Shown: one piece after another, positions 1 to 64,000 of the stretch
How the letters are laid out: each line of letters begins with the position of its first letter
Numbering within the stretch: the stretch's first letter is position 1
DNA from: a virus
DNA length: 64,000 nucleotides
Virus record (IMG/VR): IMGVR_UViG_3300044213_000107
Location: 186,001-250,000 of that record
Strand: one strand, 5' to 3'
The notes under the pieces: generated by a model
The model's database searches: none
Seen by the model: the letters and a program-made list of their open reading frames with translations, nothing else
Told to the model about the DNA's origin: nothing
Translations under genes and position numbers: made by a program

Positions 1-2
1 GT

Positions 3-167
3 GCATACGATGCCATTAACATAGATTATCTTGTGCGTAGACTACAAAGTTTTTTACCACGCATAAACATTAGGATCAGCAAACCATTAAAATGGTCGTT
101 TGCCCAGGATCTTCTTACACATTATTATGTGCTTAAAAAACAAGACTACCAGGAGATCATGGCATGA
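3..167 (+). CDS. C-terminal fragment of an unknown protein (cut by window edge)
   Basis: An open frame runs from the window start to a TGA at 165-167 and ends in ...QEIMA. The last 54 residues are basic and rich in Leu and Tyr. I do not recognise a family in them. The stop overlaps the next start as ATGA, so the two genes are translationally coupled and probably act in the same pathway. It could be the thiamine-diphosphate-binding half of a split transketolase, but nothing in the visible tail proves that. Confidence 0.6.
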   Translation, partial: AYDAINIDYLVRRLQSFLPRINIRISKPLKWSFAQDLLTHYYVLKKQDYQEIMA

Positions 168-646
168 GAAAAGAATGTGCTCAACTGTTGTTAGAAGAAA
201 TGTCAGTAAATGATAAAATTCGTGTGATCACTGCTGATCTCGGGTTTGGCATTCTAGACCACATACGAAATGCTTACCCAGATCGTTTTTATAATGTGGG
301 TGCTGCAGAACAACTAATGATTGGTGTTGGCATAGGAATGGCCGAAGAAGGTCTTGTACCTGTTTGCTATTCAATGAGTAGTTTTTTATTGTATAGGCCT
401 TTTGAGTTTTTGCGTAACTATGTCAACTACGAGCACATACCAGTTAAGTTATTAGGGTCTGGTCGCGATCAAGATTATAGTCACGATGGTGTTAGTCACT
501 GGGCACACGACGACGAGCTAGTATTAAACGCATTACCAAATATTAAAATGTATAAGCCTAATAATTTAGATGAGTTAAACATTAATTTTAATGAATACAT
601 TAATAGTTCCAATCCTGCTTATTTAAATCTAAGGAGAGCAATTTGA
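164..646 (+). CDS. Transketolase-like pyrimidine-binding domain protein, truncated
   Basis: At 160 residues this matches the transketolase central (pyrimidine-binding) domain only. The DLGFG segment lies near residue 25, and NVGAAEQ at 44-50 carries Glu49, the glutamate that activates thiamine diphosphate in this family. A DGVSH segment follows near residue 109. A normal C-terminal transketolase subunit is about 300 residues and has a further C-terminal domain, which is absent here. The ATG overlaps the upstream stop as ATGA, and its own stop overlaps the TTG start of the next gene. Split transketolases occur in surface-sugar clusters, and the adjacent RmlB-like gene fits that, but activity without the missing domain is uncertain. 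Confidence 0.75.
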   Translation: MRKECAQLLLEEMSVNDKIRVITADLGFGILDHIRNAYPDRFYNVGAAEQLMIGVGIGMAEEGLVPVCYSMSSFLLYRPFEFLRNYVNYEHIPVKLLGSGRDQDYSHDGVSHWAHDDELVLNALPNIKMYKPNNLDELNINFNEYINSSNPAYLNLRRAI

Positions 647-1572
647 GTACTAAAGTAGTTTATGTAACAGGATGTCTTGGATTTATTGGATATCATGTAA
701 CTGTTGCTTGTTTAGAACGTGGTTGGTATGTTAGAGGCATTGACAATATAACTTATGCAAGTAATATTGATTTTTTGCCTAAATTACAAGCATACCCAAG
801 ATTTTATTTTGAGCAAACAGATATAAACAACATTGAAAAGTTATACGAGTGCGATTATATTATAAACACCGCCGCAGAAACTCACGTCGACAATAGTATT
901 GTTAGCAGTGATGTATTCTTGCGTAGCAATATTAATGGCGTACACCGACTATTAGAATTAATTAAAGCCAGTAAACAAAAACCTACTTTATTGCATTTTA
1001 GCACAGATGAAGTCTACGGAGACATTGTCGAAGGTGCACACACAGAAACAGATTTGCTAAAACCAAGTAATCCATACTCAGCAACCAAAGCTGCAGCTGA
1101 TATGTTGATTAGTGCCTGGGCCAGAACATTTGATGTACCATATGTTATGGTTCGGCCAACAAATAACTATGGTATAGGACAATACACAGAAAAGTTCATT
1201 CCTCATAGTATCAAATACTATATGCTAGGTCGAGCTATTCCTTTACACAATGCCGGTACTCCTAGACGAACATGGCTGCACGTAAGCGATACCGCTAGTG
1301 CAATTATTGCTATTATCGATGCCGGCGTAAAAAATGAAATTTATAACATCTCAGGAAACTACGAAACTGATAATTTAACTGTTGCTCAACGTATTGTTGA
1401 ACTAGCAGGCGGTGCAGGAGAATTTGATTTGAGCATTACTCGCCCTGGCCAAGATGTGCGTTACGCTGTTGATGACACCAAAATAAAAGCCCTAGGTTGG
1501 CAACCTAGAGCTGATTTTGACACTGAACTTGCATTAATTGTAGATTACTACAAAAACAAGTTTGTTTGGTAA
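643..1572 (+). CDS. NAD-dependent sugar epimerase/dehydratase, RmlB-like (dTDP-glucose 4,6-dehydratase type)
   Basis: An extended short-chain dehydrogenase of 309 residues. The Rossmann motif GCLGFIG lies at 10-16, the catalytic STDEVYG at 120-126, Tyr145-x3-Lys149 in PYSATK, and NNYG followed by EKFIP as in dTDP-glucose 4,6-dehydratases. These enzymes make 4-keto-6-deoxy sugars for LPS or glycan synthesis in the cytoplasm. The start is TTG at 643, with AAGGAG at 631-636, and overlaps the transketolase stop. The length is slightly below the usual 330-360. The exact nucleotide-sugar substrate cannot be read from the sequence. Confidence 0.85.
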   Translation: MSTKVVYVTGCLGFIGYHVTVACLERGWYVRGIDNITYASNIDFLPKLQAYPRFYFEQTDINNIEKLYECDYIINTAAETHVDNSIVSSDVFLRSNINGVHRLLELIKASKQKPTLLHFSTDEVYGDIVEGAHTETDLLKPSNPYSATKAAADMLISAWARTFDVPYVMVRPTNNYGIGQYTEKFIPHSIKYYMLGRAIPLHNAGTPRRTWLHVSDTASAIIAIIDAGVKNEIYNISGNYETDNLTVAQRIVELAGGAGEFDLSITRPGQDVRYAVDDTKIKALGWQPRADFDTELALIVDYYKNKFVW

Positions 1573-1737
1573 TTAATCAACAATTTCGTCTTTGCTGACT
1601 TTTTCACCTAAGTATTGTTTAATAACTCTGATTAACTTACGCTCAGTATCATAAACAAACTCATTTGCGTCATCTTCGGTATTTACTACAAGAATAAAGC
1701 CATTTGCGGCTCTGCGTATTTCGATAGATTCAAACAT
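1573..1737 (-). CDS. Small hypothetical phage protein, 54 aa
   Basis: This short gene begins with ATG at 1735-1737, preceded on its strand by CAGGAG at good spacing, and encodes MFESIEIRRAANGF... It ends in KDEIVD at a TAA that abuts the end of the epimerase gene. It is strongly charged and has no signal or membrane segment. It reads like the small conserved proteins of T4-like marine phages, but I assign no function. The clear ribosome site and clean fit between neighbours support it as real. Confidence 0.65.
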   Translation of the reverse strand: MFESIEIRRAANGFILVVNTEDDANEFVYDTERKLIRVIKQYLGEKVSKDEIVD

Positions 1738-1781
1738 TGAAAAACTCCTGGATTATTGATAGTATAAGTATAGCAGATTTT

Positions 1782-2528
1782 TTATTCTGTGTCTACAGGA
1801 TATTCTTTTAAATCTAATAAATGGTAATCGAATTTAACAATTTGATTTTCGTAATTGTCGTAATTCTTAATAAGGTTGCCCATATATTTTGCGAATCGTG
1901 TATGATTTGCTTCTTCCAGGTGGCCTTTTCTATCATCCATACAAGGCATAGGATCAGTTGCCGAATTTTCATTATTAGTTATGGTTTCAAATGCAAAATC
2001 AAGCAATAAACCCTTTGTAAAATATTTACGAGCAATCGGTCTAGCCATTTCAACATTAGGTAAAAATATAAATTTAATATGTGGATATTGTGCAGGTAGC
2101 TCCATAATATACTTTACCATTAACTCATATTCAAACATTTTTTGATCAAATTCATAAAGATACTTATAGTACAATTTATATGCTAAATTGTATTCATCAT
2201 AATCATAATCCATAGTATCGGCGCGACCTTCCTGGAATGCCCTGTGTACTGCATTATGTTCGGGGTTGCCATGAAAAAATCTCTCTAGCCATGTAAAAGT
2301 AAATATAGCAAAATTATCATCAAATTCATCAAATTTATCTACATCACACTGAAATCCTAATATAGCGGCATATTGATTTGATCCCCCGAGCCCGGAACTA
2401 ATGCATTCTGGCGGACCATTAAATCCGAGTTCTTTTAATAACTTTGACCCCCACACTATTCCTTCATGGTCGTCACCATGTTCCAAATCTACATAACTAT
2501 CACCAAAATAACCTATACGAAATGTCAT
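1782..2528 (-). CDS. SGNH/GDSL-family hydrolase-like protein
   Basis: 248 residues with the block I motif GDS at 9-11 in GYFGDSYVD, a glycine-rich block II (SSGLGGSNQYA, about 44-54) and a C-terminal His region (HLEEANH, about 203-209) where SGNH enzymes place the catalytic His. SGNH hydrolases deacylate lipids, glycans or acyl groups on surface sugars. A role in modifying host surface sugars is possible given the nearby epimerase, but it is inferred. AAAGG lies just upstream of the ATG, at the 3' end of the ncRNA gene that precedes this gene on the same strand. Confidence 0.6.
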   Translation of the reverse strand: MTFRIGYFGDSYVDLEHGDDHEGIVWGSKLLKELGFNGPPECISSGLGGSNQYAAILGFQCDVDKFDEFDDNFAIFTFTWLERFFHGNPEHNAVHRAFQEGRADTMDYDYDEYNLAYKLYYKYLYEFDQKMFEYELMVKYIMELPAQYPHIKFIFLPNVEMARPIARKYFTKGLLLDFAFETITNNENSATDPMPCMDDRKGHLEEANHTRFAKYMGNLIKNYDNYENQIVKFDYHLLDLKEYPVDTE

Positions 2529-2548
2529 TAACGTTTGCCTTTAAAAAA

Positions 2549-2797
2549 ATGTTAGACACACAAAATCTACTTTACAACCGTGGACCACAATGATCAAGTT
2601 AATTACTTTTGCATCCAACCATAACAAGTTATAGCCATGTTCATGGAATCTCATACTCTCTGCGATGTTGATATCTATACTGCCCTCGGAAGCATCCGAT
2701 ATTATGCAAGGGGCTTAAATGTTTTACTGTATCGCTACAGCTATCATAGAGAGCACTACCACTGGTATTAGATGGTTGCCAAACCTGTGTCTAACAT
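2549..2797 (-). ncRNA. Candidate structured ncRNA gene, about 249 nt
   Basis: A perfect 12-base inverted repeat (2549-2560 and 2786-2797) closes a 225-nt interior without a convincing gene. The interior holds further complementary pairs: 2616-2622 with 2772-2778 (7 bp), 2656-2661 with 2748-2753 (6 bp), hairpin 2686-2690/2695-2699, hairpin 2727-2731/2736-2740, and 2682-2685 with 2711-2714. Read on the minus strand, a sigma-70-like promoter ends just before the 5' arm and a run of T follows the 3' arm, so promoter, RNA and terminator form a complete unit. It does not show tmRNA or RNase P signatures. Its function is unknown. Confidence 0.6.
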
Positions 2798-2801
2798 ATA
2801 A

Positions 2802-2829
2802 ATTATATAGCAAATAAAATAAAACACAA
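2802..2829 (-). promoter_or_regulatory. Sigma-70-like promoter of the ncRNA gene
   Basis: On the minus strand TTGTGT (2824-2829) and TATAAT (2802-2807) are separated by 16 bases. The expected start point, about 2795, falls on the first bases of the ncRNA closing stem. Confidence 0.6.
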
Positions 2830-2843
2830 GATATATTTTACCA

Positions 2844-2851
2844 AATAAATA
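2844..2851 (+). promoter_or_regulatory. Late-type promoter AATAAATA, leaderless arrangement
   Basis: AATAAATA is followed by exactly 5 bases and then the ATG at 2857. By the T4 late-promoter rule the transcript would start on the A of the ATG. No Shine-Dalgarno site is present. Confidence 0.5.
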
Positions 2852-2856
2852 ATTAT

Positions 2857-3495
2857 ATGGAACTTTCAATTGAAAAAATAAGACACGCGGCTTTCAAACT
2901 TCATCTTGACACCGGATTTGATTTTAACGATATCCAAACTGCATTAGATTCTGAAGATTGGATTCCTTACAGCCAAACTGGGCTAAGTAGAGGGCACGTT
3001 GCTTATGCGACTCGGTTTAAGAAAAATCGTCCCGAAAGTGAAGTACTAAGAAGCATACTCACATTTTTAAGATCAGATGATATAAAGCGTAAGTACATAG
3101 AAACTTTCTATGCAACACATGACCCATACTTTGAAAGTATTTGGTGCATGAAACCCGACGAAATGATGAGTTTTGTTGACATTGGCGCCGACCTAGTACT
3201 AGATCGACCAGGATTCGAAATTGATATTCATGTCGATAATAGAATGTTAGTTAGTACTGGATGGATATACCTAACCCCTAGAGATGATCCAGAATGGAGT
3301 ACTTACTTTTATTTTGATAGGGAAAAGACCAGTGACCCAATACGCATGACAACCAATCCCGGCGACGGATGGTTAAATTTTAATGATTTTAATACCTGGC
3401 ACGATGGATATAACCGAACAGAAGAAAATAGATATGGTATTATTTTATCGCTTTCAATTAAGCATCCACGAGAATATAACTACAGACACAAATAA
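2857..3495 (+). CDS. 2OG-Fe(II) oxygenase-like protein (copy 1)
   Basis: 212 residues with the facial-triad pattern of 2-oxoglutarate Fe(II) dioxygenases: His125-x-Asp127 in IDIHVDN, distal His182 in NTWHDG, and Arg192 ten residues later as the likely 2OG carboxylate ligand. It is a paralog of the gene at 14889, which shares the H-x-D, SGMYYLT/STGWIYLT and WHDG segments. Such enzymes hydroxylate protein side chains, nucleobases or small molecules; the substrate here is unknown. It overlaps the next gene as TAATG, so it likely works with that radical SAM enzyme. Confidence 0.7.
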   Translation: MELSIEKIRHAAFKLHLDTGFDFNDIQTALDSEDWIPYSQTGLSRGHVAYATRFKKNRPESEVLRSILTFLRSDDIKRKYIETFYATHDPYFESIWCMKPDEMMSFVDIGADLVLDRPGFEIDIHVDNRMLVSTGWIYLTPRDDPEWSTYFYFDREKTSDPIRMTTNPGDGWLNFNDFNTWHDGYNRTEENRYGIILSLSIKHPREYNYRHK

Positions 3496-4616
3496 TGTTA
3501 GATATCAATAATTTTTGTTCATTACCTTTTCGGGGTATACAAATAGAATATGACGGTTCACTTAAACCGTGTTGCATGTTCAAACAAGAAAAAGAACCTA
3601 ATTATAAAAATTACACTGTAGACCAATTTGAACAATATTGGTCTGACAATAGTATTAGACAACGATTTATCGATAATAGTATTCCTGAAGGTTGCAAAAT
3701 TTGTTTTGATGATCAAATGATTACCACCGGAGTAAGATCGTTTACTAACAATTCATTAATTAAAAACACGCCAAATATTACAGTATCAGACTCACCGGAA
3801 CATATCGAAATTAAATTCGGAAACTATTGCAATTTAAAATGCATTATGTGTGGGCCATATGCTAGCAGTCAATTGGAAACAGAATATCGAACACATAAAG
3901 ACAAATTTGATGCTATCGAAATATATCAACCTTTGCTTAAACAATACTACTGGTGGGAGGATCCTGATACTTTAAAAAAAGTACAACAAATGGTAAAAAC
4001 TGCAAAGTATATAAGTTTCTCTGGAGGTGAGCCGTTATTAATTAATGGAATCTATGACATTTTAGATCATGCACCGAGGGATTGTGTTATAACAATAAGC
4101 ACAAACTTAACAAGATTAACAAACAAACACATAGAATATTTTCAAAAATTTAAAAATATAAGAATTAGAATAAGTTTAGATGGAATAGGCACTCAAGAAG
4201 AATATTTAAGATACGGCACCGATTGGGACAAATTAAATGCTAACATACAACAATTAATCTCTATAGAAGAAATTGATGTAGGGTTTACTTATTTATTGCA
4301 ACATACATCTGTTTATACATATCCAGAGTTATGGAATTATGTAAAATCTACTGATAAAAGTTTAATTGTATCGACAGTTTATGGAGGGTCGATATCTGAA
4401 GGACTTCTTACTATTAATAGTGCTCCAGAAAAAGATGTCGAATCTTTTAAAAATTGGATTAAATTAAATTCTACGCCACATAATAATATGATAAAGAATT
4501 GGATTGAATCTTACAAATTCAATCCAATCCTACTAGAAAAATTTAAAAAATACGTTACCGTTCTTGACCAGGTGCGTGGCACAAATTATCAAGCCACATT
4601 TAATCCAAATTGGTAA
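3495..4616 (+). CDS. Radical SAM protein, Cys-rich N-terminus (copy 1)
   Basis: 373 residues. The radical SAM cluster motif is Cys112-x3-Cys116-x2-Cys119 in YCNLKCIMC, with GGEP at 177-180 for SAM binding. Extra cysteines before the core (Cys8, Cys26-Cys27 in LKPCCMF, Cys67 and Cys70 in GCKIC) look like a second metal-binding module placed N-terminally, as in several phage twitch-type radical SAM proteins. It is a paralog of the genes at 18221 and 34842. Its start overlaps the stop of the 2OG oxygenase. The substrate is unknown; peptide or protein modification is one possibility. Confidence 0.8.
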   Translation: MLDINNFCSLPFRGIQIEYDGSLKPCCMFKQEKEPNYKNYTVDQFEQYWSDNSIRQRFIDNSIPEGCKICFDDQMITTGVRSFTNNSLIKNTPNITVSDSPEHIEIKFGNYCNLKCIMCGPYASSQLETEYRTHKDKFDAIEIYQPLLKQYYWWEDPDTLKKVQQMVKTAKYISFSGGEPLLINGIYDILDHAPRDCVITISTNLTRLTNKHIEYFQKFKNIRIRISLDGIGTQEEYLRYGTDWDKLNANIQQLISIEEIDVGFTYLLQHTSVYTYPELWNYVKSTDKSLIVSTVYGGSISEGLLTINSAPEKDVESFKNWIKLNSTPHNNMIKNWIESYKFNPILLEKFKKYVTVLDQVRGTNYQATFNPNW

Positions 4617-4625
4617 TTATATTGT

Positions 4626-4928
4626 TTATACTGTATATGTATAAGTTTCATCAGTGATTACTACAGAAACTGGAGTAACCTTACTTAGTGTTAAAAGATT
4701 ATGGATCATAGATACCCATTCTTCGGCAGCGGCCTGATCTGCACAATATCTTTTATAGATATTAGGTGCAGATAATATCCCATCCCCCGGATTTATTGAA
4801 TTATTTGCCGAGAAACTAATAATTGCATTTCTTAACATATTAGATGTAACAGGGTCATGTGTCAATAACTTAGCATCATCGGCTGTATTATATGTAGTGG
4901 TTACTGCTTTTGTCATTGTGTAATCCAT
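4626..4928 (-). CDS. Hypothetical protein, 100 aa
   Basis: A Thr-, Ala- and Asn-rich protein of 100 residues, with a MTKAVTTTYNTADDAK start and VSVVITDETYTYTV end typical of small beta-rich phage virion proteins. No catalytic motif, signal peptide or membrane segment is visible. AAGG lies upstream of the ATG. It is preceded by a duplicated late-promoter unit (4947-5030), which suggests strong late expression and so perhaps a structural role, but that is inference. Confidence 0.6.
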   Translation of the reverse strand: MDYTMTKAVTTTYNTADDAKLLTHDPVTSNMLRNAIISFSANNSINPGDGILSAPNIYKRYCADQAAAEEWVSMIHNLLTLSKVTPVSVVITDETYTYTV

Positions 4929-4946
4929 GGTATTTACCTTAAAAAA

Positions 4947-5030
4947 TAATAATAATATTTATCATTAAACTATTAAGTATTAATAATTTAATAATAATAT
5001 TTATCATTAAACTATTAAGTATTAATAATT
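4947..5030. repeat. Perfect tandem duplication, 2 x 42 bp, carrying a late promoter in each copy
   Basis: Copy 1 is 4947-4988 and copy 2 is 4989-5030, identical in sequence. Each contains GATAAATA on the minus strand (4956-4963 and 4998-5005), the late-promoter octamer seen elsewhere. The pair sits directly upstream of the 100-residue gene. Confidence 0.8.
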
Positions 5031-5135
5031 GGGGCTTATTGCCCCGGATGTCCGTACCCAGGCGTTCCTTCCTGGTTCACTGGTAAATCCCAGCTATACG
5101 TCTTTGCAGTCCTCTTGGATCCTGTGCCGGACTAT
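5031..5135 (-). ncRNA. Candidate structured leader or ncRNA ending in a GC hairpin
   Basis: On the minus strand the segment begins with GTCCG (5131-5135 complement), which can pair with CGGAC near 5050. Inside are hairpins CCAGG/CCTGG and CTGG/CCAG. It ends at a perfect 5-bp hairpin with loop, GGGGC/GCCCC (5031-5045). A TATAAATA late promoter lies immediately upstream at 5140-5147. The 338 bases between genes here otherwise hold only the 42-bp tandem repeat and, at 5148-5266, nothing I recognise. Confidence 0.4.
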
Positions 5136-5139
5136 ACTA

Positions 5140-5147
5140 TATTTATA
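5140..5147 (-). promoter_or_regulatory. Late-type promoter TATAAATA
   Basis: A perfect T4-late octamer on the minus strand. The predicted start, 6 bases downstream, falls at the head of the structured segment at 5031-5135. Confidence 0.5.
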
Positions 5148-5266
5148 TTTCGAGACTATTGTTATACTTTTCTATTCAAAATAAAACCTTTAGAATAGAC
5201 AAAGAATGCCCGACCGGTCCTGATCATTTGTTTAAAATAATATTTACGATAAGACATTCTTGCTCC

Positions 5267-5872
5267 TTACATTTCGGGGCCATTTCCATTCTTAAATCCT
5301 ATTTCTCCGCCCTGCTCTTTGATTTTTTTCAAAACATCTTCAAAGAGTATTGGGGCAAAGTCAGGTAGTTGCTCAACTGATACATTATAATAACGAGGAT
5401 CGATTTCGTTACTGTATAGTATTTCTCCTGTCCGAGCATCAACTGCACGAGGCTTCATAACACGATTAGCATGTAAATGCCCATGTATTGAGCAGCCAAA
5501 TCTACCCAAACTTTCAGTGTGTAATGGGATATGACTTAGTATCAAACCGTTCATAACATGGTAGGCACGTAGTTCTCTAAAGTATTGCCTGTACTCATCA
5601 TCACGAAAGATATCGTGATTACCACGGATCAACACTTTGTCGCCATTTAATCTAGCAAGTGTTGGCAAGGCTCGACGGTTGATAACACAGTCGCCCAAGT
5701 GATAGACCTTGTCTGTGGGCTTTACTCTTTCGTTCCATGCTTTTACCATTGCTTCATCCATTTCCGCAGGATCAGTCCATGGACGCAACTTTGTCACACC
5801 GTCGTTGCGAGTAAAACGACATACGCCTGCGTGACCAAAGTGCGTGTCGCTGACTAAAAATACACTTGGCAT
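5267..5872 (-). CDS. Calcineurin-like metallophosphoesterase
   Basis: 201 residues with the full metallophosphoesterase signature: D-x-H in SDTHFGH (Asp9, His11), GD in YHLGDCV, GNHD in LIRGNHD, a later SHIP His and GHLH near residue 132. The family binds two metals and hydrolyses phosphomonoesters or diesters, including nucleic acid ends and cyclic nucleotides. A good ribosome site (AGGAG) precedes the ATG. It heads a minus-strand run of small accessory genes. The substrate cannot be read; a role in nucleotide or RNA metabolism is a guess. Confidence 0.85.
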   Translation of the reverse strand: MPSVFLVSDTHFGHAGVCRFTRNDGVTKLRPWTDPAEMDEAMVKAWNERVKPTDKVYHLGDCVINRRALPTLARLNGDKVLIRGNHDIFRDDEYRQYFRELRAYHVMNGLILSHIPLHTESLGRFGCSIHGHLHANRVMKPRAVDARTGEILYSNEIDPRYYNVSVEQLPDFAPILFEDVLKKIKEQGGEIGFKNGNGPEM

Positions 5873-5883
5873 ATGTTTCTCCT

Positions 5884-6174
5884 TTATACATAAACATCTA
5901 AATTATTACCTAAAGTTATACTATATCTGTATTCACCGTACTCAATATGTTTTTTTAAATTCAAATATTGATTGATAGCCAAGTAGTCTTGATACTCTTT
6001 GTGGTGAATCATCCTGGTATGATTTTTGTGCCAATCAACATTTACTGCATTTTGATAATGATGTACCTTGTTGTTGTGCTCATTTTGAATATGATCCCGT
6101 TTAACTTCTTGTCTATTGTGCATTAAGGTATTATCAAAATGCGGTATAGGATAACTAATCGGGATTTTAAACAT
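5884..6174 (-). CDS. Hypothetical protein, 96 aa, His/Asn-rich
   Basis: 96 residues, unusually rich in His, Asn and Tyr, with segments such as NEHNNKVHHYQ and DWHKNH. I recognise no family. The histidine clusters could bind metal, but they are irregular. It lies 11 bases from the phosphoesterase and 9 from the next gene, on the same strand, so it is probably co-transcribed. Confidence 0.5.
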   Translation of the reverse strand: MFKIPISYPIPHFDNTLMHNRQEVKRDHIQNEHNNKVHHYQNAVNVDWHKNHTRMIHHKEYQDYLAINQYLNLKKHIEYGEYRYSITLGNNLDVYV

Positions 6175-6183
6175 ATTACATCA

Positions 6184-6375
6184 TCACCAATTTTCTACAC
6201 CTGCAATCTCTACAGTTACCAAAGACTTGCGGTTATTAATATCCATATCCATGGTAAGAGTTAGTATGCCACCAATGCCACTGGAATTATCGTTGCTTAA
6301 CTTGTATGATCTAGCATCCGGAAATTCATCCATGACTACTAGAATTTTTTCAATTTCTGACCTTGTAATATACAT
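6184..6375 (-). CDS. Hypothetical protein, 63 aa
   Basis: A 63-residue acidic protein (MYITRSEIEKILVVMDEFPD...). Its ATG is preceded by AAGGAT at normal spacing. The second half, GILTLTMDMDINNRKSLVTVEIAGVENW, looks like two beta strands. Function is unknown. It belongs to the same minus-strand run as its neighbours. Confidence 0.6.
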   Translation of the reverse strand: MYITRSEIEKILVVMDEFPDARSYKLSNDNSSGIGGILTLTMDMDINNRKSLVTVEIAGVENW

Positions 6376-6384
6376 TATATATCC

Positions 6385-6669
6385 TTAACTCATTAAAGTG
6401 ACCATTGTAGCATCACTTTCATTGTTATAGTAAAACTCATGGTACCAACGTCGTCGTGTTTCCTTGTGTAAAACATAACGCCAGTTTTCATTGTACTTAC
6501 GAACTGGCAGAATTTGATCCGGCACATGTGTTTCTGTTACTGCTTGGCCGTACATTTGTTCAAATATTTTCCTAACATCTAAAATACGTGAATCCATTTT
6601 AGTAAGAATCATTTTGTATTTGTAAGTTCTACCTAACTTATATCTACCATCGAGTTTAATGATTTTCAT
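6385..6669 (-). CDS. Hypothetical protein, 94 aa
   Basis: I place the start at the ATG 6667-6669 (MKIIKLDGRYKLGRT...), because it follows GGGG at proper spacing and lies just after the upstream kinase stop. An ATG 18 bases earlier would overlap that gene. The product is basic with many Tyr and Arg, and ends in a YYNNESDATMVTLMS tail. No domain is recognised. It is tightly spaced with the P-loop kinase and may belong to the same unit. Confidence 0.55.
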   Translation of the reverse strand: MKIIKLDGRYKLGRTYKYKMILTKMDSRILDVRKIFEQMYGQAVTETHVPDQILPVRKYNENWRYVLHKETRRRWYHEFYYNNESDATMVTLMS

Positions 6670-6671
6670 TT

Positions 6672-7148
6672 TTACCCCGCATACCAAATTTCGTCAAATC
6701 CTTCTTCATGGGTAGGATCTTCCCAGTTTTTAATCATGCTTGCAACAACATCACGTGGAATTTCTTTTCCAGGACGATTGTTTAATCTCGCCATCAACTC
6801 TGTCATTGGCGGTGTTTTAAACACAACCGCAATCTTGTAATAGTCCGGCAACATCGCAAACTTACGTTGACGACTTTTTACCGTGGTACTAGTTTGGTCC
6901 CAGACAATATCCCGCACTTCTTCATTGGCTAATTCAACCATTGTTGTCATTAGTTGGACTGCGTCGGGCATAAACTCTTCAAAAATTTCCGAGTATGTAG
7001 TACCACGACGTTTTGCTTCTTGTTCTACAAAAAAATCAGTGCCGACAACCGTACAGTTTTGAGTCCAATCTTGAGTAGCGATCCATGTGCTTTTTCCGCT
7101 ACCCGGAACGCCTACTAACACATAAAGTTTTGGTTGTTTTGTTTGCAT
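6672..7148 (-). CDS. P-loop kinase, polynucleotide-kinase/zeta-toxin-like
   Basis: 158 residues with Walker A GVPGSGKST near residues 13-21 and an early TDFF motif. A VWDQTSTTVKSRQRK segment resembles the DxTN/QTS region and substrate-binding arginines of T4 Pnk-type 5'-kinases. It lacks the phosphatase domain of T4 Pnk, so it would be a kinase only. Likely substrates are nucleic acid 5' ends or small molecules. The metallophosphoesterase three genes downstream could make up a split end-processing pair, which is inference from context. Confidence 0.75.
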   Translation of the reverse strand: MQTKQPKLYVLVGVPGSGKSTWIATQDWTQNCTVVGTDFFVEQEAKRRGTTYSEIFEEFMPDAVQLMTTMVELANEEVRDIVWDQTSTTVKSRQRKFAMLPDYYKIAVVFKTPPMTELMARLNNRPGKEIPRDVVASMIKNWEDPTHEEGFDEIWYAG

Positions 7149-7181
7149 AATGTATATTATACTACAAAACGGATTTATTGG

Positions 7182-7349
7182 TCAACCAGTTATACCATCG
7201 TTTACATTTAATACTATGGTACTAATTACTTCTTCACCTAAAAGTAATTGAACTGTAAAGTTATCGCTGGTATTATAGGGATCTACAGTGTTGTAACTCT
7301 GCAACGATAAGTTGGCTTTTAGAAATGCGATTAATTCTTCCTGTGTCAT
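7182..7349 (-). CDS. Small hypothetical protein, 55 aa
   Basis: An ATG at 7347-7349, preceded by AAAGGA, opens a 55-residue frame beginning MTQEELIAFLKANLSLQ and ending NVNDGITG. Codon use matches the neighbours. The N-terminus is an amphipathic helix and the C-terminal half looks like beta strands. It fills an otherwise empty gap between the kinase and the TctC-like gene. Function is unknown. Confidence 0.6.
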   Translation of the reverse strand: MTQEELIAFLKANLSLQSYNTVDPYNTSDNFTVQLLLGEEVISTIVLNVNDGITG

Positions 7350-7373
7350 AACTCTGTTTCCTTTGTCATATAT

Positions 7374-8216
7374 TTAATTTTTATTTAATAATTTTTTAAA
7401 GAAGTTATTATATTCTTCTAATTTAATTTGTGTTTCTTTTTCGCTAGAAACTATTATATTTACTTTTCCAGATTTCTGTAACTCTTTGGTATTATCTATA
7501 TTACTTTGACATTTTTCAATTAATGTATTAATTTTTTCTTGAGGCATATCTTTTCGTGTCAATAAAAATATATTAATAGAAACCTTATTAAGAGGCGAAT
7601 TTTTTATATCTTTAAATTTAATATATGTAATACCTTTGTCAACATAATTTTGAGCAACAGATTCTGTAGCTATAGTAATATCAGCTCTGCCGGCTAGTGT
7701 ATCAATTAACGGGGCGGTACCACCTCCGTTATATAATACTTGAGTTACAGATATATTTTTTAATTTAAAATAAGTAGAGGTAATTAATGACGACTCTTCT
7801 CCTACATCGGCTGATAGTACTGTAGTCTTATCAATTTGTTTTTTAGAAATTAAATCATCAATGGATTTATATAATGGCGAAATTATGAATACTGGGTCAA
7901 CTGATGCTATTAAACTAATAAATCTAAATTTATCAGTAGGCATAAAATTAAAAAGATTTTTATCTGTCATCGGTGATAATAGAGCTGACGAATTTGGTAC
8001 TACCAAAAAGTCTATTTCTCCAGATTCTAGTGCTTTGTAACCTATATATCCTTTGGCTCCTTGTTTGTTTATAACAACAAAATTTTCATCTTTTGTTAAT
8101 AAACGCATTACCTGTTCATGAAGTGGAATTCCCACATGCCCAATTTTAATAATTTCTGCTGCCATTGTACAAGTTGATAATATCAATAGTATCGCAGTTA
8201 AGATTATTTTTTTCAT
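7374..8216 (-). CDS. TctC/Bug-family periplasmic binding protein-like
   Basis: 280 residues. A signal peptide (MKKIILTAILLILS..., cleavage likely after Ala20) is followed by the tripartite tricarboxylate transporter receptor fold. The hallmark YNGGGTAPLIDTLAGRADI near residues 160-178 corresponds to the YKGG...LLAGxVD ligand-site region of Bug proteins. Bug proteins bind carboxylates in the periplasm and are greatly expanded in Betaproteobacteria. In a phage it may alter host uptake or the cell surface; no transporter genes accompany it. AGAGGAT precedes the ATG. It is probably host-derived. Confidence 0.8.
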   Translation of the reverse strand: MKKIILTAILLILSTCTMAAEIIKIGHVGIPLHEQVMRLLTKDENFVVINKQGAKGYIGYKALESGEIDFLVVPNSSALLSPMTDKNLFNFMPTDKFRFISLIASVDPVFIISPLYKSIDDLISKKQIDKTTVLSADVGEESSLITSTYFKLKNISVTQVLYNGGGTAPLIDTLAGRADITIATESVAQNYVDKGITYIKFKDIKNSPLNKVSINIFLLTRKDMPQEKINTLIEKCQSNIDNTKELQKSGKVNIIVSSEKETQIKLEEYNNFFKKLLNKN

Positions 8217-8228
8217 ATATATCCTCTT

Positions 8229-9374
8229 TTATTCTAAAAAATATGGGTTACTTATGCATGCTTTGACACTTTTTCCCATCTGTGTTGGGTCATTTTTCCA
8301 ATAATCTGGAAGTGTTTTCCACCATTTATCTAATCCAAATTTCCAATTTTTTAATTGAACAGTTTCTTCTTGTAATTTATTTCTAAACCATATGTCTCGA
8401 CCTCCAAAAATTATGCTAGGATATTTCTTGGCTACAATTGCTGTTGGATCCCAATCAGGATATATTAATGTATGAAGACCATCAAGACTTAACCAATACT
8501 TAGTACCATTAAATTCTCTACATGCAATATTACTTGTTTTAAGAGAACAAAATGGTAATTGAGTTATATTGCCTGACAAATAACGCTTAATCATATGTGC
8601 TTGTTTTATTATTGTTTTTGGGAAGTTTGGCGACCAATAAAATAATTCATCAGCATAAGGTTGTTTTCCGGCCATTGCAGTTGCAGTTGTTGCATTATCA
8701 ATTATATCTAAAAATTGAAAATAAAACTTGTCATTTTTATGAAATACCCTCGGCTTATCAGATCCATGCATTACACAAACTTTTTTTCCGGAGTGTATCA
8801 TGTCTGCCCATTCCGGAACAGACATTACCCAATCTCGCATTAACATACCGTTTGGGTTCCAGCACATGTTTAGTTCATAAATCCAATCGAATTTAATCGT
8901 TTTACTTGCCCAGAGATCTAGTTGCATCTGTGTAATATCAAGATATCGAAATTTAAAATTTTGTTTTTGTTGATATTTTTGAACTAATGGTATTGCAGTC
9001 TCAAATATTTCTTCGCTGTAAAGACCAAGTTTATTACCATCTCCTTCGACATTTACCTTACACACTACTTCGTCAAGTTTAATGTCGTTTTTTATAAATG
9101 TATGAAAGATATTTCCACTATCTGGTCCACCGCTCAAACTTAATATAACATAATCATAACTATCTCGTATTTGTTGGGCACGTTGCCGATATAATTCTTC
9201 TAATGATTCCGTAGGTTCTGTGGTCCAATCATAACTACTAAACACAGCTTCATTAAAGTCCCAGTGCAGATGTGTGCCAGTTTTTTGCATCATTTCAATA
9301 GCTTCAAGCTTGCTATAAAATTTTAAATCGCCGACACGATAAACACCGAGTTTATCAGGGAAATCATTTGTCAT
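8229..9374 (-). CDS. PP-loop ATP pyrophosphatase family protein
   Basis: 381 residues with the PP-loop SGGPDS at 81-86 within VILSLSGGPDSGNIFHTF. This motif binds ATP in N-type ATP pyrophosphatases (asparagine synthetase, QueC, ThiI, GMP synthase) that adenylate a carboxylate, amide or nucleobase. The rest does not match a member I know; the middle is rich in Trp (DWVMSVPEWADM) and the end in aromatic residues. It lies directly upstream of the TctC-like gene. The substrate is unknown; amidation or ligation of a surface or peptide group is possible. Confidence 0.75.
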   Translation of the reverse strand: MTNDFPDKLGVYRVGDLKFYSKLEAIEMMQKTGTHLHWDFNEAVFSSYDWTTEPTESLEELYRQRAQQIRDSYDYVILSLSGGPDSGNIFHTFIKNDIKLDEVVCKVNVEGDGNKLGLYSEEIFETAIPLVQKYQQKQNFKFRYLDITQMQLDLWASKTIKFDWIYELNMCWNPNGMLMRDWVMSVPEWADMIHSGKKVCVMHGSDKPRVFHKNDKFYFQFLDIIDNATTATAMAGKQPYADELFYWSPNFPKTIIKQAHMIKRYLSGNITQLPFCSLKTSNIACREFNGTKYWLSLDGLHTLIYPDWDPTAIVAKKYPSIIFGGRDIWFRNKLQEETVQLKNWKFGLDKWWKTLPDYWKNDPTQMGKSVKACISNPYFLE

Positions 9375-9377
9375 GTT

Positions 9378-9737
9378 TTACTGTTGCTCCCAATACATTT
9401 TGTTGTTGACTTGATAAAAATAATCTTTTTCTAAGTTTACCATGTCTGTGTAGTCTACTCTGTAATTTGTTGTTACTCCGTTGGCCCAGACCGTTATACG
9501 AACATAACTAGCAGGTTCACACTCAGGGCGTGGGCCAACTTTTTTATACTCAATGTTCCATCCAGTTTGTCCAGTTTTGACTCGAATACCCTGTCGCCAA
9601 TTTTGTATGATATTTTCAAATTGCTCTTGAGTTAAATGGTATGTATTTGTGCAGTTAGGTGATACTCTAATAGCAAAATCTACATCTCGTCGATCTTTAA
9701 AAAGATATATTTTTAATGGTTGTGAAAATTCTAACAT
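9378..9737 (-). CDS. Hypothetical protein, 119 aa
   Basis: A soluble-looking, aromatic-rich protein of 119 residues (MLEFSQPLKIYLFKDRRDV...). It has alternating hydrophobic residues suggesting a small beta-sheet fold. No catalytic motif is seen. It lies 3 bases upstream of the PP-loop gene and just downstream of tRNA-Gly on the same strand, so it is likely part of the same transcript. Confidence 0.6.
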   Translation of the reverse strand: MLEFSQPLKIYLFKDRRDVDFAIRVSPNCTNTYHLTQEQFENIIQNWRQGIRVKTGQTGWNIEYKKVGPRPECEPASYVRITVWANGVTTNYRVDYTDMVNLEKDYFYQVNNKMYWEQQ

Positions 9738-9742
9738 AAAGT

Positions 9743-9816
9743 TGGAGCGGGTAGCGAGAATCGAACTCGCGAATAAACCTTGGCAAGGTTTCAGGTTACC
9801 ATTACATCATACCCGC
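9743..9816 (-). tRNA. tRNA-Gly (GCC), copy 1
   Basis: Acceptor GCGGGTA, anticodon loop TTGCCAA, T-loop TTCGATT and encoded CCA. It is isolated between protein genes, and a second Gly(GCC) lies at 15732. Confidence 0.95.
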
Positions 9817-9820
9817 ATTT

Positions 9821-10465
9821 TTATTCAAAAATGTTGTCTGGACTCATAACATGAATTTGTAATAATTCACGATATGGTATTTCTTTGTATTTCTTCCAAT
9901 TACTTGTGCAATGAACTTGCCGACCATTGAACAATACACCATCGCCGGCTACATAAGTGTAAACTCCATCAGCAGTTAGATAATCTACTAGATATTCGCC
10001 ATCATTAACACATGTATGATCTAAATCTTCAACTTCACTTAGATTACTTAACTTAGGCAATGTTTTAAAAACATCATTCCAGTTCATTACATAATCTCTA
10101 AACGCATCATTGTCTTGAAATTGTTCTTGCCATACTAGAGTTTTAAATTTAGGATTTGTATCCATGCTGATAACATATGTATAGCAAATACCTTCTTTGT
10201 CCCGGCCGTAGTCATCTATATGCAACTGATGTGCAAATGTTTGCCGTTGATACGCAGCCCATAAATTAGTTATATTTTTAAAATCCCGACGAGCAATATC
10301 TTCAATTATACGAAATTCGGGGGAGTCTTCGCGAATTTTTAATCTGTGATCCAACACTTCACCGTTAAGTTCATAGTTAACATATTTGTACCGTTCATTG
10401 TTTGTCCAGTAGGCTTTAAACTGTTCCACTTGATCCGGTGTTAGAATTTTTTCAATGTGCCTCAT
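9821..10465 (-). CDS. 2OG-Fe(II) oxygenase-like protein (copy 3, divergent)
   Basis: 214 residues with His82-x-Asp84 in LHIDDYGRD, a distal His in GRQVHCTSNW about 100 residues later, and a following Arg in PYRELLQIHV. This is the H-x-D...H...R pattern of 2OG-Fe(II) dioxygenases, as in cyanophage 2OG oxygenases. It is only distantly like the copies at 2857 and 14889. Its start overlaps the rpoZ-like stop as ATGA. The substrate is unknown. Confidence 0.7.
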   Translation of the reverse strand: MRHIEKILTPDQVEQFKAYWTNNERYKYVNYELNGEVLDHRLKIREDSPEFRIIEDIARRDFKNITNLWAAYQRQTFAHQLHIDDYGRDKEGICYTYVISMDTNPKFKTLVWQEQFQDNDAFRDYVMNWNDVFKTLPKLSNLSEVEDLDHTCVNDGEYLVDYLTADGVYTYVAGDGVLFNGRQVHCTSNWKKYKEIPYRELLQIHVMSPDNIFE

Positions 10466-10683
10466 TGATTGCTTTTAACTCTTTTTAGATAATCTATACC
10501 AATTTTGCCTGCAGCAATTTCTGCAAGTGCAGTAGCAGATGGCCCACCAGCTTTGGCTACTTTTGGTTGATGTCCACGTTTAAGTTCACGTACTCTCGCG
10601 GCTGCAATTAATACTAAGTTAAATCTACCACCTACTTGTGCAGCAGCTTCGTCTGAACTATTGCGTGATGTAGTATTTACCAT
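10462..10683 (-). CDS. rpoZ: RNA polymerase omega subunit homolog
   Basis: 73 residues. The core GGRFNLVLIAAARVRELKRGH matches the bacterial omega signature N-R-F-x-L-V-L-x-A-x-x-R-A-R, and ATALAEIAAGKIG matches the conserved second helix (ALREIAAGKVG in betaproteobacteria). Omega binds the beta-prime C-terminal region and aids polymerase assembly. The variable acidic tail is missing, which is common. Translational coupling to the 2OG oxygenase and the position at the tRNA array suggest a role in redirecting host polymerase, which is inference. Confidence 0.88.
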   Translation of the reverse strand: MVNTTSRNSSDEAAAQVGGRFNLVLIAAARVRELKRGHQPKVAKAGGPSATALAEIAAGKIGIDYLKRVKSNQ

Positions 10684-10747
10684 GTTATCCTTTGTTTGTT
10701 GATTTTGTATTTATTATACACAATGTCTATTGGATTGTCGATTAAAA

Positions 10748-10823
10748 TGGTGCCGCCTCTAGGTATCGAACCTAATTCTCTAGTGCTTCAAACTAGCGTG
10801 AGGACCTCCTTCACCAAAGCGGC
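10748..10823 (-). tRNA. tRNA-Phe (GAA)
   Basis: Acceptor GCCGCTT, anticodon loop TTGAAGC, T-loop TTCGATA, encoded ACCA end. It lies four bases from the Arg gene. Confidence 0.93.
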
Positions 10824-10826
10824 ATA

Positions 10827-10901
10827 TGGTCCGGCCACCAGGAATCGAACCTGGATTACAAGATTAGAAGTCTCGGGTATTATCCATTATACGATGGCCA
10901 G
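10827..10901 (-). tRNA. tRNA-Arg (TCT)
   Basis: Acceptor CTGGCCA pairs with TGGCCGG (one U-G pair). Anticodon loop CTTCTAA, T-loop TTCGATT, encoded CCA. It reads AGA/AGG codons, which are frequent in this AT-rich genome. Confidence 0.93.
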
Positions 10902-10912
10902 CGTCTGTAAAA

Positions 10913-10962
10913 TGGTGCGCTCGGAGGGACTTGAACATTTTTATTATTCATTATACGAACGC
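10913..10962 (-). pseudogene. tRNA remnant lacking the anticodon arm (50 nt)
   Basis: The acceptor stem is intact (GCGTTCG with CGAGCGC, then ACCA) and the T-loop TTCAAGT is recognisable. The D region resembles tRNA-Arg, but the whole anticodon arm and the 5' strand of the T-stem are missing. The 3' half closely matches the tRNA-Met gene at 12952, so it looks like a recombination product of two tRNA genes. Confidence 0.7.
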
Positions 10963-10971
10963 TAGAGATTT

Positions 10972-11409
10972 TTATAGTATAGCCGATAACCAATCAGTAT
11001 ACAATAAATTTTTATGTATTTTTATTTTCATTATCCCAGGAAAACTCATAAAGGAATGAGTCTTCCATACCTTGTTGCTTGTATCTTTGTACACAGATAT
11101 TTTAGATATGCTATTGATAAAATCTATAGTATCCACTGTTAACCTTTCCAACACAATATATAAATCTTCAGTTATATCATTGTTGGAATCAATTTTTGTG
11201 TCTGTTAGTTCCTTATTAACAAATTCTATTGAAACACTGGTTAAATCAGAATTAACAGGAATATTATAATGATGTATTTCTTCTATATCATTTTTATGTT
11301 CAATCGCATATTCGTACACACATAATTTATTGTTTATAAAAATGTTATATACAGGTTTTTTAGTAGACGTTGAATGGAGTAGCAACGATAGGGATAACTT
11401 TTTTGTCAT
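10972..11409 (-). CDS. Hypothetical protein, 145 aa
   Basis: 145 residues, rich in Ile, Asn, Lys, Asp and Ser (MTKKLSLSLLLHSTST...). The first 50 bases overlap the end of the B12-type radical SAM gene in another frame, suggesting coupling. The ribosome site is weak (GAGCACAAGC before ATG). No family is recognised. It could be a partner or substrate of the radical SAM enzyme, but it has no obvious leader-peptide pattern. Confidence 0.55.
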   Translation of the reverse strand: MTKKLSLSLLLHSTSTKKPVYNIFINNKLCVYEYAIEHKNDIEEIHHYNIPVNSDLTSVSIEFVNKELTDTKIDSNNDITEDLYIVLERLTVDTIDFINSISKISVYKDTSNKVWKTHSFMSFPGIMKIKIHKNLLYTDWLSAIL

Positions 11410-12892
11410 TTTGCTTGTGCTCTAAATATTTTTGCTCTAATCCTTCGATCTCTAATAATTTTTCATTTTGTCGGTTGATTTCAGAATAATACCCATATTC
11501 CTGCATTACTTCAACAAATCTTTTCCATCTGTTTACTCTAACATCAAATGTATTGTTTACAAATTGTGTGCTAGTCCAGAAAAAATCGCCCCACTGGTCA
11601 TGCCTATTATGTTCAAGACCGTATTCATCTGCATATCGTTGCATGAACCCGCTTCCATTTGTTAGCACCATTGGCAAAGATAAAAATACTTTTATCATAT
11701 TGTTAGTTGTTAAGTGGGCATGAGTTTTAAGTAAATCGATACTTTGTTGGAAATCATCTTCCGTTTCGGTGGGATATCCTACAAACATTAACCATACTTG
11801 TTTTATACCTTTATCAAAACAATTTTCAGCAAACCAAGTTATATCTTCATTACTGAATTTCTTCTTCATATCGTTACGAACTTTTTCACTACCCGACTCT
11901 ATGCCTACTTTAAACAATTTCGCTCCGGCAGTTGATGCTAGTTTAAAATCTGATTCAGGCATGGATATTTTAGATCGACAAATGGCATAGCCAGAATATT
12001 CTATTCTATTGGGAATTTCTTCAGTTAATACCGTATTCATTAAACGATAATTTGTGATACTCCCATTCACAAGATTGTCAGTAAACTCAAACTTATTAAT
12101 ACCATATTTAGAATGTGTTTCGATAATTTCACGTGCTATATCATTACCTTTTCTGTAGACGAATTTTGGCCAAGACGACTGCACATCGCAAAATGTACAC
12201 TCTCTGACACATCCTTTACTGCCAGTAACCGGTATAGTTAAATTTTTATTTTTGTAACTTGGATACAATGAAAAATTATATCCTTCCCATGAAGGTGCAG
12301 GTGTGTTACTAAGTGCCTCTGCAGATACAGGAGGTGCAGTGTGTATTCCTTTTTTCTTATTTTGGATGACAGAAATCAAATCATTTTCCGCATCCCCACG
12401 ATACACAGAATCTATCGGAAGATAATCCATGAAATAATTAGCATAATTAATTCCACTGATTCGTTCGTTGTTATCTAGACCTCTGCCACCTATCATTATG
12501 TAACTGTTAGGCGATATCTCTCGAACTATAGTGGATAAAGGTACAACAAAATCTAAACTTTGGCTAGAAAATACAGACAATAAAATTGTATCCGGATTAA
12601 AATTTTTTATTTGTTGTTTAACAGCTTTTCTAAGCCATTTTAAAATTTTTAAAATATTAATGCTATTTGCCGGTCTGTACCCTCTTATGGCAAACATATC
12701 TACTATTATATTCCATTGATCTGCAAATTCGCTAAACAAATCAATATTTAGGTCCCAAACTTTACTATTGTATCCATTATGTTTTAAAATGCCGTTTATA
12801 ACTGCAGGGCCGTATGGAACATCTCCGAAACTTTCTATTCCTGTATTAACAACTCTTACTGGAACTACTATTGTAAGGACATTTTTATTCAT
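11360..12892 (-). CDS. B12-binding-domain radical SAM protein
   Basis: 510 residues. The N-terminal part (about 1-150) resembles a cobalamin-binding Rossmann domain (YGPAVINGILKHNGY, ILLSVFSSQS, YIMIGGRG). The radical SAM motif is Cys228-x3-Cys232-x2-Cys235 in GCVRECTFC, followed by a BchE/MiaB-like TIM barrel (KFEFTDNLVNG, LFKVGIESGSE). Class B radical SAM enzymes of this kind methylate unactivated carbons or rearrange ring systems. The substrate is unknown. ACTAAATA lies 5 bases before the ATG with no Shine-Dalgarno. Confidence 0.85.
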   Translation of the reverse strand: MNKNVLTIVVPVRVVNTGIESFGDVPYGPAVINGILKHNGYNSKVWDLNIDLFSEFADQWNIIVDMFAIRGYRPANSINILKILKWLRKAVKQQIKNFNPDTILLSVFSSQSLDFVVPLSTIVREISPNSYIMIGGRGLDNNERISGINYANYFMDYLPIDSVYRGDAENDLISVIQNKKKGIHTAPPVSAEALSNTPAPSWEGYNFSLYPSYKNKNLTIPVTGSKGCVRECTFCDVQSSWPKFVYRKGNDIAREIIETHSKYGINKFEFTDNLVNGSITNYRLMNTVLTEEIPNRIEYSGYAICRSKISMPESDFKLASTAGAKLFKVGIESGSEKVRNDMKKKFSNEDITWFAENCFDKGIKQVWLMFVGYPTETEDDFQQSIDLLKTHAHLTTNNMIKVFLSLPMVLTNGSGFMQRYADEYGLEHNRHDQWGDFFWTSTQFVNNTFDVRVNRWKRFVEVMQEYGYYSEINRQNEKLLEIEGLEQKYLEHKQNDKKVIPIVATPFNVY

Positions 12893-12897
12893 AGTAA

Positions 12898-12905
12898 TAT
12901 TTAGT
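12898..12905 (-). promoter_or_regulatory. Late-type promoter ACTAAATA, leaderless arrangement
   Basis: Five bases (TTACT) separate the octamer from the ATG of the B12-type radical SAM gene. Predicted +1 is the A of the ATG. Confidence 0.45.
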
Positions 12906-12951
12906 AGACTAAACCAACCCAGTATACTATCTTATACCAGCATCTGTAAAA

Positions 12952-13028
12952 TGGTGCGCTTGGAGGGACTTGAACCCCCGACCAAGCGATTATGAGTCGC
13001 CTGCTCTGACCAACTGAGCTACAAGCGC
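12952..13028 (-). tRNA. tRNA-Met (CAT), elongator type
   Basis: Acceptor GCGCTTG/CAAGCGC fully paired, anticodon loop CTCATAA, T-loop TTCAAGT, CCA encoded. Confidence 0.93.
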
Positions 13029-13034
13029 ATTAAC

Positions 13035-13120
13035 TGGTGCGACTGGCCGGAATCGAACCGGCACGGGAAAATCCCGGCAGATTTTAAGTCTGCTGCGGCT
13101 ACCGATTACGCCACAGTCGC
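13035..13120 (-). tRNA. tRNA-Leu (TAA)
   Basis: Class II tRNA with a CGGGATTTTCCCG variable arm. Acceptor GCGACTG, anticodon loop CTTAAAA, CCA encoded. Confidence 0.94.
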
Positions 13121-13126
13121 TTATCC

Positions 13127-13202
13127 TGGTGCCGGAGAAAGGAGTCGAACCCTCGACCTTCGCATTACAAGTGCGCTGCTCTACCAACTGAGCTACTCCG
13201 GC
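13127..13202 (-). tRNA. tRNA-Thr (TGT)
   Basis: Acceptor GCCGGAG/CTCCGGC, anticodon loop CTTGTAA. The T-stem contains G-U pairs. CCA encoded. Confidence 0.93.
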
Positions 13203-13212
13203 TAAAACTTTT

Positions 13213-13305
13213 TGGCGGAGCGGGAGGGATTCGAACCCTCGATACAGTTCATCACCGTATGACACCTTAGCAGGGTGCTGACTTCAGCCGCTCATCCACC
13301 GCTCC
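13213..13305 (-). tRNA. tRNA-Ser (GCT)
   Basis: Class II tRNA with a long variable arm (ATAC...GTAT pairing). Acceptor GGAGCGG, anticodon loop CTGCTAA, terminal GCCA. Confidence 0.94.
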
Positions 13306-13311
13306 AAATCC

Positions 13312-13387
13312 TGGTGGTCAGAAGAGCACTCGAAGCTCCACATTCATCCTTATGAGGGATGCTCTCTTCCTCTTAAGATATCTGACC
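13312..13387 (-). tRNA. tRNA with CAT anticodon (Met or Ile2)
   Basis: Acceptor GGTCAGA/TCTGACC, anticodon loop CTCATAA, T-loop TTCGAGT, CCA encoded. As a third CAT tRNA beside elongator and initiator Met, it may be the lysidine-modified Ile2 that reads AUA. Sequence alone does not decide this. Confidence 0.88.
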
Positions 13388-13478
13388 ATATAAAAACACA
13401 CTCTTATCAATATCCCAGCGGTCGACTCGGTTTAACAGGGCCCAACGTAGAGGGTCGGGCGAATGTGTTTTTATATGG
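13386..13478 (-). ncRNA. Hairpin element: 15-bp perfect stem with 63-nt GC-richer head
   Basis: Arms at 13386-13400 and 13464-13478 are perfectly complementary over 15 bases and partly overlap the CCA end of a tRNA remnant and the 5' end of the adjacent tRNA. The 63-nt head is much richer in G and C than its surroundings and holds CGACC/GGTCG and CCC/GGG pairings. It holds no frame of useful length. It may be a processing signal or a small mobile hairpin. Confidence 0.45.
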
Positions 13479-13515
13479 TAGGAGCACGGGGATTTGAACC
13501 CTGAACCTATCAATG
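13476..13515 (-). pseudogene. tRNA 3'-half remnant next to the HNH gene
   Basis: It reads as a T-arm (CAGGGTTCAAATCCCCG) followed by TGCTCCT-ACCA, a normal tRNA 3' end. A matching 5' acceptor strand (AGGAGCA) is absent from the 650 bases upstream on that strand. The HNH gene occupies the place where the 5' half should be. Confidence 0.55.
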
Positions 13516-14085
13516 ACTGAGTAGTCGTTTTGCCCTGGCGTGGCTAGCACCCTTGTCAGGCAACCCAACACTTCTCAATGCTTCTGAAATAGTATTATGT
13601 TTCTTAACAGCCTCTAATAATACTTCATCCGGAACAATTCTTTTTTTGTTATTTCTTCCTCGCCAAGTCTTAGTTTTTGAATGACAATTAGGACAAATAC
13701 ATTCTAAATTAGATCGGTCATTATTTTTTGTATCACCGTCTTTATGCTCTAATTCTAAAACAATAGGATCACCCATCCATTCTGAAATTCCACAATGGTT
13801 ACACTTATGACCTTGCTCTTCTAATACCCGTCGCTTTCTATTCTCGCTACCTAATTTTTCAAAAGGTGTGGATTGGTATTTCTCTAATGCCCAAGCTGTT
13901 GTCTTGGCACTTCGTAATCTTATTTCCTCGGTTGTAATTGGAGTTTTTCTAGTCCAACGACCGGCATTAGCAATACTTTTCTTCTTTTTGCTTTCTTCAG
14001 TAAACACTCTACTATTTGAACATTTTCTAGAACAGAATGTTCCAGGCTTAGTATGTGCTGTATTACATTTAGGACAATTTTTCAT
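13510..14085 (-). CDS. HNH homing endonuclease with N-terminal zinc ribbon
   Basis: 191 residues. An N-terminal four-Cys ribbon (Cys4, Cys7, Cys18, Cys22) is followed by an HNH domain: Cys95-x2-Cys98, ELEHKDGD with His114, SNLECICPNCHS with the second Cys pair at 131/134 and the final His135. The end (EALRSVGL...ARAKRLLSH) is a helix-turn-helix-like DNA-binding tail. It lies inside the tRNA array and its stop region abuts a tRNA 3' half, the typical mark of homing into a tRNA gene. It has its own late promoter at 14113. Confidence 0.88.
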   Translation of the reverse strand: MKNCPKCNTAHTKPGTFCSRKCSNSRVFTEESKKKKSIANAGRWTRKTPITTEEIRLRSAKTTAWALEKYQSTPFEKLGSENRKRRVLEEQGHKCNHCGISEWMGDPIVLELEHKDGDTKNNDRSNLECICPNCHSKTKTWRGRNNKKRIVPDEVLLEAVKKHNTISEALRSVGLPDKGASHARAKRLLSH

Positions 14086-14112
14086 AATATTGAACTCTTA
14101 CTTGTTATACTT

Positions 14113-14120
14113 TATTTATA
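14113..14120 (-). promoter_or_regulatory. Late-type promoter TATAAATA for the HNH gene
   Basis: A perfect octamer, 27 bases ahead of the HNH ATG on the minus strand. Confidence 0.5.
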
Positions 14121-14149
14121 CTTAAAGTTCAATTTTATCAAAAATCAGT

Positions 14150-14223
14150 TGGTAGGCCCGGAGGGTACTGACCCCTCTTTTACGGATTAAAAGTCCGTTA
14201 CTTCACCTTAAAGTTTCAAGCCC
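14150..14223 (-). tRNA. tRNA-Lys (TTT), unusual T-loop
   Basis: Acceptor GGGCTTG pairs with CGGGCCT through three G-U pairs. D-stem ACTT/AAGT, anticodon loop CTTTTAA. The T-stem GAGGG/CCCTC is perfect, but the T-loop is GTCAGTA instead of TTCRANN. CCA encoded. Confidence 0.85.
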
Positions 14224-14228
14224 GTATG

Positions 14229-14303
14229 TGGTCCTTGCTCAGAGAATCGAACTCTGTTAGTCCGGGTAAGAGCCGGATACTTCGCCAGCAAAGTTTAGCA
14301 AGG
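14229..14303 (-). tRNA. tRNA-Lys (CTT)
   Basis: Acceptor CCTTGCT/AGCAAGG, D-stem ACTT/AAGT, anticodon loop CTCTTAC, T-loop TTCGATT, CCA encoded. It is a second Lys isoacceptor next to the TTT gene. Confidence 0.9.
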
Positions 14304-14484
14304 ATGGTTTGTATTAACGAGTTCTTTAATGTCTTACAAACATATTAAAGAGTTCTTTAATGTGCCATCCCAGGACCAATACGGGGTCTTAGGATGACAC
14401 TACTGTTTACCTTGTTTCATGTCAAATTCCTTTGTGTTAAAAATGCTATTATACAACTATCACAGCCAGTTGTCAACTGTTTTT
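14304..14484. other. tRNA spacer with nested hairpins and a direct repeat
   Basis: No gene is apparent. The 14-base direct repeat GAGTTCTTTAATGT occurs at 14319-14332 and 14350-14363. GTTTGTA/TACAAAC (14307-14313 and 14335-14341), an 8-bp palindromic hairpin at 14344-14361 and GGATGG/CCATCC (14302-14307 and 14365-14370) nest together. A further GGACC/GGTCT hairpin follows. Confidence 0.4.
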
Positions 14485-14559
14485 TGGTACCCGGTGCTGG
14501 AATTGAACCAGCGACCCTTGCGTTATCAGCACAATGCTCTACCCCTGAGCTAACCGGGT
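14485..14559 (-). tRNA. tRNA-Ile (GAT)
   Basis: Acceptor ACCCGGT/ACCGGGT, anticodon loop CTGATAA, T-loop TTCAATT, CCA encoded. Confidence 0.94.
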
Positions 14560-14564
14560 ATTTT

Positions 14565-14572
14565 AATAAATA
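14565..14572 (+). promoter_or_regulatory. Late-type promoter AATAAATA, leaderless arrangement
   Basis: Five bases (TGTGT) separate it from the ATG at 14578. It lies on the plus strand, against the tRNA direction. Confidence 0.45.
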
Positions 14573-14577
14573 TGTGT

Positions 14578-14757
14578 ATGATCTCTGAAGAAATTGAAAA
14601 CTCTTGGAAATACTTGTATAGATTCGTAGACGAATCCTACAAACCAAAATCATTTTGGTGTACACCCAGCGAGTTCAAACTTGAAGAACTGCCACAAATT
14701 GGTACCTCCGGAGAGACTCGAACTCCCGACTCTTTCGTTCGTAGCGAAATACTCTAA
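14578..14757 (+). CDS. Small protein, 59 aa, ending antisense to tRNA-Arg
   Basis: It starts MISEEIENSWKYLYRFVDE and carries an aromatic-rich stretch KPKSFWCTPSEFKLEELPQI. The last 19 or so residues are encoded by the antisense of tRNA-Arg(ACG), suggesting the original C-terminus was replaced when gene and tRNA were joined. The late promoter exactly 5 bases before the ATG supports expression; there is no Shine-Dalgarno. An in-frame ATG two codons earlier overlaps the promoter and is less likely. Function is unknown. Confidence 0.45.
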   Translation: MISEEIENSWKYLYRFVDESYKPKSFWCTPSEFKLEELPQIGTSGETRTPDSFVRSEIL

Positions 14758-14776
14758 TCCACTGAGTTACGGAGGC
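14700..14776 (-). tRNA. tRNA-Arg (ACG)
   Basis: Acceptor GCCTCCG/CGGAGGT, anticodon loop CTACGAA (A34 normally deaminated to inosine by TadA), T-loop TTCGAGT, CCA encoded. Confidence 0.93.
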
Positions 14777-14779
14777 ATA

Positions 14780-14854
14780 TGGGGTGCGATACGAGAATCG
14801 AACTCGCGATAGCGGAATCACAACCCGCGGTTTTGCCACTAAACTAATCACACC
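14780..14854 (-). tRNA. tRNA-His (GTG)
   Basis: Anticodon loop TTGTGAT. An extra 5' G can pair with C73, the tRNA-His identity element, giving GGTGTGAT against ATCGCACC. CCA encoded. Confidence 0.93.
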
Positions 14855-14859
14855 ATATC

Positions 14860-14867
14860 AATAAATA
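14860..14867 (+). promoter_or_regulatory. Late-type promoter AATAAATA
   Basis: It lies 21 bases before the ATG of the 2OG oxygenase gene at 14889, on the plus strand within the minus-strand tRNA array. Confidence 0.45.
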
Positions 14868-14888
14868 CTTGCAGGTACCAAGATAAGT

Positions 14889-15467
14889 ATGGAACACAAT
14901 TTAAATCTACAATATACACAAATACGTGATTATGTATTTGCATTATCTATACAATTTCCTTACTCCGACGAAGAAATTTTATCTGCAGCAAATACCGAGA
15001 TTCTTGAACGATGGGTTGGTCCCGGTGATAGGTACCGAACAAATTCTCCACAATCTAAAATATTAAAAGATATATTTGAAATATTTAAAGATCCTGCGAT
15101 ATTTAAACAACAAATATTAGATACGTTATACGCCACTGAAAAATACAAATATTTCTGGATTCGCAGCAAACAAGATTTGTTTACATCTTCAAGATTAAGT
15201 GTCGCACTCTACAAAGATTCTGCCAAATATTATTTAAAAAATCACCTGGATCCAAGAGACGTTATTGTATCAGGAATGTATTATCTCACAAAGTCAGATT
15301 TACAATATACAACAATCTACACTTCGGAAAATAATGATAATCCAATACAACTACTACCCAGTCAATACCAAGGTTGGATGTTAGCCAACACTGAAAATAG
15401 TTGGCACGATGGCAGAAATGAAGATTCTGTTGATAGGATTGCCATTTATTATGATTTGTATCTATAA
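14889..15467 (+). CDS. 2OG-Fe(II) oxygenase-like protein (copy 2)
   Basis: 192 residues, paralogous to the gene at 2857. His119-x-Asp121 in KNHLDPRD, the VSGMYYLT strand, distal His173 in NSWHDG and Arg183 ten residues later form the 2OG-Fe(II) pattern with the same spacing as copy 1. It is a plus-strand gene dropped between tRNA-His and tRNA-Trp, opposite to the array. It has no radical SAM partner next to it, unlike copy 1. The substrate is unknown. Confidence 0.65.
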   Translation: MEHNLNLQYTQIRDYVFALSIQFPYSDEEILSAANTEILERWVGPGDRYRTNSPQSKILKDIFEIFKDPAIFKQQILDTLYATEKYKYFWIRSKQDLFTSSRLSVALYKDSAKYYLKNHLDPRDVIVSGMYYLTKSDLQYTTIYTSENNDNPIQLLPSQYQGWMLANTENSWHDGRNEDSVDRIAIYYDLYL

Positions 15468-15469
15468 CT

Positions 15470-15543
15470 TGGCGACCCATGAAGGAATCGAACCTCCGTC
15501 CTTAGTTTTGGAGACTAGTACACTACCATTGTGCTAATGGGCC
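15470..15543 (-). tRNA. tRNA-Trp (CCA)
   Basis: Acceptor GGCCCAT/ATGGGTC, anticodon loop CTCCAAA, discriminator G, CCA encoded. Confidence 0.92.
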
Positions 15544-15547
15544 AAAT

Positions 15548-15633
15548 TGGTGGAAGTCCAGGGACTCGAACCCCGTATGCCGTAAGACGTCGGATTTACA
15601 GTCCGATGCAGTAACCTGTTCTGCTCGACTTCC
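15548..15633 (-). tRNA. tRNA-Tyr (GTA)
   Basis: Class II with variable arm. Acceptor GGAAGTC/GACTTCC, anticodon loop CTGTAAA, CCA encoded. Confidence 0.94.
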
Positions 15634-15639
15634 TTTATG

Positions 15640-15724
15640 TGGTGCGGATGGTGAGACTCGAACTCACACACCTTACGGTAATGGCTTCTAAGACCATCTC
15701 GGCTACCAGTTACGACACATCCGC
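15640..15724 (-). tRNA. tRNA-Leu (TAG)
   Basis: Class II. Acceptor GCGGATG/CATCCGC, anticodon loop CTTAGAA, variable arm TACCGTAAGGTG, CCA encoded. Confidence 0.94.
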
Positions 15725-15731
15725 AAAAACT

Positions 15732-15805
15732 TGGAGCGGGATAGGAGAATCGAACTCCTAACTAAACCTTGGCAAGGTTTCGTTTGACCATTAAACTAAT
15801 CCCGC
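15732..15805 (-). tRNA. tRNA-Gly (GCC), copy 2
   Basis: Acceptor GCGGGAT/ATCCCGC, anticodon loop TTGCCAA. It has the same anticodon as the gene at 9743 but differs in D and T arms. Confidence 0.94.
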
Positions 15806-15818
15806 AACTCCGAAAACA

Positions 15819-15894
15819 TGGCTGTCTAGGCAGGGATCGAACCTACGACAGGGTGATTAACAGTCACCTGCTCTACCAACTGAGCTACTAGACA
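15819..15894 (-). tRNA. tRNA-Asn (GTT)
   Basis: Acceptor TGTCTAG/CTAGACA, anticodon loop CTGTTAA, discriminator G, CCA encoded. Confidence 0.94.
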
Positions 15895-15906
15895 ATATTT
15901 ATACTC

Positions 15907-15980
15907 TGGTGCCTCGTGACAGAATCGAACTGCCGTCTGCACCGTGTAAGGATGCGGCCCTACCATTAGACGAACGAGGC
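15907..15980 (-). tRNA. tRNA-Val (TAC)
   Basis: Acceptor GCCTCGT, anticodon loop CTTACAC, T-loop TTCGATT, CCA encoded. Confidence 0.93.
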
Positions 15981-16052
15981 GAAATTTGGCGCCGATTTTT
16001 GTCATTTTAACTGAGGCTAACGAGCACTCCCTCAGATTAGTTGCAACTTATT
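15981..16052. other. tRNA spacer with a CTGAGG/CCTCAG hairpin
   Basis: 72 bases between tRNA-Val and tRNA-Ala hold a 6-bp stem with a 13-base loop (about 16010-16036). No tRNA cloverleaf can be drawn and no T-run follows, so neither a tRNA nor a terminator is claimed. Confidence 0.3.
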
Positions 16053-16126
16053 TGGTGGAGAAGGAGAGAATCGAACTCTCAATTGAAGCTTGCAAAGCTA
16101 CCGTTATCCCATTTAACTACATCCCC
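16053..16126 (-). tRNA. tRNA-Ala (TGC)
   Basis: Anticodon loop TTTGCAA, T-loop TTCGATT, CCA encoded. The acceptor GGGGATG/CTTCTCC has one mismatch and a G-U pair, weaker than its neighbours. The G3-U70 pair required by AlaRS is present. Confidence 0.9.
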
Positions 16127-16130
16127 AAAA

Positions 16131-16280
16131 TTATTCTTTAGTTTGTTCTTTGTGTTCTAGTAGTTTTTGTTGATATTGATCTTCAGTTAAACCATGCCAA
16201 CCACAACACTTACCGTCTGGGCTACGGCCACAACCGCATTTACCAATGTCTTCTGCATTTTCTTGTACTCTCATTTGCAT
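16131..16280 (-). CDS. CDGSH-like mini-protein, 49 aa
   Basis: An ATG at 16278-16280 behind AAAGG opens a 49-residue frame. Residues 15-29 read CGCGRSPDGKCCGWH, a C-x-C...C-x2-x-H arrangement close to the CDGSH 2Fe-2S ligand motif (C-x-C-x2-S...C-x-G-x-H) but one residue shorter. The tail is charged and helical. Such small proteins may carry an Fe-S cluster or zinc; which one cannot be read. It sits inside the tRNA array between Ala and Pro, on the same strand. An ATG two codons in is an alternative start. Confidence 0.65.
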   Translation of the reverse strand: MQMRVQENAEDIGKCGCGRSPDGKCCGWHGLTEDQYQQKLLEHKEQTKE

Positions 16281-16300
16281 GCATTTCCTTTATTAAAAAA

Positions 16301-16377
16301 TGGTCCGTGTGACACGATTCGAACATGCGACCACCTGGTCCCAAACCAGGAGCTCTACCAGGCTGAGCTACACACGG
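16301..16377 (-). tRNA. tRNA-Pro (TGG)
   Basis: Acceptor CCGTGTG/CACACGG, anticodon loop TTTGGGA, T-loop TTCGAAT, CCA encoded. Confidence 0.94.
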
Positions 16378-16382
16378 AAAAC

Positions 16383-16457
16383 TGGATGCGGGAGACGGAA
16401 TTGCACCGCCGATCTTCAGGTTATGAGCCTGATGAGTTACTACTTCTCCATCCCGCG
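16383..16457 (-). tRNA. Initiator-type tRNA-fMet (CAT)
   Basis: The first base C faces A72, the unpaired 1-72 mismatch that marks bacterial initiator tRNA, in CGCGGGA/TCCCGCA. Anticodon loop CTCATAA. The T-loop is TGCAATT rather than TTCAATT, and the usual three G-C pairs under the anticodon are not complete. CCA encoded. Confidence 0.85.
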
Positions 16458-16465
16458 ATAAACAA

Positions 16466-16539
16466 TGGTAAGGGAACTAGGAATCGAACCTAGAATAGCA
16501 GAATCAAAATCTGTTGTGATACCATTTCACTATTCCCCA
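16466..16539 (-). tRNA. tRNA-Gln (TTG)
   Basis: Acceptor TGGGGAA/TTCCCTT, with a weak first pair as in bacterial tRNA-Gln. Anticodon loop TTTTGAT, CCA encoded. Confidence 0.9.
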
Positions 16540-16545
16540 ACGATG

Positions 16546-16621
16546 TGGTACTCGGTAGGGAATTCGAATCCCTGTTCACGCCGTGAAAGGGCGTTGTCCT
16601 AGGCCTCTAGACGAACCGAGC
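16546..16621 (-). tRNA. tRNA-Glu (TTC)
   Basis: Acceptor GCTCGGT, anticodon loop CTTTCAC, T-loop TTCGAAT, CCA encoded. Confidence 0.93.
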
Positions 16622-16630
16622 ATACTTGTT

Positions 16631-16709
16631 TGGCGACTTGTAGGGGATTTGAACCCCTGATCTCTACCGTGACAGGGTAGCGCATTAAGCCAGACTATGC
16701 TAACAAGCC
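16631..16709 (-). tRNA. tRNA-Asp (GTC)
   Basis: Acceptor GGCTTGT, anticodon loop CTGTCAC, T-loop TTCAAAT, discriminator G, CCA encoded. It is the first tRNA downstream of the structured element at 16715. Confidence 0.92.
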
Positions 16710-16714
16710 AAATT

Positions 16715-16952
16715 CTCTATATGTAAACATACCTAAGGAACTCTTGAACAATATGGACTCTGCCGGCACCACGGGTTCGTCTCCCGATTGGGTTCATTCG
16801 TTATTACAGCCTACATGATCTGTCAGTACACTCGTACAGTATCTTGCGATCCGTAACTACCTTCATGTGCACTGCATACTCCGCCCCGGCGAGCTGTCCC
16901 CTTTGCAAGCACCTAACAGTATAGGTAACCTTTTGTACGTTTACATATAGAG
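16715..16952 (-). ncRNA. Candidate structured RNA, about 238 nt, at the head of the tRNA array
   Basis: A perfect 14-bp closing stem (16715-16728 with 16939-16952), extendable by three pairs past one mismatch, encloses about 210 nt without an open frame. On the minus strand the interior contains hairpins ACCTA/TAGGT, CTCGCC/GGCgGAG, GTAC/GTAC and CGGG/CCCG. It is richer in G+C than its flanks. It starts 5 bases beyond tRNA-Asp and lies downstream of two promoters, so it would be cut out of the same precursor. No known RNA family is recognised. Confidence 0.5.
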
Positions 16953-16970
16953 GCTATTGTTTACAATAGC
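16953..16970. other. Perfect 7-bp hairpin adjoining the structured RNA
   Basis: GCTATTG/CAATAGC with a TTTA loop directly abuts the outer end of the 16715-16952 element. It may be a processing signal. The rest of 16971-17022 is AT-rich leader, and 17052-17127 and 17157-17229 hold nothing further that I recognise. Confidence 0.45.
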
Positions 16971-17022
16971 TTATATGTGATTAACTTTTTAAAGAACACA
17001 GTTAATTGCTTAACAAGCATGT

Positions 17023-17051
17023 ATTGTAACACCTTTTTGGACAATTAGCAA
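17023..17051 (-). promoter_or_regulatory. Sigma-70-like promoter P1 of the tRNA array
   Basis: On the minus strand TTGCTA (17046-17051), a 17-base spacer, and TACAAT (17023-17028). It points into the structured RNA and tRNA genes. Confidence 0.65.
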
Positions 17052-17127
17052 GTGTTTTTTACTGCTGTTGCTGATTTGCTACAACGTTTGTTCGATAACA
17101 AACTAGTTAATTTCTTAACTTGTATCT

Positions 17128-17156
17128 ATTATAGCACCAAATAATAACCCGCACAA
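17128..17156 (-). promoter_or_regulatory. Sigma-70-like promoter P2 of the tRNA array
   Basis: On the minus strand TTGTGC (17151-17156), a 17-base spacer, and a consensus TATAAT (17128-17133). It is tandem with P1 about 105 bases upstream. Confidence 0.65.
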
Positions 17157-17234
17157 TCTTCGGGTTTTGGGTGTTGTTTTTTAATAACATGGAGTAGGTG
17201 ACAGGACTTGAAATATATATTATTTCGTTTTGAA

Positions 17235-17242
17235 CATAAATA
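17235..17242 (+). promoter_or_regulatory. Late-type promoter CATAAATA, leaderless arrangement
   Basis: Five bases (ATAAC) separate it from the ATG at 17248. Confidence 0.5.
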
Positions 17243-17247
17243 ATAAC

Positions 17248-18033
17248 ATGAACACCTGTCAACAATGTACTTCATTATTTGCTCAAACTCCTGGAACGTA
17301 CGGTAAATTTTGCTCTGTATCCTGTAGTAGTAAGTTTAATAATAAAATTAGACGCCAACAGACTACGGAAAACTATTTATTAAATCCAAAAGTTTGTAAA
17401 AATTGCAATTCAATCATAAATTATTCTCAAAGAAAAAGTAATATTTTTTGTAGCCGATCCTGCGCCGCTGTGTTTAATAATGCCAAAAAAGATTGGACTA
17501 ATATTAAAACTGGGCCGACACCTAAACAAAAGGCACCGAAATTAAAAAGAAAAGCGAGAACTAATACTATCCCAGATGCAGACGGACCATACACTATTAT
17601 ATACCTATGCACTTGCAAATTTACTGGAAAAAAATGGTACTCCCCAACAGTTAAGACCATACACCCATCAACAATATCAACTAAAAAATTGTATTCTTAT
17701 CAATGTAGATTTAACTTTGGTATTAAGTCGTACCCTGAATGGTTTGCTTATGCATCAAATTTAATAAACACTAACGGCTGGTACTCAGCCTCTAATAGAG
17801 GTAATAATTTATCTGGATGTTCTCGTGATCATTTGTATTCAGTATCGGATGGATACAAAAACAATATAGATCCTAAAATAATATCTCATCCTGCAAACTG
17901 TGAGATAATTCCGCACAGGAAAAATCAGAGTAAAAACAAGACTTCGTCGATTACATTAGAAGAACTAAAAGAAAGAATCAAAAAATTTAATCAAAAATAT
18001 TTGGAGATGCCAGATGGGGTCGAGCCATCCTAG
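17248..18033 (+). CDS. HNH-type homing endonuclease with two zinc ribbons
   Basis: I start at ATG 17248 (MNTCQQCTSLF), because an upstream in-frame TTG would place the promoter inside the gene. The product has 261 residues. Two Cys-x2-Cys...Cys-x3-Cys ribbons lie in the first 80 residues, then a basic linker. A C-terminal HNH-like core has SRDHLYSVSDG, NNIDPKIISHPANCEII and PHRKNQSKN. The last nine codons lie antisense inside tRNA-Cys. It is a plus-strand insertion between tRNA-Asp and tRNA-Cys. Confidence 0.8.
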   Translation: MNTCQQCTSLFAQTPGTYGKFCSVSCSSKFNNKIRRQQTTENYLLNPKVCKNCNSIINYSQRKSNIFCSRSCAAVFNNAKKDWTNIKTGPTPKQKAPKLKRKARTNTIPDADGPYTIIYLCTCKFTGKKWYSPTVKTIHPSTISTKKLYSYQCRFNFGIKSYPEWFAYASNLINTNGWYSASNRGNNLSGCSRDHLYSVSDGYKNNIDPKIISHPANCEIIPHRKNQSKNKTSSITLEELKERIKKFNQKYLEMPDGVEPS

Positions 18034-18075
18034 AAAGTTTTGCAGGCTTCCACCTAACCGCTCGGACATGGCATC
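18002..18075 (-). tRNA. tRNA-Cys (GCA), C-initial T-loop
   Basis: Acceptor GATGCCA/TGGCATC, anticodon loop CTGCAAA, T-stem GATGG/CCATC. The T-loop is CTCGACC where TTCGACC is expected. CCA encoded. The C-terminus of the HNH gene overlaps it on the other strand. Confidence 0.87.
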
Positions 18076-18125
18076 GTAATATAAAAATTTTAGTGTGGTA
18101 GTTCGGCGCACACCTACATAATAAA

Positions 18126-18218
18126 TGGTGGAAGCGGTGAGACTCGAACTCACACACCCTGTTGAGAGCCCTCAGTTTTCAAGACTGCTGCCGCTATGCC
18201 GATTCGGCTAACGCTTCC
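18126..18218 (-). tRNA. tRNA-Ser (TGA)
   Basis: Class II. Acceptor GGAAGCG/CGCTTCC, anticodon loop CTTGAAA, long variable arm, CCA encoded. Confidence 0.94.
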
Positions 18219-18220
18219 AA

Positions 18221-19402
18221 TTATACTGGGAATACTTCCCTAAAATTTGTTTTTCTTATACGATCTAACATACCAATATATTCGTTAAATGTATTGATTA
18301 AGTTAGGATTGTGCACAGCATTTTCCAATGAGTTTATTGTAAATTTAATCGCTGATATATAGTTATATCGCAGATAATGCGTTAAAGGAATCTGAGATTT
18401 TAGTTCTTGCAAATCGAGAATAAATTGATTTCTTTGTGCATCTGTTAACACTTCTATGTCTAAATATGGTTTAGACATTAATCTACCAACATTCACAGCA
18501 TATGAGTTATCAACACAATATTGAATTAATGGTATCAACGCCCAGAAACTTGTATACTGTAGTGTATGGCCAATGGTAATAGGATTATTAGGCCATGTAG
18601 GATTAGGACGTGTGGCTAATTTTTTAATATTAGCATCTACGGTTGCCCACTCACTACCATATCTAACATATTCTGTATGTTGCTCGGTACCTTCTAAACT
18701 TACAACTATTGCAACAGATTTAAATTTTGAAATACAATCGTATACTTCATCTGTTAATGTTGTACCGTTTGTGGTAACTGTTAAATTTAATTGCTCCGGA
18801 TGCGGAATGCTTTTTAACATTGCAATAGCATTAGGAGTTATAAGTGGCTCGCCACCTGTTAAAAAAATATGTTCAACATTTTCTAATAGTCGAGGCTCCA
18901 GCTCTTGATATTCATCTGTTTCAAACCAATTTCTTTTTTGTATAAATTGATCATCATGAGTTAAGTGAACAAAATTTTTATATTGTTCTCTATTCATTTT
19001 TACTTCAGTTTCTATACTAGAACTGCAATAAGGATTACACATTATACATTTTAAATTACAGTGATTGCCAAATTCAACATGTAAATGTTTTATGCCATAA
19101 GATTTATCTGGTGAAAAATCTTGTCTAATAAAATTTTCAAATGTGCGATTACCATTTATTCTGTACGACGATGATCCATTGTCTTCTTCGTCCCAACAAC
19201 GACTACAACCTTCATGTCTTTGGCCATTGTCTAGTTCTTGACTAATTTTAATAACTTTTGTTTGTCGCCAACGATCAAATTGATCATATTTATCAACCAA
19301 ATTACCATCTTTTATTTGATAATTACAACAAGGTGTAAGTGTGCCGTCTGTGCGAATATTAACACCAATATGCGAATGTATACAAAATGTTTCTTGATTC
19401 AT
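18221..19402 (-). CDS. Radical SAM protein, Cys-rich N-terminus (copy 2)
   Basis: I start at ATG 19400-19402 (MNQETFCIHSHIG), because TATAAATA lies exactly 5 bases upstream; an ATG seven codons earlier overlaps the promoter. The product has about 393 residues: N-terminal CNYQ-type cysteines (PCC, GCSRCWDEE), the core HCNLKCIMC motif (C-x3-C-x2-C), then LTGGEPLI. It is closely related in layout to the genes at 3495 and 34842. It ends 3 bases from tRNA-Ser. The substrate is unknown. Confidence 0.8.
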   Translation of the reverse strand: MNQETFCIHSHIGVNIRTDGTLTPCCNYQIKDGNLVDKYDQFDRWRQTKVIKISQELDNGQRHEGCSRCWDEEDNGSSSYRINGNRTFENFIRQDFSPDKSYGIKHLHVEFGNHCNLKCIMCNPYCSSSIETEVKMNREQYKNFVHLTHDDQFIQKRNWFETDEYQELEPRLLENVEHIFLTGGEPLITPNAIAMLKSIPHPEQLNLTVTTNGTTLTDEVYDCISKFKSVAIVVSLEGTEQHTEYVRYGSEWATVDANIKKLATRPNPTWPNNPITIGHTLQYTSFWALIPLIQYCVDNSYAVNVGRLMSKPYLDIEVLTDAQRNQFILDLQELKSQIPLTHYLRYNYISAIKFTINSLENAVHNPNLINTFNEYIGMLDRIRKTNFREVFPV

Positions 19403-19407
19403 AGTGA

Positions 19408-19415
19408 TATTTATA
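19408..19415 (-). promoter_or_regulatory. Late-type promoter TATAAATA, leaderless arrangement
   Basis: A perfect octamer followed by TCACT and the ATG of the radical SAM gene. No Shine-Dalgarno is present. Confidence 0.55.
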
Positions 19416-19432
19416 TGCAACATATATTGTAA

Positions 19433-19527
19433 TATTCTAAAACTGATTAGTTTCGGGAGATGTCCGTCCTATACAACCGGCCCTTTCAATGAGCCTGTAA
19501 AATATTCTTCTACTCAGTTTTAGAATA
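19433..19527 (-). ncRNA. Hairpin element: 14-bp perfect stem with 67-nt head
   Basis: Arms 19433-19446 and 19514-19527 are fully complementary. The head holds CGGG- and GGCC-containing segments and no frame of note. The size and build match the element at 13386-13478, though the sequences differ. It lies directly upstream of the late promoter of the radical SAM gene. Confidence 0.45.
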
Positions 19528-19674
19528 CCCTTTATTGCTAGAGGATATGATAGGGTCAATACCCTACCCAGGAGTCTTACTAATCGGTTTCCGCCCGACG
19601 TTCATGTATCCTGTCCGCCCGTTTGTGCTAGTTAAAGTGAGCACGGGACCTCGTTTCCCTTGAGCACTCGATTC
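19528..19674 (-). other. GC-rich structured spacer next to the 14-bp hairpin element
   Basis: 147 bases without a gene. Visible pairings are TAGGGT/ACCCTA around CAAT (about 19550-19565), AGGATA with TATCCT, and a hairpin with CCC, GTGCT, AGCAC and GGG near 19617-19648. Together with the preceding hairpin it forms a roughly 240-nt structured block downstream of the 49-residue gene. Confidence 0.4.
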
Positions 19675-19824
19675 TTAGCGTTTTTGCATCTTGCCTGCAA
19701 GTTTTTTTATTGCAGCAATATGCAGTTCTGCTCTACGTACTTTACTCTCTATTAAAGCAACTCGTTGTTCTGGTGTTAGAACATGTTGCTCTTTGAGAGG
19801 TTTAGTATTCTTTTTTTCTAACAT
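19675..19824 (-). CDS. Small basic helical protein, 49 aa
   Basis: An ATG at 19822-19824 behind AAAGGA opens a frame beginning MLEKKNTKPLKEQHVL. It continues with a Lys/Arg-rich helix (EQRVALIESKVRRAELHIAAIKK) and ends KMQKR. The composition suggests nucleic-acid binding or a coiled coil. It lies just after the strong terminator at 19847, so it needs its own transcription or readthrough. Function is unknown. Confidence 0.6.
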   Translation of the reverse strand: MLEKKNTKPLKEQHVLTPEQRVALIESKVRRAELHIAAIKKLAGKMQKR

Positions 19825-19846
19825 CTTTTTCCTTTGTAAAAAACAA

Positions 19847-19873
19847 AACCCCGGAGTGTTTAGTTCCGGGGTT
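19847..19873 (-). terminator. Strong intrinsic terminator
   Basis: A 9-bp perfect stem (AACCCCGGA/TCCGGGGTT) with a 9-base loop, followed on the minus strand by TTTTGTTTTTT. It closes the small unit that starts at the promoter at 20031-20059. Confidence 0.85.
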
Positions 19874-19897
19874 CTGTGAATCTCAACTAAACAGTTA

Positions 19898-20023
19898 CTA
19901 AGATTTAAGAACCCCTACACGATCATTATTAATACTTGTTGAACGCACAGATTCGCACCAAAAGGCTGGTGTTAGCTGTTTGCCTAACATATAATAATGA
20001 TTGCTAATGAGTTTGTTTAACAT
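19898..20023 (-). CDS. Leaderless 41-aa ORF or sRNA
   Basis: An ATG at 20021-20023 sits where the sigma-70-like promoter at 20031-20059 should start transcription, so the message would be leaderless. The frame (MLNKLISNHYYMLGKQLT... to RVGVLKS) ends 25 bases before the terminator. Promoter, frame and terminator make a unit of about 175 nt. Whether the product is the peptide or the RNA is open; a small hairpin GTTAG/CTAAC lies within it. No known family is recognised. Confidence 0.45.
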   Translation of the reverse strand: MLNKLISNHYYMLGKQLTPAFWCESVRSTSINNDRVGVLKS

Positions 20024-20030
20024 AGTATCT

Positions 20031-20059
20031 ATTGTAGTATATTTATCTTTATTCGTCAA
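20031..20059 (-). promoter_or_regulatory. Sigma-70-like promoter
   Basis: On the minus strand TTGACG (20054-20059), a 17-base spacer, and TACAAT (20031-20036). It is the closest to consensus of the -35 boxes found here. Confidence 0.75.
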
Positions 20060-20078
20060 CTATTTATTTATCCAAAAA

Positions 20079-20396
20079 TTATCCATGAATAATTGTTTCG
20101 TCGTCGAAATAACCTTGCGTAAGAGCAGTTAACTCAGGACTTGGCGTTGGTATATCCGGTGCGTTTTCTGCGCTTACTTCTTCCCAGCCGACTACAACAC
20201 CATTTTCAACGATTTCTGTTGCAGTAGAATGCCCGGCTGCTTGGTGTGCTTGTTTTTCGGCTGTGTGTTGTTCCCACAAAGTTTTAAATTTAGTTAAGTC
20301 ATCGCCTGTTAAATGGTCATTTACCCACTGTTCAATAGAATACGGAACTTTTGTTCCATCTGGCATTACCTTAACTGCAATCTTTTTTGTTGTCAT
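20079..20396 (-). CDS. Hypothetical protein, 105 aa
   Basis: 105 residues (MTTKKIAVKVMPDGTKV...), mostly helical with a Thr- and Pro-rich region before a GYFDDETIIHG end. AAAGGAG precedes the ATG and ACTAAATA lies at 20422-20429, so it looks like a late gene and perhaps a minor virion protein. No domain is recognised. Confidence 0.6.
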   Translation of the reverse strand: MTTKKIAVKVMPDGTKVPYSIEQWVNDHLTGDDLTKFKTLWEQHTAEKQAHQAAGHSTATEIVENGVVVGWEEVSAENAPDIPTPSPELTALTQGYFDDETIIHG

Positions 20397-20421
20397 AATA
20401 GACTCCTTTAGTATATGTTTA

Positions 20422-20429
20422 TATTTAGT
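20422..20429 (-). promoter_or_regulatory. Late-type promoter ACTAAATA
   Basis: It lies 25 bases before the ATG of the 105-residue gene, with a Shine-Dalgarno between. Confidence 0.45.
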
Positions 20430-20455
20430 TTTCTTTATAAAAAAGAATACAATAC

Positions 20456-21778
20456 CTATTTTTTAAACCATTGGTATACAATTGATTCTGCAGGTTTGTT
20501 TCTAATACTTTGACTGATATTAGGGAAAGTTGTGTGAGCTTGGATATTATCAGCTAACCAATATGAATTGATAGAAAACGACTCTACATTAACATATTGT
20601 TGTTCGTTAATTGTTTCTAACATAGATTCATAAGCAATTGCTTGAACACTAAAATCTGTAGTTAATGTAGCAGCACAATTTAGTGACCAACACCCGCTGT
20701 CTTCTACCCAGCCCTGGCTTAGGGTATGATTCCAACTTTGTACTTGTGCAACTATTTCTATCGGCTTTGTTGTACCGTATGTGTTTTGGGCACCATGCAA
20801 TGTTGTTGCATAATAGGGTTTAAGTACTGCAACACTAAGATTTTGTTCATCAGATGAACTAATTCTTCCCACTAATGATCCAATTGTTACAACAATTTTA
20901 TCTACAGAATCTGTAACCGATTTGCTATATACCCAGGATTGTTCTAGTACTAATTTACCAGAATAAATAGCTCTTAATTTATTTGCTAGATTGACCAATG
21001 ATTGTTCTCTTATACCTGCAAAATTTGTAAAGTCAGGAGTCCAATCGTCCCAATCTAAAGTCATGCTTTCATACCCAGAAGATTGTAATATGACTGCCTG
21101 CGATGTCATATAGTTACTATATGCGGTATATAAATCACTAAGCCATTGATTATTTGTAATGACTAAATTCTGCCCGACACTATCTGTAGTACATATCTGC
21201 ATTTTATAACGAATATTAAGTCCAATTGCATGAGCTTGTTGTGCCATCCAGGTTAAGTCTGCGGCAGGAATGCTTTCTCTTCCAAAAAGTGAAAAATCTT
21301 GTCCTGGCGTACTTGCTGATGCTATACAAATATATTGAGGTACTGTTACATATGTGCCACCTAATGCTTTTATTCTCTGTATTGTTTGCACAAATGCAGT
21401 ATGCATATCTGAATTACACCCTGGATTATTTGGTGTTTTTTGACTACCTGGATCTAACCAACTATCTTTTATAGTCAGACCCAATTGAAGAGTAGCCGGC
21501 ATGTGTCCCGATACAGCAGGCAAAGGAAATGCGCCTTGATATGATGCAGGATATTGAACTGTTGTAGTAGATAACAAACATGTATCGTCGACTACCGGCA
21601 ATGTTTGAATTTGTGTATATGTACCGGGATATGTATTTGCGGTAATGTTGGTATTGATTGCCACAAAAGATCCTGTTTGTGGTTGGACCGGGACTGAGGT
21701 CGATGCACCACCACCTCCGCATGCGGTTAATATCAAAGATGCAGAAAAAAGTAATACTAAAGTTTTAAACATATGCAT
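20456..21778 (-). CDS. Lipoprotein with glycoside-hydrolase-like barrel
   Basis: 440 residues. The N-terminus MFKTLVLLFSASLILTAC is a lipoprotein signal with the lipobox LTAC and Cys20, followed by GGGG, which favours an outer-membrane lipoprotein. The body resembles TIM-barrel glycoside hydrolases of the GH113/cellulase-like kind, with TWMAQQAHAIGLNIRYKMQI and ESMTLDWDDWTPDF, the acidic strand end expected at an active site. It may act on surface polysaccharide or block superinfection; both are inference. The start may be the second ATG, two codons in. Confidence 0.6.
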   Translation of the reverse strand: MHMFKTLVLLFSASLILTACGGGGASTSVPVQPQTGSFVAINTNITANTYPGTYTQIQTLPVVDDTCLLSTTTVQYPASYQGAFPLPAVSGHMPATLQLGLTIKDSWLDPGSQKTPNNPGCNSDMHTAFVQTIQRIKALGGTYVTVPQYICIASASTPGQDFSLFGRESIPAADLTWMAQQAHAIGLNIRYKMQICTTDSVGQNLVITNNQWLSDLYTAYSNYMTSQAVILQSSGYESMTLDWDDWTPDFTNFAGIREQSLVNLANKLRAIYSGKLVLEQSWVYSKSVTDSVDKIVVTIGSLVGRISSSDEQNLSVAVLKPYYATTLHGAQNTYGTTKPIEIVAQVQSWNHTLSQGWVEDSGCWSLNCAATLTTDFSVQAIAYESMLETINEQQYVNVESFSINSYWLADNIQAHTTFPNISQSIRNKPAESIVYQWFKK

Positions 21779-21844
21779 ACCTAGTTAAAAGACATGTGCG
21801 TATTATAATATATTTTTGAATGTTGGACAATTGGTTGTTGCAAA

Positions 21845-24216
<2,372 letters not shown>

Positions 24217-24230
<14 letters not shown>

Positions 24231-24468
24231 TTGTAAGTATCTCTAACGTTAATTTTTTCTTTAGTTCTTCAAGCCTAGGTTCAAGTTGGTAACATGCTTC
24301 CGCTATTTCATTGTCTGTGCCCCATCCAAGTTGGTTATTCAAATGCACAGCCCATTTAGATACCATGTCTTTTTCAAGTTGCAGATCAACTGCGTTGTGT
24401 TTAGGTTTAGCCTTAATACACAAATTAAAATCATCTAACAATGCTTGAGCGTGTTGCTTGATATCCAT
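24217..24468 (-). CDS. Hypothetical protein, 83 aa
   Basis: A helical, charged 83-residue protein (MDIKQHAQALLDDFNLCIKAK...). Its start overlaps the uvsY stop as TAATG and its end overlaps the methyltransferase start. This tight packing suggests co-translation with the recombination genes. No domain is recognised. Confidence 0.6.
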
Positions 24469-24920
24469 TATACAACAATATCTTCCATGCCCGCAGTCCT
24501 TAATCGCACCACGTGCCCGAGCATAAAGTTTTTACTTTCTATACCTTTCATTACACCTAGCCACTTATTACGTAGTAGTGCAACTTCATTGATAATTGTT
24601 TCCATGTCGATTACTTCATCTTCGGCTTCGGCATATTTTTCAGCATCGCGACTTGTTAGTGCACGCTGATACGCTTCAAGATATTTTTTATAATGTCGCT
24701 GCCGAATTTTCCTTAACTGTATATTTAAATATTCGAGCACCGCTTCAATTTCTTGTAGTTGATTAAACCTGTGCTCAGTAAGCCCGGGTAAATTACTTAG
24801 TGCCTTTTCAACATTACCTGAAATTTTGATCTCACCTTTGGCTGAGCGCAACTCTGCATCATAGTAATCAATAAACTCGGGAATTACACTTAAATCAGCT
24901 ACTATTCTATTATAGAACAT
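24468..24920 (-). CDS. uvsY: UvsY-like recombination mediator
   Basis: 150 residues. The pattern LEYLNIQLRKIRQRHYKKY, LTSRDAEKYAEAEDEVID, INEVALLRNKWLGVMKGIESK and a C-terminal VRLRTAGMED matches the UvsY proteins of T4-like marine phages. UvsY loads UvsX onto gp32-coated single strands. It lies near uvsX on the same strand, separated by two small genes and a GIY-YIG insertion. T4 UvsY is 137 residues, so the length fits. Confidence 0.8.
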   Translation of the reverse strand: MFYNRIVADLSVIPEFIDYYDAELRSAKGEIKISGNVEKALSNLPGLTEHRFNQLQEIEAVLEYLNIQLRKIRQRHYKKYLEAYQRALTSRDAEKYAEAEDEVIDMETIINEVALLRNKWLGVMKGIESKNFMLGHVVRLRTAGMEDIVV

Positions 24921-24944
24921 AGTATACTTTATATAGTAGTTTGA

Positions 24945-25169
24945 TTAATCGTCGTATTCTTCGTATGCATCTTCGTCATCAGATGAATATTCTTTTAGTG
25001 CGCGAGAAAGTGCACTATCAGTTGATCCAAATTCTTTGATTGCATGATCATCTAACATATCAATCATTACACTCATAAGATTATCTGCGGCCTCTTGACG
25101 GTCTTTTACAGGTATATACTGCTTAAGAATTGTATATGCTTCACTTAATACATCCACATCTATACTCAT
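24945..25169 (-). CDS. Conserved small phage protein, 74 aa, acidic tail
   Basis: 74 residues (MSIDVDVLSEAYTILKQYIPVKDRQEAADNL...), ending in a very acidic DDEDAYEEYDD. Proteins with this LSEAY...IP.KDRQ.AADHL pattern sit beside uvsY in T4-like marine phages. The start overlaps the preceding 54-residue gene as ATGA. It may be an adaptor in recombination or replication, inferred from position only. Confidence 0.65.
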   Translation of the reverse strand: MSIDVDVLSEAYTILKQYIPVKDRQEAADNLMSVMIDMLDDHAIKEFGSTDSALSRALKEYSSDDEDAYEEYDD

Positions 25170-25330
25170 TCTTTGGCTCCATATACAGTGTTTTCTAATG
25201 CCTGAAATGTTGTCTCTACTTTCGTCATTGCATCAATAAGATTCTGTTTATCCTCTTCAGATATAGTTTCGGGTAAATCAAAATTTAAACTGTTTACTTT
25301 ATCTTTAAGTTTACTAAGTTGTTCAATCAT
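25166..25330 (-). CDS. Small coiled-coil-like protein, 54 aa
   Basis: An ATG at 25328-25330 with AAAGGAT upstream opens a frame of 54 residues (MIEQLSKLKDKVNSLNFD...). Its TGA overlaps the next ATG. Heptad-like Leu spacing in the first 20 residues suggests a short coiled coil. Its start also overlaps the GIY-YIG stop as ATGA, so that gene appears inserted immediately upstream of it. Confidence 0.6.
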   Translation of the reverse strand: MIEQLSKLKDKVNSLNFDLPETISEEDKQNLIDAMTKVETTFQALENTVYGAKE

Positions 25331-26034
25331 TTTTCTATCCTTTTAATTTGCCAGCCTTTACATTTTCCTCTTTTTGGTATACTGTTATTTTGTAACGCTT
25401 TTTCCATTGTTGATATAGTCAATTTGTTATCGTTACAGAACTTATAAAACTCACCTACTATTATATATTCTATTCCTCCTGGAGATATAAAAATATATGT
25501 TTTGCTATTATTTTTATTACCTTTCATTCTAATAGAATGTGCTTGTTTGTTTTTTACAGAATGATGTTTTCCGTAAAATGGATTTAATTTGCCGGACCTT
25601 GCTATTTTCCGTTTTGTTTCTTCAGAGTGCGGTTTACGACCAATAGTTTTACAAGTTTCTATATAGCTTTTTACTCTATTCGTAACATGAGTTGCACTTT
25701 GTTTCTTACCTTTCCAACTTGGTGGTCTGTTGTCTACACATATATTTGTTAATATGCCGCCTGGATCAATATTTTCTCTACCATATTTTTTAATAAAAGT
25801 AGTTTCTATAATATATGCTTCGTCCTCATCTACTATATTATCCACTAGAATATTGACAGGAATTTCATATCCTGCTTGCTTTAGATAGTTTATTTTAAAA
25901 ATTTTGTGTCTATTACTGGTATTTTCTATAGATTCATTAAAATGATCAAGATGTCTATTGTTTATCTTTAATCCTTTGCCTATATAAAACGGTAGGTTGG
26001 TTCTTATATCCATTAGAGCGTAAATGTAATACAT
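25327..26034 (-). CDS. GIY-YIG homing endonuclease with NUMOD3 repeats
   Basis: 235 residues. The GIY-YIG variant is YYIYALMD...PFYIGKG in the first 21 residues, followed by the catalytic Arg/Glu region (INNRHLDHF, IIETTFIKKYG). The KPHSEETKRKIARSGKLNPFYGK segment is a NUMOD3 DNA-binding motif, and the C-terminal part resembles the NUMOD1 helix-turn-helix. It lies between uvsX and small recombination genes, as in T4 seg-type insertions. It is expressed from GATAAATA at 26052. Confidence 0.85.
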   Translation of the reverse strand: MYYIYALMDIRTNLPFYIGKGLKINNRHLDHFNESIENTSNRHKIFKINYLKQAGYEIPVNILVDNIVDEDEAYIIETTFIKKYGRENIDPGGILTNICVDNRPPSWKGKKQSATHVTNRVKSYIETCKTIGRKPHSEETKRKIARSGKLNPFYGKHHSVKNKQAHSIRMKGNKNNSKTYIFISPGGIEYIIVGEFYKFCNDNKLTISTMEKALQNNSIPKRGKCKGWQIKRIEK

Positions 26035-26051
26035 AGCAGTTCTCCTACATT

Positions 26052-26059
26052 TATTTATC
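26052..26059 (-). promoter_or_regulatory. Late-type promoter GATAAATA
   Basis: It precedes the GIY-YIG gene, with a TAGGAG ribosome site in between. Confidence 0.45.
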
Positions 26060-26083
26060 TAAACTGCTATGTATCCGTAAATA

Positions 26084-27157
26084 TCACTCCTCGATATTTT
26101 CTACTTGTTCTAATACGGGCTCGTCCCTATGTGGATGCTCTGTAATATCTTTCATTACTTGATCAAGGCATCCGTCTTCATTTCTTTCCCATGCTTTGCG
26201 GAATTTTTTAATCACAGTGCCATCAAATAAAGTGCATTTAAGACTATTACCATCTTTAGTTAGAATTCCTTTTCCTTCAAACAAATCAACAAGGCCCGAT
26301 GTTGGACTCATTCCTTGCTCATAAGGAATCTTAACCTGTACGCTTTCAAATGGTTTGGCATAGCGTGTCTTCATAATCTTACAAGCGGCGCGGATACCTT
26401 TAACTTCTGAGATCTTGTTGCCATCTTCGTCTTCTTTGAGTTTTAACTTACGCATAGCAACGACAATAGAGCTAGCATAGATAAAACCTTGACCGCCCGA
26501 GATTTTATCATCGGGGTCAAACATATCTTGGCTAGCGTACGTGTGATTAGTTGCAACTAAACCGATATTTAAAGCACCAATCATATTAACACAGTTACGA
26601 ACAAGTGCTGTTAATGCTTTAGGCTTACGACCTAAGTCGCCTTTTAAATCGCCTGCTTCAAATTGATTAACATCTGTAGGTGTTAACAACATACCTAGAC
26701 TGTCTAGTACAAACAATACTTTAGGACGAGATTCTTCAGGTAACGTTTTATATTCCTTAACAAACTCACTGATCATTTTAGCAACGTCATCAATCATTGC
26801 CATGTTAAGTTTAAGAAGTTTGTCTTCGCTGGTATCTACCCCAAGCGCATGCAACCATGCTTCATCAAGTGCGTTTTCTGTATCAATTAGAATAGGATAG
26901 ATACCTTGTGCCTGTGCGTTTTTAATTAAGTTGCCCGAACAGATAAACGATTTACCTGCGCCCGACTCGCCTGCAAATACAGTAACCTTGCCCATTGGTA
27001 TACCTTTGTAGAAGTCCCCGGAGATAAGATAGTTTAGTGCATAGTTGTTTGTTGATATCCAATCAGTGGGGTCATTAAATCCTACACTAATACCATCGAT
27101 ACTTTTTGTAATACTTTTTCTAAATTTGCTTACGTCAAATGGTTTTGCTATTGCCAT
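26084..27157 (-). CDS. uvsX: UvsX recombinase (RecA family)
   Basis: 357 residues. Walker A GESGAGKS at 63-70, Walker B VLFVLDSLGM near 150, a glycine-rich L2 region (DDKISGGQGFIYASS) and the acidic tail match T4 UvsX. It polymerises on single-stranded DNA to drive strand exchange and recombination-dependent replication, with UvsY and gp32. It is co-transcribed with the frameshifted gene that ends 4 bases upstream and provides its AAGGAATAAAAGT ribosome site. Confidence 0.95.
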   Translation of the reverse strand: MAIAKPFDVSKFRKSITKSIDGISVGFNDPTDWISTNNYALNYLISGDFYKGIPMGKVTVFAGESGAGKSFICSGNLIKNAQAQGIYPILIDTENALDEAWLHALGVDTSEDKLLKLNMAMIDDVAKMISEFVKEYKTLPEESRPKVLFVLDSLGMLLTPTDVNQFEAGDLKGDLGRKPKALTALVRNCVNMIGALNIGLVATNHTYASQDMFDPDDKISGGQGFIYASSIVVAMRKLKLKEDEDGNKISEVKGIRAACKIMKTRYAKPFESVQVKIPYEQGMSPTSGLVDLFEGKGILTKDGNSLKCTLFDGTVIKKFRKAWERNEDGCLDQVMKDITEHPHRDEPVLEQVENIEE

Positions 27158-27161
27158 ACTT

Positions 27162-27889
27162 TTATTCCTTAAATAATTTTTTAAAATCTCTTACATTTTT
27201 TGGTGGGGTGGTTAACAAGTATAAATTATTATTTTTTGTATTAATTGAAAGTAATGATCTAATAATTGCTGTTTCAAAAAACGTATTTTCAATTTGGTAG
27301 TCTTTATTATATAACACATCATTGGCAATTGTAAAACATTTTTTAATCCTATTAAAATATTCTTCGTTTGCTTTTTAACTTGTTTAACAAAACGTTGTAT
27401 TTTTAATTTATCTGGGGTTAATCCACAGTCGATTAAAAATTTTTCTATCTTATTAAGATCTTCCCAAAACCACATTATATCAAAAATAATATCAGATTCT
27501 TGATTCATTAAATCAATTTTATCCATTAGTGTTAGACTTAATATTTCAATTTGTTCGCCGTAATTGCCAGTTCCTTGTTTATATAAGAAAGGTTTATTAA
27601 ATTCTGGTAGTTGATTATTAAATTTATAAAGACCCATCATTAGTATTAGAAGTTTTCCAAATATAGATTCAGATGTCGAATATATCAATTTATTACCGAT
27701 AGATCTTTCATACTCAATGTCTATATTAGGATGTTTGATGTAGTAAAATTTTTCATTGTGAGCAAAATGATGTAGATTTTTACCTACAATAAACAAAGGA
27801 AAACTAGAACTTCCTTCTTCTGTACAACAAGAAAGCATCGCACCAATGGTATTTCCTAAAGCTCCATTATGGTAATGTATTACAAGCAT
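27162..27889 (-). pseudogene. Hypothetical protein gene with a frameshift in an A-run
   Basis: The frame from ATG 27889 reads about 175 residues into KQVKKQTK and then gives an implausible tail ending at 27212. Adding one A to the AAAAA run near 27376 opens a clean continuation (ANEEYFNRIKKCFTIANDV..., LLTTPPKNVRDFKKLFKE) that stops at 27162, four bases before uvsX, where the gene end also supplies the uvsX ribosome site. So this is one gene of about 242 codons carrying a one-base deletion, an assembly error or ribosomal slippage. The product is unknown. Confidence 0.7.
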
Positions 27890-27898
27890 AAAAGAGTA

Positions 27899-27919
27899 AA
27901 TGGGGGCGGACCCCCATTT
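27899..27919. terminator. Intrinsic terminator between gp32 and the frameshifted gene
   Basis: AATGGGGG and CCCCCATT flank a 4-base loop. A T6 run follows on the plus strand and a weaker T-rich stretch on the minus strand. It would end or attenuate the gp32 message. Confidence 0.7.
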
Positions 27920-27933
27920 TTTACCACGTTAAG

Positions 27934-28947
27934 TTATTGTGTTTTACGATTTCTAATCATTGCCAAAATATCTTCGGCACGTTGACTTGATGGTTTTGCA
28001 GCCGGAGTTGCTACTGGTGCAGCAGCTTCTGCTGGTTCTTCATCTATGTCAAATGGAGCAGCTTCTGCAACTGGTGCTGGTATGGCTTTTGCTACAGGAG
28101 CAGGTGCGGCTTTTGCTGATGATTCGTTGTCATCTCCAGTACTGCCAGCACCACCTTGGAAGCCACTTGGCTTGTAGTAGTTGGCCCAACGATCTGGATC
28201 GTACGGTTGACCATCAACACTAGCCTCAAACATTTCCTTGATTACTTTCAATTCGACGTCCGTGGGTTGCTTTGGCAAAAAGTCGCTCAAATTAAACAAA
28301 CCATATTGTTCGACTGCAGCAGCTTCATCTGAGTTCAACGCAGACTCTTTGCGTGACCACTTGCTTGTTGAATAGTCTGCATAACCACCTTTGCTGGTTT
28401 TAGTGACCGTAAAGTCTAGTCCGGCTTCGTAGTCAGTTGGCAAGTTTTCCAACTCTGGGTCCATCAACGCAGATTTGATCAGATTAAAAATCTGTGGACT
28501 AATAACAAATCTACGAATAGGATTTGCTGGTGCACGATCATCAGTTAAAGAATTTTCACGTACAAAACCTTGGAACAAATAAGATTTTTTCTTCCAATAC
28601 TTACGACCCATTTCTTCTAAACCTGGGTCTTTGAACCATGTACGTACTTCTGCCAAGATTGGGCAGGCAGCTCCGTACATTTCTACACACGGAACTTGTA
28701 CAACAACTGGTTTTGAATCTGATTGACCTTTAATGCCAGCAAAAGGTAAACGAATCATTAGTCGTTCAACCCAGAAAAAGTCATTTTTTGTATTTCCGTC
28801 TGGTAAAAAGCGAATTCTACTGCTTGTGCCTTCGGGGATGTTCCAATGTGGATAAATTGCGTTATCACCTTGGGATTGTGAGTTACCGCCGGAGCGGTCT
28901 GCTTGTGCTTGTAATTTAGCGCGAATTTCTGCGAGAGATGTAGCCAT
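27934..28947 (-). CDS. 32: Single-stranded DNA-binding protein, gp32-like
   Basis: 337 residues. The basic N-terminal LAST-like region (MATSLAEIRAKLQAQ), the core with YPHWNIPEGTSSRIRFLPDG and CVEMYGAACPILAEVRTW, and the Ala/Pro-rich acidic tail (FDIDEEPAEAA...) are the layout of T4 gp32 in marine phages. It coats single-stranded DNA and contacts the replisome through the acidic tail. It has a long leader from GATAAATA at 29027 and an AAAGGA ribosome site. T4 gp32 is 301 residues. Confidence 0.9.
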   Translation of the reverse strand: MATSLAEIRAKLQAQADRSGGNSQSQGDNAIYPHWNIPEGTSSRIRFLPDGNTKNDFFWVERLMIRLPFAGIKGQSDSKPVVVQVPCVEMYGAACPILAEVRTWFKDPGLEEMGRKYWKKKSYLFQGFVRENSLTDDRAPANPIRRFVISPQIFNLIKSALMDPELENLPTDYEAGLDFTVTKTSKGGYADYSTSKWSRKESALNSDEAAAVEQYGLFNLSDFLPKQPTDVELKVIKEMFEASVDGQPYDPDRWANYYKPSGFQGGAGSTGDDNESSAKAAPAPVAKAIPAPVAEAAPFDIDEEPAEAAAPVATPAAKPSSQRAEDILAMIRNRKTQ

Positions 28948-29026
28948 AATAATTTTCCTTTATAAAATGTGCCATGATTGTTTTAAGATTGTCTTAATTT
29001 TGCACACACGTTAGTATATGCAATTG

Positions 29027-29034
29027 TATTTATC
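29027..29034 (-). promoter_or_regulatory. Late-type promoter GATAAATA ahead of gp32
   Basis: It lies about 80 bases before the gp32 ATG. The long leader could fold or bind gp32 for autoregulation, as in T4, but no pseudoknot is claimed. Confidence 0.4.
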
Positions 29035-29052
29035 TTTGTCAAAGATTTTTTG

Positions 29053-30495
29053 TTATTTTTTACCCAGACCAGCTAGTGTTCGGATAAACGCCAAATCGTC
29101 AGATTCAGTAACAGGTTCATCCATTCCGGTTGCACCAACTGTGTTGTTCTGCGGCGTTGCAGGTTGCGCAGGTGGTTGTTGCGGAGTTTGATTTACTTGT
29201 GTAAGTTCAGCATAGATCTCATCAGCGAGATCAGTCATACCGTTTGACTTCATCCATGCCAATACTGTTTGGCGTGTGTCAACGTCTGGACCAAAATCAC
29301 TGCTTAATTTGGTTAGCGTACTTTCCATATCTGGATCTATATCGCTGAAGTAGAATTTTAATTCATTCCATGCATCCTGTCCATCTATACCGGCTGGCAA
29401 CGGATGCTTCATTAATTCTTTAAAGTCTTCTTGTTTGTATTCATCTTCAATGTTTTCTAACACCGAAGTTTCGTTAACCCAGGATTCAAATTCTTTGCCC
29501 ATTATTGGTTGAGAATCTTTGTATTTTTTATATGCACGATATACATATGGCAGTGCCGCATCAAATTTATCATTGTAGACTTTTTTAACAAATCGTTCAC
29601 GCAAACTAGGAATGTCAACGGAATCTTCTACTGCAGCGTCAGGGACAAAATTTTCTGCATAGTGGCGATAGCCTTTGGGCCCACCAATGTGACGTAGACG
29701 ATCGCGTAACTCACCATAGTGATGTATAGCTGCATGAGCCATTTGTTGTGTTTCTGTGTCTTCAAATTGGCGACGTTTTGCTTCACGCACAAAATGTGCC
29801 ATTGCCGACATTTCCATGCATATTCCACTTATGCTTTCACCAATTGCATCATCAACTGATCCACCATTGCTACAATGTTGCGCCATTGCACGAGCACCGT
29901 GTAGGTTTTTAAACGGCAATAGTCTGCGTTCGCCGACATGATTTTCAATAAACACACTGTCGATATTACGACTACGTGCACCACGTTTTTCATCATCTAC
30001 ATTGGCGCTATGGCGAACAATAATACGGGCAGGACCACATTCTTGATAACTGCTGCGACTTGTGCCCCACATACGACTTTCTGTAACTGCATCAACTTCG
30101 CCGGCGTCGAACGTACTGTCATGACGACTTTGTTGTTTTACATCGCGTAGTTCTAAATTGCCTTTTGTGTTGTCTCTTACATCAAATCGCATCATGTTAC
30201 TGCGAGCAAACTTTTTCATTGTAATCAAAAATTTATTCCATTCTGCGGTTTCTTCAGCGTCTAAGTGTTCACCGATGTTTTTACCAAATAAAATTTTTAA
30301 ACTTTCTTCATCAACAATACTAATAGTTACATTACCAAATTTCTTTCCATTCTGACCAATGTAATCAAAATTAAAGAAACGTGCACGTGCAGGATCACTG
30401 GTTGCTTGTGATTTTTCGTCGCCTAAACTGACGTTTTCAAAGCGACTACGGATTTTATTAAATAGTTCTGTAGCTACGTTTTCGCTGTTTATCAT
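29053..30495 (-). CDS. Phage protein, 480 aa, with C-terminal LAGL tail
   Basis: 480 residues. An Arg- and Asp-rich central region includes QHCSNGGSVDDAIGESISG. The tail is Gln/Pro-rich and ends DDLAFIRTLAGLGKK. The IRxLAGL ending recurs in other proteins of this window (34109, 36059) and in T4-like marine phage virion proteins. No enzyme motif is visible. It lies between gp32 and terminase with its own ACTAAATA promoter, so it is likely a late virion or head-associated protein. Confidence 0.55.
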   Translation of the reverse strand: MINSENVATELFNKIRSRFENVSLGDEKSQATSDPARARFFNFDYIGQNGKKFGNVTISIVDEESLKILFGKNIGEHLDAEETAEWNKFLITMKKFARSNMMRFDVRDNTKGNLELRDVKQQSRHDSTFDAGEVDAVTESRMWGTSRSSYQECGPARIIVRHSANVDDEKRGARSRNIDSVFIENHVGERRLLPFKNLHGARAMAQHCSNGGSVDDAIGESISGICMEMSAMAHFVREAKRRQFEDTETQQMAHAAIHHYGELRDRLRHIGGPKGYRHYAENFVPDAAVEDSVDIPSLRERFVKKVYNDKFDAALPYVYRAYKKYKDSQPIMGKEFESWVNETSVLENIEDEYKQEDFKELMKHPLPAGIDGQDAWNELKFYFSDIDPDMESTLTKLSSDFGPDVDTRQTVLAWMKSNGMTDLADEIYAELTQVNQTPQQPPAQPATPQNNTVGATGMDEPVTESDDLAFIRTLAGLGKK

Positions 30496-30516
30496 AATTC
30501 ATGTCCAATATTAGTA

Positions 30517-30524
30517 TATTTAGT
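30517..30524 (-). promoter_or_regulatory. Late-type promoter ACTAAATA
   Basis: About 20 bases before the ATG of the 480-residue gene. Confidence 0.45.
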
Positions 30525-30529
30525 GAAAT

Positions 30530-31624
30530 TTAAAATCCTGCGAGCATAACAAATGGCATTGGATCTATGAAATCTTCTAGGTCATTACGTACACTTTCGT
30601 CTAATTCGGCATCAAAAGTCTGCAATAATTGTATCATACGAACACACAATAACATACTCATAACTAAATCGTCAGTTTCGCCTATTTTTGCAGCAAAGCT
30701 AGTGCCGTGTGCTACAAAGTTTTTAAGTTCACTAATTAAATTATTACTTGCAATGTGCAGACGTTTGTTTTCAATTAATGCTTTTAACTTAGCACAAACT
30801 GATATCTTGGATTTATTTGAAGTGGTAAATCCTTTGCGATACACCCTTGATACACCCGCACGCTTAGGTTCACTTAAAAAGGTACCACGAATATTTTCTT
30901 CGCCCATTTCCGCAATGGTAACCAATGCTGCTTCCCCTAATGTATTATTTTCTACGCTGTAATAGATGTTATTTTCTGTGCCAATTATATCGTATATGTA
31001 TTGGCAAACTTCTTTCATTATACCTACTTGTTTTTGGATAGGAGTTTTATTGTGTTGCCATTCGGCTACCTGTTTCATTGATGGCAATTCAACCACTTGT
31101 AGTGCTGCGTAATCGCCACCGGTGCCCAGGCTAGGATCCAGGCCGACTGCATAAGTATATCCTTTTTCAGGTTTTTTATACCAGCGAACTTGCCCTTGTT
31201 TTTCAATTGGATCTATACCGGCCAGTTCTACTAGATGCAAAGGGTTAATAAGCGTCTCATCAAAAATAATGAATTCGCAATTTGATGACAGCACTCCGTT
31301 TGTGTAATATCTATGACCACCTTCAACCTCTACTAAGTCATATACTAACTGTGTTTTGCCCGTGTCCGTGACCCCAATGATCTTAATTTCTCCGTTCTTG
31401 GATAATACTATGTCCCCAACAGTAAGTTCGTTCAACGGAACTCTAGTAGTATCATCAATAAACAACTTATGGTTGTTGGTGCACTCTAACCAATAGTCCT
31501 GCTCAAACTCAACTCTGCATATTGGGCGAGTTCCCAGGCAACGTATTCCTACAAATGATTTATATCCATCAGGAGTCAAAACTTTATACCCGTGTATATT
31601 TTCTTTAAAAGTTACTTCTGCCAT
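30530..31624 (-). CDS. 17: Terminase large subunit, C-terminal half, fused behind the intein C-part (IntC-TerL-C)
   Basis: 364 residues in two parts. Residues 1-115 are the C-part of a split intein: block B TNNH at 49-52, block F VYDLVEV...HRYYTNG, block G GVLSSN ending at Asn115, then Cys116 as the +1 nucleophile. Residues 116-364 are the terminase nuclease half: CEFIIFDETLINP, the acidic YAVGLDPSLG (Asp163), VENN, and ETDDLVMSML with the distal Asp. After splicing it would rejoin the ATPase half made from 32649. The penultimate residue is Ser, not the usual His. Confidence 0.88.
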   Translation of the reverse strand: MAEVTFKENIHGYKVLTPDGYKSFVGIRCLGTRPICRVEFEQDYWLECTNNHKLFIDDTTRVPLNELTVGDIVLSKNGEIKIIGVTDTGKTQLVYDLVEVEGGHRYYTNGVLSSNCEFIIFDETLINPLHLVELAGIDPIEKQGQVRWYKKPEKGYTYAVGLDPSLGTGGDYAALQVVELPSMKQVAEWQHNKTPIQKQVGIMKEVCQYIYDIIGTENNIYYSVENNTLGEAALVTIAEMGEENIRGTFLSEPKRAGVSRVYRKGFTTSNKSKISVCAKLKALIENKRLHIASNNLISELKNFVAHGTSFAAKIGETDDLVMSMLLCVRMIQLLQTFDAELDESVRNDLEDFIDPMPFVMLAGF

Positions 31625-32616
31625 GTTAGTATCTCGTAGTTATTTTTATCAGTAAACAGCCAAACCTCGTACTCAAATCCCTGTTGTAAAACGGAATCTT
31701 TTTTACGTACATTATTAGTTAATCGTGATTTGTATTTTTTATCTCCGTTACCGTCCCACCACCACCGACTTTTTACTTCAATTATTTTATTTTCTTTTGT
31801 AATCAATATATCTGGATAATATAAAGCTGTGTGTTGATTGACGTTTATATATTCAAACTTTGGTAGATCATAGACCGATTTCCTATCATCAAATTGTAGG
31901 TCGGATTCCTCATAAATTTCTAATAACTTAGTTATTGTTATATCTTCATACCCCCTAACACCAATTACACGCCCAGATGGAAGGACAAATTCTCTTCCTA
32001 AACTATTTGATTTTGCTGAATTTGTTCTTGCTTCAGGTTTCATTAATGCGTTCTCAACACCAAATTTTGTCAAACATGTTGCACGCCGTTTGTCGGCAAT
32101 TTCACTGATTTTTTCAGCTGACATTGCTTGCCAAGATGCACTTGTTTGTTTGCTATTAGCATAATATTCATCACCATAACGTTCAAATTTGGTTTTCTTA
32201 GATTTATGTTTGTATGTTGCAGATTGCGTTACCCATTCTACATCATATTTTTTTCTAAAAGTTTCTTTGGATTTTATAACTTGTGATTGTATTTGTTCTT
32301 GTGTTCTTGCACTGGCCGCTAATCTTTTATTATTAGAATCGGTATTCCTTTGTTCTATAGTCCAAGACCGTTTAGTATTGGATATGCTTAGTCCCACACA
32401 TTTAGGGTCACCGCAACTATTAGCATAGGTTTCTGTTTTTTGATAAAATGATAGGGCATTCCCGCATCTACATTTTGGGGATGTTTTGGTAATATATGTT
32501 TCAATATACTGTTGGTACGTTAGATTGTTATTTCTTAAATGCCTAGTAAATTGACCATTGGTTTTACAATAAGTTTTATGATCTATTACTGATGTTATAT
32601 ATTTTGTTTTAGACAT
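31612..32616 (-). CDS. Homing endonuclease inside the fractured terL, Vsr-like EDxHD/PD-(D/E)xK family
   Basis: I start at ATG 32614-32616 (MSKTKYITSVID..., 334 residues); upstream in-frame TTG or GTG starts are possible. A Cys-rich segment (CRCGNALSF...CGDPKCVG) precedes repeated helices and a C-terminal nuclease: GYEDITITKL, then INVNQHTALYYPDI and KIIEVKSRWW, matching the E-D, H and PD...ExK residues of the Vsr-like homing family found with split inteins. It fills the gap between terminase halves, overlaps the downstream half by 13 bases and has GATAAATA at 32650. Confidence 0.82.
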   Translation of the reverse strand: MSKTKYITSVIDHKTYCKTNGQFTRHLRNNNLTYQQYIETYITKTSPKCRCGNALSFYQKTETYANSCGDPKCVGLSISNTKRSWTIEQRNTDSNNKRLAASARTQEQIQSQVIKSKETFRKKYDVEWVTQSATYKHKSKKTKFERYGDEYYANSKQTSASWQAMSAEKISEIADKRRATCLTKFGVENALMKPEARTNSAKSNSLGREFVLPSGRVIGVRGYEDITITKLLEIYEESDLQFDDRKSVYDLPKFEYINVNQHTALYYPDILITKENKIIEVKSRWWWDGNGDKKYKSRLTNNVRKKDSVLQQGFEYEVWLFTDKNNYEILTWQK

Positions 32617-32648
32617 ACATTTCTCTGCTAAATCGTTCACGAGCAAGA

Positions 32649-33566
32649 TTATTTATCTAAAATATCAAACAATTCAGAAATTGTTAAGGTTCGTGCACTG
32701 TCATCGACTACAACATCTAATAGTGTATTACCGTTACAGCACTCCATTTCACGACGGAAGCGTTCTTCACCAAGTTGTGCTCGCATTTCTGCAGCCCATT
32801 TTTCATCACGATCTGGGTGTTCTCGCCAAGCACTACGGAATGCTTTAAATCCATTGATGCCTAGCTCAGTTTGGTTTCCAAACTCGTCAATGGTCTTATT
32901 AGCACCTTTCCAAATCTGTGCAAATTGATCTTCGTCTGAGTTTGGGGTACTAGTAATAATACACTTACCACCAGTTGATAGCGTAGGTGTAATCGACGTC
33001 CAGAATTCTTGTGCAATAGTCGGTCTTACGAAAGCAAACTCATCACAGTATAATAAGGATATACTCATACCACGACCGGTATTTTCTGTAGTCGTAGCAC
33101 TTACAATACGTGATCCATTTTCAAAGTCTAATGATCCCTTGTTATAACTTGTTACTCCTGCTCGTATATGATCTGGGCAATTTTCATATGCATATCGCAC
33201 ACGTTGCATAATTTCTTGTGCACCTGTATATTTGTGGGCTGCAACCAAAATAGTTGAATCGGGAACAAACATAGCATACCAAAGTAAATACCCTGCAGCA
33301 CTTGTAGATTTCCCCGTTTGTCTTGGCATTAGGCTAATAGAGAACCTATAATTGTGATAGCTATCTATTAGACGTTCTTGATACTCAAAAGGATGATATT
33401 GGATGGCTCCTTTTGTTGGGTGTTGTATAAAAAAGTAATTGTTCATGAAATATTGTGGACCAGTTACTGGGTCGGCACAATGAACAAATTCTGTAAATTG
33501 TTCTTTCGAAAGACTCATTTTTTTATAAGGAGTCTTTATGATAGATAGTTCGTTGGAATTACTCAT
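32649..33566 (-). CDS. 17: Terminase large subunit, N-terminal ATPase half, ending in the intein N-part (TerL-N-IntN)
   Basis: 305 residues. Walker A PRQTGKST at 81-88, Walker B LLYCDEFAF with Asp175-Glu176 and TSTPNSDED as the coupling motif mark the gp17 ATPase that powers DNA packaging. The terminase sequence runs to ...RREME (275). Residues 276-305 (CCNGNTLLDVV...ISELFDILDK) are a 30-residue intein N-part with the block A pattern C-x2-G-x-T. Splicing with the product of 30530 would give RREME-CEFIIFDETL, the normal terminase sequence. Confidence 0.9.
   Translation of the reverse strand: MSNSNELSIIKTPYKKMSLSKEQFTEFVHCADPVTGPQYFMNNYFFIQHPTKGAIQYHPFEYQERLIDSYHNYRFSISLMPRQTGKSTSAAGYLLWYAMFVPDSTILVAAHKYTGAQEIMQRVRYAYENCPDHIRAGVTSYNKGSLDFENGSRIVSATTTENTGRGMSISLLYCDEFAFVRPTIAQEFWTSITPTLSTGGKCIITSTPNSDEDQFAQIWKGANKTIDEFGNQTELGINGFKAFRSAWREHPDRDEKWAAEMRAQLGEERFRREMECCNGNTLLDVVVDDSARTLTISELFDILDK
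32650..32657 (-). promoter_or_regulatory. Late-type promoter GATAAATA overlapping the end of the intein N-part
   Basis: The octamer is formed by the last codons of TerL-N-IntN (GAT AAA TAA) and points into the homing endonuclease gene. Confidence 0.4.
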
Positions 33567-33574
33567 GTTAAATA
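33567..33574 (+). promoter_or_regulatory. Late-type promoter GTTAAATA, near-leaderless
   Basis: Seven bases ahead of the ATG of the HNH gene, on the plus strand. Confidence 0.35.
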
Positions 33575-33581
33575 TACTTAT

Positions 33582-34112
33582 ATGGAAACACTATTATTAA
33601 ATCGAGATTTGGCACCTATATCAATATTACCACTAAGTGTTATTGGTTGGCAACATGCTATAAAATTAATGTTTTTAGATCGCATTGAAGTACTTGAATC
33701 ATATGAAGATCGAGTAGTCCGTAGTGAAAAGTTGACCATTAATGTCCCTGCTGTGGCCATGACCAAAGAGTATTTTAACTATAAAAAAGGTGTAAAATTC
33801 AGTCGCCATAATTTGTATTTACGTGATTTGTATCAATGCCAGTATTGTGCAGACACATTTAATGTTAAAGATCTTACCATTGATCATGTTATACCTAGAG
33901 TAAGTGGTGGTGGCACTAATTGGGAAAATTGTGTTACTTCTTGTAGAACGTGCAATAGTCGCAAAGGCAGCAAATTACAAAAGCCATTGCGTATGCCGTT
34001 TAAGCCTAGTTACTATAAATTGATACAAACATGGAAAGATCGTCATTTTCATGTTAACCATCCAAGTTGGTATCGTTATTTAGGTGTAGAAGAAAAACAG
34101 GCCAACACTTAA
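33582..34112 (+). CDS. HNH endonuclease
   Basis: 176 residues. An N-terminal LLLNRDLAPISILPLSVIGW module is followed by an HNH core: CQYC, TIDHVIPRVSGGG with the first His, NWEN, and CRTCNSRKG. This is a widespread free-standing HNH type found in phages and bacteria, often beside terminase genes where HNH proteins can assist packaging. Here it is divergent from terL and overlaps the end of the next minus gene by 4 bases. Homing and packaging roles are both possible. Confidence 0.85.
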   Translation: METLLLNRDLAPISILPLSVIGWQHAIKLMFLDRIEVLESYEDRVVRSEKLTINVPAVAMTKEYFNYKKGVKFSRHNLYLRDLYQCQYCADTFNVKDLTIDHVIPRVSGGGTNWENCVTSCRTCNSRKGSKLQKPLRMPFKPSYYKLIQTWKDRHFHVNHPSWYRYLGVEEKQANT

Positions 34113-34465
34113 TCGTTGGTTGGTTTTTCGCCGGTTAGATATGGCTTGCTAAACCAAAGTTGAAACCATTCATCTGTGCCCGGACAAATGTCTTTGTCGT
34201 GCTCGATCTTGCGTTTTTCCATTGCAGTCTTGCTGATATTAGCACCTTCGCCTTTGGCAAAGTCTGTATGACTAAAATCAGATTGTGTGTTACTGCCTAC
34301 AGGACTATTAACATTAACTGGATCAGGTCGTTGATATTCTGTTAGCAAAGATAGTCCTGCCAGTCTACGTATATCGTTTATTTCTGTGATATCCATTACT
34401 GCATCGGGTACTGTTGAATCCCCGGCCGGAACATAATCTGTACTAGTAAAACGATACTGTTTCAT
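34109..34465 (-). CDS. Hypothetical phage protein with ITEINDIRRLAGL motif, 118 aa
   Basis: 118 residues. The VMDITEINDIRRLAGL segment near residue 25 repeats the motif at the end of the 480-residue protein, and FSHTDFAKGEGANISKTAMEK follows. This motif is common near the ends or joints of T4-like marine virion proteins. No catalytic feature is visible. The gene is coupled to the one upstream (start overlaps stop at 34465). Confidence 0.6.
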   Translation of the reverse strand: MKQYRFTSTDYVPAGDSTVPDAVMDITEINDIRRLAGLSLLTEYQRPDPVNVNSPVGSNTQSDFSHTDFAKGEGANISKTAMEKRKIEHDKDICPGTDEWFQLWFSKPYLTGEKPTND

Positions 34466-34839
34466 TAGACACCGTGTTTGTTTTTCTTACGTGCAGCAAC
34501 TGGACTGGTACGATGCACTTCATCTGCTTCAGTGCTATTATTTGGTGTTAACCTTTTGCTCTTAGCTCCAAATGCACGTTCTGCTTGATCTAATATTTTG
34601 TGTTCGCCATCAGAATAAGCAACTGTAACAAGGGCCTGCCCATTGGGGCCTTCTTTGTCAGGTTCGTGCTCATACTTACCACTGGGATCTCCTGCGCCAC
34701 CTAAAAAGTGTGCAGCAAAACGCCAAGGAGCATAAGGACTAGAGTTATCCAAATTTGGATGGGTCTTCATACCAGGAGTTGCAGCAGTATGCGACTTTGG
34801 TAATTGACTAGTTTCTGTGATGATCTCAGTTATTTTCAT
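34465..34839 (-). CDS. Conserved phage protein, about 124 aa
   Basis: It starts MKITEIITETSQLPKS at ATG 34837-34839, with a TTG two codons earlier as an alternative. The motif HPNLDNSSPYAPWRFAAHFLGGAG and RLTPNNSTEADEVHRTSPV belong to a conserved small protein of T4-like marine phages. The MKITEI N-terminus is shared with many virion-associated proteins. GATAAATA lies 7 bases upstream. Function is unknown. Confidence 0.65.
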   Translation of the reverse strand: MKITEIITETSQLPKSHTAATPGMKTHPNLDNSSPYAPWRFAAHFLGGAGDPSGKYEHEPDKEGPNGQALVTVAYSDGEHKILDQAERAFGAKSKRLTPNNSTEADEVHRTSPVAARKKNKHGV

Positions 34840-34841
34840 AG

Positions 34842-36014
34842 TCAAGTATTTATCAGTAGTTGGTAGAACTCAGGGTGTGTGTCTGCATATGAAGTGTCTG
34901 TTGCGGCATCATATTTTTTAACATAAGATAAAAAATCAGCAGAACTAAAATTTTCATCTACAATAATGTAATCTGCCAAAAAATCCAGTTCTTTAATACC
35001 GGCAGTTTTATCTAATATGGCAGTTCTAAGACTAGAACTCACTTCTTGTGCCGAGCACTTTCCGAGTCCGGTGTTAAAAGGTGTAAAGTTTTTATAGACA
35101 GCAGGGAATTCTGTAGATAAAAAATTACACAATTCTGAAATGTAAAATATATTATACAGGCTGTAGGTTATGTTAAAACATAATTCTACTCTAGGTCCAC
35201 AATTGGCTTGGAACCATTTAATATTTTCTACTACTTGATCCCATTTTGCGCCACGGCGTTGATATTCAAATCTTTTGCCGATGTCATCTATACTAAAAAA
35301 TAATCTAACTTTTTCAACAGAATTTAATATTTCTAAAAATTCCGGAGTCGGCAAGGTTGTGGCATTTGTAAATATCCAAATAGTTAGATCATCGTAGCTG
35401 CGATATTTTCCCATGTTTCGAAAAAATTCATAGTATGCCGGTTCCATAAATATTTCGCCGCCTTGCAGTTGTACCAATTTAAGACTTTTAAATAATGCAG
35501 GATCATCAATTACAGGACGGTCATTCTTTTTATATTTCATTCCAGGCCAAATAAATCCCCAGTGTTTTTCGTACAAAGGAATCCAACTACTGCTGTTAAA
35601 AGGACCACATATAGCACAACTTAGATTACAAAGGTTTCCTAGATTTAAATCAATCCTTGTTAAAACTTCTACTTCACTAGTGCCGTGCTCTCTAATAGCA
35701 TGATATCTTCCACTGGCGTGAGGATTTATTTGATCTTGCTGATAACAATGGCCGCAACCAGGATGCTTTTCGTTATTTTTATTTTTTTCTCGTAGCTCAA
35801 CAATAAATGGTGCAGAATTATAATCATTGTAAATTTCATTGCTGCGAGAAATAAACATATCCTCACCTTTAGGCTTATAATCCCTATTAAAATAACAACA
35901 GGGTTTATAATCAAAGCGATCGTTCAGTTGATTTATGTATGCTCTATTCCATATCTCAGGGCAATAGACATCAGGATCTACATCGGTGTGATGTATCTTT
36001 ATTGGATATTCCAT
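34842..36014 (-). CDS. Radical SAM protein, Cys-rich N-terminus (copy 3)
   Basis: 390 residues. N-terminal cysteines (YKPCCYF, HPGCGHCYQ), the core LCNLSCAIC with Cys129-x3-Cys133-x2-Cys136, then VQLQGGEIFMEP as the SAM-binding GGE. It is a paralog of the genes at 3495 and 18221. It sits among structural genes between head and terminase, an unusual place for an enzyme. GTTAAATA lies at 36038. The substrate is unknown; virion protein modification is one idea from position. Confidence 0.78.
   Translation of the reverse strand: MEYPIKIHHTDVDPDVYCPEIWNRAYINQLNDRFDYKPCCYFNRDYKPKGEDMFISRSNEIYNDYNSAPFIVELREKNKNNEKHPGCGHCYQQDQINPHASGRYHAIREHGTSEVEVLTRIDLNLGNLCNLSCAICGPFNSSSWIPLYEKHWGFIWPGMKYKKNDRPVIDDPALFKSLKLVQLQGGEIFMEPAYYEFFRNMGKYRSYDDLTIWIFTNATTLPTPEFLEILNSVEKVRLFFSIDDIGKRFEYQRRGAKWDQVVENIKWFQANCGPRVELCFNITYSLYNIFYISELCNFLSTEFPAVYKNFTPFNTGLGKCSAQEVSSSLRTAILDKTAGIKELDFLADYIIVDENFSSADFLSYVKKYDAATDTSYADTHPEFYQLLINT
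34847..34854 (-). promoter_or_regulatory. Late-type promoter GATAAATA, near-leaderless
   Basis: Seven bases before the ATG at 34839, inside the end of the radical SAM gene. Confidence 0.4.
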
Positions 36015-36037
36015 ATTGAAAAAGTTAAGTGATTATG

Positions 36038-36045
36038 TATTTAAC
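36038..36045 (-). promoter_or_regulatory. Late-type promoter GTTAAATA
   Basis: It lies 23 bases before the ATG of the radical SAM gene at 36014. Confidence 0.4.
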
Positions 36046-36058
36046 CACTTAACTAATT

Positions 36059-38092
36059 TCACTTTTGTATTTTAATGCTGTTATATTCACGCATTAGTCG
36101 GCGACCCATTTCCTCAATGGGATCAAAACTTTCCATTGGGTTATCACCTTTGGCGGCTGCAAATGGATGTTGTGATTTTTCACGATTTAAATCTGCACCT
36201 TGATGAATAATAGTATCTACAGGTTGATATTCTTCGTGTGGAACATTAGCATATTCTGCTTCTGCTTCGTCAACGTGTTCGTCACCAGAAATAGCAATAA
36301 TCTCTGGTTCTCCGTGTTCTTCATCACCACATGCACATGGTGTTTGTCCACAGACTTCGCAACCGTGATCTTCATGGTCGCTGCCCAACCCCGCCAACTT
36401 TAACATTTGTAATAGTTCTGCGGCTTTTGAACCATTGGCATTTACACTAACGTTCTTTTCACCATCTGTACTCATGTTTGTACTAATACTAATCTTGTCT
36501 TCTTCGGGAGTCATGCTTTCATCAAGATTACTAGTATCTTTGTATTTTTTTCCATCTAGTTCAAATTCATCGCCTTTGTTGGTATCTTTTAACTTTCCAG
36601 TAAATGCATTACCTTCGTCTGCGACTTCTTCATCTACTTCTTTGCTTGCTAGACTGCTGGTATTAGTATATTGTTTTCCACCAACCTCAAACTCTTCACC
36701 TTTGTGAGTATGAGCTAATTTACCAGTTAATGCATTACCCTCAGCAGTAACAGAAGCTTCGTCCATGTGTACACCGGCTAACTTTGCTAACTCATTTAGT
36801 TCAGCATCCATTGTTGGTTTTGGTTGTGGACGCAGATTTGCTGAATGACTCATCTTGTCGCTAACATCTGTAACTTGATCCATTGTAACAGGGAAGTTTT
36901 GACCTGCTTGCTTGCGGTGTACGGCAGGGATATCTTCAGGGCGAACTGCATCTTGGAGTTGTTTTTTACCATGGTGGTGTACTTTCAAAAAGGCTTCTAA
37001 CTTATCACTTAATTGTCCAGTGGTTTTAAAAGTTTGAATGTCTTTTTGTATTTCACCGAGCATTTCGCTGACATGTCCGTCGGTTTCTTTGACCATGTCG
37101 CTGAAGTTGATACCTTCAGTTAATTTACCTTCGACTACACCTTTGTTATGTGCTTTCCATGTAGTAGCGTATGCAATTGCTTTATCTTTGTTGCTTAGAT
37201 GACCATCCTTGCTAAGAGATTTTTTAATATGTTTAACCATGCGTTCGGCCTTGGCTCCAGGAGGTGCTTTTTCATCAACTTCACCAGGAGTAGGATCTCC
37301 ATCAGCCATGTGTTCTGTAACAGACTTATCTGCTTTTTTAGTTGCTTTAACAACACCAGGTTGGCTACGATCAACATCGTGTCCAGTTTTGCTTGATGAT
37401 TTTCCAGTTTCTTTTTTCTTTGTGTCAATTTTATCACTTAGTTCACGACTATGTTTGATCATGTCTTCCCAACTTTCAGACATACTATGATCACATCCGC
37501 ATTGGCTTTCGTACATGCCGCATTCCATGCAGGTTTCTTCTTCCATACTTTCTTTTTTCAAGTACCGGTCTTTGATGCGACCTTTTTCTTCTTCGCCGGC
37601 ACCTTCACGTCCGGCTTTTTGTAAGGCTTCAAAACCTTCTTTGCCATACTTCTTAATACCAGTATAGCGTTGTAGACCGTTTTCTTTTACTTGATATTTT
37701 TTACCGTCGACTTCAAAACTATCTCGGTGTTCTGCACGTGCTTTGGCTAGCTCGCCTGAAAACTCGTTACCTTCGCCCATATCACCTTCGCCCATTTTCT
37801 TACCCGAAGCTGCAGCTTTTTGGAATGCTGTCTTACCGTATTTTTTGCGACCGATACTTGCGGCTACTGCGGCAGGATCGTCGGCTCCGCCTTTCTTAGC
37901 GGCTTTTTCAACTGCTTTGAAGCCCATATATTTTTCGTTAAGTGCAGCTTCTACACGGCCAACACCACTGAGAATACTACCACGAGCTTCAACACTTTCG
38001 TACACTGGTTGTGTAGGCTTTGTGGTTTTTGCTGGTGCAGGATTTAAACTGGCCAGCTTGCCTAAAATATCATACATATTGTTGTCGCTCAT
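36059..38092 (-). CDS. Large charged phage protein with internal GKxY repeats, 677 aa
   Basis: 677 residues with three related segments at about 108, 455 and 494, each of the form GNxFtGxL...F-E-x-D/G-G-K-x-Y, plus two Cys clusters (CMECGMYESQCGCDH and CEVCGQTPCACGDE) that could bind zinc. KRMVKHIKKSLSKDGHLSN and KAIAYATTWKAHN are known from T4-like marine phage proteins. Highly charged and Lys/Glu-rich, it resembles internal head or scaffold proteins. No enzyme motif is visible. It is coupled to the next gene by overlap. Confidence 0.65.
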   Translation of the reverse strand: MSDNNMYDILGKLASLNPAPAKTTKPTQPVYESVEARGSILSGVGRVEAALNEKYMGFKAVEKAAKKGGADDPAAVAASIGRKKYGKTAFQKAAASGKKMGEGDMGEGNEFSGELAKARAEHRDSFEVDGKKYQVKENGLQRYTGIKKYGKEGFEALQKAGREGAGEEEKGRIKDRYLKKESMEEETCMECGMYESQCGCDHSMSESWEDMIKHSRELSDKIDTKKKETGKSSSKTGHDVDRSQPGVVKATKKADKSVTEHMADGDPTPGEVDEKAPPGAKAERMVKHIKKSLSKDGHLSNKDKAIAYATTWKAHNKGVVEGKLTEGINFSDMVKETDGHVSEMLGEIQKDIQTFKTTGQLSDKLEAFLKVHHHGKKQLQDAVRPEDIPAVHRKQAGQNFPVTMDQVTDVSDKMSHSANLRPQPKPTMDAELNELAKLAGVHMDEASVTAEGNALTGKLAHTHKGEEFEVGGKQYTNTSSLASKEVDEEVADEGNAFTGKLKDTNKGDEFELDGKKYKDTSNLDESMTPEEDKISISTNMSTDGEKNVSVNANGSKAAELLQMLKLAGLGSDHEDHGCEVCGQTPCACGDEEHGEPEIIAISGDEHVDEAEAEYANVPHEEYQPVDTIIHQGADLNREKSQHPFAAAKGDNPMESFDPIEEMGRRLMREYNSIKIQK

Positions 38093-38694
38093 TATTTCTT
38101 TCCTTTAACTGGGCTTGGTATTTTGTTTTGGTGTGTGCCAACAGGACTTGTGGTTGATACTTTTTCTGCGTTGGTTGTTTTTCCGTATGATGGATCTTTT
38201 GCACCACCTATAGTTTTGTCTGATCCGGCGATTTCATAATCACGAGCTTGTAATTCTTTTAATAAACTACCAACACGTGCTTGTCCTGCCATTTCTTGGC
38301 CACCAGGTGCATCTTCTAATTCAGGAGTTAATAAAGCCGATTCTGCACGCGATACAGGTTCTGCAGCTTCTCTATTCATGTCATCAAGTTTTGTTCTAAC
38401 ACTAACTAGATTTTTACTAACTTGTGCTCGTTCGCCAATGATTTGTCTTAATTGTTCTGGTGTAGTAGGATAGCGTAATGCTATCTCATACATAGTAACT
38501 TCTGCAGCACCACATTGTGGGAATTCTGCGTATTCTTGTATTGGCAATCTTTTGCCTGCACTAATACTTTCAAGTTGATAAGCATCTAATGCATGTTTAA
38601 TATTGTCTAATCTATCTTTGACATCACAAGCAAACTTAACACGAAATTCATATATCTTGTTAGTTTTGCTCAAATAATCCTGAAATGTGTTCAT
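38092..38694 (-). CDS. Hypothetical virion-associated protein, 200 aa
   Basis: 200 residues starting MNTFQDYLSKTNKIYEFRVKFA, a pattern common to T4-like marine virion-associated proteins, and ending in a Lys/Thr/Pro-rich tail (STTSPVGTHQNKIPSPVKGKK). The middle is helical. The start is led by GAGGG. Function is unknown. Confidence 0.6.
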   Translation of the reverse strand: MNTFQDYLSKTNKIYEFRVKFACDVKDRLDNIKHALDAYQLESISAGKRLPIQEYAEFPQCGAAEVTMYEIALRYPTTPEQLRQIIGERAQVSKNLVSVRTKLDDMNREAAEPVSRAESALLTPELEDAPGGQEMAGQARVGSLLKELQARDYEIAGSDKTIGGAKDPSYGKTTNAEKVSTTSPVGTHQNKIPSPVKGKK

Positions 38695-38712
38695 TATTCA
38701 GCCCTCTATGCT

Positions 38713-39216
38713 TTATTTACCACTTTTGCCTTTGTTTAGTATCTCAGCTAACAATGCATTACGATCTAAAATTATACCTTGTCCGTCAACTGCTTCTTCC
38801 TCAGGAGCAGTTGTTTTTTTATCTTTTTCAATTTGATGATCTAGTCTTGCTTTTTGTAACTGCAGGCTTATCATGCGCAATTTTTTATCCATCTTGGCTG
38901 TTTTAGCAGTTATAGCATGTCCCAGTAATGTCCCAGCAGTCTGCATAATTACCCCACCAAATCTTGGATCAACGTTCATTCCGAGATCAAGCAGGTCTTC
39001 TGCTTTGGTTTTAGCTAACTGGGCCAATTCATCTAATTCAGCATCGCCAGCTTCAAGATCTCGTACCAATGGTAAACTAGCATCTATTTTATCAATTGCA
39101 AGATTTACTTCATCAATTATATCTTTATTTTGTTGTGCAACTTCCACTGCTTCTGTAACAGTCATTGTTGCACTTATCTCAGGAAGATCAAATAAGTTTT
39201 CAAGTTTTTTAGTCAT
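38713..39216 (-). CDS. 16: Probable terminase small subunit, gp16-like
   Basis: 167 residues with a helical centre (MNVDPRFGGVIMQTAGTLLGHAITAKTAKMDKKL) resembling the coiled-coil core of T4 gp16, which recognises DNA ends and regulates gp17. The N-terminus (LENLFDLPEIS) also matches the small-terminase start of marine T4-like phages. Its place near gp4 and a few genes upstream of terL fits. The match is by pattern and length, not by a unique motif. Confidence 0.6.
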   Translation of the reverse strand: MTKKLENLFDLPEISATMTVTEAVEVAQQNKDIIDEVNLAIDKIDASLPLVRDLEAGDAELDELAQLAKTKAEDLLDLGMNVDPRFGGVIMQTAGTLLGHAITAKTAKMDKKLRMISLQLQKARLDHQIEKDKKTTAPEEEAVDGQGIILDRNALLAEILNKGKSGK

Positions 39217-39224
39217 ATCCGTAT

Positions 39225-39659
39225 TTAGCGGCCAGTACCTTGATGGAAAATATCATCTTCGCTGACAATTCTAAATACAAGACCTTGATTTCGACACCAA
39301 GCTCTGGCTGCTTCCCATTTGGCCATATTAAGTACAACTGCAGCCTGGTCCCTGACCGATTTGGCATTTTCAAGTGTAATTTCTTTTTTGGGTTTTATCT
39401 CAATTACTTCTGCGTGTTTAGTACCCGACTTATCAACATATACAATTAAAAAATCCGGTACATATATTGTGGCTTTACCTGTTAATGGATTACGATAGTT
39501 TACATGCACCGCTTCACTGGCCCACTGTAGTATAGCAGGATTGTTATCACAAAATTGCATAAACACAAATTCCCAACTACTACGGTATGTAGGAGTTTTG
39601 TTGCCTACATACTTTTCCGGGAATTTCATTTGGAATTTGCCTTGGGCGTATTTACTCAT
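39225..39659 (-). CDS. 4: Head completion protein with TnsA/PD-(D/E)xK nuclease fold, gp4-like
   Basis: 144 residues. QGKFQMKFPEKYVG, YRSSWEFVFMQFCD, then YVPDFLIVY and EVIEIKPKKE give the E...PD...ExK pattern of the T4 gp4 head-completion family, whose fold is TnsA-like. gp4 is needed to complete filled heads before tail joining. Its start overlaps the next upstream gene by 4 bases. Confidence 0.8.
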   Translation of the reverse strand: MSKYAQGKFQMKFPEKYVGNKTPTYRSSWEFVFMQFCDNNPAILQWASEAVHVNYRNPLTGKATIYVPDFLIVYVDKSGTKHAEVIEIKPKKEITLENAKSVRDQAAVVLNMAKWEAARAWCRNQGLVFRIVSEDDIFHQGTGR

Positions 39660-40042
39660 GGTAATATTGATCGATATACGTATTTGTTTGCAAGTGGTGC
39701 ATTTGTTATACCTAAATAACTTGTACCAACACGCTCAAAATTTAAAAACATAACTAGATAATTGTTTAATTGACCTTGTGGTAGATTTTTAAATTCCATT
39801 AATACTGTCATTGGGTCCAGGCCTTTTGTGGCCGCGGTATATATAACTGCACTTGCTAGTGCACGAGCAGCATCTTTGTTTTCTGCTACTTGTTCAAAAT
39901 AACTAATGATCGCCCCATCAATATCCGGCCCGACTGTAATTTTTTGTTGAAAATAGTTATTAAAATATTTGTTTGCATTAACCGTAGGTGTTGTATTATT
40001 AACATTAACTGCGGAGTAATTTGTAGGGTATTGTACTGCCAT
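39656..40042 (-). CDS. Conserved phage virion protein, 128 aa
   Basis: 128 residues. ALASAVIYTAATKGLDPMTVLMEF and NNYLVMFLNFERVGTSYLGI are strongly conserved in T4-like marine phages next to gp4. The gene is usually annotated as a structural protein of unknown role, with gp53-type baseplate functions suggested. It is mostly helical, with a hydrophobic tail VYRSILP. Confidence 0.6.
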   Translation of the reverse strand: MAVQYPTNYSAVNVNNTTPTVNANKYFNNYFQQKITVGPDIDGAIISYFEQVAENKDAARALASAVIYTAATKGLDPMTVLMEFKNLPQGQLNNYLVMFLNFERVGTSYLGITNAPLANKYVYRSILP

Positions 40043-40055
40043 TTTGTATTATAAG

Positions 40056-41543
40056 TTATTCTGGTGCAGCATTTTGATCTTGGCTATTTCCAGCCGCTTG
40101 ATTTAATTGACCAGATTGTGTGTCTGTATTTTCTGCTGCGGCTGCGTCTGCTGCGGCCTGGGCTGCGGCAGCTTGATCTTGATTGTATGCATCTAATACT
40201 GCCTGTTGATTTTCTTCAGCAGTTGCAGCAGTTGGATAATTGCTTTCGGCATTCGCTAATGCTTGTTCAGCATCAGTTTGTGTAGGTAAGTTTGTTGTAC
40301 CAGTGACTGCACCAGATTTATCAATTGTAGTTAATTTGCCAAGACTTGATGCTTTACGTAATACACCTGTTGTTATTGCTGCGGTAATTGCTACACCTGC
40401 TGCACCTGTTGGTGCAGCTAATGCGCCAATAGATAAACCTGCAGCAGCTAACGCTCCACCAACTGCAGATCCATTGGTTGTAATACCGCCTGTTGCAATA
40501 GGACTATTAACTGTCGGCAATCCAAACGCTGGAGTTCCTGCTAGATTTCCAGAGTTAGGAACAAACACAGTATTAAGCGGATTATTACCAGAAATAATAT
40601 TGCGCCCTAGCGCAGCAAGACTACCTGCTGCAATAGTTGTTAAATTTGTATTTTTTAATATTGTTCCGGCGTTTATTGCTTTTAATCCTGCGGCCAGATA
40701 ATTTTGATTATCGAGATCGTCGGTTATTTCTGTAGCAGATTGTACCAGTCCGCCAGGGCCAAATAAACTAGCAGTTCCACCGCCTAGAGGACTTAGTGGA
40801 CTTGGTGTTTTATCATAATATGTTGTAGCAAAGCCATCGACTGCAGGACCAACTGTTCCTCTACCGTATAGCACACCTTCGTAGGCGATAGTCATTGAGT
40901 GTTCTAGTGTACCAGTTCCATTGCTGCTGTTATGCGTGCCATGTCTAAATGAAGTTATATACGGATTAACCAGTATGTATTCGGTAAAAGACTTTTGATG
41001 CAGACTATATATTTTTATAGCCTTGATAATATTAACGCCGCCGGGATTATCTGTGGAACCACTTGGTTGATAGCCAAATTGATTTAATTGGCCAGATCTG
41101 TCTCCGTATTTGGTCGAGGTATAGTATGTAGGATTAGGACTACCATTTTGTTGACCAATATCTGCGTCTCTATAATAATATCTATAATACAAGTTCCAGA
41201 AATTTAAAACACTTTCTGCAGAGTCATCGTGAAAAGTAATATTAACTGGGTCATATTTTATTTTTGATTGTATTACCGTTGGACGATTATAACTATTCAT
41301 AGTTTTTGCTTCAACTGTGAATTTAGGCAAATCTATATTTTTAACCATTAACCCAGTTACTAATGCATCATCAGCGGCCAATCCGTAGTGTGTATCTAAA
41401 CTAAAACTAACGTGATATAACCAAGCAGATTTAGGCGAATGTTCATAGTTATTACCAACATACAATCTAGAAGCATGTTGATAATCGTGAATACCACTGT
41501 GTGTAGTAAATCCTTGTAACAGTAAATCTGCAACTGAAGCCAT
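40056..41543 (-). CDS. Tail-tube-like/baseplate protein (gp54-gp19 type)
   Basis: 495 residues. The first 250 have a gp19-like tube fold (LPKFTVEAKTMNSYNRPTVIQSKIKYDPVNITFHDD, then LEHSMTIAYEGV), extended by a Gly/Ala-rich C-terminal half with long hydrophobic stretches. T4 gp54 and gp48, which start the tube on the baseplate, have the same fold. Which one it matches cannot be told. AATAAATA at 41566 and AAGG precede the ATG. Confidence 0.6.
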   Translation of the reverse strand: MASVADLLLQGFTTHSGIHDYQHASRLYVGNNYEHSPKSAWLYHVSFSLDTHYGLAADDALVTGLMVKNIDLPKFTVEAKTMNSYNRPTVIQSKIKYDPVNITFHDDSAESVLNFWNLYYRYYYRDADIGQQNGSPNPTYYTSTKYGDRSGQLNQFGYQPSGSTDNPGGVNIIKAIKIYSLHQKSFTEYILVNPYITSFRHGTHNSSNGTGTLEHSMTIAYEGVLYGRGTVGPAVDGFATTYYDKTPSPLSPLGGGTASLFGPGGLVQSATEITDDLDNQNYLAAGLKAINAGTILKNTNLTTIAAGSLAALGRNIISGNNPLNTVFVPNSGNLAGTPAFGLPTVNSPIATGGITTNGSAVGGALAAAGLSIGALAAPTGAAGVAITAAITTGVLRKASSLGKLTTIDKSGAVTGTTNLPTQTDAEQALANAESNYPTAATAEENQQAVLDAYNQDQAAAAQAAADAAAAENTDTQSGQLNQAAGNSQDQNAAPE

Positions 41544-41565
41544 TTATTATAAAACCTTATAATAT

Positions 41566-41573
41566 TATTTATT
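41566..41573 (-). promoter_or_regulatory. Late-type promoter AATAAATA
   Basis: It lies 22 bases before the ATG of the tube-like gene, just after the terminator of gp19. Confidence 0.45.
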
Positions 41574-41580
41574 CGTAAAA

Positions 41581-41604
41581 AAACCGGACTTTGAAGTCCG
41601 GTTT
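41581..41604 (-). terminator. Intrinsic terminator after gp19
   Basis: An 11-bp perfect stem (AAACCGGACTT/AAGTCCGGTTT) with a 2-base loop and a T7 run on the minus strand, 20 bases past the gp19 stop. Confidence 0.85.
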
Positions 41605-41623
41605 AGTATTTGTTGTATAACTA

Positions 41624-42259
41624 TTAGCCCGATACACTTTGACCCAAAGTTCTTTGGATAGCAGTACCAACACCAACTGCACCACCGCCAGGACCTGCAG
41701 TCTGTTCAGCATTATCAAACTTAATTGTTAATGCAACTGTTGCTGGCTCGCTGGTAGCATAGTTCATTTCGCCCCAGTTTACTTCTTGGATGAAACAACC
41801 ATATAGTTCCCAAGTTTCTAAAGTATTAGCTGCATTAGCACCATTACCACCATCGAGCATTTCAAAAGTTAAACCAAACTTATAGTCAATGCCAGAAGCT
41901 GCACTAGATTGTTCTGCAAAATCAAATTGCTTTTGAATTTGTTCGCCAACTAAATTACTAATGTTATTGTTTACATCGTCGCGTAAATTAACTGTAACTG
42001 CTTGCCATTCCGGTTTGCCAATTAAATTAATTTTACTATTGTAGATATCAATAACAAAAGGATTAAAGTTAATATTAGGACGAGTAATATCTACTACCTG
42101 TTTAGTTAACTCCATCACGTTAGTTGTGTTAACTCCAAATCCATTGAATGTTGCTCTAAAACGATATTTTAATTTTGGCATTAACAGACCTTGGCTAGAA
42201 GCACTTTGTCCGCCTCCCCCTAATGGTACTGTAATATTTCTTAATGATGCTGATGCCAT
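41624..42259 (-). CDS. 19: Tail tube protein gp19
   Basis: 211 residues. The order LPKLKYRFRATFNGFG, VDITRPNINFNPFVIDIYNSKINLIGKPEW, EMLDGGN and LETWELYGCFIQEVNWGEMNY matches T4-like tail tube proteins. Many copies stack inside the sheath. It lies next to gp18 with ACTAAATA at 42278, a Shine-Dalgarno and a strong terminator behind it. Confidence 0.9.
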   Translation of the reverse strand: MASASLRNITVPLGGGGQSASSQGLLMPKLKYRFRATFNGFGVNTTNVMELTKQVVDITRPNINFNPFVIDIYNSKINLIGKPEWQAVTVNLRDDVNNNISNLVGEQIQKQFDFAEQSSAASGIDYKFGLTFEMLDGGNGANAANTLETWELYGCFIQEVNWGEMNYATSEPATVALTIKFDNAEQTAGPGGGAVGVGTAIQRTLGQSVSG

Positions 42260-42277
42260 TTTATTCTCCTGATACTG

Positions 42278-42285
42278 TATTTAGT
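42278..42285 (-). promoter_or_regulatory. Late-type promoter ACTAAATA of gp19
   Basis: It lies 18 bases before the gp19 ATG, with AGGAG in between. Confidence 0.45.
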
Positions 42286-42301
42286 ATTTTTATTATGGGA
42301 C

Positions 42302-42326
42302 TAATGGGCAGCATCACCGCCCATTA
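42302..42326 (-). terminator. Hairpin after the sheath gene, possible attenuator
   Basis: TAATGGGC/GCCCATTA, 8-bp stem and 9-base loop, 14 bases past the gp18 stop. It lacks a strong T-run, so readthrough into gp19 is likely. Confidence 0.5.
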
Positions 42327-42339
42327 AGTACCTATATTA

Positions 42340-45300
42340 TTATATACCTGCTTTGATATCGCCTGGATTCTTCAAGCGAATTGGAATGTAAATAAACTCA
42401 ACCGATTTCATTGGTTCGATAGCAATATCGACCCAAAGTTCGTTACGTTCAATACGTGTTGGTGTGTTGTTTGAATCATCACAGATAACAACATAATCGT
42501 AAATACCACGTTTAGCAATCAAGTCATTAATAGCACCATTGATGATACTTCTGATTTGATTACGTGTGATCTTGTCATTTGGTTCAAACAAGAACGCATC
42601 GCCTACACGTGCTAGGATAGTACGAATATAATTAACTAAACGTGCTACATTTACACGATCCAAACTTGTTGCAGTTGGGTTACGAGTAATTTGTCCCCAG
42701 ACAACCAATCCAATGCCAGGAATCTGTGCAATAGGATTAATCTTGTTAGAATATAACAAATCACGTGTTCCTTGGTTAACCCCGTTTAGAGTAAACTCTT
42801 CGGTTGTACTGTTGATATAACCAAGATTTGTTGCATTATCTACTAAACCACGGCGTGTACCAGCTGGTGCAAACCACTGATAACTTACATTGTCATTATG
42901 TATAAATGTGCGCAATGCTACATGGCTTGGAGGAACAACAATTGTGTTGCCAGACAAGTCTACAGTTTCTGCACTTGGATAGTATACGCCCAAGTATGGG
43001 TCAGCAGTTGCCAATCCATCACCATTTGTATTATTACTCCACTCACTGATACTTACCGCATCAGGTGCTAAACGGAATGGTGTATCACCAATAACGAATG
43101 CAGTATTGGCACGATCGTTATTTAATGCCACCATTTCTGGAATCAATTCTGGATATCCAGGAGCAACAATCAAATTAAACTGATATTGTTCTTCACGAAC
43201 TGTTGTGTTTGTACTTACTGCTGCAGCCAATGCTTTAACAACCATATTGCGTTGTGCTTTACGACCTGCCCACATAGCACCGTTGTCTTGCAATCCACTA
43301 GCAGATACCCACGCATCAGTTACCGTTGGCAAAGATATATTAGGATAACTTTCAGCATTAAAATAATCGCTGTGGAATTTCTTAATATTATATCCGCTGC
43401 GGCGTGTGTTAAACAACAATGTACCACGTGGATACAATCTTGCATCTGGTGCATCTAAATCCAAATAATTGCTAAACAACAATCCTGTTGCGCCATCACT
43501 GATAGTTGGCAATGCATCGTTAATAACATCAGCAGTACCAGCGGTATCCCAACGTGCATCAGCAAATACAATACCGTTTTGTGTAATTTGGTCTGTGTTA
43601 TCTATAGCAACCCAAGCTTTGCCATTGTAACGACTTAGTTTTGGCCAATTTTCTAGATCGCTAGTATCTAACCAAATATCTCCTGCAGCAACTGCAGTTA
43701 ACCCATCACTATGATATTTAGGTGCTGCACCGGCACTTGCAATAACACCCATTGGATCTGTTTCTGTTAAATTGTATCCGCGTGCATCGCTAGATACATT
43801 TTGGTAACCTTTCCAACCGTTATCATTGATCATAATATCAACATCTAGTGCAGATCCATAATACCATACTGTCCCATCTGCAGGGTTTGTATGTGGTTCT
43901 TTATCACTAACGGTATAAGTTAAATTAGACCAGTTAGAAATTCTATAGTAAGGTGTTGTAACCGTTAAGTTAGCTATCGGATTTGTTCTAGAAGCTCCAT
44001 TTGGGAACAACGAACTACCAGCTGCAGTTCCACTTCCGTTGTCTATTAATAAAATCTCTCCGCCTGCAGTATGTGTATACACAATAGCCCCAGAAGCCGA
44101 AATATCTATATTAAAATTAGGTATTGATAAATTTTTAAGTCCAATAACAAAATTTGTAACGCTAACATTATTTGTGCCTACACTACCCGGAACCGTGTAT
44201 GTGTAAACAGAAGGTAGTGCTTGCGCCGGTTGACTTACTTTAATGGTGATTACATCTCCGCCATTGAATACTGTTGCAGCATTTGTTGGTGCACGGCCTG
44301 TTACAACTGTTTTGCCAACTGCAGTTCTTACTTTTGGTGTAAGTCCACTTGACAAATTGCCATAATTAGGATTTGTTTTTAAGAATATTGTTCCTGCCGG
44401 AATACCTAAACCACCGTTAATCGGGTCTAATCCATAATCTGCAGACGTTTCGCTGTCATATACTGGGGCAGGAACTAAATTCCATGTGTTAGATGATGCA
44501 TTGTATTTTTTCAAAACAATATTAAGACCATTACCGGTTGCACTTGTTTTTAAGAACACCGATCCAGATGGTCTTGGCACAGAATCCGAACTTCTCCAAC
44601 TTGGTATCTGTGCAAATGTACCTTCTGTATAAGTACAACAAAAATACGTTGTTCCGCTAGTAAGTCCTAATGTACCTAGTGGCGAAGTATTTTGTGCTCC
44701 AGAGCCTTGGCGAACATTATCGACAATATATATTCCGCCATCTACTATATAACCTGTAGATGAACCAGTAGCGTCAATTAATATCATATTTGATCCGCCT
44801 AATGCGGTACTTAAGGTAATGTGAGTACTATCAACAATACTTGTTACATAATATGGTGTTCCGGTAGCAACACCGCTAGAAATTGTTGAACTAGCCAAAT
44901 TACCAATAGCACCATTAATATACAATTTTGTACCTACAGACAAGTTACTAGTTGATGACACAGTTACATTATTTGTACCTTGCTGTGTAGCAGTAATACT
45001 AATACGTGCAGCTGAATTTCCTGCTCCACTTATTGAATTTCTATTAGAATAAAATTCTATTGATTTTCCATCACTGCTTAATGAAGCTATGATACCTGCT
45101 GCACTTAACGCACTAGCATATGTATTAATTTTTGATGCTATTCCAGCTATATTTACATTGTTAGCGGTATCACCTAGTACAACATTAATACCATTAACAA
45201 GAATACTACATGCAGGATTATTATTTGCAGAATAAAAAATTGGTTGATTTGCAGCAAAAGAGTTTGTAGATGCTGCTGGACTAGATTGTTCCCATGCTAA

Positions 45301-45960
45301 TGATTCTACTGAGACCCATGCGCCAAAATTATTTTTATGATAAATCAATGCTGAACTATTTGGATTTAAAGTTGCACTTTCAGCAAATACTACTGCATAA
45401 TCGCCTAATGCACCAACTGTAGAAATTGGATACCATGTGCCAAATTGATATGTTAATAATGCAGGATCTGTAATTATAATTGGTGTTTGCAGATTAAATT
45501 GTCCCGCAACCGCATCCCATTCGTAAATACCCCAATTAGAATCGGCAGTATCTAACCATACGATTCCGTCTGCTACTGTACCTGTTGGACGAACTGCAGT
45601 CGGTGTTAATTCATTAAGATCAATATCTGCACGAATTGCATATAACAAATTGCTTTGGCCAAGAGCACTGTACGCAGCAATTAAACCATACTCGTTTCTT
45701 TCGTCGCCGTGTAAAGGTGTTCCTGCTGCGCTTTGTTCAAACGTTGGGTATCCCATTGCAGTAATAAGATCTCGTTGACTTGTGAAACTTAATAGTTTAC
45801 CGGCGGTTGCTTGAGTGGTGTCTGAAGCCAATGCGCCAGCGGGATTTGTTTTGTCTTGAGCGGTTGCCAACAATACTAAAGCTGTTGTGCCCACTGCGCC
45901 TGGTACATACTGGCTTTCGTCAGTAATTGTAATTTGTGAACCTGGTGATACTAATGCCAT
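42340..45960 (-). CDS. 18: Tail sheath protein gp18, enlarged
   Basis: 1206 residues. The N-terminal VSPGSQITITDESQYVPGAVGTTALVLLATAQDK and the C-terminal core (VARLVNYIRTILARVGDAFLFEPND, IERNELWVDIAIEPMKSVEFIYIPIRLKN) are T4-like sheath sequences. The middle (roughly 200-750) carries long Ser/Thr/Asn-rich insertions, making it nearly twice T4 gp18 (659). These are likely surface-exposed protrusion domains. Confidence 0.92.
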   Translation of the reverse strand: MALVSPGSQITITDESQYVPGAVGTTALVLLATAQDKTNPAGALASDTTQATAGKLLSFTSQRDLITAMGYPTFEQSAAGTPLHGDERNEYGLIAAYSALGQSNLLYAIRADIDLNELTPTAVRPTGTVADGIVWLDTADSNWGIYEWDAVAGQFNLQTPIIITDPALLTYQFGTWYPISTVGALGDYAVVFAESATLNPNSSALIYHKNNFGAWVSVESLAWEQSSPAASTNSFAANQPIFYSANNNPACSILVNGINVVLGDTANNVNIAGIASKINTYASALSAAGIIASLSSDGKSIEFYSNRNSISGAGNSAARISITATQQGTNNVTVSSTSNLSVGTKLYINGAIGNLASSTISSGVATGTPYYVTSIVDSTHITLSTALGGSNMILIDATGSSTGYIVDGGIYIVDNVRQGSGAQNTSPLGTLGLTSGTTYFCCTYTEGTFAQIPSWRSSDSVPRPSGSVFLKTSATGNGLNIVLKKYNASSNTWNLVPAPVYDSETSADYGLDPINGGLGIPAGTIFLKTNPNYGNLSSGLTPKVRTAVGKTVVTGRAPTNAATVFNGGDVITIKVSQPAQALPSVYTYTVPGSVGTNNVSVTNFVIGLKNLSIPNFNIDISASGAIVYTHTAGGEILLIDNGSGTAAGSSLFPNGASRTNPIANLTVTTPYYRISNWSNLTYTVSDKEPHTNPADGTVWYYGSALDVDIMINDNGWKGYQNVSSDARGYNLTETDPMGVIASAGAAPKYHSDGLTAVAAGDIWLDTSDLENWPKLSRYNGKAWVAIDNTDQITQNGIVFADARWDTAGTADVINDALPTISDGATGLLFSNYLDLDAPDARLYPRGTLLFNTRRSGYNIKKFHSDYFNAESYPNISLPTVTDAWVSASGLQDNGAMWAGRKAQRNMVVKALAAAVSTNTTVREEQYQFNLIVAPGYPELIPEMVALNNDRANTAFVIGDTPFRLAPDAVSISEWSNNTNGDGLATADPYLGVYYPSAETVDLSGNTIVVPPSHVALRTFIHNDNVSYQWFAPAGTRRGLVDNATNLGYINSTTEEFTLNGVNQGTRDLLYSNKINPIAQIPGIGLVVWGQITRNPTATSLDRVNVARLVNYIRTILARVGDAFLFEPNDKITRNQIRSIINGAINDLIAKRGIYDYVVICDDSNNTPTRIERNELWVDIAIEPMKSVEFIYIPIRLKNPGDIKAGI

Positions 45961-45990
45961 TTTGTGATTCCTTTATAATACACTTTAACA

Positions 45991-45998
45991 TATTTAGT
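45991..45998 (-). promoter_or_regulatory. Late-type promoter ACTAAATA of gp18
   Basis: It lies 30 bases before the gp18 ATG, with AAAGGA in between. Confidence 0.45.
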
Positions 45999-46045
45999 TA
46001 TATATAACTTTTTTTGGTTATTAGAGGTGCCTTTAAGAAAACCTT

Positions 46046-46053
46046 TATAAATA
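46046..46053 (+). promoter_or_regulatory. Late-type promoter TATAAATA, leaderless arrangement
   Basis: A perfect octamer followed by TTTTT and the ATG at 46059. No Shine-Dalgarno is present. Confidence 0.55.
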
Positions 46054-46058
46054 TTTTT

Positions 46059-46679
46059 ATGAAAAAATACGCTGGATTTGTATACGAAACAACAAATGTC
46101 ATAACAGGTATGAAATATATCGGGAGTTATATTGGCTTAGATACTGATATTTGTTTTGGTAATAGTAGATCTATAGAAAAAGATATTAAAAAATACGGGA
46201 TAGAAAACTTTTCAAGAAGTATATTAGAATATGTAAAATCAATTAATGTTCTAGCTGAAGCCGAGTCTGCGTGGCTTAAAAGCGTAAATGCTAAATCTAA
46301 CCCAATGTATTTTAATCGCAGCAATAAATCTTCGCAAAGAGAAGTTTGCGGTGCATGTAATACAAATCTAGTAGCAGTAAATTATGTCACTGCAAATAGA
46401 ACATATTATAGAAAACTATGTTCAAGTTGTATTCGTAAAGGTAAAAAAATAAAACTCTCAGCACCTGCTTGGTTTAAGGCGGGATATAGGAAACGTGACA
46501 AATGTGAAAATTGTGGCTTCAAAGGCAAACACCTTGAACAACTTAGGGTGTTCTATATAGATGGCGATAAAGAAAACAATAACGCTTACAATTTAAGAAC
46601 AATATGCTTAAACTGTCAAGTTGATGCAGTTAAAAGTAAAACTCGTTGGTTACCTGCCGAAATTATAGCAGATTTTTAA
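46059..46679 (+). CDS. GIY-YIG/zinc-finger putative homing endonuclease
   Basis: I start at ATG 46059 (MKKYAGFVYETTN, 206 residues); a TTG 45 bases upstream lies before the promoter and is unlikely. The N-terminus is GIY-YIG-like (GFVYETTNVITGMKYIGSYIG, then RSIEKDIKKYGIENF). The C-terminal half has Cys-x2-Cys pairs (VCGACN, LCSSCI, KCENCGFKGK, ICLNCQ) in an HNH-derived zinc finger whose His is replaced (LRVFYIDGDKENN), so that half likely only binds DNA. It sits between gp18 and dNMP kinase on the opposite strand. Confidence 0.75.
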   Translation: MKKYAGFVYETTNVITGMKYIGSYIGLDTDICFGNSRSIEKDIKKYGIENFSRSILEYVKSINVLAEAESAWLKSVNAKSNPMYFNRSNKSSQREVCGACNTNLVAVNYVTANRTYYRKLCSSCIRKGKKIKLSAPAWFKAGYRKRDKCENCGFKGKHLEQLRVFYIDGDKENNNAYNLRTICLNCQVDAVKSKTRWLPAEIIADF

Positions 46680-47292
46680 TTTGTTTATGTAGTTCGTCAA
46701 TTGTAGAATTGTTGTCGGCAACAAAGTCAAATTTTGAGCCAACCCAACTATATTCACTTGGGTGTACTTTTAATTTTCTTAGTTTTTCTTGACTTAGGCT
46801 CCAGGTTGAATTTCCATTAGGTCCACAATTAACACTACAAGCTGCATCATACCACTCGGGTTCAGATCCACGTTTTACTCGTATGCAAATACCACCTGAA
46901 TTTTTAATAGCAGCAATTTCATTTGGAAAACGTACATCACTAATAACAATATTATCTGTGGTTTTACGCAATTTATTTTCAAGGCTTGCAATCCACATAT
47001 CGTCATGGAAGGCGTTTCTAATAACTTCTGTGCCCCAATATTGTAGTACCCAACGCGGAGTTAAGTCGGGCATATTGAGTCGTTCTGCCCACCAGGGATC
47101 TACTTGCTCACGCCATTCACGAGCTTCTTTTGTACGGCCTTCTAGTAAGATTCTGTCCCAGCCAAATACAACTGCAACAGCATCTTTTAAGGTATTTGCA
47201 AAACTTTCTCTTCTAAATTCATGACAATTAACAAGATAATCTGCAACTGTGTCTTTGCCTGAGCCGATAAAGCCTGATATTCCAATAATCAT
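46663..47292 (-). CDS. 1: Deoxynucleoside monophosphate kinase, gp1-type
   Basis: I start at ATG 47290-47292 (MIIGISGFIGSGKDT), which has AAAAGG at good spacing; an upstream ATG would add an odd 18-residue leader. 209 residues. The P-loop GFIGSGKDT, DPWWAERL, VLQYWGTEVIR and ISDVRFPNE match T4 gp1-type dNMP kinases, which phosphorylate dTMP, dGMP and hydroxymethyl-dCMP. It feeds dNTPs to phage replication. Confidence 0.9.
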   Translation of the reverse strand: MIIGISGFIGSGKDTVADYLVNCHEFRRESFANTLKDAVAVVFGWDRILLEGRTKEAREWREQVDPWWAERLNMPDLTPRWVLQYWGTEVIRNAFHDDMWIASLENKLRKTTDNIVISDVRFPNEIAAIKNSGGICIRVKRGSEPEWYDAACSVNCGPNGNSTWSLSQEKLRKLKVHPSEYSWVGSKFDFVADNNSTIDELHKQIKNLL

Positions 47293-47347
47293 TGAGATGC
47301 CTTTTAAAATATACAGTATTTTTACATACTGTAATATATTTGTCAAA

Positions 47348-47683
47348 TTAGATAGTAATTATTTTATCCGCCGATGGTGTTAGAGCAGGTTTTTCTGGAT
47401 AAACTGTTTTTAAAATAAATTTTAGTTTTGTTGAGCTTATTCTGCGTAGACCTAATGCTATTTCTCTACTCCAGTCATAAACCCAAAATTTTTCGCCTGA
47501 TTCTATGCTGGAAAGTTTATCTAGGTGTCTATTTAAACGACGAAGTGTGTAATCTACTGCACGTGGATCGACACCACGTAAGTCTGCACGAGCTATAGCA
47601 TGATCATCAACAACAATTTCTAACTGGCCACCAACAAACAATGTACCAACCGCGGATTCGGATATTATTTCAGCTAATAACAT
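47348..47683 (-). CDS. Conserved phage protein, 111 aa
   Basis: 111 residues. MLLAEIISE at the start and VVDDHAIARADLRGVDPRAVDYTLRRL and WVYDWSREIALGLRRI suggest a compact alpha/beta protein, as in small conserved proteins near neck genes of marine T4-like phages. It resembles RelE/BrnT-like folds only loosely. It abuts gp13, with the start overlapping that gene's stop. Function is unknown. Confidence 0.55.
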   Translation of the reverse strand: MLLAEIISESAVGTLFVGGQLEIVVDDHAIARADLRGVDPRAVDYTLRRLNRHLDKLSSIESGEKFWVYDWSREIALGLRRISSTKLKFILKTVYPEKPALTPSADKIITI

Positions 47684-48615
47684 TATCCGGTTATCCAGGT
47701 TAACGGTTGTGAACCATCTACATAAGTCTTGAGATCTTCGATTAGTTGATCCATTTCTGCTTTGGCTTCTGTGACCATTGTGGCACCATTTAGGCTTGTA
47801 CCACCTTGTGGACCTGCAATAGTTGAGAATTTACTGTATGCTTGACCCAGCAACATCTTGGCAAAACTATATGCATATTCTTGTATCCAAGGAAAGGACT
47901 GTATATCATTTAAAATCATGCTGTCAGGCTTATAGTTAAATGTCCAAAGCAAAACATTTTCGTAGTCTTCATTTTTCATGTTAGGGCCAGCAAAAGGGAT
48001 TTTTCTAACAAGTGTGAGTTTTTTGGTAGTTTTATTAAAAGTGTAGTTGATGTATCCACCGAACATCGTCATAGCAAGCTTCTGATAATCAACAAACAAT
48101 TCGTAGTTTGTTAAACCGCCAACACGACCAGCAACCAACATATAAGTGTTTAAATATCCACTGGCAAAAGGTTCAAACTGGCTTGCAGTTGTTCCGGTGA
48201 CGCTGCCAATACCACGTCTAAAAACTGCCCGCACTTCCATGATTTCTTTGGGCAGAATGTATTCTTGTGTTTCGGGTAATAGCGTCAAGCTTACATAACT
48301 TTCTTCTTGACTGTTTTGCGCACGTTGGCGATATTTAATCAATGCTTGATTAATAGCCATTTCGTAGTGTTCTTTTTCTAGTTCAACATCAACCAATCCA
48401 TCACCTAGACGCATGCGGATATAGTCGGTTATTTCGCTGCGAACTTTATCTGTTGATGTTAATTGGCTCTCATCATATGCAATAGCCCCAGGCCCTGTAC
48501 CTTTTGCGTTATCGTATAAACTGCTGGTAGCAACATTCAGATTAGCATCTAATCCTGTTTTTAATGTTGTGGCCCCTGCATAAGGTGTATACCCTGTTGA
48601 TGCGTCTGTTGGCAT
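47683..48615 (-). CDS. 13: Neck protein gp13
   Basis: 310 residues (T4 gp13 is 309). The VDVELEKEHYEMAINQALIKYRQRAQN, EYILPKEIMEVRAVFRRGIGS and SFPWIQEYAYSFAKMLLGQAYSKF segments match the head-closing neck protein of marine T4-like phages. gp13 and gp14 close the filled head. TATAAATA lies at 48636 with CGGAG before the ATG. Confidence 0.82.
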   Translation of the reverse strand: MPTDASTGYTPYAGATTLKTGLDANLNVATSSLYDNAKGTGPGAIAYDESQLTSTDKVRSEITDYIRMRLGDGLVDVELEKEHYEMAINQALIKYRQRAQNSQEESYVSLTLLPETQEYILPKEIMEVRAVFRRGIGSVTGTTASQFEPFASGYLNTYMLVAGRVGGLTNYELFVDYQKLAMTMFGGYINYTFNKTTKKLTLVRKIPFAGPNMKNEDYENVLLWTFNYKPDSMILNDIQSFPWIQEYAYSFAKMLLGQAYSKFSTIAGPQGGTSLNGATMVTEAKAEMDQLIEDLKTYVDGSQPLTWITG

Positions 48616-48635
48616 TCTAATACTCCGTATTGTAG

Positions 48636-48643
48636 TATTTATA
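48636..48643 (-). promoter_or_regulatory. Late-type promoter TATAAATA of gp13
   Basis: A perfect octamer, 20 bases before the gp13 ATG. Confidence 0.55.
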
Positions 48644-48661
48644 ACTACAACACAGAGTTAG

Positions 48662-49822
48662 TTAGACAACTTTGAGTAAGACTATATCAGTGTTGATACG
48701 TCCGTTTAGCGATGTTTGCGTGGCTTTAATTTCACTGATAAACTTACGAAGTTGGATTTTTGTTGCACGTGCAAACTCTCGAAGTTTTTCTTCTGGTTTA
48801 CGAACTGTTTTGCAAACAGATTTTGCTTCATCGTAGCCAGTTATAGTCGTTCCTTTAACTCCCAAAGGACCTGTTAACTCGTCTGCAACATACTGCCCAA
48901 TTTTACGAGTTTTAGTGTTGTAGATCCAAAGTTCCTTAGCACCAAGTATGTCTGCAGGATTAACGCTAACAATTTTAAGTTCTTTGTTTTCTTTTGCATA
49001 CTTGAGTTTAGCAACTGTCTTTTCTTTGCTAACTGCACGTGGAGCACGAACTTTCTTTGTAGCCTTTTTAACGCTTCTATACTGTTCTATAGAACTTAAC
49101 AGATCGTTAATCCATGCAATGGATCGTTTAAAGTCTGCAGATTTATAATGTCTGTAGGCTTCCTTGAGTTGGTCATCTCGGCCTGCTTGTGCTTCAGTTA
49201 ACTCTGCATGACGTTTGTTGTAAACTTCTAGATATTTGCCAAGTTGGCTTTGTGGAACATTGTTAGCAACTAGAAAATCATATGGCTTAAACTTGGTGTC
49301 CATTTCGTCATAATGGCCTTCGAGTTCGCCGATTGTTTCGGCAGTTTTTTCGTTCAAGCGATCCTGAATAGTAGGTACGTATGCTTTGGGTTTCTCTTCA
49401 GCAGTCTCAACTATTTCAGGTTCAGCTGAACTGATTGCTTTATTAATTGATTCTGTTAAAAATTCAATATGGCGTCCACGGAATGGCATTCCTTGACGAT
49501 GTGCCATAACTAGACTGCAGGCAGTCATACTGATGTTTCTGTCACTACTACGAATAAACGCACTTATATCTTGTTTAGAGAATGTAGTTGGTTGTGTTTG
49601 CATCCACTCAACCACATGTTTTTTAAGGTCTTTTTGTGTGTAGTAATAATTGTAATAGTAAAAACTTTTGCGCAAGTGATGGTCAAACGTTTCGTTATCA
49701 AACTTTTCAGCACGTTCAGTATCCCATTGTGGCTCTCCACCGGTGTACTTTTCGTCAGCAAATGCACCTAAACGTGGTTTTGCTACTTTAGTTTTAATTT
49801 TGATACCTGCTACTACGGCCAT
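48662..49822 (-). CDS. Conserved phage protein, 386 aa, basic
   Basis: I start at ATG 49820-49822 (MAVVAGIKIKTKVAKPRLG), with GGGAG upstream; an ATG 33 bases earlier lacks a site. The protein is very Lys-rich, with an ADEKYTGGEPQWD start, a helical middle and KKATKKVRAPRAVSKEK. It looks like a DNA-binding or late regulatory protein of T4-like marine phages, but no named family is certain. It is coupled with the metalloprotease gene upstream. Confidence 0.6.
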   Translation of the reverse strand: MAVVAGIKIKTKVAKPRLGAFADEKYTGGEPQWDTERAEKFDNETFDHHLRKSFYYYNYYYTQKDLKKHVVEWMQTQPTTFSKQDISAFIRSSDRNISMTACSLVMAHRQGMPFRGRHIEFLTESINKAISSAEPEIVETAEEKPKAYVPTIQDRLNEKTAETIGELEGHYDEMDTKFKPYDFLVANNVPQSQLGKYLEVYNKRHAELTEAQAGRDDQLKEAYRHYKSADFKRSIAWINDLLSSIEQYRSVKKATKKVRAPRAVSKEKTVAKLKYAKENKELKIVSVNPADILGAKELWIYNTKTRKIGQYVADELTGPLGVKGTTITGYDEAKSVCKTVRKPEEKLREFARATKIQLRKFISEIKATQTSLNGRINTDIVLLKVV

Positions 49823-49838
49823 TTTTTGCTCCCGTTGT

Positions 49839-50273
49839 TTATAACAATTTATCAATTATAGCATAAAGACGTGTTGCTAGCAAACGTTCTTTAGACCACG
49901 CTTCCATTTCCCAGGGTTGATTGTAGTAATCAGCCACAACCCGTTTACCTTTCCAGTAGTAAACACTACGTTTTGGAGTTTCTTTGATAACCATTTGTTT
50001 GCGAACAAACTGTTTTACATGCACCATTTCGTGACTAAGTGTATTCAGTAAGTCATCAAAAGATAACTGGCTATCTAGCAGCATTAGTACATACGACGGG
50101 CCCATCCTAACAACACAACCCTTCATATCTTCATTTCGTTTGAGCCCACGTTTTGTTTGAATTTCCAGGGTCCAACGACTACGATTAATTTTTAATTGTT
50201 GTGCCAGAAATTCTGCTGATGCGGCAATAAATGCACTACGATTTTTACTGCGGCAATTTACTATAATGTTCAT
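49839..50273 (-). CDS. SprT-like zinc metallopeptidase
   Basis: 144 residues. HEMVH within LNTLSHEMVHVKQF is the HExxH zinc motif, followed about 40 residues later by QPWEMEAW with the likely third ligand or stabilising Glu. SprT-like domains cleave DNA-protein crosslinks or unfolded proteins. Found in several T4-like phages, its role could be virion protein processing or host DNA repair. It lies between two conserved phage genes. Confidence 0.72.
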   Translation of the reverse strand: MNIIVNCRSKNRSAFIAASAEFLAQQLKINRSRWTLEIQTKRGLKRNEDMKGCVVRMGPSYVLMLLDSQLSFDDLLNTLSHEMVHVKQFVRKQMVIKETPKRSVYYWKGKRVVADYYNQPWEMEAWSKERLLATRLYAIIDKLL

Positions 50274-50282
50274 ACGTGTATT

Positions 50283-50534
50283 TTAATACAAAAGCTTGGA
50301 AAAAGTAACCCAATTTTCAAAGTTTTTTACACTGTCGTCTAATTGCAACAGTAAATCTGTGTACTTTGGTGTTACACGTTTTAGTCGTTTGCACTCTACA
50401 GATTCTCTGCTTAGATCATCTGCAATTCGACGACAATTTTGGTACATTTTAAATAGTTGACTTTTTGCCCGCATATCTGTAGTACTTTTTACTACATTAA
50501 ACAGTTCATTTAGTCTTGCTACTTGTTCGTCCAT
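50283..50534 (-). CDS. Small conserved phage protein, 83 aa
   Basis: I start at ATG 50532-50534 (MDEQVARLNELFNVVK); six further residues upstream would be non-conserved. It is helical, with CRRIADDLSRESVECKRLKR and FENWVTFSKLLY. It resembles a small conserved gene near the neck cluster of marine T4-like phages. Function is unknown. Confidence 0.55.
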   Translation of the reverse strand: MDEQVARLNELFNVVKSTTDMRAKSQLFKMYQNCRRIADDLSRESVECKRLKRVTPKYTDLLLQLDDSVKNFENWVTFSKLLY

Positions 50535-50572
50535 AATGTAATTATACAACAAAACCCTAACCTAGTCAATAC

Positions 50573-50580
50573 CATAAATA
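50573..50580 (+). promoter_or_regulatory. Late-type promoter CATAAATA of the neck island
   Basis: It lies 21 bases before the TTG start at 50602, with CGGAG in between. It drives the plus-strand genes to 53590. Confidence 0.5.
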
Positions 50581-50601
50581 CATAAAATAACGGAGAATAT
50601 T

Positions 50602-51780
50602 TTGGCTCGTTTAAGTCTGTGGAAAGAAGGAAAACACACCAATGATTACAAGTTCTTTGACCGCAGGATTTCAGAGATGTTTACTATTGGTGGCACTGGA
50701 GTTTATGTTCACAAATATCTAGGGCCGGCTGCCAACGATGGCGCCGCTAGTCCCGAACAACCGGCAAACACAACACCAAGTATTCAAAATATACAAGATC
50801 TTTTATTTTTAGAAAATCGTGATCGCAAATATGATCCGGATGTTTATAACCTTCGTGGTCATTATCAAGTAACAGATAACAGTTTTGATTTGAGTCAGTT
50901 TGGTTTGTTTTTGCAAACCGGGACCTTGTTTATGGTATTTCACATAAACGATATGGTGGATTGTCTAGGACGAAAAATAATGAACGGCGACGTATTAGAG
51001 TTGCCACACCTAAAAGATTACTATGCATTAGATTCATCAATTCCTGTTGCACTAAAAAGATTTTTTGTAGTTAGCGATTGTACAAATGCCAGTGAAGGTT
51101 TTGGCCCTAGCTGGTGGCCGCATTTATGGCGTTGTAAAATCAACCCACTAACCGATTCACAAGAATACAAAGATATCTTAAATCAGTTGTCGGCAGGTGA
51201 TAATACCACTGCAAACTTAGCAAGCGTGTCTAGCACACTAAGCAAGTATCAACAGATAAATGACGCTATTATCGCTGAAGCAGAACTTGATGTCCCATAT
51301 TCAGGTTATGATACTAGCCATTTGTACTTTCCATCAATAACTCCAACATACGAACCCGGTGATCCAGTCGGCTTAACCGCAGATGCTTTTTCGCCTACCG
51401 CCGACGATACTAGTTCTGGAAATTCTGCAGATAGTGCAGTACTAAGTGCTGATATTAAACCTGAAGGATACTTAACCGGTGATGGTTTAGTGCCAAATGG
51501 CCTACCTTGTGCAGTCGGTATAGCGTTTCCTGTACAACCGACTGCTGGAGATTTTTGTTTGCGTACCGATTACTTTCCTAATAGGCTTTTTAGATACGAT
51601 GGTCGTCGTTGGGTTAAGATTGAGGACAATGTACGTACAGATCTTACTCCGGGGCCAGATAATAAAACTCAACGTAGTTTATTTGTTAATGACACTTCTA
51701 CATTCACTGATGGTACAGGAACACATCCAGTACGTCAAAGTTTAAGTAAAGCATTAACACCAGAAGCGGATAATCAATAA
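50602..51780 (+). CDS. 14: Neck protein gp14
   Basis: 392 residues. It starts with TTG behind GGAG (MARLSLWKEGKHTNDYKFFDRRISEMF). VYVHKYLGP, IQDLLFLENRDRKYDPDVYNLRGHY, FDLSQFGLFL and LPHLKDYYALD match gp14 of marine T4-like phages. gp14 with gp13 forms the neck to which the tail attaches. The C-terminal part is Asp/Ser/Thr-rich and longer than T4 gp14 (256). Its stop overlaps the gp15 start. Confidence 0.8.
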   Translation: MARLSLWKEGKHTNDYKFFDRRISEMFTIGGTGVYVHKYLGPAANDGAASPEQPANTTPSIQNIQDLLFLENRDRKYDPDVYNLRGHYQVTDNSFDLSQFGLFLQTGTLFMVFHINDMVDCLGRKIMNGDVLELPHLKDYYALDSSIPVALKRFFVVSDCTNASEGFGPSWWPHLWRCKINPLTDSQEYKDILNQLSAGDNTTANLASVSSTLSKYQQINDAIIAEAELDVPYSGYDTSHLYFPSITPTYEPGDPVGLTADAFSPTADDTSSGNSADSAVLSADIKPEGYLTGDGLVPNGLPCAVGIAFPVQPTAGDFCLRTDYFPNRLFRYDGRRWVKIEDNVRTDLTPGPDNKTQRSLFVNDTSTFTDGTGTHPVRQSLSKALTPEADNQ

Positions 51781-53135
51781 TGTATCAAGAATATTTTTAC
51801 GACGGGCAAATACGTAGATTCCTTACACAGTTTATTCGTGCAGTAAGTAATTTCCAATGGCAGTATAACAATAACGGTGTTAAAACTCTACAACGTGTTC
51901 CTGTATACTATGGCGACAGCAGTCGTCAAGTTAGTGCAATACTTCGCAATAATAGTGAGAATTCATTAAATGCAGTACCAGCAATGGCAGTTTATATTAA
52001 TTCACTAACTTACGAACAAAATAGACTACAAGATCCTAGTTTTGTTAGCAAAATGACCATAAGAGAACGTGTTTATGATCCTGCTACACAAACGCTAGGA
52101 ACAACACAAGGCGGTGCGTATAGTGTAGAGCGTTTAATGCCTATCCCATATAAGTTAGGTTTAAAACTTGATCTATGGACCAGCAACAATGATCAAAAAC
52201 TACAGATCTTAGAACAAATTACACAGTTGTTTAATCCAAGTTTAGAAATACAAAGCACAGACAATTATCTAGATTGGACAAGTTTAAGTTATATCCAGTT
52301 AACTGATACTACCTGGACAAGTAGAACTGTACCAATGGGCAGCGAAGATGCTATTGATGTTGCTACGTTTAGTTTTGATTTACCTATATGGATTAGCCCA
52401 CCTGCAAAAGTTAAAAAGCTTGGTGTTATACAAAAAATTATTTCTAGCATTTATGATGCACAAGGACAAGTAAATGCCGACGCAATATTAGACAGCAACT
52501 TAATGAGTCGTCAATATGTTACTCCGTTAAATTATGATATCCTTTATGTCGGAAATCAAATTACATTAATGGCCAGTAATGAAGTTGTTGATCCCAACAA
52601 CGACACACAAAAAATAGGTAAACCACAAAATTGGCGTAATCTAATAAATGTCTATGGTAATCTCGTAGCCGGAACCAGTGAAATAAGAATGAATTTAGAT
52701 ACCGGCACCGATTTAATTGGACAAATTGCATATCATCCAGTTGACCCAACTATTATGTTGTTTACCCCAATTGAAGATACTAATCCTGGTAATACGTTAA
52801 GTCCAGTAAATGCGATCATAAATCCACGCAACGTAGAAGTAAACAATAATATTTTAAATCCTGCAGTCGGAACTAGATATCTAATATTACACGATATAGG
52901 CAATGTAGGAAATCAGACGCCCGCAGAAGCCTGGGGATATTTGGTTGCAAACAAACATGATATTATAGAATGGACTGGTACGGGGTGGCAAGTTGTATTT
53001 GACAGCAACGAGCATTCTAGTGTAGAATATGTTACAAATTTAACTACAGGAACACAATACCGCTGGACTGGTTCCGCGTGGGTTAAGAGTGTTGAAGGGT
53101 ATTATCGAGAAGGCACATGGAGCATAGTAATATAA
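51780..53135 (+). CDS. 15: Tail completion/sheath stabiliser gp15
   Basis: 451 residues. MYQEYFYDGQIRRFLTQF, QRVPVYYGDSSRQV, NAVPAMAVYINSLTYEQNRLQD and VERLMPIPYKLGLKLDLWTSN match T4 gp15 family proteins that cap the tail and bind the neck. The C-terminal extension repeats an interaction domain. It overlaps gp14 and the NUDIX gene, forming one plus-strand operon. Confidence 0.82.
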   Translation: MYQEYFYDGQIRRFLTQFIRAVSNFQWQYNNNGVKTLQRVPVYYGDSSRQVSAILRNNSENSLNAVPAMAVYINSLTYEQNRLQDPSFVSKMTIRERVYDPATQTLGTTQGGAYSVERLMPIPYKLGLKLDLWTSNNDQKLQILEQITQLFNPSLEIQSTDNYLDWTSLSYIQLTDTTWTSRTVPMGSEDAIDVATFSFDLPIWISPPAKVKKLGVIQKIISSIYDAQGQVNADAILDSNLMSRQYVTPLNYDILYVGNQITLMASNEVVDPNNDTQKIGKPQNWRNLINVYGNLVAGTSEIRMNLDTGTDLIGQIAYHPVDPTIMLFTPIEDTNPGNTLSPVNAIINPRNVEVNNNILNPAVGTRYLILHDIGNVGNQTPAEAWGYLVANKHDIIEWTGTGWQVVFDSNEHSSVEYVTNLTTGTQYRWTGSAWVKSVEGYYREGTWSIVI

Positions 53136-53590
53136 CACAAGGATGTGGAGCGTTAATATACAGTCGAACTAGTCAGAGATATTTGTTTTTACTGCGTAAT
53201 CAAAAACGTCATGCAGGTTATTGGGGTTTAGTGGGTGGTGGTGTAGAACCTGGAGAACCAATAGTCGCTGCACTACAAAGAGAAATCAAAGAAGAAATAG
53301 GCGACATCACGTATTCAAAAATAATTCCATTGGAAAAATTTACCAGTTCAACTGGCAACTTTGAATATCATACTTATGTTATATCTGTTGAACATGAATT
53401 TGTTCCCAAACTCAATCAAGAACATCGTGGATATGCATGGACTACTATAGAAGATCACCCCGGGCCATTACATCCCGGGGTGTGGAGAACATTTAGTTTT
53501 AATGTTATATTAGAAAAAATACGTACAGTTGAGGACGCTTTAGCCAATGTCGCACTCGACAACAAAGTCTCTGTAACTAATTTGTCGTAG
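53117..53590 (+). CDS. NUDIX hydrolase
   Basis: 157 residues. The Nudix box runs from Gly41 to Gly62 (GGVEPGE, then REIKEEIG), with the G-x5-E-x7-R-E-U-x-E-E pattern intact. Nudix enzymes cleave nucleoside diphosphates linked to other groups, such as ADP-ribose or oxidised dNTPs. T4 has NudE for Ap3A and ADP-ribose. The last 51 bases overlap, on the other strand, the MptE-like gene. It is translated with gp15. Confidence 0.88.
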   Translation: MEHSNITQGCGALIYSRTSQRYLFLLRNQKRHAGYWGLVGGGVEPGEPIVAALQREIKEEIGDITYSKIIPLEKFTSSTGNFEYHTYVISVEHEFVPKLNQEHRGYAWTTIEDHPGPLHPGVWRTFSFNVILEKIRTVEDALANVALDNKVSVTNLS

Positions 53591-54283
53591 ATTCATTTGA
53601 TATTTCCATGAATCGGGCATATATTGATTACCCCATTCAGTTACTAATACAAAATCAACATCTGGGTAGGTGTTAAACACTTCTAACATAGCAAGAGTCC
53701 AGAACGCATCGTTGCGATCTACTTTATCAACATCATACCCATTTGTCCCAGCATAGATATTATACTGGTATCCATCTGTATCATTGTTGTCAAACCCTAA
53801 TAGGTATACTTGCTTGTGTCCATCAAAACATGCAATATAGGTTGCAATAGCACCACTATTCCAAGCAGGGTCTTGTGGAGTTAAATAAAATTTTCCAGGA
53901 TATTGAATAATATCCTGCGCATTTGCATAAACAATATTGTTTTCACAGTATCCAGAGTTAGCAATTTCTTCTATAAATTTGTCATCGCCGGTTACAACTA
54001 AAAAATGCGGTTGATAATCGCGATACAATGCATTGCACCCGTATGTTTGAAATGCACCAGATGCTAACAATCCACCTTTGTGATTCTTAATAAGATTAAG
54101 ATCAAAATCGGCTCTATGGCTTCCGTTGCCGATAATTACTGCGCGATCTGATATTTGATTATTGAAAATTGCGTTTGGAATATTTTCTTTTTCGTAGGCC
54201 CATTTACCGCCTTCTAGAGTGGCGCTAGTGATTACATCTTCGCCTACATATTCGCTACGATACATTTGTTTAATAGTCTGCAT
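53540..54283 (-). CDS. MptE/DUF115-like protein
   Basis: 247 residues. RAVIIGNGSHRADFDLNLI, LLASGAFQTYGCNALYRDYQPHFLVVTGDD and VYLLGFDNNDTDG recall the Rossmann-like fold of DUF115/MptE proteins (6-hydroxymethylpterin diphosphokinase relatives and motility-associated glycosyltransferases). In fibre regions such genes may modify fibres or surface sugars. TATAAATA at 54304 is its promoter. The function is uncertain. Confidence 0.6.
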   Translation of the reverse strand: MQTIKQMYRSEYVGEDVITSATLEGGKWAYEKENIPNAIFNNQISDRAVIIGNGSHRADFDLNLIKNHKGGLLASGAFQTYGCNALYRDYQPHFLVVTGDDKFIEEIANSGYCENNIVYANAQDIIQYPGKFYLTPQDPAWNSGAIATYIACFDGHKQVYLLGFDNNDTDGYQYNIYAGTNGYDVDKVDRNDAFWTLAMLEVFNTYPDVDFVLVTEWGNQYMPDSWKYQMNLRQISYRDFVVECDIG

Positions 54284-54303
54284 TTTAGTTTCCTGTTATA
54301 GTG

Positions 54304-54311
54304 TATTTATA
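54304..54311 (-). promoter_or_regulatory. Late-type promoter TATAAATA
   Basis: A perfect octamer, 20 bases before the ATG of the MptE-like gene, with CAGGA between. Confidence 0.55.
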
Positions 54312-54315
54312 ATAG

Positions 54316-55548
54316 TTACATTGGTAATGCGGTTCTAGATAGTTTTACTGTGTTATTTGTGCTTACCCCCGTGGCCCAAAGTGTAACAGTACCAGAACTT
54401 ATATTTGAACTAAATGTCATTCTTTGTGTAGGTCCAGTATATACTACACCGTAACTAGTTATATTAACATTAGCACCATCTTGTGCTAGTAAAATTTCCG
54501 ACACTTGGCTTTGAGAATTAACTACATCTTGTACTGAAATTACATATTTTGCTCCGCGTATTGCTGTGTTAGCAAAACTGTCAATTGATGTTGGCGATGT
54601 TCCTATACTTGTAGTAACAGTTGATATTTCTGTAGCAGTTGCAGATCCACGTGTTAGTGTCCCGGTAACATTTAGGTTTGTTCCAACATATAAGTTACCG
54701 CCGACGCCAGCACCACCTGCTACAACAAATGCACCAGTTGTGGTGCTGGTACTTGATGTAGACGGAACTACGTTGACTTGTGTGCTCGACAATGCAGATA
54801 CAAAAGTGTTTGCAGCCCAGGTTCCAATCCAACCTGTTTGTGCCGAACTACCACGAATATATTGTGTAAATGTGTCCCAACCTGTGCTGCCAGCATAGTT
54901 AACACCAAACCGTGCTACTTCTGTGCCTGTTGCGTTACTATTAACACCATTTTGTGCTGATAGTTGGAAGTTGTTATCAGTACCGTGTGTGAGTACCGCA
55001 GTAATGCTACTTGAAATAGTATTGTTTGAATAAATGTTACCACCAACATATAAGTTACCACTAATACCTGCTCCGCCAGTAACTACTAGTGCACCTGTTG
55101 TGGTACTAGTACTTGCAGTTGCAGAATTGGCTACTAAATTTGACCCGAATGTGGATTGATTTGCTATGTATCCGCCAGTGAACGGAGTCGCAGTCCATGC
55201 AACACCTGCATTAGTTGCTGTGATAAATTGTCCTGGTGTACCCATTACACCATTTAAATAAATATTGCCATTAATCGATAACAAACTACCAATTGTCAAA
55301 TTTGCATAACCTGTAGTTACTACATTAGAATTTGTTGATCCTGTATTATTAGTAAATGCTGTTACTATGCTCTGGCTGGCTTCCGACCAATACACAGCAA
55401 CATTACTGACCAATCCATTTGCACGATTAAATAAAAATCCTACATCAACGTTGGCTTGTGTTGCACCTTGATGCAACACCGTAATGGGATCCATAAAATA
55501 CTCAATGTTAGTATCAAGATCCCATATCTTTGGTCTAGTTAATCCCAT
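54316..55548 (-). CDS. Tail fibre protein, repeat type
   Basis: 410 residues. It has two copies of a TSTTTGAxVVxGGAGxxGNLYVG module (about 150-185 and 265-300), typical of marine T4-like fibre proteins, and a C-terminal SQVSEILLAQDGANVNITSYGVVYTG segment also found in the giant protein at 56730. The start follows GCTAAATA at 55572. It probably contacts host surface receptors. Confidence 0.75.
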   Translation of the reverse strand: MGLTRPKIWDLDTNIEYFMDPITVLHQGATQANVDVGFLFNRANGLVSNVAVYWSEASQSIVTAFTNNTGSTNSNVVTTGYANLTIGSLLSINGNIYLNGVMGTPGQFITATNAGVAWTATPFTGGYIANQSTFGSNLVANSATASTSTTTGALVVTGGAGISGNLYVGGNIYSNNTISSSITAVLTHGTDNNFQLSAQNGVNSNATGTEVARFGVNYAGSTGWDTFTQYIRGSSAQTGWIGTWAANTFVSALSSTQVNVVPSTSSTSTTTGAFVVAGGAGVGGNLYVGTNLNVTGTLTRGSATATEISTVTTSIGTSPTSIDSFANTAIRGAKYVISVQDVVNSQSQVSEILLAQDGANVNITSYGVVYTGPTQRMTFSSNISSGTVTLWATGVSTNNTVKLSRTALPM

Positions 55549-55571
55549 CTCTTTAAATCCGTGTTATTAAC

Positions 55572-55579
55572 TATTTAGC
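55572..55579 (-). promoter_or_regulatory. Late-type promoter GCTAAATA
   Basis: It lies 23 bases ahead of the ATG of the fibre gene at 55548. Confidence 0.4.
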
Positions 55580-55587
55580 AAAAAGAC

Positions 55588-55610
55588 AAAAGGCGCAAAC
55601 TGCGCCTTTT
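55588..55610 (-). terminator. Intrinsic terminator after the 339-residue fibre gene
   Basis: A 10-bp stem (AAAAGGCGCA/TGCGCCTTTT) with a 3-base loop and T-rich minus-strand tail, 20 bases past the stop. Confidence 0.8.
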
Positions 55611-55630
55611 GGTAGTAGTTATCGTGTAGA

Positions 55631-56650
55631 TTAAACGCGACCAACTACGATTTCAATTTGACCTTTTGCACCAGTAAAGTCTGCTAGAGCTTTACCAATA
55701 ACGGTTCCAATTGCAGGATGTGCAGATGGTTTAGCATAGCCGTGACCAGCACTTACCATTAGATCACCTTTCTTTACCGGTCCAATAACATTAGTTGGCA
55801 CACGGCCTTGTAATGCTAACGGAACTACTGCAACTCCAGTTAATCCACCATTCATTAAGTGAGCAGGATTTGTAGATACTACTCCGGCTACTGCAGAAGT
55901 TTCTTGATCTGCTATTGTAACTTCTTCTGAGCCGCCAAACATCAATACTGTGCCAGGAGCATAAGATTTATCTGCTTGATAGTTCTCTGCCAAGTCAGCG
56001 TATTTTGCTTGAGTAGCGACACCATAAAAGTTATTCCACCAGTTTGTTGAACTGCCTAAGTTCAACGATACGTTAGCAGTTGGTATAACAGAAACGTTTG
56101 ATTGCCATGCAGTTGCACTGTTGTTAAATGTAAATGCTGCATAAGGAGTAACTAGACCTGCGTTATTTGCAGCTGCAGCACTTCCAGCATTGGCTGCTGC
56201 AATATATTGCAAATCGTTTGTTGTTACGGTTGTTGCATTTACTGTAGTTGAGTTTCCGCTAACAAACAAATTACCAGCAACAATTAAGTTGTTAGTAATA
56301 AATTCACCTTGCCCAGTAATCTGAACGTTACCCTGCAATGTTGTTGTACCACTTACTGTTAAACCAGTTAGCGTACCTACACTAGTAATGTTAGTCTGAG
56401 CCGCGGTACTTAATGTACCAGTCAATGTAGCGCCGGTATTACCAATTGTGCCAGCATTGATTGTTCCTGCAGTGAGTGTACCGTTTACTACCTGACTTGA
56501 AAATGTGCCTGCGCCACCGGGTGTGGGCATTGCTACACCATTAACTAAAACTGCAGATCCAGATGCTAAACTAATATTACCCGATGTGGCGTCAATTGTT
56601 GTTGAGCCTACTGTAAGTCCATTTTGGACTACGAAATTGCTATTTGCCAT
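55631..56650 (-). CDS. Tail fibre or virion protein with C-terminal beta domain
   Basis: 339 residues. N-terminal MANSNFVVQNGLTVGSTTID and GTLTAGTINAGTIGNTG repeats are fibre-like. The C-terminal domain (KYADLAENYQADKSYAPGTVLMFGG, VAGVVSTNPAHLMNG, GRVPTNVIGPVKKGDLMVSA) is a conserved fold in T4-like marine phage virion proteins. A strong terminator follows. It is likely part of the host-recognition apparatus. Confidence 0.75.
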   Translation of the reverse strand: MANSNFVVQNGLTVGSTTIDATSGNISLASGSAVLVNGVAMPTPGGAGTFSSQVVNGTLTAGTINAGTIGNTGATLTGTLSTAAQTNITSVGTLTGLTVSGTTTLQGNVQITGQGEFITNNLIVAGNLFVSGNSTTVNATTVTTNDLQYIAAANAGSAAAANNAGLVTPYAAFTFNNSATAWQSNVSVIPTANVSLNLGSSTNWWNNFYGVATQAKYADLAENYQADKSYAPGTVLMFGGSEEVTIADQETSAVAGVVSTNPAHLMNGGLTGVAVVPLALQGRVPTNVIGPVKKGDLMVSAGHGYAKPSAHPAIGTVIGKALADFTGAKGQIEIVVGRV

Positions 56651-56690
56651 TTTTTTCTATCTTTCTTGGTTCCATATTCCCCAATTAACA

Positions 56691-56719
56691 AGTTAAGGGT
56701 AGCCCATCTACCCTTAACT
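56691..56719 (-). terminator. Hairpin terminator after the giant fibre gene
   Basis: A 12-bp perfect stem (AGTTAAGGGTAG/CTACCCTTAACT) with a 5-base loop. The T-tract is weak. Confidence 0.65.
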
Positions 56720-56729
56720 GTTATTACCA

Positions 56730-59700
56730 TTAAACTGGTACGTACTCTCTAAATAAGCGTACACTATTTGTTGCATTTACCGCAGTAAATTGTAATAATG
56801 TATTACCACCGCTTACTGTTGCAGTAACTACACCCAAGTTGCCTCCGGTTTGTACGATGCCATATGATGTAACATATGCAGATCCACCACCTTGTACAAC
56901 CAACACTTCTTGTGATTGATAGTTTCCACCGTTAGTAACCTGTACAATGTACTTGGCAGTACGATATGAAGTATTACTAAATGTGTCTAGTGTAGTAGCA
57001 GTACCAGCACTGGCTACGCTTACGTTGGCTTCTTGTGTTACTAAACCACCACTTGTTGGCATTGTAAAGCGTGCTGTTGCTGCACCAGAACCGCTATTAA
57101 ACTGTAGACCTGCTATATCATCTGGTGTAATATTTACATTACCAGTTGTACTTGCTAATCCACTAATAGTTGTAGTTGTAGTCAACATTCTAACGTCAAT
57201 GACATCACCGGCAGCAGGAGCTTCAGTAAATGTCAATGTTGTATTAGAAACGCTGTAAGCTAGTGTTGGGATTTGAACCACACCGTTAATACTTACAATA
57301 GTACCAGCAGTTGTTGCAGACTGGCTTAATGTAAATGTAGTTGTTGATCCGTCGCCGTTAAACTGCTGATCTGCAATAATTGTAAACGTTTGTGCGCTTG
57401 CTTGCCATATACTTCCTGTGTAAACTTCAAACTGGTTAGTTGTGCTGTTATAACGGAACATACCTTGTGTAGCAGTTCCATATCCACCTGAACCAGGACG
57501 TTGAGCAGTAGTACCAACTGGTAGTAAAATAGAATCAGTTGTATTGAATACTACTTTAGCACCAGGAACTAAAGTACTTGCGGTTGCACTGTTACCAAAA
57601 ATAACACTGTCGTAAGTACTGCTTGGTCTTGCCCAAACCAAAGTTTGGTCATTTACACCACGGATGATTGTATCAAAGTTAGCGTTATTAGTGTTGTTAA
57701 ACACTGCTCCGCCATTATGATATGTATTGCCACTTATACCAACTCCACCAATAACAACCAACGCACCAGTTGTAGCATTTGTGCTTGCGGTGCCTGCGGC
57801 TGCAACAATGTTACCATTGTGGATTGCAAAGCCTGTTGTTGTGATATTTGCAGTACTAGCAATATAACCACCGTTAATAACTGCATTAGCACTATAGAAG
57901 TTAGTTGCAGTCAAGTTAGTTACTGTACCAGTTGTGATCGTTGCATTTGTCAATGCACTGATATAACCACCACTGATTACAACGTTACCAGAACTGAAGT
58001 TTGTAGCAACTGCAGTTGTTAGGTTAGCACTTGTTGAACCAAATGTTGCGATATTACCTGTAGCAGCACTTAGACCACTTAGGTTAGTTGCAGTACCACC
58101 TGTGATAACTGCATTAGCTGTACTAAAGTTTGTTGCTTGTAGTGTTGTAACTGCAGCAGTTGTGATCGTTGCATTTGTCAATGCACTGATATAACCACCA
58201 CTGATTACTGCATTACCAGTACTGAAGTTTGTAACACTGCCGGTTGTGGCATATACATTGGCCAAACCACTTGCATAACCACCTGTAATCGCAGCATTTG
58301 CAGTACTAAAGTTAGTTGCCACTGCAGTTGTCAAGTTAGCACTTGTACTGTTCAATGAAGTAACATAACCAGTTGCTGCTGCAATATTAGTCAAGTTATT
58401 AATATAACCGCCAGTGATAACTGCATTACCAGAACTTAGATTTGTTGCTTGAGCAGTTGTAGCATATACATTAGCCAAACCACTTGCATAACCACCAGTT
58501 ACTGCAATGTTACCAGAACTGAAGTTAGTTGCTTGAGCAGTTGTTGCAGTTAGGTTTGTTAAGCCAGTTGCTGAACCACCAGTTACTGCAATGTTACCAG
58601 AACTGAAGTTAGTTGCTTGAGCAGTTGTTGCAGTTAGGTTTGTTAAGCCAGTTGCTGAACCACCAGTTACTGCAATGTTACCAGAACTGAAGTTAGTTGC
58701 TTGAGCAGTTGTTGCAGTTAGGTTTGTTAAGCCAGTTGCTGAACCACCTGTTATTTGTGCATTACCAGTACTGAAGTTGGTTGCTTGAGCAGTTGTAGCA
58801 TATACATTGGCCAAACCACTTGCATAACCACCTGTCACTGCAATATTACCAGAACTGAAGTTAGTAGCAACTGCAGTTGTTAGGTTAGCACTTGTAGATC
58901 CAAATGTTGCAATGTTACCAGTAGCAGCACTTAGACCACTTAGACCAGTAATTGAACCACCTGTTACATATGCATTACCTGTGCTGAAGTTAGTAGCAAC
59001 TGCAGTTGTTAGGTTAGCACTTGTTGAACCAAATGTTGCAATATTACCTGTTGCGGCACTCAATCCACTCAAGTTGGTAGCAGTACCGCCAGTAATTACT
59101 GCGTTAGCAGTTGATAGGTTTGTTGCTTGTATGGTTGTTACAGTTTCGTTGGTAATTGTTGCAGTTGTGATTGTTGCATTTGTTAACGCACTAATATAAC
59201 CACCACTGATAACAACGTTTGGTGAACTAAAGTTAGCTGCATACAATGTTGTTACATTACCAGTAGTACTATTCATTGAAGCAACATAACCAGTTGCTGC
59301 AGTAATATTTGCCAAGTTATTGATATAACCACCAGTTACTACTGCATTAGCAGTATTGATACTACCTGTGTAGAGAGTAGTAATATTACCAGCAGTTGCA
59401 CCAAATGTTGCAATATTACCTGTTGCCGCACTCAATCCACTCAAGTTGGTAGCAGTACCACCTGTGATAACTGCGTTAGCAGTTGATAGGTTTGTTGCTT
59501 GTAGTGTTGTAACTGCAGCAGTTGTGATCGTTGCATTTGTCAATGCGCTGATATAACCACCACTGATTACTGCATTACCGGTACTAAAGTTAGTTGCTTG
59601 AGCAGTTGTAGCATATACATTAGCCAAACCACTTGCATAACCACCTGTTACTGCAACATTTGGTGAGCTAAAGTTTGTTGCATATAATGTAGTAAATGTA

Positions 59701-62700
59701 CCAGTTGTGATCGTTGCATTTGTCAATGCGCTGATATAACCACCACTGATTACTGCATTACCGGTACTAAAGTTAGTTGCTTGAGCAGTTGTAGCATATA
59801 CATTAGCCAAACCACTTGCATAACCACCTGTAATTGCTGCGTTAGCAGTTGATAGGTTTGTTGCTTGTAGTGTTGTAACTGCAGCAGTTGTGATTGTTGC
59901 ATTTGTCAATGCACTGATATAACCACCACTGATTACTGCATTGGCAGTGTTAATACTACCAGCATACAATGTTGTGATGTTGCCATTTGTACTACCAAAT
60001 GTTGCAATGTTACCTGTAGCAGCACTCAATCCACTCAAGTTGGTAGCAGTTCCGCCTGTGATAACTGCATTACCAGTACTAAAGTTAGTTGCTTGTAATG
60101 TTGTTAAGCCATTAGCAGAACCACCAGTAATAACTGCATTAGCAGTACTAAATCCAGTGGTAGCAACTAGATATGTAAATGCACCGGTACTTGGACTTGT
60201 ATTACCAATTGGTGTGTTGTTTAAACTAGATACAGCGATACCGCCACCTAAAGTTAACGAACCACCAATAAACAAGTTACCGGAGATACTTTCGTCGCCC
60301 CAGATCTGCACCGCACCAGTGTTGGCACTTAGACCGCCGCCCAATACACGAGCATTAGCAACTGTTAATGAACCCATTTCAACAGGGTCATAGATTGCGT
60401 TTGTGTAGTTTGTTACACCTGCTGAGGGTTCTGGAACATTACTAAAGAATTTCCAAGTATTTGTAACATAATCACGTGTCAATCCAGTATGTTGATATGT
60501 TCCGCTAGAACCACCAACAAAGTGTGAATAGAAACCAACATCATAATTGTAGTTACTTGGGTTACTTGCATTCAAATATAACAATGGATCGTTAACAGAT
60601 TCAATTGTTGTTACTTGTGAAGTTAAGTTACCGTAAATGTTACCGCCAACCCATAGGTTGCCTAAAATACTTGCACCGCCAGTTAACTGTACTGCACCAG
60701 TGTTTAAACCAGTTGAGTCTGTGGCATTAGTAAATGTTGTTAAACCATTTGATGTTAGTGTTGTAAATGCGCCAGTTGCAGCAGTATTTGCACCAATTGG
60801 ATGGTTATCTGAATATCCGCCCGTAATACGTGCATTACCTGTGCTGAAGTTAGTTGCTTGAGCAGTTGTAGCATATACGTTGGCTAAACCACTTGCATAG
60901 CCACCAGTAATAGCAACGTTAGGCGAACTAAAGTTAGCTGCGTATAATGTTGTAAAGTTACCATTTGTAACTGTAGCAGTTGTGATCGTTGCATTTGTCA
61001 ATGCACTGATATAACCACCACTGATTACTGCATTACCGGTACTAAAGTTAGTTGCAACCGCAGTTGTCAAGTTAGCACTTGTAGATCCAAATGTTGCAAT
61101 GTTACCTGTAGCGGCACTTAGACCACTTAGGTTAGTTGCAGTACCACCTGTGATAACTGCATTGGCTGTACTGAAGTTAGTTGCTTGAGCAGTTGTTGCA
61201 GTTAGGTTTGTTAAGCCAGTTGCTGAACCACCAGTTACCTGTGCATTACCTGTACTGAAGTTAGTTGCTTGAGCAGTTGTTGCAGTTAGATTTGTTAAAC
61301 CAGTTGCTGAACCACCAGTTACCTGTGCATTGCCTGTACTGAAGTTTGTTGCTTGAGCAGTTGTTGCAGTTAGGTTTGTTAAACCAGTTGCTGAACCACC
61401 TGTTATTTGTGCATTACCAGAACTGAAGTTAGTTGCTTGTAGTGTTGTGACTGCAGCAGTTGTTACTGTAGCAGTTGTGATTGTTGCATTTGTCAATGCG
61501 CTGATGTAACCACCACTAATTACTGCATTGCCAGTACTGAAGTTAGTTGCTTGAGCAGTTGTTGCAGTTAGATTTGTTAAACTAGTTGCTGAACCACCTG
61601 TTATTTGTGCATTGCCTGTACTGAAGTTCGTTGCAACAGCGGTTGTCAAATTAGCACTTGTTGAACCAAATGTTGCAATATTACCTGTTGCAGCACTCAA
61701 GCCACTCAAGTTAGTAGCAGTACCACCTGTGATAACTGCGTTAGCAGTACCAAATCCTGTTGTTGCAACTAATGTACCAATGTTTCCGTTTGTACTGTTT
61801 AACTGAGCAAAAGTACCTACACCAGCAGCAACGTTGGCTAGATTATTAGCATAGCCGCCAGTTAAAACAACATTACCAGAACTTAAATTTGTTGCTTGAG
61901 CAGTTGTTGCAGTTAGGTTTGTTAAACCAGTTGCCGAACCACCAGTTACCTGTACATTACCAGAACTGAAGTTAGTAGCAACTGCAGTTGTCAAGTTGGC
62001 ACTTGTAGATCCAAATGTTGCAATGTTACCTGTAGCGGCACTCAAGCCACTCAAGCCAGTAATTGAACCACCTGTTACGTATGCATTACCAGTACTGAAG
62101 TTAGTTGCAACAGCGGTTGTCAAATTAGCACTTGTTGAACCAAATGTTGCAATGTTACCAGTTGCAGCACTTAGACCGCTTAGGTTAGTAGCAGTACCAC
62201 CTGTAATAACTGCATTAGCAGTACTGAAGTTTGTTGCTTGTAATGTTGTAACAGCACCAGTTGTGATTGTTGCATTTGTCAATGCGCTGATATAACCACC
62301 ACTAATTACTGCATTGCCAGTACTGAAGTTAGTTGCTTGAGCAGTTGTTGCAGTTAGATTTGTTAAACCAGTTGCTGAACCACCAGTTACCTGTGCATTG
62401 CCTGTACTGAAGTTTGTTGCTTGAGCAGTTGTTGCAGTTAGGTTTGTTAAACCAGTTGCTGAACCACCTGTTATTTGTGCATTACCAGAACTGAAGTTAG
62501 TTGCTTGAGCAGTTGTAGCATATACGTTAGCCAAACCACTTGCATAACCACCTGTAATTGCAGCATTTGCAGTACTGAAGTTTGTTGCTTGAGCAGTTGT
62601 TGCAGTTAGGTTTGTTAAACCAGTTGCTGAACCACCTGTTATTTGTGCATTACCAGTACTGAAGTTTGTTGCGACTGCAGTTGTCAAATTAGCACTTGTT

Positions 62701-63830
62701 GAACCAAATGTTGCAATGTTACCTGTAGCGGCACTTAGACCGCTTAAGCCAGTAGCAGTACCGCCAGTAATTACTGCGTTAGCTGTACTGAAGTTTGTTG
62801 CTTGTAGTGTTGTAACTGCAGCAGTTGTGATTGTTGCATTTGTCAATGCACTGATGTAACCACCACTGATAACCGCGTTAGCAGTATTCATACTACCTGC
62901 GTACAACGTTGTTACATTACCGGCAGTAGCACCAAATGTTGCGATATTACCAGTTGCAGCACTTAGACCGCTTAAGCCAGTAGCAGTACCGCCAGTAATT
63001 ACTGCATTAGCGGTATTCATACTACCTGCATATAATGTTGTTACATTACCTGCGGTTGCGCTAAATGTTGCAATGTTACCGGTTACGGCACTCAATCCAC
63101 TCAAGTTAGTTGCTGTACCACCTGTGATAACTGCGTTAGCAGTTGATAGGTTTGTGGCCTGAAGAGTTGTTATTGCACCAGTTGTGATCGTTGCATTTGT
63201 CAATGCACTGATATAACCACCGCTGATTACTGCATTGGCAGTATTTAAACTTGATGAGAACAATGGACCTGTAACATTAGCACCGCTGGAATTTAACTGA
63301 GTTATATATCCTGTTGCGGCTGCTAGTGTGGTGAAAGTACCTGCAGCGGGAGTAACATTACCAATAACGGTATTGTTAATTGCGCTTGCAGACACGGAAA
63401 CTGCGGTTAAATTACCAAGTTTTACGTTAGCAAATCCAGAGTTGTTAATACTTGTTACACCTGAGCCAGTGTCAGTAGTTACAACGGCTTCGAACGCTCC
63501 GTCGGCTTCTACCCACACCCACGCGGTGTTTACACTACCGTATCCACTAAGCGAACTTAGATTACGGTTTACTAAAATACCAATATCGTATCCTGTTAAC
63601 GATCCTGAATACCCGTTGTTAAAAACAACTAATGGGTCATTAACATATGTGTTTGTTGAACTTACTGTGCTGGATGAACCTGATACGCTAAGGTTACCAA
63701 CAATAGTAACGTTAGAATTTAACGTTAAATTTGGGTTAAATAATGCACCTGTCAACGTTCCGGATGCGATTTTCGCATACGTTATCGTTGCATCAGTGAT
63801 CTGATTATTTTTAATTCTTGTTACTGCCAC
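56730..63830 (-). CDS. Giant repetitive tail-fibre protein, 2366 aa
   Basis: It starts with GTG behind TAGGAG (MAVTRIKNNQITDATITYAKI). An N-terminal attachment part (about 1-170) leads to about 1700 residues of degenerate 20-25 residue repeats of types ATNFSTGNA-x-ITGG, SATGLTNLTATTAQ, GYISALTNATITT and LSGLSAATGNIATFG, then a non-repeat region and a C-terminal LNTFSNTSYRTAKYIVQV...SYGIVQTG domain shared with the protein at 54316. The repeats predict a long beta-solenoid rod. ACTAAATA lies at 63855. Confidence 0.85.
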   Translation of the reverse strand: MAVTRIKNNQITDATITYAKIASGTLTGALFNPNLTLNSNVTIVGNLSVSGSSSTVSSTNTYVNDPLVVFNNGYSGSLTGYDIGILVNRNLSSLSGYGSVNTAWVWVEADGAFEAVVTTDTGSGVTSINNSGFANVKLGNLTAVSVSASAINNTVIGNVTPAAGTFTTLAAATGYITQLNSSGANVTGPLFSSSLNTANAVISGGYISALTNATITTGAITTLQATNLSTANAVITGGTATNLSGLSAVTGNIATFSATAGNVTTLYAGSMNTANAVITGGTATGLSGLSAATGNIATFGATAGNVTTLYAGSMNTANAVISGGYISALTNATITTAAVTTLQATNFSTANAVITGGTATGLSGLSAATGNIATFGSTSANLTTAVATNFSTGNAQITGGSATGLTNLTATTAQATNFSTANAAITGGYASGLANVYATTAQATNFSSGNAQITGGSATGLTNLTATTAQATNFSTGNAQVTGGSATGLTNLTATTAQATNFSTGNAVISGGYISALTNATITTGAVTTLQATNFSTANAVITGGTATNLSGLSAATGNIATFGSTSANLTTAVATNFSTGNAYVTGGSITGLSGLSAATGNIATFGSTSANLTTAVATNFSSGNVQVTGGSATGLTNLTATTAQATNLSSGNVVLTGGYANNLANVAAGVGTFAQLNSTNGNIGTLVATTGFGTANAVITGGTATNLSGLSAATGNIATFGSTSANLTTAVATNFSTGNAQITGGSATSLTNLTATTAQATNFSTGNAVISGGYISALTNATITTATVTTAAVTTLQATNFSSGNAQITGGSATGLTNLTATTAQATNFSTGNAQVTGGSATGLTNLTATTAQATNFSTGNAQVTGGSATGLTNLTATTAQATNFSTANAVITGGTATNLSGLSAATGNIATFGSTSANLTTAVATNFSTGNAVISGGYISALTNATITTATVTNGNFTTLYAANFSSPNVAITGGYASGLANVYATTAQATNFSTGNARITGGYSDNHPIGANTAATGAFTTLTSNGLTTFTNATDSTGLNTGAVQLTGGASILGNLWVGGNIYGNLTSQVTTIESVNDPLLYLNASNPSNYNYDVGFYSHFVGGSSGTYQHTGLTRDYVTNTWKFFSNVPEPSAGVTNYTNAIYDPVEMGSLTVANARVLGGGLSANTGAVQIWGDESISGNLFIGGSLTLGGGIAVSSLNNTPIGNTSPSTGAFTYLVATTGFSTANAVITGGSANGLTTLQATNFSTGNAVITGGTATNLSGLSAATGNIATFGSTNGNITTLYAGSINTANAVISGGYISALTNATITTAAVTTLQATNLSTANAAITGGYASGLANVYATTAQATNFSTGNAVISGGYISALTNATITTGTFTTLYATNFSSPNVAVTGGYASGLANVYATTAQATNFSTGNAVISGGYISALTNATITTAAVTTLQATNLSTANAVITGGTATNLSGLSAATGNIATFGATAGNITTLYTGSINTANAVVTGGYINNLANITAATGYVASMNSTTGNVTTLYAANFSSPNVVISGGYISALTNATITTATITNETVTTIQATNLSTANAVITGGTATNLSGLSAATGNIATFGSTSANLTTAVATNFSTGNAYVTGGSITGLSGLSAATGNIATFGSTSANLTTAVATNFSSGNIAVTGGYASGLANVYATTAQATNFSTGNAQITGGSATGLTNLTATTAQATNFSSGNIAVTGGSATGLTNLTATTAQATNFSSGNIAVTGGSATGLTNLTATTAQATNFSSGNIAVTGGYASGLANVYATTAQATNLSSGNAVITGGYINNLTNIAAATGYVTSLNSTSANLTTAVATNFSTANAAITGGYASGLANVYATTGSVTNFSTGNAVISGGYISALTNATITTAAVTTLQATNFSTANAVITGGTATNLSGLSAATGNIATFGSTSANLTTAVATNFSSGNVVISGGYISALTNATITTGTVTNLTATNFYSANAVINGGYIASTANITTTGFAIHNGNIVAAAGTASTNATTGALVVIGGVGISGNTYHNGGAVFNNTNNANFDTIIRGVNDQTLVWARPSSTYDSVIFGNSATASTLVPGAKVVFNTTDSILLPVGTTAQRPGSGGYGTATQGMFRYNSTTNQFEVYTGSIWQASAQTFTIIADQQFNGDGSTTTFTLSQSATTAGTIVSINGVVQIPTLAYSVSNTTLTFTEAPAAGDVIDVRMLTTTTTISGLASTTGNVNITPDDIAGLQFNSGSGAATARFTMPTSGGLVTQEANVSVASAGTATTLDTFSNTSYRTAKYIVQVTNGGNYQSQEVLVVQGGGSAYVTSYGIVQTGGNLGVVTATVSGGNTLLQFTAVNATNSVRLFREYVPV
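57840..63240. repeat. Dense DNA-level repeat array inside the giant fibre gene
   Basis: Near-identical DNA units of roughly 60-75 bases recur dozens of times, with block order shuffled, for example the GCACTGATATAACCACC block and the CCAGTTGCTGAACCACC block. Such an array favours slippage and recombination between copies. Short-read assembly here could be wrong. Confidence 0.85.
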
Positions 63831-63854
63831 GGCTAAATCTCCTAAACTGCTATG

Positions 63855-63862
63855 TATTTAGT
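63855..63862 (-). promoter_or_regulatory. Late-type promoter ACTAAATA of the giant fibre gene
   Basis: It lies 24 bases before the GTG start, with TAGGAG in between. The rest of 63831-63911 shows nothing further. Confidence 0.45.
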
Positions 63863-63911
63863 TTAAGAGTTTATTTCGGGCTTACTGGATATGATTTCTA
63901 AAGGATTTTGA

Positions 63912-64000
63912 ATTACACAGCAAAGTATGTTTTTTGTATTCGCAATTGGTAATTGCTTACCGAACCTGTTGCTAAAAGATTAACTGTAGATCCGTTAACA
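63912..64000 (-). CDS. C-terminus of a further gene, cut by the window edge
   Basis: A minus-strand frame enters from the right edge (VNGSTVNLLATGSVSNYQ...) and ends RIQKTYFAV at TAA 63912-63914. The alternation of small polar and hydrophobic residues is fibre-like. It probably belongs to the same tail module. Confidence 0.55.

Follow-up and report, generated by a model that had tools for sequence, protein, structure and literature searches.

The window analysed here, a 64,000-nt stretch of DNA corresponding to bases 186001-250000 of a 260,723-base IMG/VR virus record, encodes a T4-type tail sheath, a sheath stabiliser, UvsX and terminase, and carries 25 tRNAs (called by ARAGORN) between 9743 and 18218, all of them on the minus strand. 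The best cultured matches to the sheath, from jumbo phages such as PA5oct, are only ~40% identical, and we therefore consider the lineage to be uncultivated. On the same strand as the tRNAs lies a putative non-coding RNA (ncRNA) gene, whose features, listed from its promoter to its 3' end, are as follows:

2543-2797, minus strand: ncRNA gene; the predicted RNA runs from ~2795 (+1) to 2549-2543 (covariance-model matches and 32-copy alignment)
2824-2829, minus strand: -35-like hexamer TTGTGT, weak, 3/6 of consensus (sequence reading)
2802-2807, minus strand: -10 hexamer TATAAT, perfect consensus (sequence reading)
2786-2797, minus strand: closing stem P1, 5' arm (exact repeat, alignment and fold)
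2774-2785, minus strand: hairpin P2, GGU-UUGGCA-ACC (alignment, mutual information and tree)
2769-2773, minus strand: P3 5' strand, AUCUA, partner strand 2569-2565; paired in 100% of cases across 32 copies
2759-2766, minus strand: P4 5' strand, ACC-A-GUGG, with one bulged base; 99.6% paired
2743-2746, minus strand: P7 5' strand (alignment and window fold)
2711-2714, minus strand: P8 5' strand, GCCC, pairing with GGGC at 2685-2682
2686-2699, minus strand: hairpin P5, UCGGA-UGCU-UCCGA, the most conserved block; 100% paired
2682-2685, minus strand: P8 3' strand, GGGC (alignment and window fold)
2663-2666, minus strand: P7 3' strand (alignment and window fold)
2643-2646, minus strand: P6 5' strand, CCAU, pairing with 2588-2585; 97% paired, all pairs covarying
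2585-2588, minus strand: P6 3' strand, GUGG (alignment and window fold)
2577-2583, minus strand: P4 3' strand, CCACGGU (alignment and window fold)
2565-2569, minus strand: P3 3' strand, UAGAU (alignment and window fold)
2549-2560, minus strand: closing stem P1, 3' arm (exact repeat and alignment)
2543-2549, minus strand: terminator-like T-run directly 3' of the P1 3' arm (sequence reading)

A preliminary description of this DNA had proposed an undescribed phage ncRNA at this locus, with a sigma-70-like promoter, perfectly paired ends and a T-run behind the 3' arm, and each of these elements is indeed present. The promoter reads TTGTGT-16-TATAAT on the minus strand (2829-2824 and 2807-2802, with a spacer of 16 bases); its -35 element is so weak that a consensus scan did not list it. 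The ends form an exact 12-base inverted repeat, ATGTTAGACACA (2549-2560) and TGTGTCTAACAT (2786-2797), the sole perfect repeat of that length within 2450-2900, and the T-run follows at 2549-2543. The predicted start, at ~2795, falls inside the 5' arm as had been suggested, though without transcript data; in the window copy, both the promoter and the T-run remain consensus matches only. Just two open reading frames of at least 40 aa overlap the RNA (49 aa and 44 aa), in agreement with the absence of a credible protein frame, and neither ARAGORN nor Rfam gives a match on it, as expected of a segment said to lack the marks of tmRNA, RNase P RNA or tRNA.

Folded on its own, the minus strand reaches a minimum free energy of -70.6 kcal/mol (z = -2.55 against shuffles; plus strand z = -1.14). 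This value is only mildly better than that of shuffles and weak when taken alone, and relatives were therefore needed for a decision. Within the phage records related to this one, blastn gave a single significant match, in a 374-kb record (G025), where the closing stem differs in sequence from that of the window, its pairing still intact. A conserved 54-aa gene just downstream of the RNA in G025, found in the window at 1573-1737, served as bait and fetched 80 loci; further copies came from a two-sequence profile, and more from DNA patterns of the conserved hairpins, independently of the bait. Covariance models R1 and R3 match the window copy at record positions 188543-188803 (E 6.8e-39 and 3.3e-35), and full-length matches occur in 24 of 50 relative records and in 6 of 50 in a second set, with more loci recovered by pattern. 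This puts a full-length relative in at least 30 contigs from uncultivated jumbo myophages, E-values reaching down to 1e-69; divergent copies outside the model-building set are also matched (E ~1e-26 to 1e-33). There is one full-length copy per record, and the RNA measures ~255-297 nt across the family.

The distribution has limits. None of the nine cultured phages searched (Phosso, PA5oct, Atu_ph07, SCTP-2, Munch, XbC2, Baka, Vibrio phage 2.275.O and GAP32) carries the RNA, and a blastn search with the RNA returned nothing usable from cultured phages or plasmids; a 32-nt match in mycobacteriophage Baka lies inside protein genes and is unmatched by any model. By model search the RNA is also absent from four large, bait-bearing records (G064, G069, G075 and G078), which makes the family seem limited to part of this phage group; records without the RNA may, however, be genome fragments. 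Protein baits from the two flanking large open reading frames fetched no relatives. As for bacteria, a loose DNA pattern matched 116 stretches, and we attribute these to chance since none of the 79 scored with R1 was positive. With an exact 16-base pattern for the hairpin, G025 and its twin were the only loci recovered; the remaining matches lacked the other motifs. One further locus (L420; G000:C1:12819-12894, minus strand), with UCGGCUAUUGCCGA and later AUUUUAAAA, gave a partial match to the P8/P5 part (E 0.008) that is probably due to chance.

The consensus architecture comprises a long P1, the P2 hairpin, a core of stacked P3 and P4 that contains a single bulge, and two further arms (P7-P8-P5; P6-P11-P10-P9). 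RNAalifold returned P1-P6 unaided, and P7, P8, P8b, P9, P10 and P11 were filled in by inspection of the alignment and then tested. In the model-fitted alignment of 32 copies, 69 pairs were kept with covariation: 94.2% of their cells are paired, double-sided changes are seen in 59 of the 69 pairs, and covariation scores 0.571, compared with 0.200 ± 0.009 for shuffled alignments and 0.06-0.09 for slid partners. Because an alignment of this kind leans towards the structure, we counted again in a MAFFT alignment not fitted to it (28 copies), with 87.9% paired, 56 pairs and a score of 0.438 versus 0.194. On a tree built from the unpaired columns we count ~275 double changes, against 12-25 for slid partners, and in an unguided mutual-information ranking of the MAFFT alignment the top eight column pairs all fall within the structure. 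P1 shows changes on both sides among relatives in 17 of its 19 pairs, and a single P4 pair appears as C-G, U-A, A-U, G-C and U-G among the copies.

Applied to the window copy, the covariation-supported fold has an energy of -66.0 kcal/mol, versus -72.1 for the unconstrained fold; the two share P1, P5, P7 and P8 and differ in P2-P4 and P6, the unconstrained fold placing the 5' region in another helix. It is in P2-P4 and P6 that single-sequence pairing is least reliable. The earlier reading of at least five more complementary pairs inside the closing stem was accordingly right only in part, covariation giving a different core.

Beyond the helices, conservation reaches 85% or more at many unpaired positions, amongst them invariant purines adjoining the bulged core helix, and there is a conserved single-stranded stretch, AUUUUAAA. 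In most relatives AGUA precedes P7 and GAA follows it, which by established consensus we take to resemble a bulged-G (loop E) motif; in the window copy an extended helix takes its place. The P2 loop probably contacts the P5 loop and the P4/P3 joint: pair 26-143, between the P2 and P5 loops, is G-C or A-U in 28 of 28 copies with two or three changes on the tree, and contact R28-Y316 rests on about one change. With so few changes, these tertiary contacts are probable and unproven.

Does this RNA belong to a class already described? At the Rfam gathering threshold only tRNAs are found, in the window and in seven relatives, and relaxing the search to E-values of 5-10 (window copy, G025 copy and seven relatives) yields nothing above chance level on the RNA, so this is not a catalogued family. 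RNase P RNA can be set aside, with no model match in the copies or the genomes and no RnpA in ten of these phage records, as can tmRNA (none found in the window by ARAGORN or Rfam), retron msr-msd (no RVT_1 reverse transcriptase in the same number of records), GOLLD and ROOL (no covariance-model match in the window or seven relatives) and T4 rnaC/rnaD, for which model R3 gives noise only (best 4.5 bits, filters off). As far as tested, then, the RNA is none of these. Absent among the 4227 families of Rfam 15, it is, judged by sequence comparison, a new RNA family. We found no open-access paper describing it; subscription papers and supplements were outside our scope. That it is an undescribed phage ncRNA is supported by this absence together with the strong covariation in homologues, and we are very nearly certain, on these comparisons, that the window holds a genuine ncRNA gene, belonging to a structured RNA family not previously described.

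The genomic position of the copies is the main clue to what such an RNA might do. A tRNA is found no more than 60 nt away from 17 of the 33 copies, versus an expectation of 1.6, and each of the 282 tRNAs in the neighbourhoods retrieved shares the strand of the RNA; since the 33 loci include a few near-identical ones, these counts are not all independent. The copies form two overlapping groups: tRNA-adjacent copies, 4-9 nt behind one tRNA or 5-23 nt before another, and copies with a sigma-70 promoter of their own, whose -10 element ends 7-14 nt upstream of P1. TTGACA-17-TATAAT, a perfect 12/12 consensus, stands upstream of three copies (L412, L229 and L230), and 11/12 is reached in seven others, scores hardly ever attained when the same stretch is shuffled. 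Many relatives have TATAAT or TATACT immediately 5' of the closing stem, and several have TTGACA where the window copy has TTGTGT. In the window, ~7 kb separates the RNA from its nearest tRNA, though the strand is that of the tRNAs. The preliminary description of a self-contained gene thus holds here, given its own promoter, closing stem and T-run, but does not extend to the many relatives that sit in tRNA operons.

Taken together, we lean towards a stable, trans-acting RNA family made along with the phage tRNAs, a reading we favour with some reserve since neither transcript nor function has been shown. Its transcription would be driven by a sigma-70 promoter of its own or proceed as part of the phage tRNA operon, and the RNA could be released at P1, either by tRNA-type processing or by its own termination; in the course of infection it may then work in trans, as a stable RNA or as an RNP, most likely while the phage supplies its own tRNAs, in translation or in tRNA supply. 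These parts are not equally secure. Action in trans we hold to be quite likely, as an inference without transcript data, and a role linked to tRNAs or translation is a tentative guess from gene neighbourhood alone. Bolder still, and doubtful for now, would be a jumbo-phage-specific RNA class working from the phage tRNA operon as a catalytic or scaffold machine on tRNAs or ribosomes.

Perhaps the RNA is instead regulatory, binding a host or phage protein or mRNA in the manner of 6S RNA, a sponge or an Hfq-type sRNA. Its own promoter, its T-run and the conserved single-stranded stretch would suit such a role; conservation, however, spans a rigid, many-armed fold, unlike that of a seed-type sRNA, and Rfam gives no 6S match, which leaves this an unlikely if serious competitor. 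The idea of a catalytic RNA, such as one cleaving phage tRNA precursors and so replacing or helping host RNase P, has the compact fold on its side, as well as the invariant unpaired purines beside the bulged core helix and the close spacing to tRNAs in many copies. Yet there is no RNase P RNA match and no RnpA, no known ribozyme core was recognised, and the processing of phage tRNAs normally falls to host enzymes; we regard this alternative as improbable.

Could the RNA simply be a cis-acting leader or riboswitch of the downstream 54-aa gene? It ends 21 nt (G025) and 85 nt (G059) before that gene (53-54 aa), and a local cis role there is not excluded. In other neighbourhoods, however, the gene lies 0.8-6.5 kb away, with genes or tRNAs in between. 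It is the only constant protein-coding neighbour, at distances of 21-6456 nt and with other genes intervening; there is no constant position of the kind a riboswitch or leader RNA would have, and no protein gene at a fixed distance after the RNA, which disfavours a cis element. Moreover, the association is inflated, the gene having served as bait; amongst loci found without the bait, it is present in L194 and L267. A cis-acting leader is thus very improbable as a general explanation. Lastly, a chance inverted repeat or folded DNA element without RNA function, for which only the unremarkable single-sequence z of -2.55 could speak, is refuted by the compensatory changes over 32 copies, along with the constant orientation to tRNAs, and is to all intents ruled out.

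Regarding a stable RNA made with phage tRNAs, the nearest in habit are GOLLD and ROOL, structured RNAs of phages and prophages, often near tRNA islands and of unknown function (PMC12286853). Like them, this RNA is phage-encoded, structured and near tRNA islands, so that its habit of lying by tRNA genes is not unique; their solved examples, on the other hand, measure 659 nt (ROOL), GOLLD often exceeds 800 nt, and both form homo-oligomeric cages, whereas the present RNA, at 255-297 nt, has a different architecture. The species 1 and 2 stable RNAs of T4, rnaC and rnaD, whose role is unknown, lie in the T4 tRNA region (PMC3014915, PMC9697503), a comparable place within a tRNA cluster, and together make up 264 nt; rnaC differs in having a T-arm-like hairpin at its 3' end. 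With bacterial RNase P RNA this family shares a closing stem that joins the 5' and 3' ends and a bulged long-range helix, but not the conserved blocks. The manA and wcaG motifs are structured RNAs of T4-like cyanophages that appear to regulate adjacent genes (PMC2864571); like the RNA described here they are structured and come from T4-like phages, but no match to them is seen here.

To the few large phage RNAs of unknown role, i.e. GOLLD, ROOL and T4 rnaC/rnaD, our results add an RNA class with deep covariation, and they offer a testable case for the question why conserved RNAs other than tRNAs occur in phage tRNA arrays. Models R1-R3 and the list of pairs define the family well enough for searching cultured jumbo phages.

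Several side observations were made along the way. In T4, rnaD and rnaC (L421 2409-2672, minus strand; 264 nt) close into a single folded unit (z -4.07), in which rnaD pairs through its 5' end with the 3' end of rnaC and a hairpin resembling a T-arm lies near the 3' end; no Rfam family scores above threshold on the pair. The 54-aa protein (MFESIEIRRAANGF...; window 1573-1737, minus strand) has relatives in 197 IMG/VR stretches, with no cultured-phage relatives and no Pfam family, and its gene is usually on the same strand as, and downstream of, the ncRNA. Between the two, the window has a 248-aa open reading frame (1782-2528, minus strand) without a Pfam, PHROG or IMG/VR relative, where G025 has 21 bases. 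Elsewhere in the window, the terminase large subunit frame (30530-32646, minus strand) covers only the C-terminal part of phrog_36964, and the frame upstream of it has a weak homing endonuclease match (phrog_12131); an intron, an intein or a homing endonuclease insertion in the terminase gene is possible. At least three radical SAM proteins matching PHROG 14086 are encoded in the window (3495-4616, plus strand; 18221-19423 and 34842-36014, minus strand). Finally, a periplasmic solute-binding protein, an unusual cargo, is encoded near the ncRNA in the window (7374-8216, minus strand) and at L241, L243-L249 and L256, TctC-like in the window and, by look, TRAP DctP-like in the relatives.

Follow-up and report, generated by a model that had tools for sequence, protein, structure and literature searches.

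Conserved enzyme genes that a split intein divides in two, and that have a free-standing endonuclease gene lying between the halves, were reportedly described by Dassa et al. in 2009. Both features are present at the locus analysed here, which also lies in a phage-like genome; it differs in that its endonuclease belongs to DUF7487 with a PD...ExK signature and is not an evident EDxHD/Vsr enzyme, and in that the reading frames of the endonuclease gene (HEG) and of the C-terminal intein part (IntC) overlap. The AceL-, GOS- and Cat-TerL inteins, located in the large terminase subunit and split just after block A like the intein described here, are able to splice (PMC11766414). Their N-terminal parts (IntN) comprise 25 (AceL), 30 (Cat) and 37 (GOS-TerL) residues (PMC11766414). 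Cys1 and Cys+1 are shared with AceL- and Cat-TerL, whereas GOS has Ser1; the IntC is longer than in the AceL type (115 versus 104 residues), and its penultimate residue is Ser, not His. In the engineered AceL/GOS-TerL consensus CatC (6dsl), the chain likewise continues with CE past the last intein position, while its identity to our IntC is 33% over the IntC.

Two further phages carry an endonuclease gene between split-intein halves. In the jumbo phage MIJ3, which has a related terL, the split intein interrupts PolB and is accompanied by an HNH gene (PMC6892783); this system differs in the host gene, in the nuclease and in the block layout, which points to the usual later split. In Vibrio phage Va1 (MK387337), terL is broken at the same linker position and the IntN reads CVSGSTIINIF..., but a DUF559-type endonuclease is fused with IntC and TerL-C in one open reading frame. 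The locus is a further fractured terL of an already known type. Judged by its sequence, the intein is an AceL-type atypically split TerL intein, its IntN of 30 residues being within the range of about 25 to 37.

Anatomy of the terL locus and its splice junction

The window (the 64,000 nucleotides analysed) comes from a virus record of 260,723 bp, the phage genome having a size of roughly 260 kb. The genes are arranged on the minus strand in the order terL-N, HEG, terL-C (Table 1), and the same three-gene order is carried by several independent contigs. The ATPase half ending in a 30-residue IntN with CCNGNT as block A and the 115-residue IntC ending in GVLSSN before the Cys of the nuclease half were found as the first-pass annotation had described them, with regard to open reading frames, frames and residues. 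Residues 276-305 of terL-N read CCNGNTLLDVVVDDSARTLTISELFDILDK. When the genome record was searched piecewise for additional copies, one HEG was found and no intein matches were obtained outside the terL locus.

Table 1. Features of the terL locus in the window and terL pieces of the 306-kb record G002
Feature	Position	Strand	Description
terL-N ORF	33566-32649	-	305 aa; ATPase half and IntN
terL N-extein	32742..33566	-	residues 1-275; ATPase half of terminase large subunit
IntN	32652..32741	-	30 aa; C1 is the first Cys of CCNGNT (block A); stop codon 32651-32649
HEG	31612..32616	-	334 aa from ATG 32616; alternative TTG 32646 gives 344 aa
HEG/IntC overlap	31612..31624	-	13 nt; HEG end and IntC start
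terL-C ORF	31624-30530	-	364 aa; IntC and nuclease half
IntC	31280..31624	-	115 aa; block B T49-x-x-H52; ends GVLSSN (penultimate Ser, terminal Asn)
terL C-extein	30533..31279	-	RNase H-like nuclease half from Cys+1 (CEFIIFDETL); stop codon 30532-30530
Late-promoter-like box GATAAATA	32650..32657	-	overlaps IntN end and stop codon; upstream of HEG
Late-promoter-like box TATAAGTA	33575..33582	-	just upstream of terL-N
G002 terL piece	169361-170113	-	
G002 terL piece	200204-201526	-	
G002 terL piece	230001-230795	+	

Both halves were identified as terminase by profile searches. Terminase_6N matched terL-N (E 1.5e-16) and Terminase_6C matched terL-C (E 9.6e-9). The PHROG terminase profile 36964 gave abutting matches, ending at profile position 629 on terL-N and starting at 626 on terL-C (E 2.5e-66 for the N-extein). 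The C-extein matched 3c6a, a solved nuclease domain of a terminase (E 5e-15), and shares 49-51% identity with terL of PA5oct/Phosso-like phages.

The predicted spliced junction is EERFRREME|CEFIIFDETLINPLHLVE, with the core RREME|CEFIIFDETL, and ligated TerL would contain the junction peptide FRREMECEFIIFDETL. Uninterrupted terL genes with a junction sequence identical at 33 of 33 residues are found in two IMG/VR loci (L128 and L129), so that the joined exteins are those of a normal terminase, as had been claimed. At the DNA level, the N-extein aligns to intact terL up to its last codon (about 75-79% identity), and both extein matches are collinear and meet at one point with zero gap. Complete and contiguous exteins surround the site in 76 of the 80 intein-free matches fetched. 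Neither residues 276-305 of terL-N nor residues 1-115 of terL-C have a counterpart in intact terminases, the alignment running flush across the junction; it is thus the comparison with intact terL, beyond the motif alone, that fixes the splice points. The insertion site lies directly before the Cys-Glu extein (CEFIIFDETL), as in AceL-type TerL inteins.

The residues of a class 1 intein are present, namely C276 (Cys1), T49-N-N-H52 in block B, N115 and Cys+1. An alignment of 18 IntN sequences has C1 in all of them, and no complete IntN/IntC of the HEG lineages lacks Cys1, the terminal Asn or Cys+1. The IntC matched CatC (E 6e-10) and VidaL (6vgv, E 2e-5), while the IntN alone, too short as a query, gave no match in the PDB. 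With Pfam, residues 30-74 of terL-C showed a sub-threshold match to Intein_splicing, in which blocks B and F were below the model cut-off. The penultimate His, usual but not obligatory in class 1 inteins, is absent and replaced by Ser. This Ser is common to nearly all lineages with an HEG of this kind, His being found in L023 only; the substitution could slow the last steps of splicing and in this respect counts against the explanation preferred below. Several inteins without the penultimate His can splice (PMC7664689). Three features had been put forward as unusual. The Ser is indeed present and the IntC is long, but an IntN of 30 residues is within the published lengths of 25, 30 and 37 (PMC11766414); since the Ser is also nearly clade-wide, two of the reasons for regarding the intein as odd were removed.

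The endonuclease gene and its probable expression signals

The HEG product consists of a Zn-ribbon-like N-terminal part, repeats and a C-terminal PD-(D/E)xK domain. It matched PF24308/DUF7487 (E 6e-31), to which all 17 aligned members of the HEG family belong, as well as phrog_3339 and phrog_12131; the PHROGs label "homing endonuclease" (phrog_3339) applies to 14 of these 17. Four Cys of the N-terminal part do not vary in the alignment, nor do E234, P278-D279 and E290-x-K292 of the C-terminal part, and the catalytic-type residues of the window copy are intact. The nuclease domain was modelled confidently with AlphaFold2 (pLDDT 91.6, pTM 0.84). Foldseek yielded weak matches (best E 0.006, full-length model), those of the nuclease domain being influenza PA endonuclease, RecE, SSO0001 and Vsr (1vsr; prob 0.93, E 0.12), all of which we take to be members of the PD-(D/E)xK superfamily. 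A PDB profile search with the 17-member alignment found nothing. The HEG product is called a putative PD-(D/E)xK endonuclease because of its DUF7487 membership, the invariant PD and ExK, the confident fold and the weak matches to such nucleases. The nuclease had been proposed to be Vsr-like with EDxHD and PD...ExK motifs. The latter was recovered as invariant PD and ExK; the EDxHD/Vsr identity was rejected, as no EDxHD motif was found and Vsr is one weak Foldseek match among several.

The mechanically called HEG reading frame starts at TTG 32646. Most likely, the true start is ATG 32616, which is favoured by the alignment and by the position of the ribosome site (AGAG upstream). The T4 late promoter core NATAAATA occurs nine times in the 60-nt leaders of the 51 minus-strand open reading frames of the window, where 0.9 would be expected; no enrichment of TATAAATA was seen over the whole window, only its placement before genes being enriched. 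The box upstream of the HEG spans the IntN stop codon, and a (G/A/C)ATAAATA box lies at the equivalent place in about 11 of 19 lineages. The HEG thus probably has its own late promoter. Of the late promoter proposed earlier at the end of the IntN, the box itself stands and its use is plausible.

The ATG of the IntC is located inside the last HEG codons in 15 of 16 lineages, with an overlap of 10-29 nt (13 nt in the window). This arrangement suggests that translation of the HEG may be coupled to that of IntC-TerL-C, and because of such coupling, loss of the HEG would be costly to an essential gene. In two lineages (L026 and L028), the HEG is lost and the two terL reading frames overlap directly.

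Distribution, transfer and further breaks among relatives

Searches of IMG/VR yielded 37 loci with the IntC and 46 with the endonuclease. After removal of duplicates, about 20 distinct lineages carry a close HEG relative (40% identity or more) between IntN and IntC at the same terL site, and all close relatives with the downstream gene included sit at this site. For distant relatives (22-33% identity, L080-L092), no adjoining terL or IntC was found in the available flanking DNA. The dN/dS values between the window and L004 were 0.21 for the HEG, 0.15 for the IntC and 0.12 for the N-extein. Since synonymous change by far exceeds non-synonymous change, HEG and intein are under purifying selection and have been kept working. 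Frameshifted HEGs persist in L024/L078 and L014.

In a terL tree of 100 sequences, empty and occupied sites are scattered, with at least nine changes by parsimony, at least five of which are forced by strongly supported branches; the nearest neighbours of the window in this tree have an empty site. L059 and L060 share 99% DNA identity in the HEG and 91% in the IntC, compared to 68-80% in the exteins. The block of high identity has an abrupt left edge about 12 codons before the IntN end, and the front part of the IntN differs; because the edge lies inside the IntN, HEG and IntC have moved into an allele with its own IntN. Such a block is of homing type and consistent with homing. Apart from this, trees of HEG, IntC and terL from the fractured lineages largely agree, and much of the inheritance is therefore vertical. 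That the HEG moved horizontally with respect to terL among the window, L004 and L050 was considered and set aside, as a single terL clade was not rejected by the AU test (p 0.32).

A contiguous mini-intein is found at the terL site of the window in L042. The intein of L041 is about 95% identical to it at the DNA level (exteins 71-77%), but a GIY-YIG endonuclease gene interrupts it immediately ahead of the internal ATG at which the IntC begins. This gene is directly preceded by GAGTGTGAGTTCTTAGG, which codes for ECEFLG and is a scrap of intact terL target sequence with a 12-nt exact match across the junction that is longer than in all 100 shuffles. In collaborative homing, the endonuclease is pre-adapted to the insertion site (PMC2988022), and the scrap, going by its sequence, is what this process would leave. 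No such target-site remnant was found beside the window HEG, and scores in most lineages were no better than those of shuffles.

Interruptions of terL in relatives fall at three sites, namely at GK|T in Walker A, at LLY|CDE in Walker B and at RRE|CEF in the linker, the last being that of the window. In L007, terL consists of three genes, with a large contiguous intein at Walker A and split inteins plus endonuclease genes at Walker B and the linker. All three sites are broken in L104, with endonuclease genes between the pieces and one frameshift in the third piece. The terL pieces of the 306-kb record G002 lie on both strands (Table 1); the first piece was searched for and not found. Among cultured phages, separate terL-N and terL-C genes were present in 40 of 40 Fletchervirus genomes in INPHARED, and the halves are unlinked. 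In Fletchervirus CP39, terL-N (68946-69662, minus strand) and terL-C (93501-94829, plus strand) carry IntN and IntC at the Walker B site, with no adjoining endonuclease gene. The literature searched, which covered few subscription papers, contained no description of the split Fletchervirus terL. Furthermore, terL is broken at or near Walker B in Krischvirus, Yersinia phages TG1 and phiR1-RT, Shewanella phage Thanatos-2 and Campylobacter phage CP21, and at the linker in Vibrio phage Va1. Escherichia phage kaaroe (host K-12) is likewise a cultured relative whose terL is broken. In the records, broken terL genes are annotated as two "terminase" genes or as a terminase and hypothetical proteins.

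Interpretation of the fractured terL

The first-pass annotation had proposed that an atypical split intein, which it likened to AceL-TerL, fractures terL and that a homing endonuclease gene lies between the halves; this reading survived every test run, including the alignment to intact terminases that had been named as able to refute it. We are highly confident that this is the best explanation of the anatomy, homology and junction of the locus, of the intein-free sites and the patchy distribution, and of purifying selection and homing-type blocks in relatives, from which we infer splicing, DNA cutting, coupling and promoter use. Two TerL precursors would be made separately, and the IntN (30 aa) and IntC (115 aa) would associate. 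A class 1 reaction involving Cys1, the terminal Asn and Cys+1 would then ligate RREME to CEFIIFDETL, so that a single normal TerL results. The endonuclease most likely cuts terL alleles without the insertion, and repair would copy the block of IntN, HEG and IntC into the cut allele. Transcription of the HEG would probably start from its own late promoter, and translation coupled to IntC-TerL-C via the overlapping frames might make the gene hard to delete. The sub-threshold intein match in Pfam, the weak Foldseek matches of the nuclease, the congruent trees and the lack of a target remnant in the window are to be set against this explanation.

An unlikely alternative, yet the one to be taken most seriously, is that the endonuclease no longer acts in homing at the terL site and is a passenger or acts elsewhere, being kept through its coupling to terL-C. 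The position of the IntC start inside the HEG end would fit, as reading of the HEG may serve coupled translation, and so would the frameshifted copies and the broad congruence of HEG and terL trees. However, the window copy is intact with invariant active-site residues and a dN/dS of about 0.2, the identity block of L059/L060 argues for transfer, and the split halves without an HEG in L026 and L028 imply that the gene is not indispensable. It is very improbable that splicing does not occur at all and that the intein parts are merely docking tags of a non-covalent two-chain terminase. The break at the linker between ATPase and nuclease, where a two-chain enzyme is conceivable, and the missing penultimate His would be in line with this, but Cys1, the terminal Asn and Cys+1 are kept in all complete inteins of the HEG lineages, the related AceL-, GOS- and Cat-TerL inteins splice (PMC11766414), and several inteins can do without the penultimate His (PMC7664689). 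Moreover, breaks of the same kind occur in relatives within the Walker A or B motif, a position that seems to demand covalent joining. In a metagenome-derived record, one might suspect a normal terL that has suffered an assembly error or a frameshift, splits often being artefacts; this is already refuted by the same layout in independent assemblies of diverged phages and has practically no probability left, given that both halves carry non-terL sequence (the IntC with intein homology) and that the insert has its own conserved gene.

Beyond the locus explained best by split-intein joining and homing, terL of phages might preserve the whole path to a permanently split gene, a reading to which we give an even chance. 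The path would lead from the contiguous mini-intein (L042) to the intein broken by an endonuclease gene (L041), to the overlap-held HEG (window and about 20 lineages), to decay or loss of the HEG (L026, L028), to breaks at up to three sites (L007, L104) and to dispersal (Fletchervirus and the 306-kb phage with pieces on both strands), the evidence from L042, L059, L104 and G002 coming from a single contig each. If this reading is true, TerL of the L007/L104 type would need three splicing events.

Fast split inteins with a short IntN serve protein chemistry, and few natural atypical ones have been characterised; the family of the window adds about 20, nearly all with a penultimate Ser. On the question of how split inteins arise, the relatives provide one intein in both unsplit and split form as well as HEG transfer tracts with mapped edges. 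With cultured phages carrying fractured or dispersed terL, splicing and homing become testable at the bench. The interest of the locus is raised by this comparative series of unsplit, broken, endonuclease-free and dispersed terL versions, in which gene splitting can be studied directly.

Broken terL genes in cultured phages

Each of the 40 genomes of Fletchervirus (Campylobacter phage) has terL as two separate genes, which in CP39 and NCTC12673 lie on opposite strands at a distance of approximately 24-27 kb. The break is at the Walker B site, where a 28-aa intein N-part (IntN) closes one gene and the C-part (IntC) opens the other; no endonuclease gene is found between the halves. The Fletchervirus terL contains a dispersed split intein that is unannotated. 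Among cultured phages, split inteins break terL in coliphage and in phages of Yersinia, Shewanella, Campylobacter and Vibrio, and the records annotate the products as terminase and hypothetical protein. IntN carries a fused nuclease region in Krischvirus and Thanatos-2; in Va1 a nuclease region is joined to IntC.

Coordinates of terL, intein and endonuclease features (L-numbers are handles of loci; coordinates are relative to the locus for L041, L042, L059, L060, L104, L210 and L222)
Feature	Record	Coordinates	Strand
CP39 terL half	MH107028, L222	2447-3163	(-)
CP39 terL half	MH107028, L210	3498-4826	(+)
NCTC12673 terL half	NC_015464	46027-46743	(-)
NCTC12673 terL half	NC_015464	72894-74222	(+)
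Broken terL	MN850574 (L008)	15570-23751	
Broken terL	KP202158 (L213)		
Broken terL	MT457553 (L212)		
Broken terL	HE815464 (L208)		
Broken terL	MK387337 (L209)		
Compared intein	L041	2478-3177	
Compared intein	L042	1001-1100	
HNH gene (HNH_5, E 2e-17)	window	33582-34112	(+)
Near-identity block	L059	~2560-3905	
Near-identity block	L060	~3940-5280	
Four-piece terL	L104, IMGVR_UViG_3300005753_000057	1827-9500	
terL piece L105	G002:C1	169361-170113	(-)
terL piece L106	G002	200204-201526	(-)
terL piece L107	G002	230001-230795	(+)

Endonuclease genes and their states

The inteins of L041 and L042 are almost the same, but that of L042 is contiguous and that of L041 is interrupted by a GIY-YIG endonuclease gene. 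This gene is adjoined by a 17-nt remnant of the uninterrupted terL target, encoding ECEFLG. In the window, terL-N is immediately preceded on its upstream side by an HNH endonuclease gene that is encoded on the other strand and whose first base falls within the late-promoter-like box of terL.

L059 and L060 share a sharp-edged, nearly identical block comprising the IntN end, the endonuclease and most of IntC, outside of which their terL genes have diverged; the block is a transfer tract. The intein halves persist with a frameshifted endonuclease (L024/L078 and L014), with two tandem copies (L023/L074) or with none (L026 and L028). These frameshifted, tandem and absent states would represent stages of a homing life cycle.

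terL in several pieces

Three split inteins divide the terL of L104 into four pieces, the third of which is frameshifted. The halves of each intein are separated by one or two endonuclease-like genes, including CapR-containing, GIY-YIG and DUF559 types. In the 306-kb phage G002, three pieces of terL, whose intein halves match, are spread across 60 kb on both strands; piece 2 also stands alone in an independent contig (L029/G006).

PF24308 (DUF7487) has no assigned function in Pfam; the present data tie this family to intein-associated PD-(D/E)xK endonucleases.
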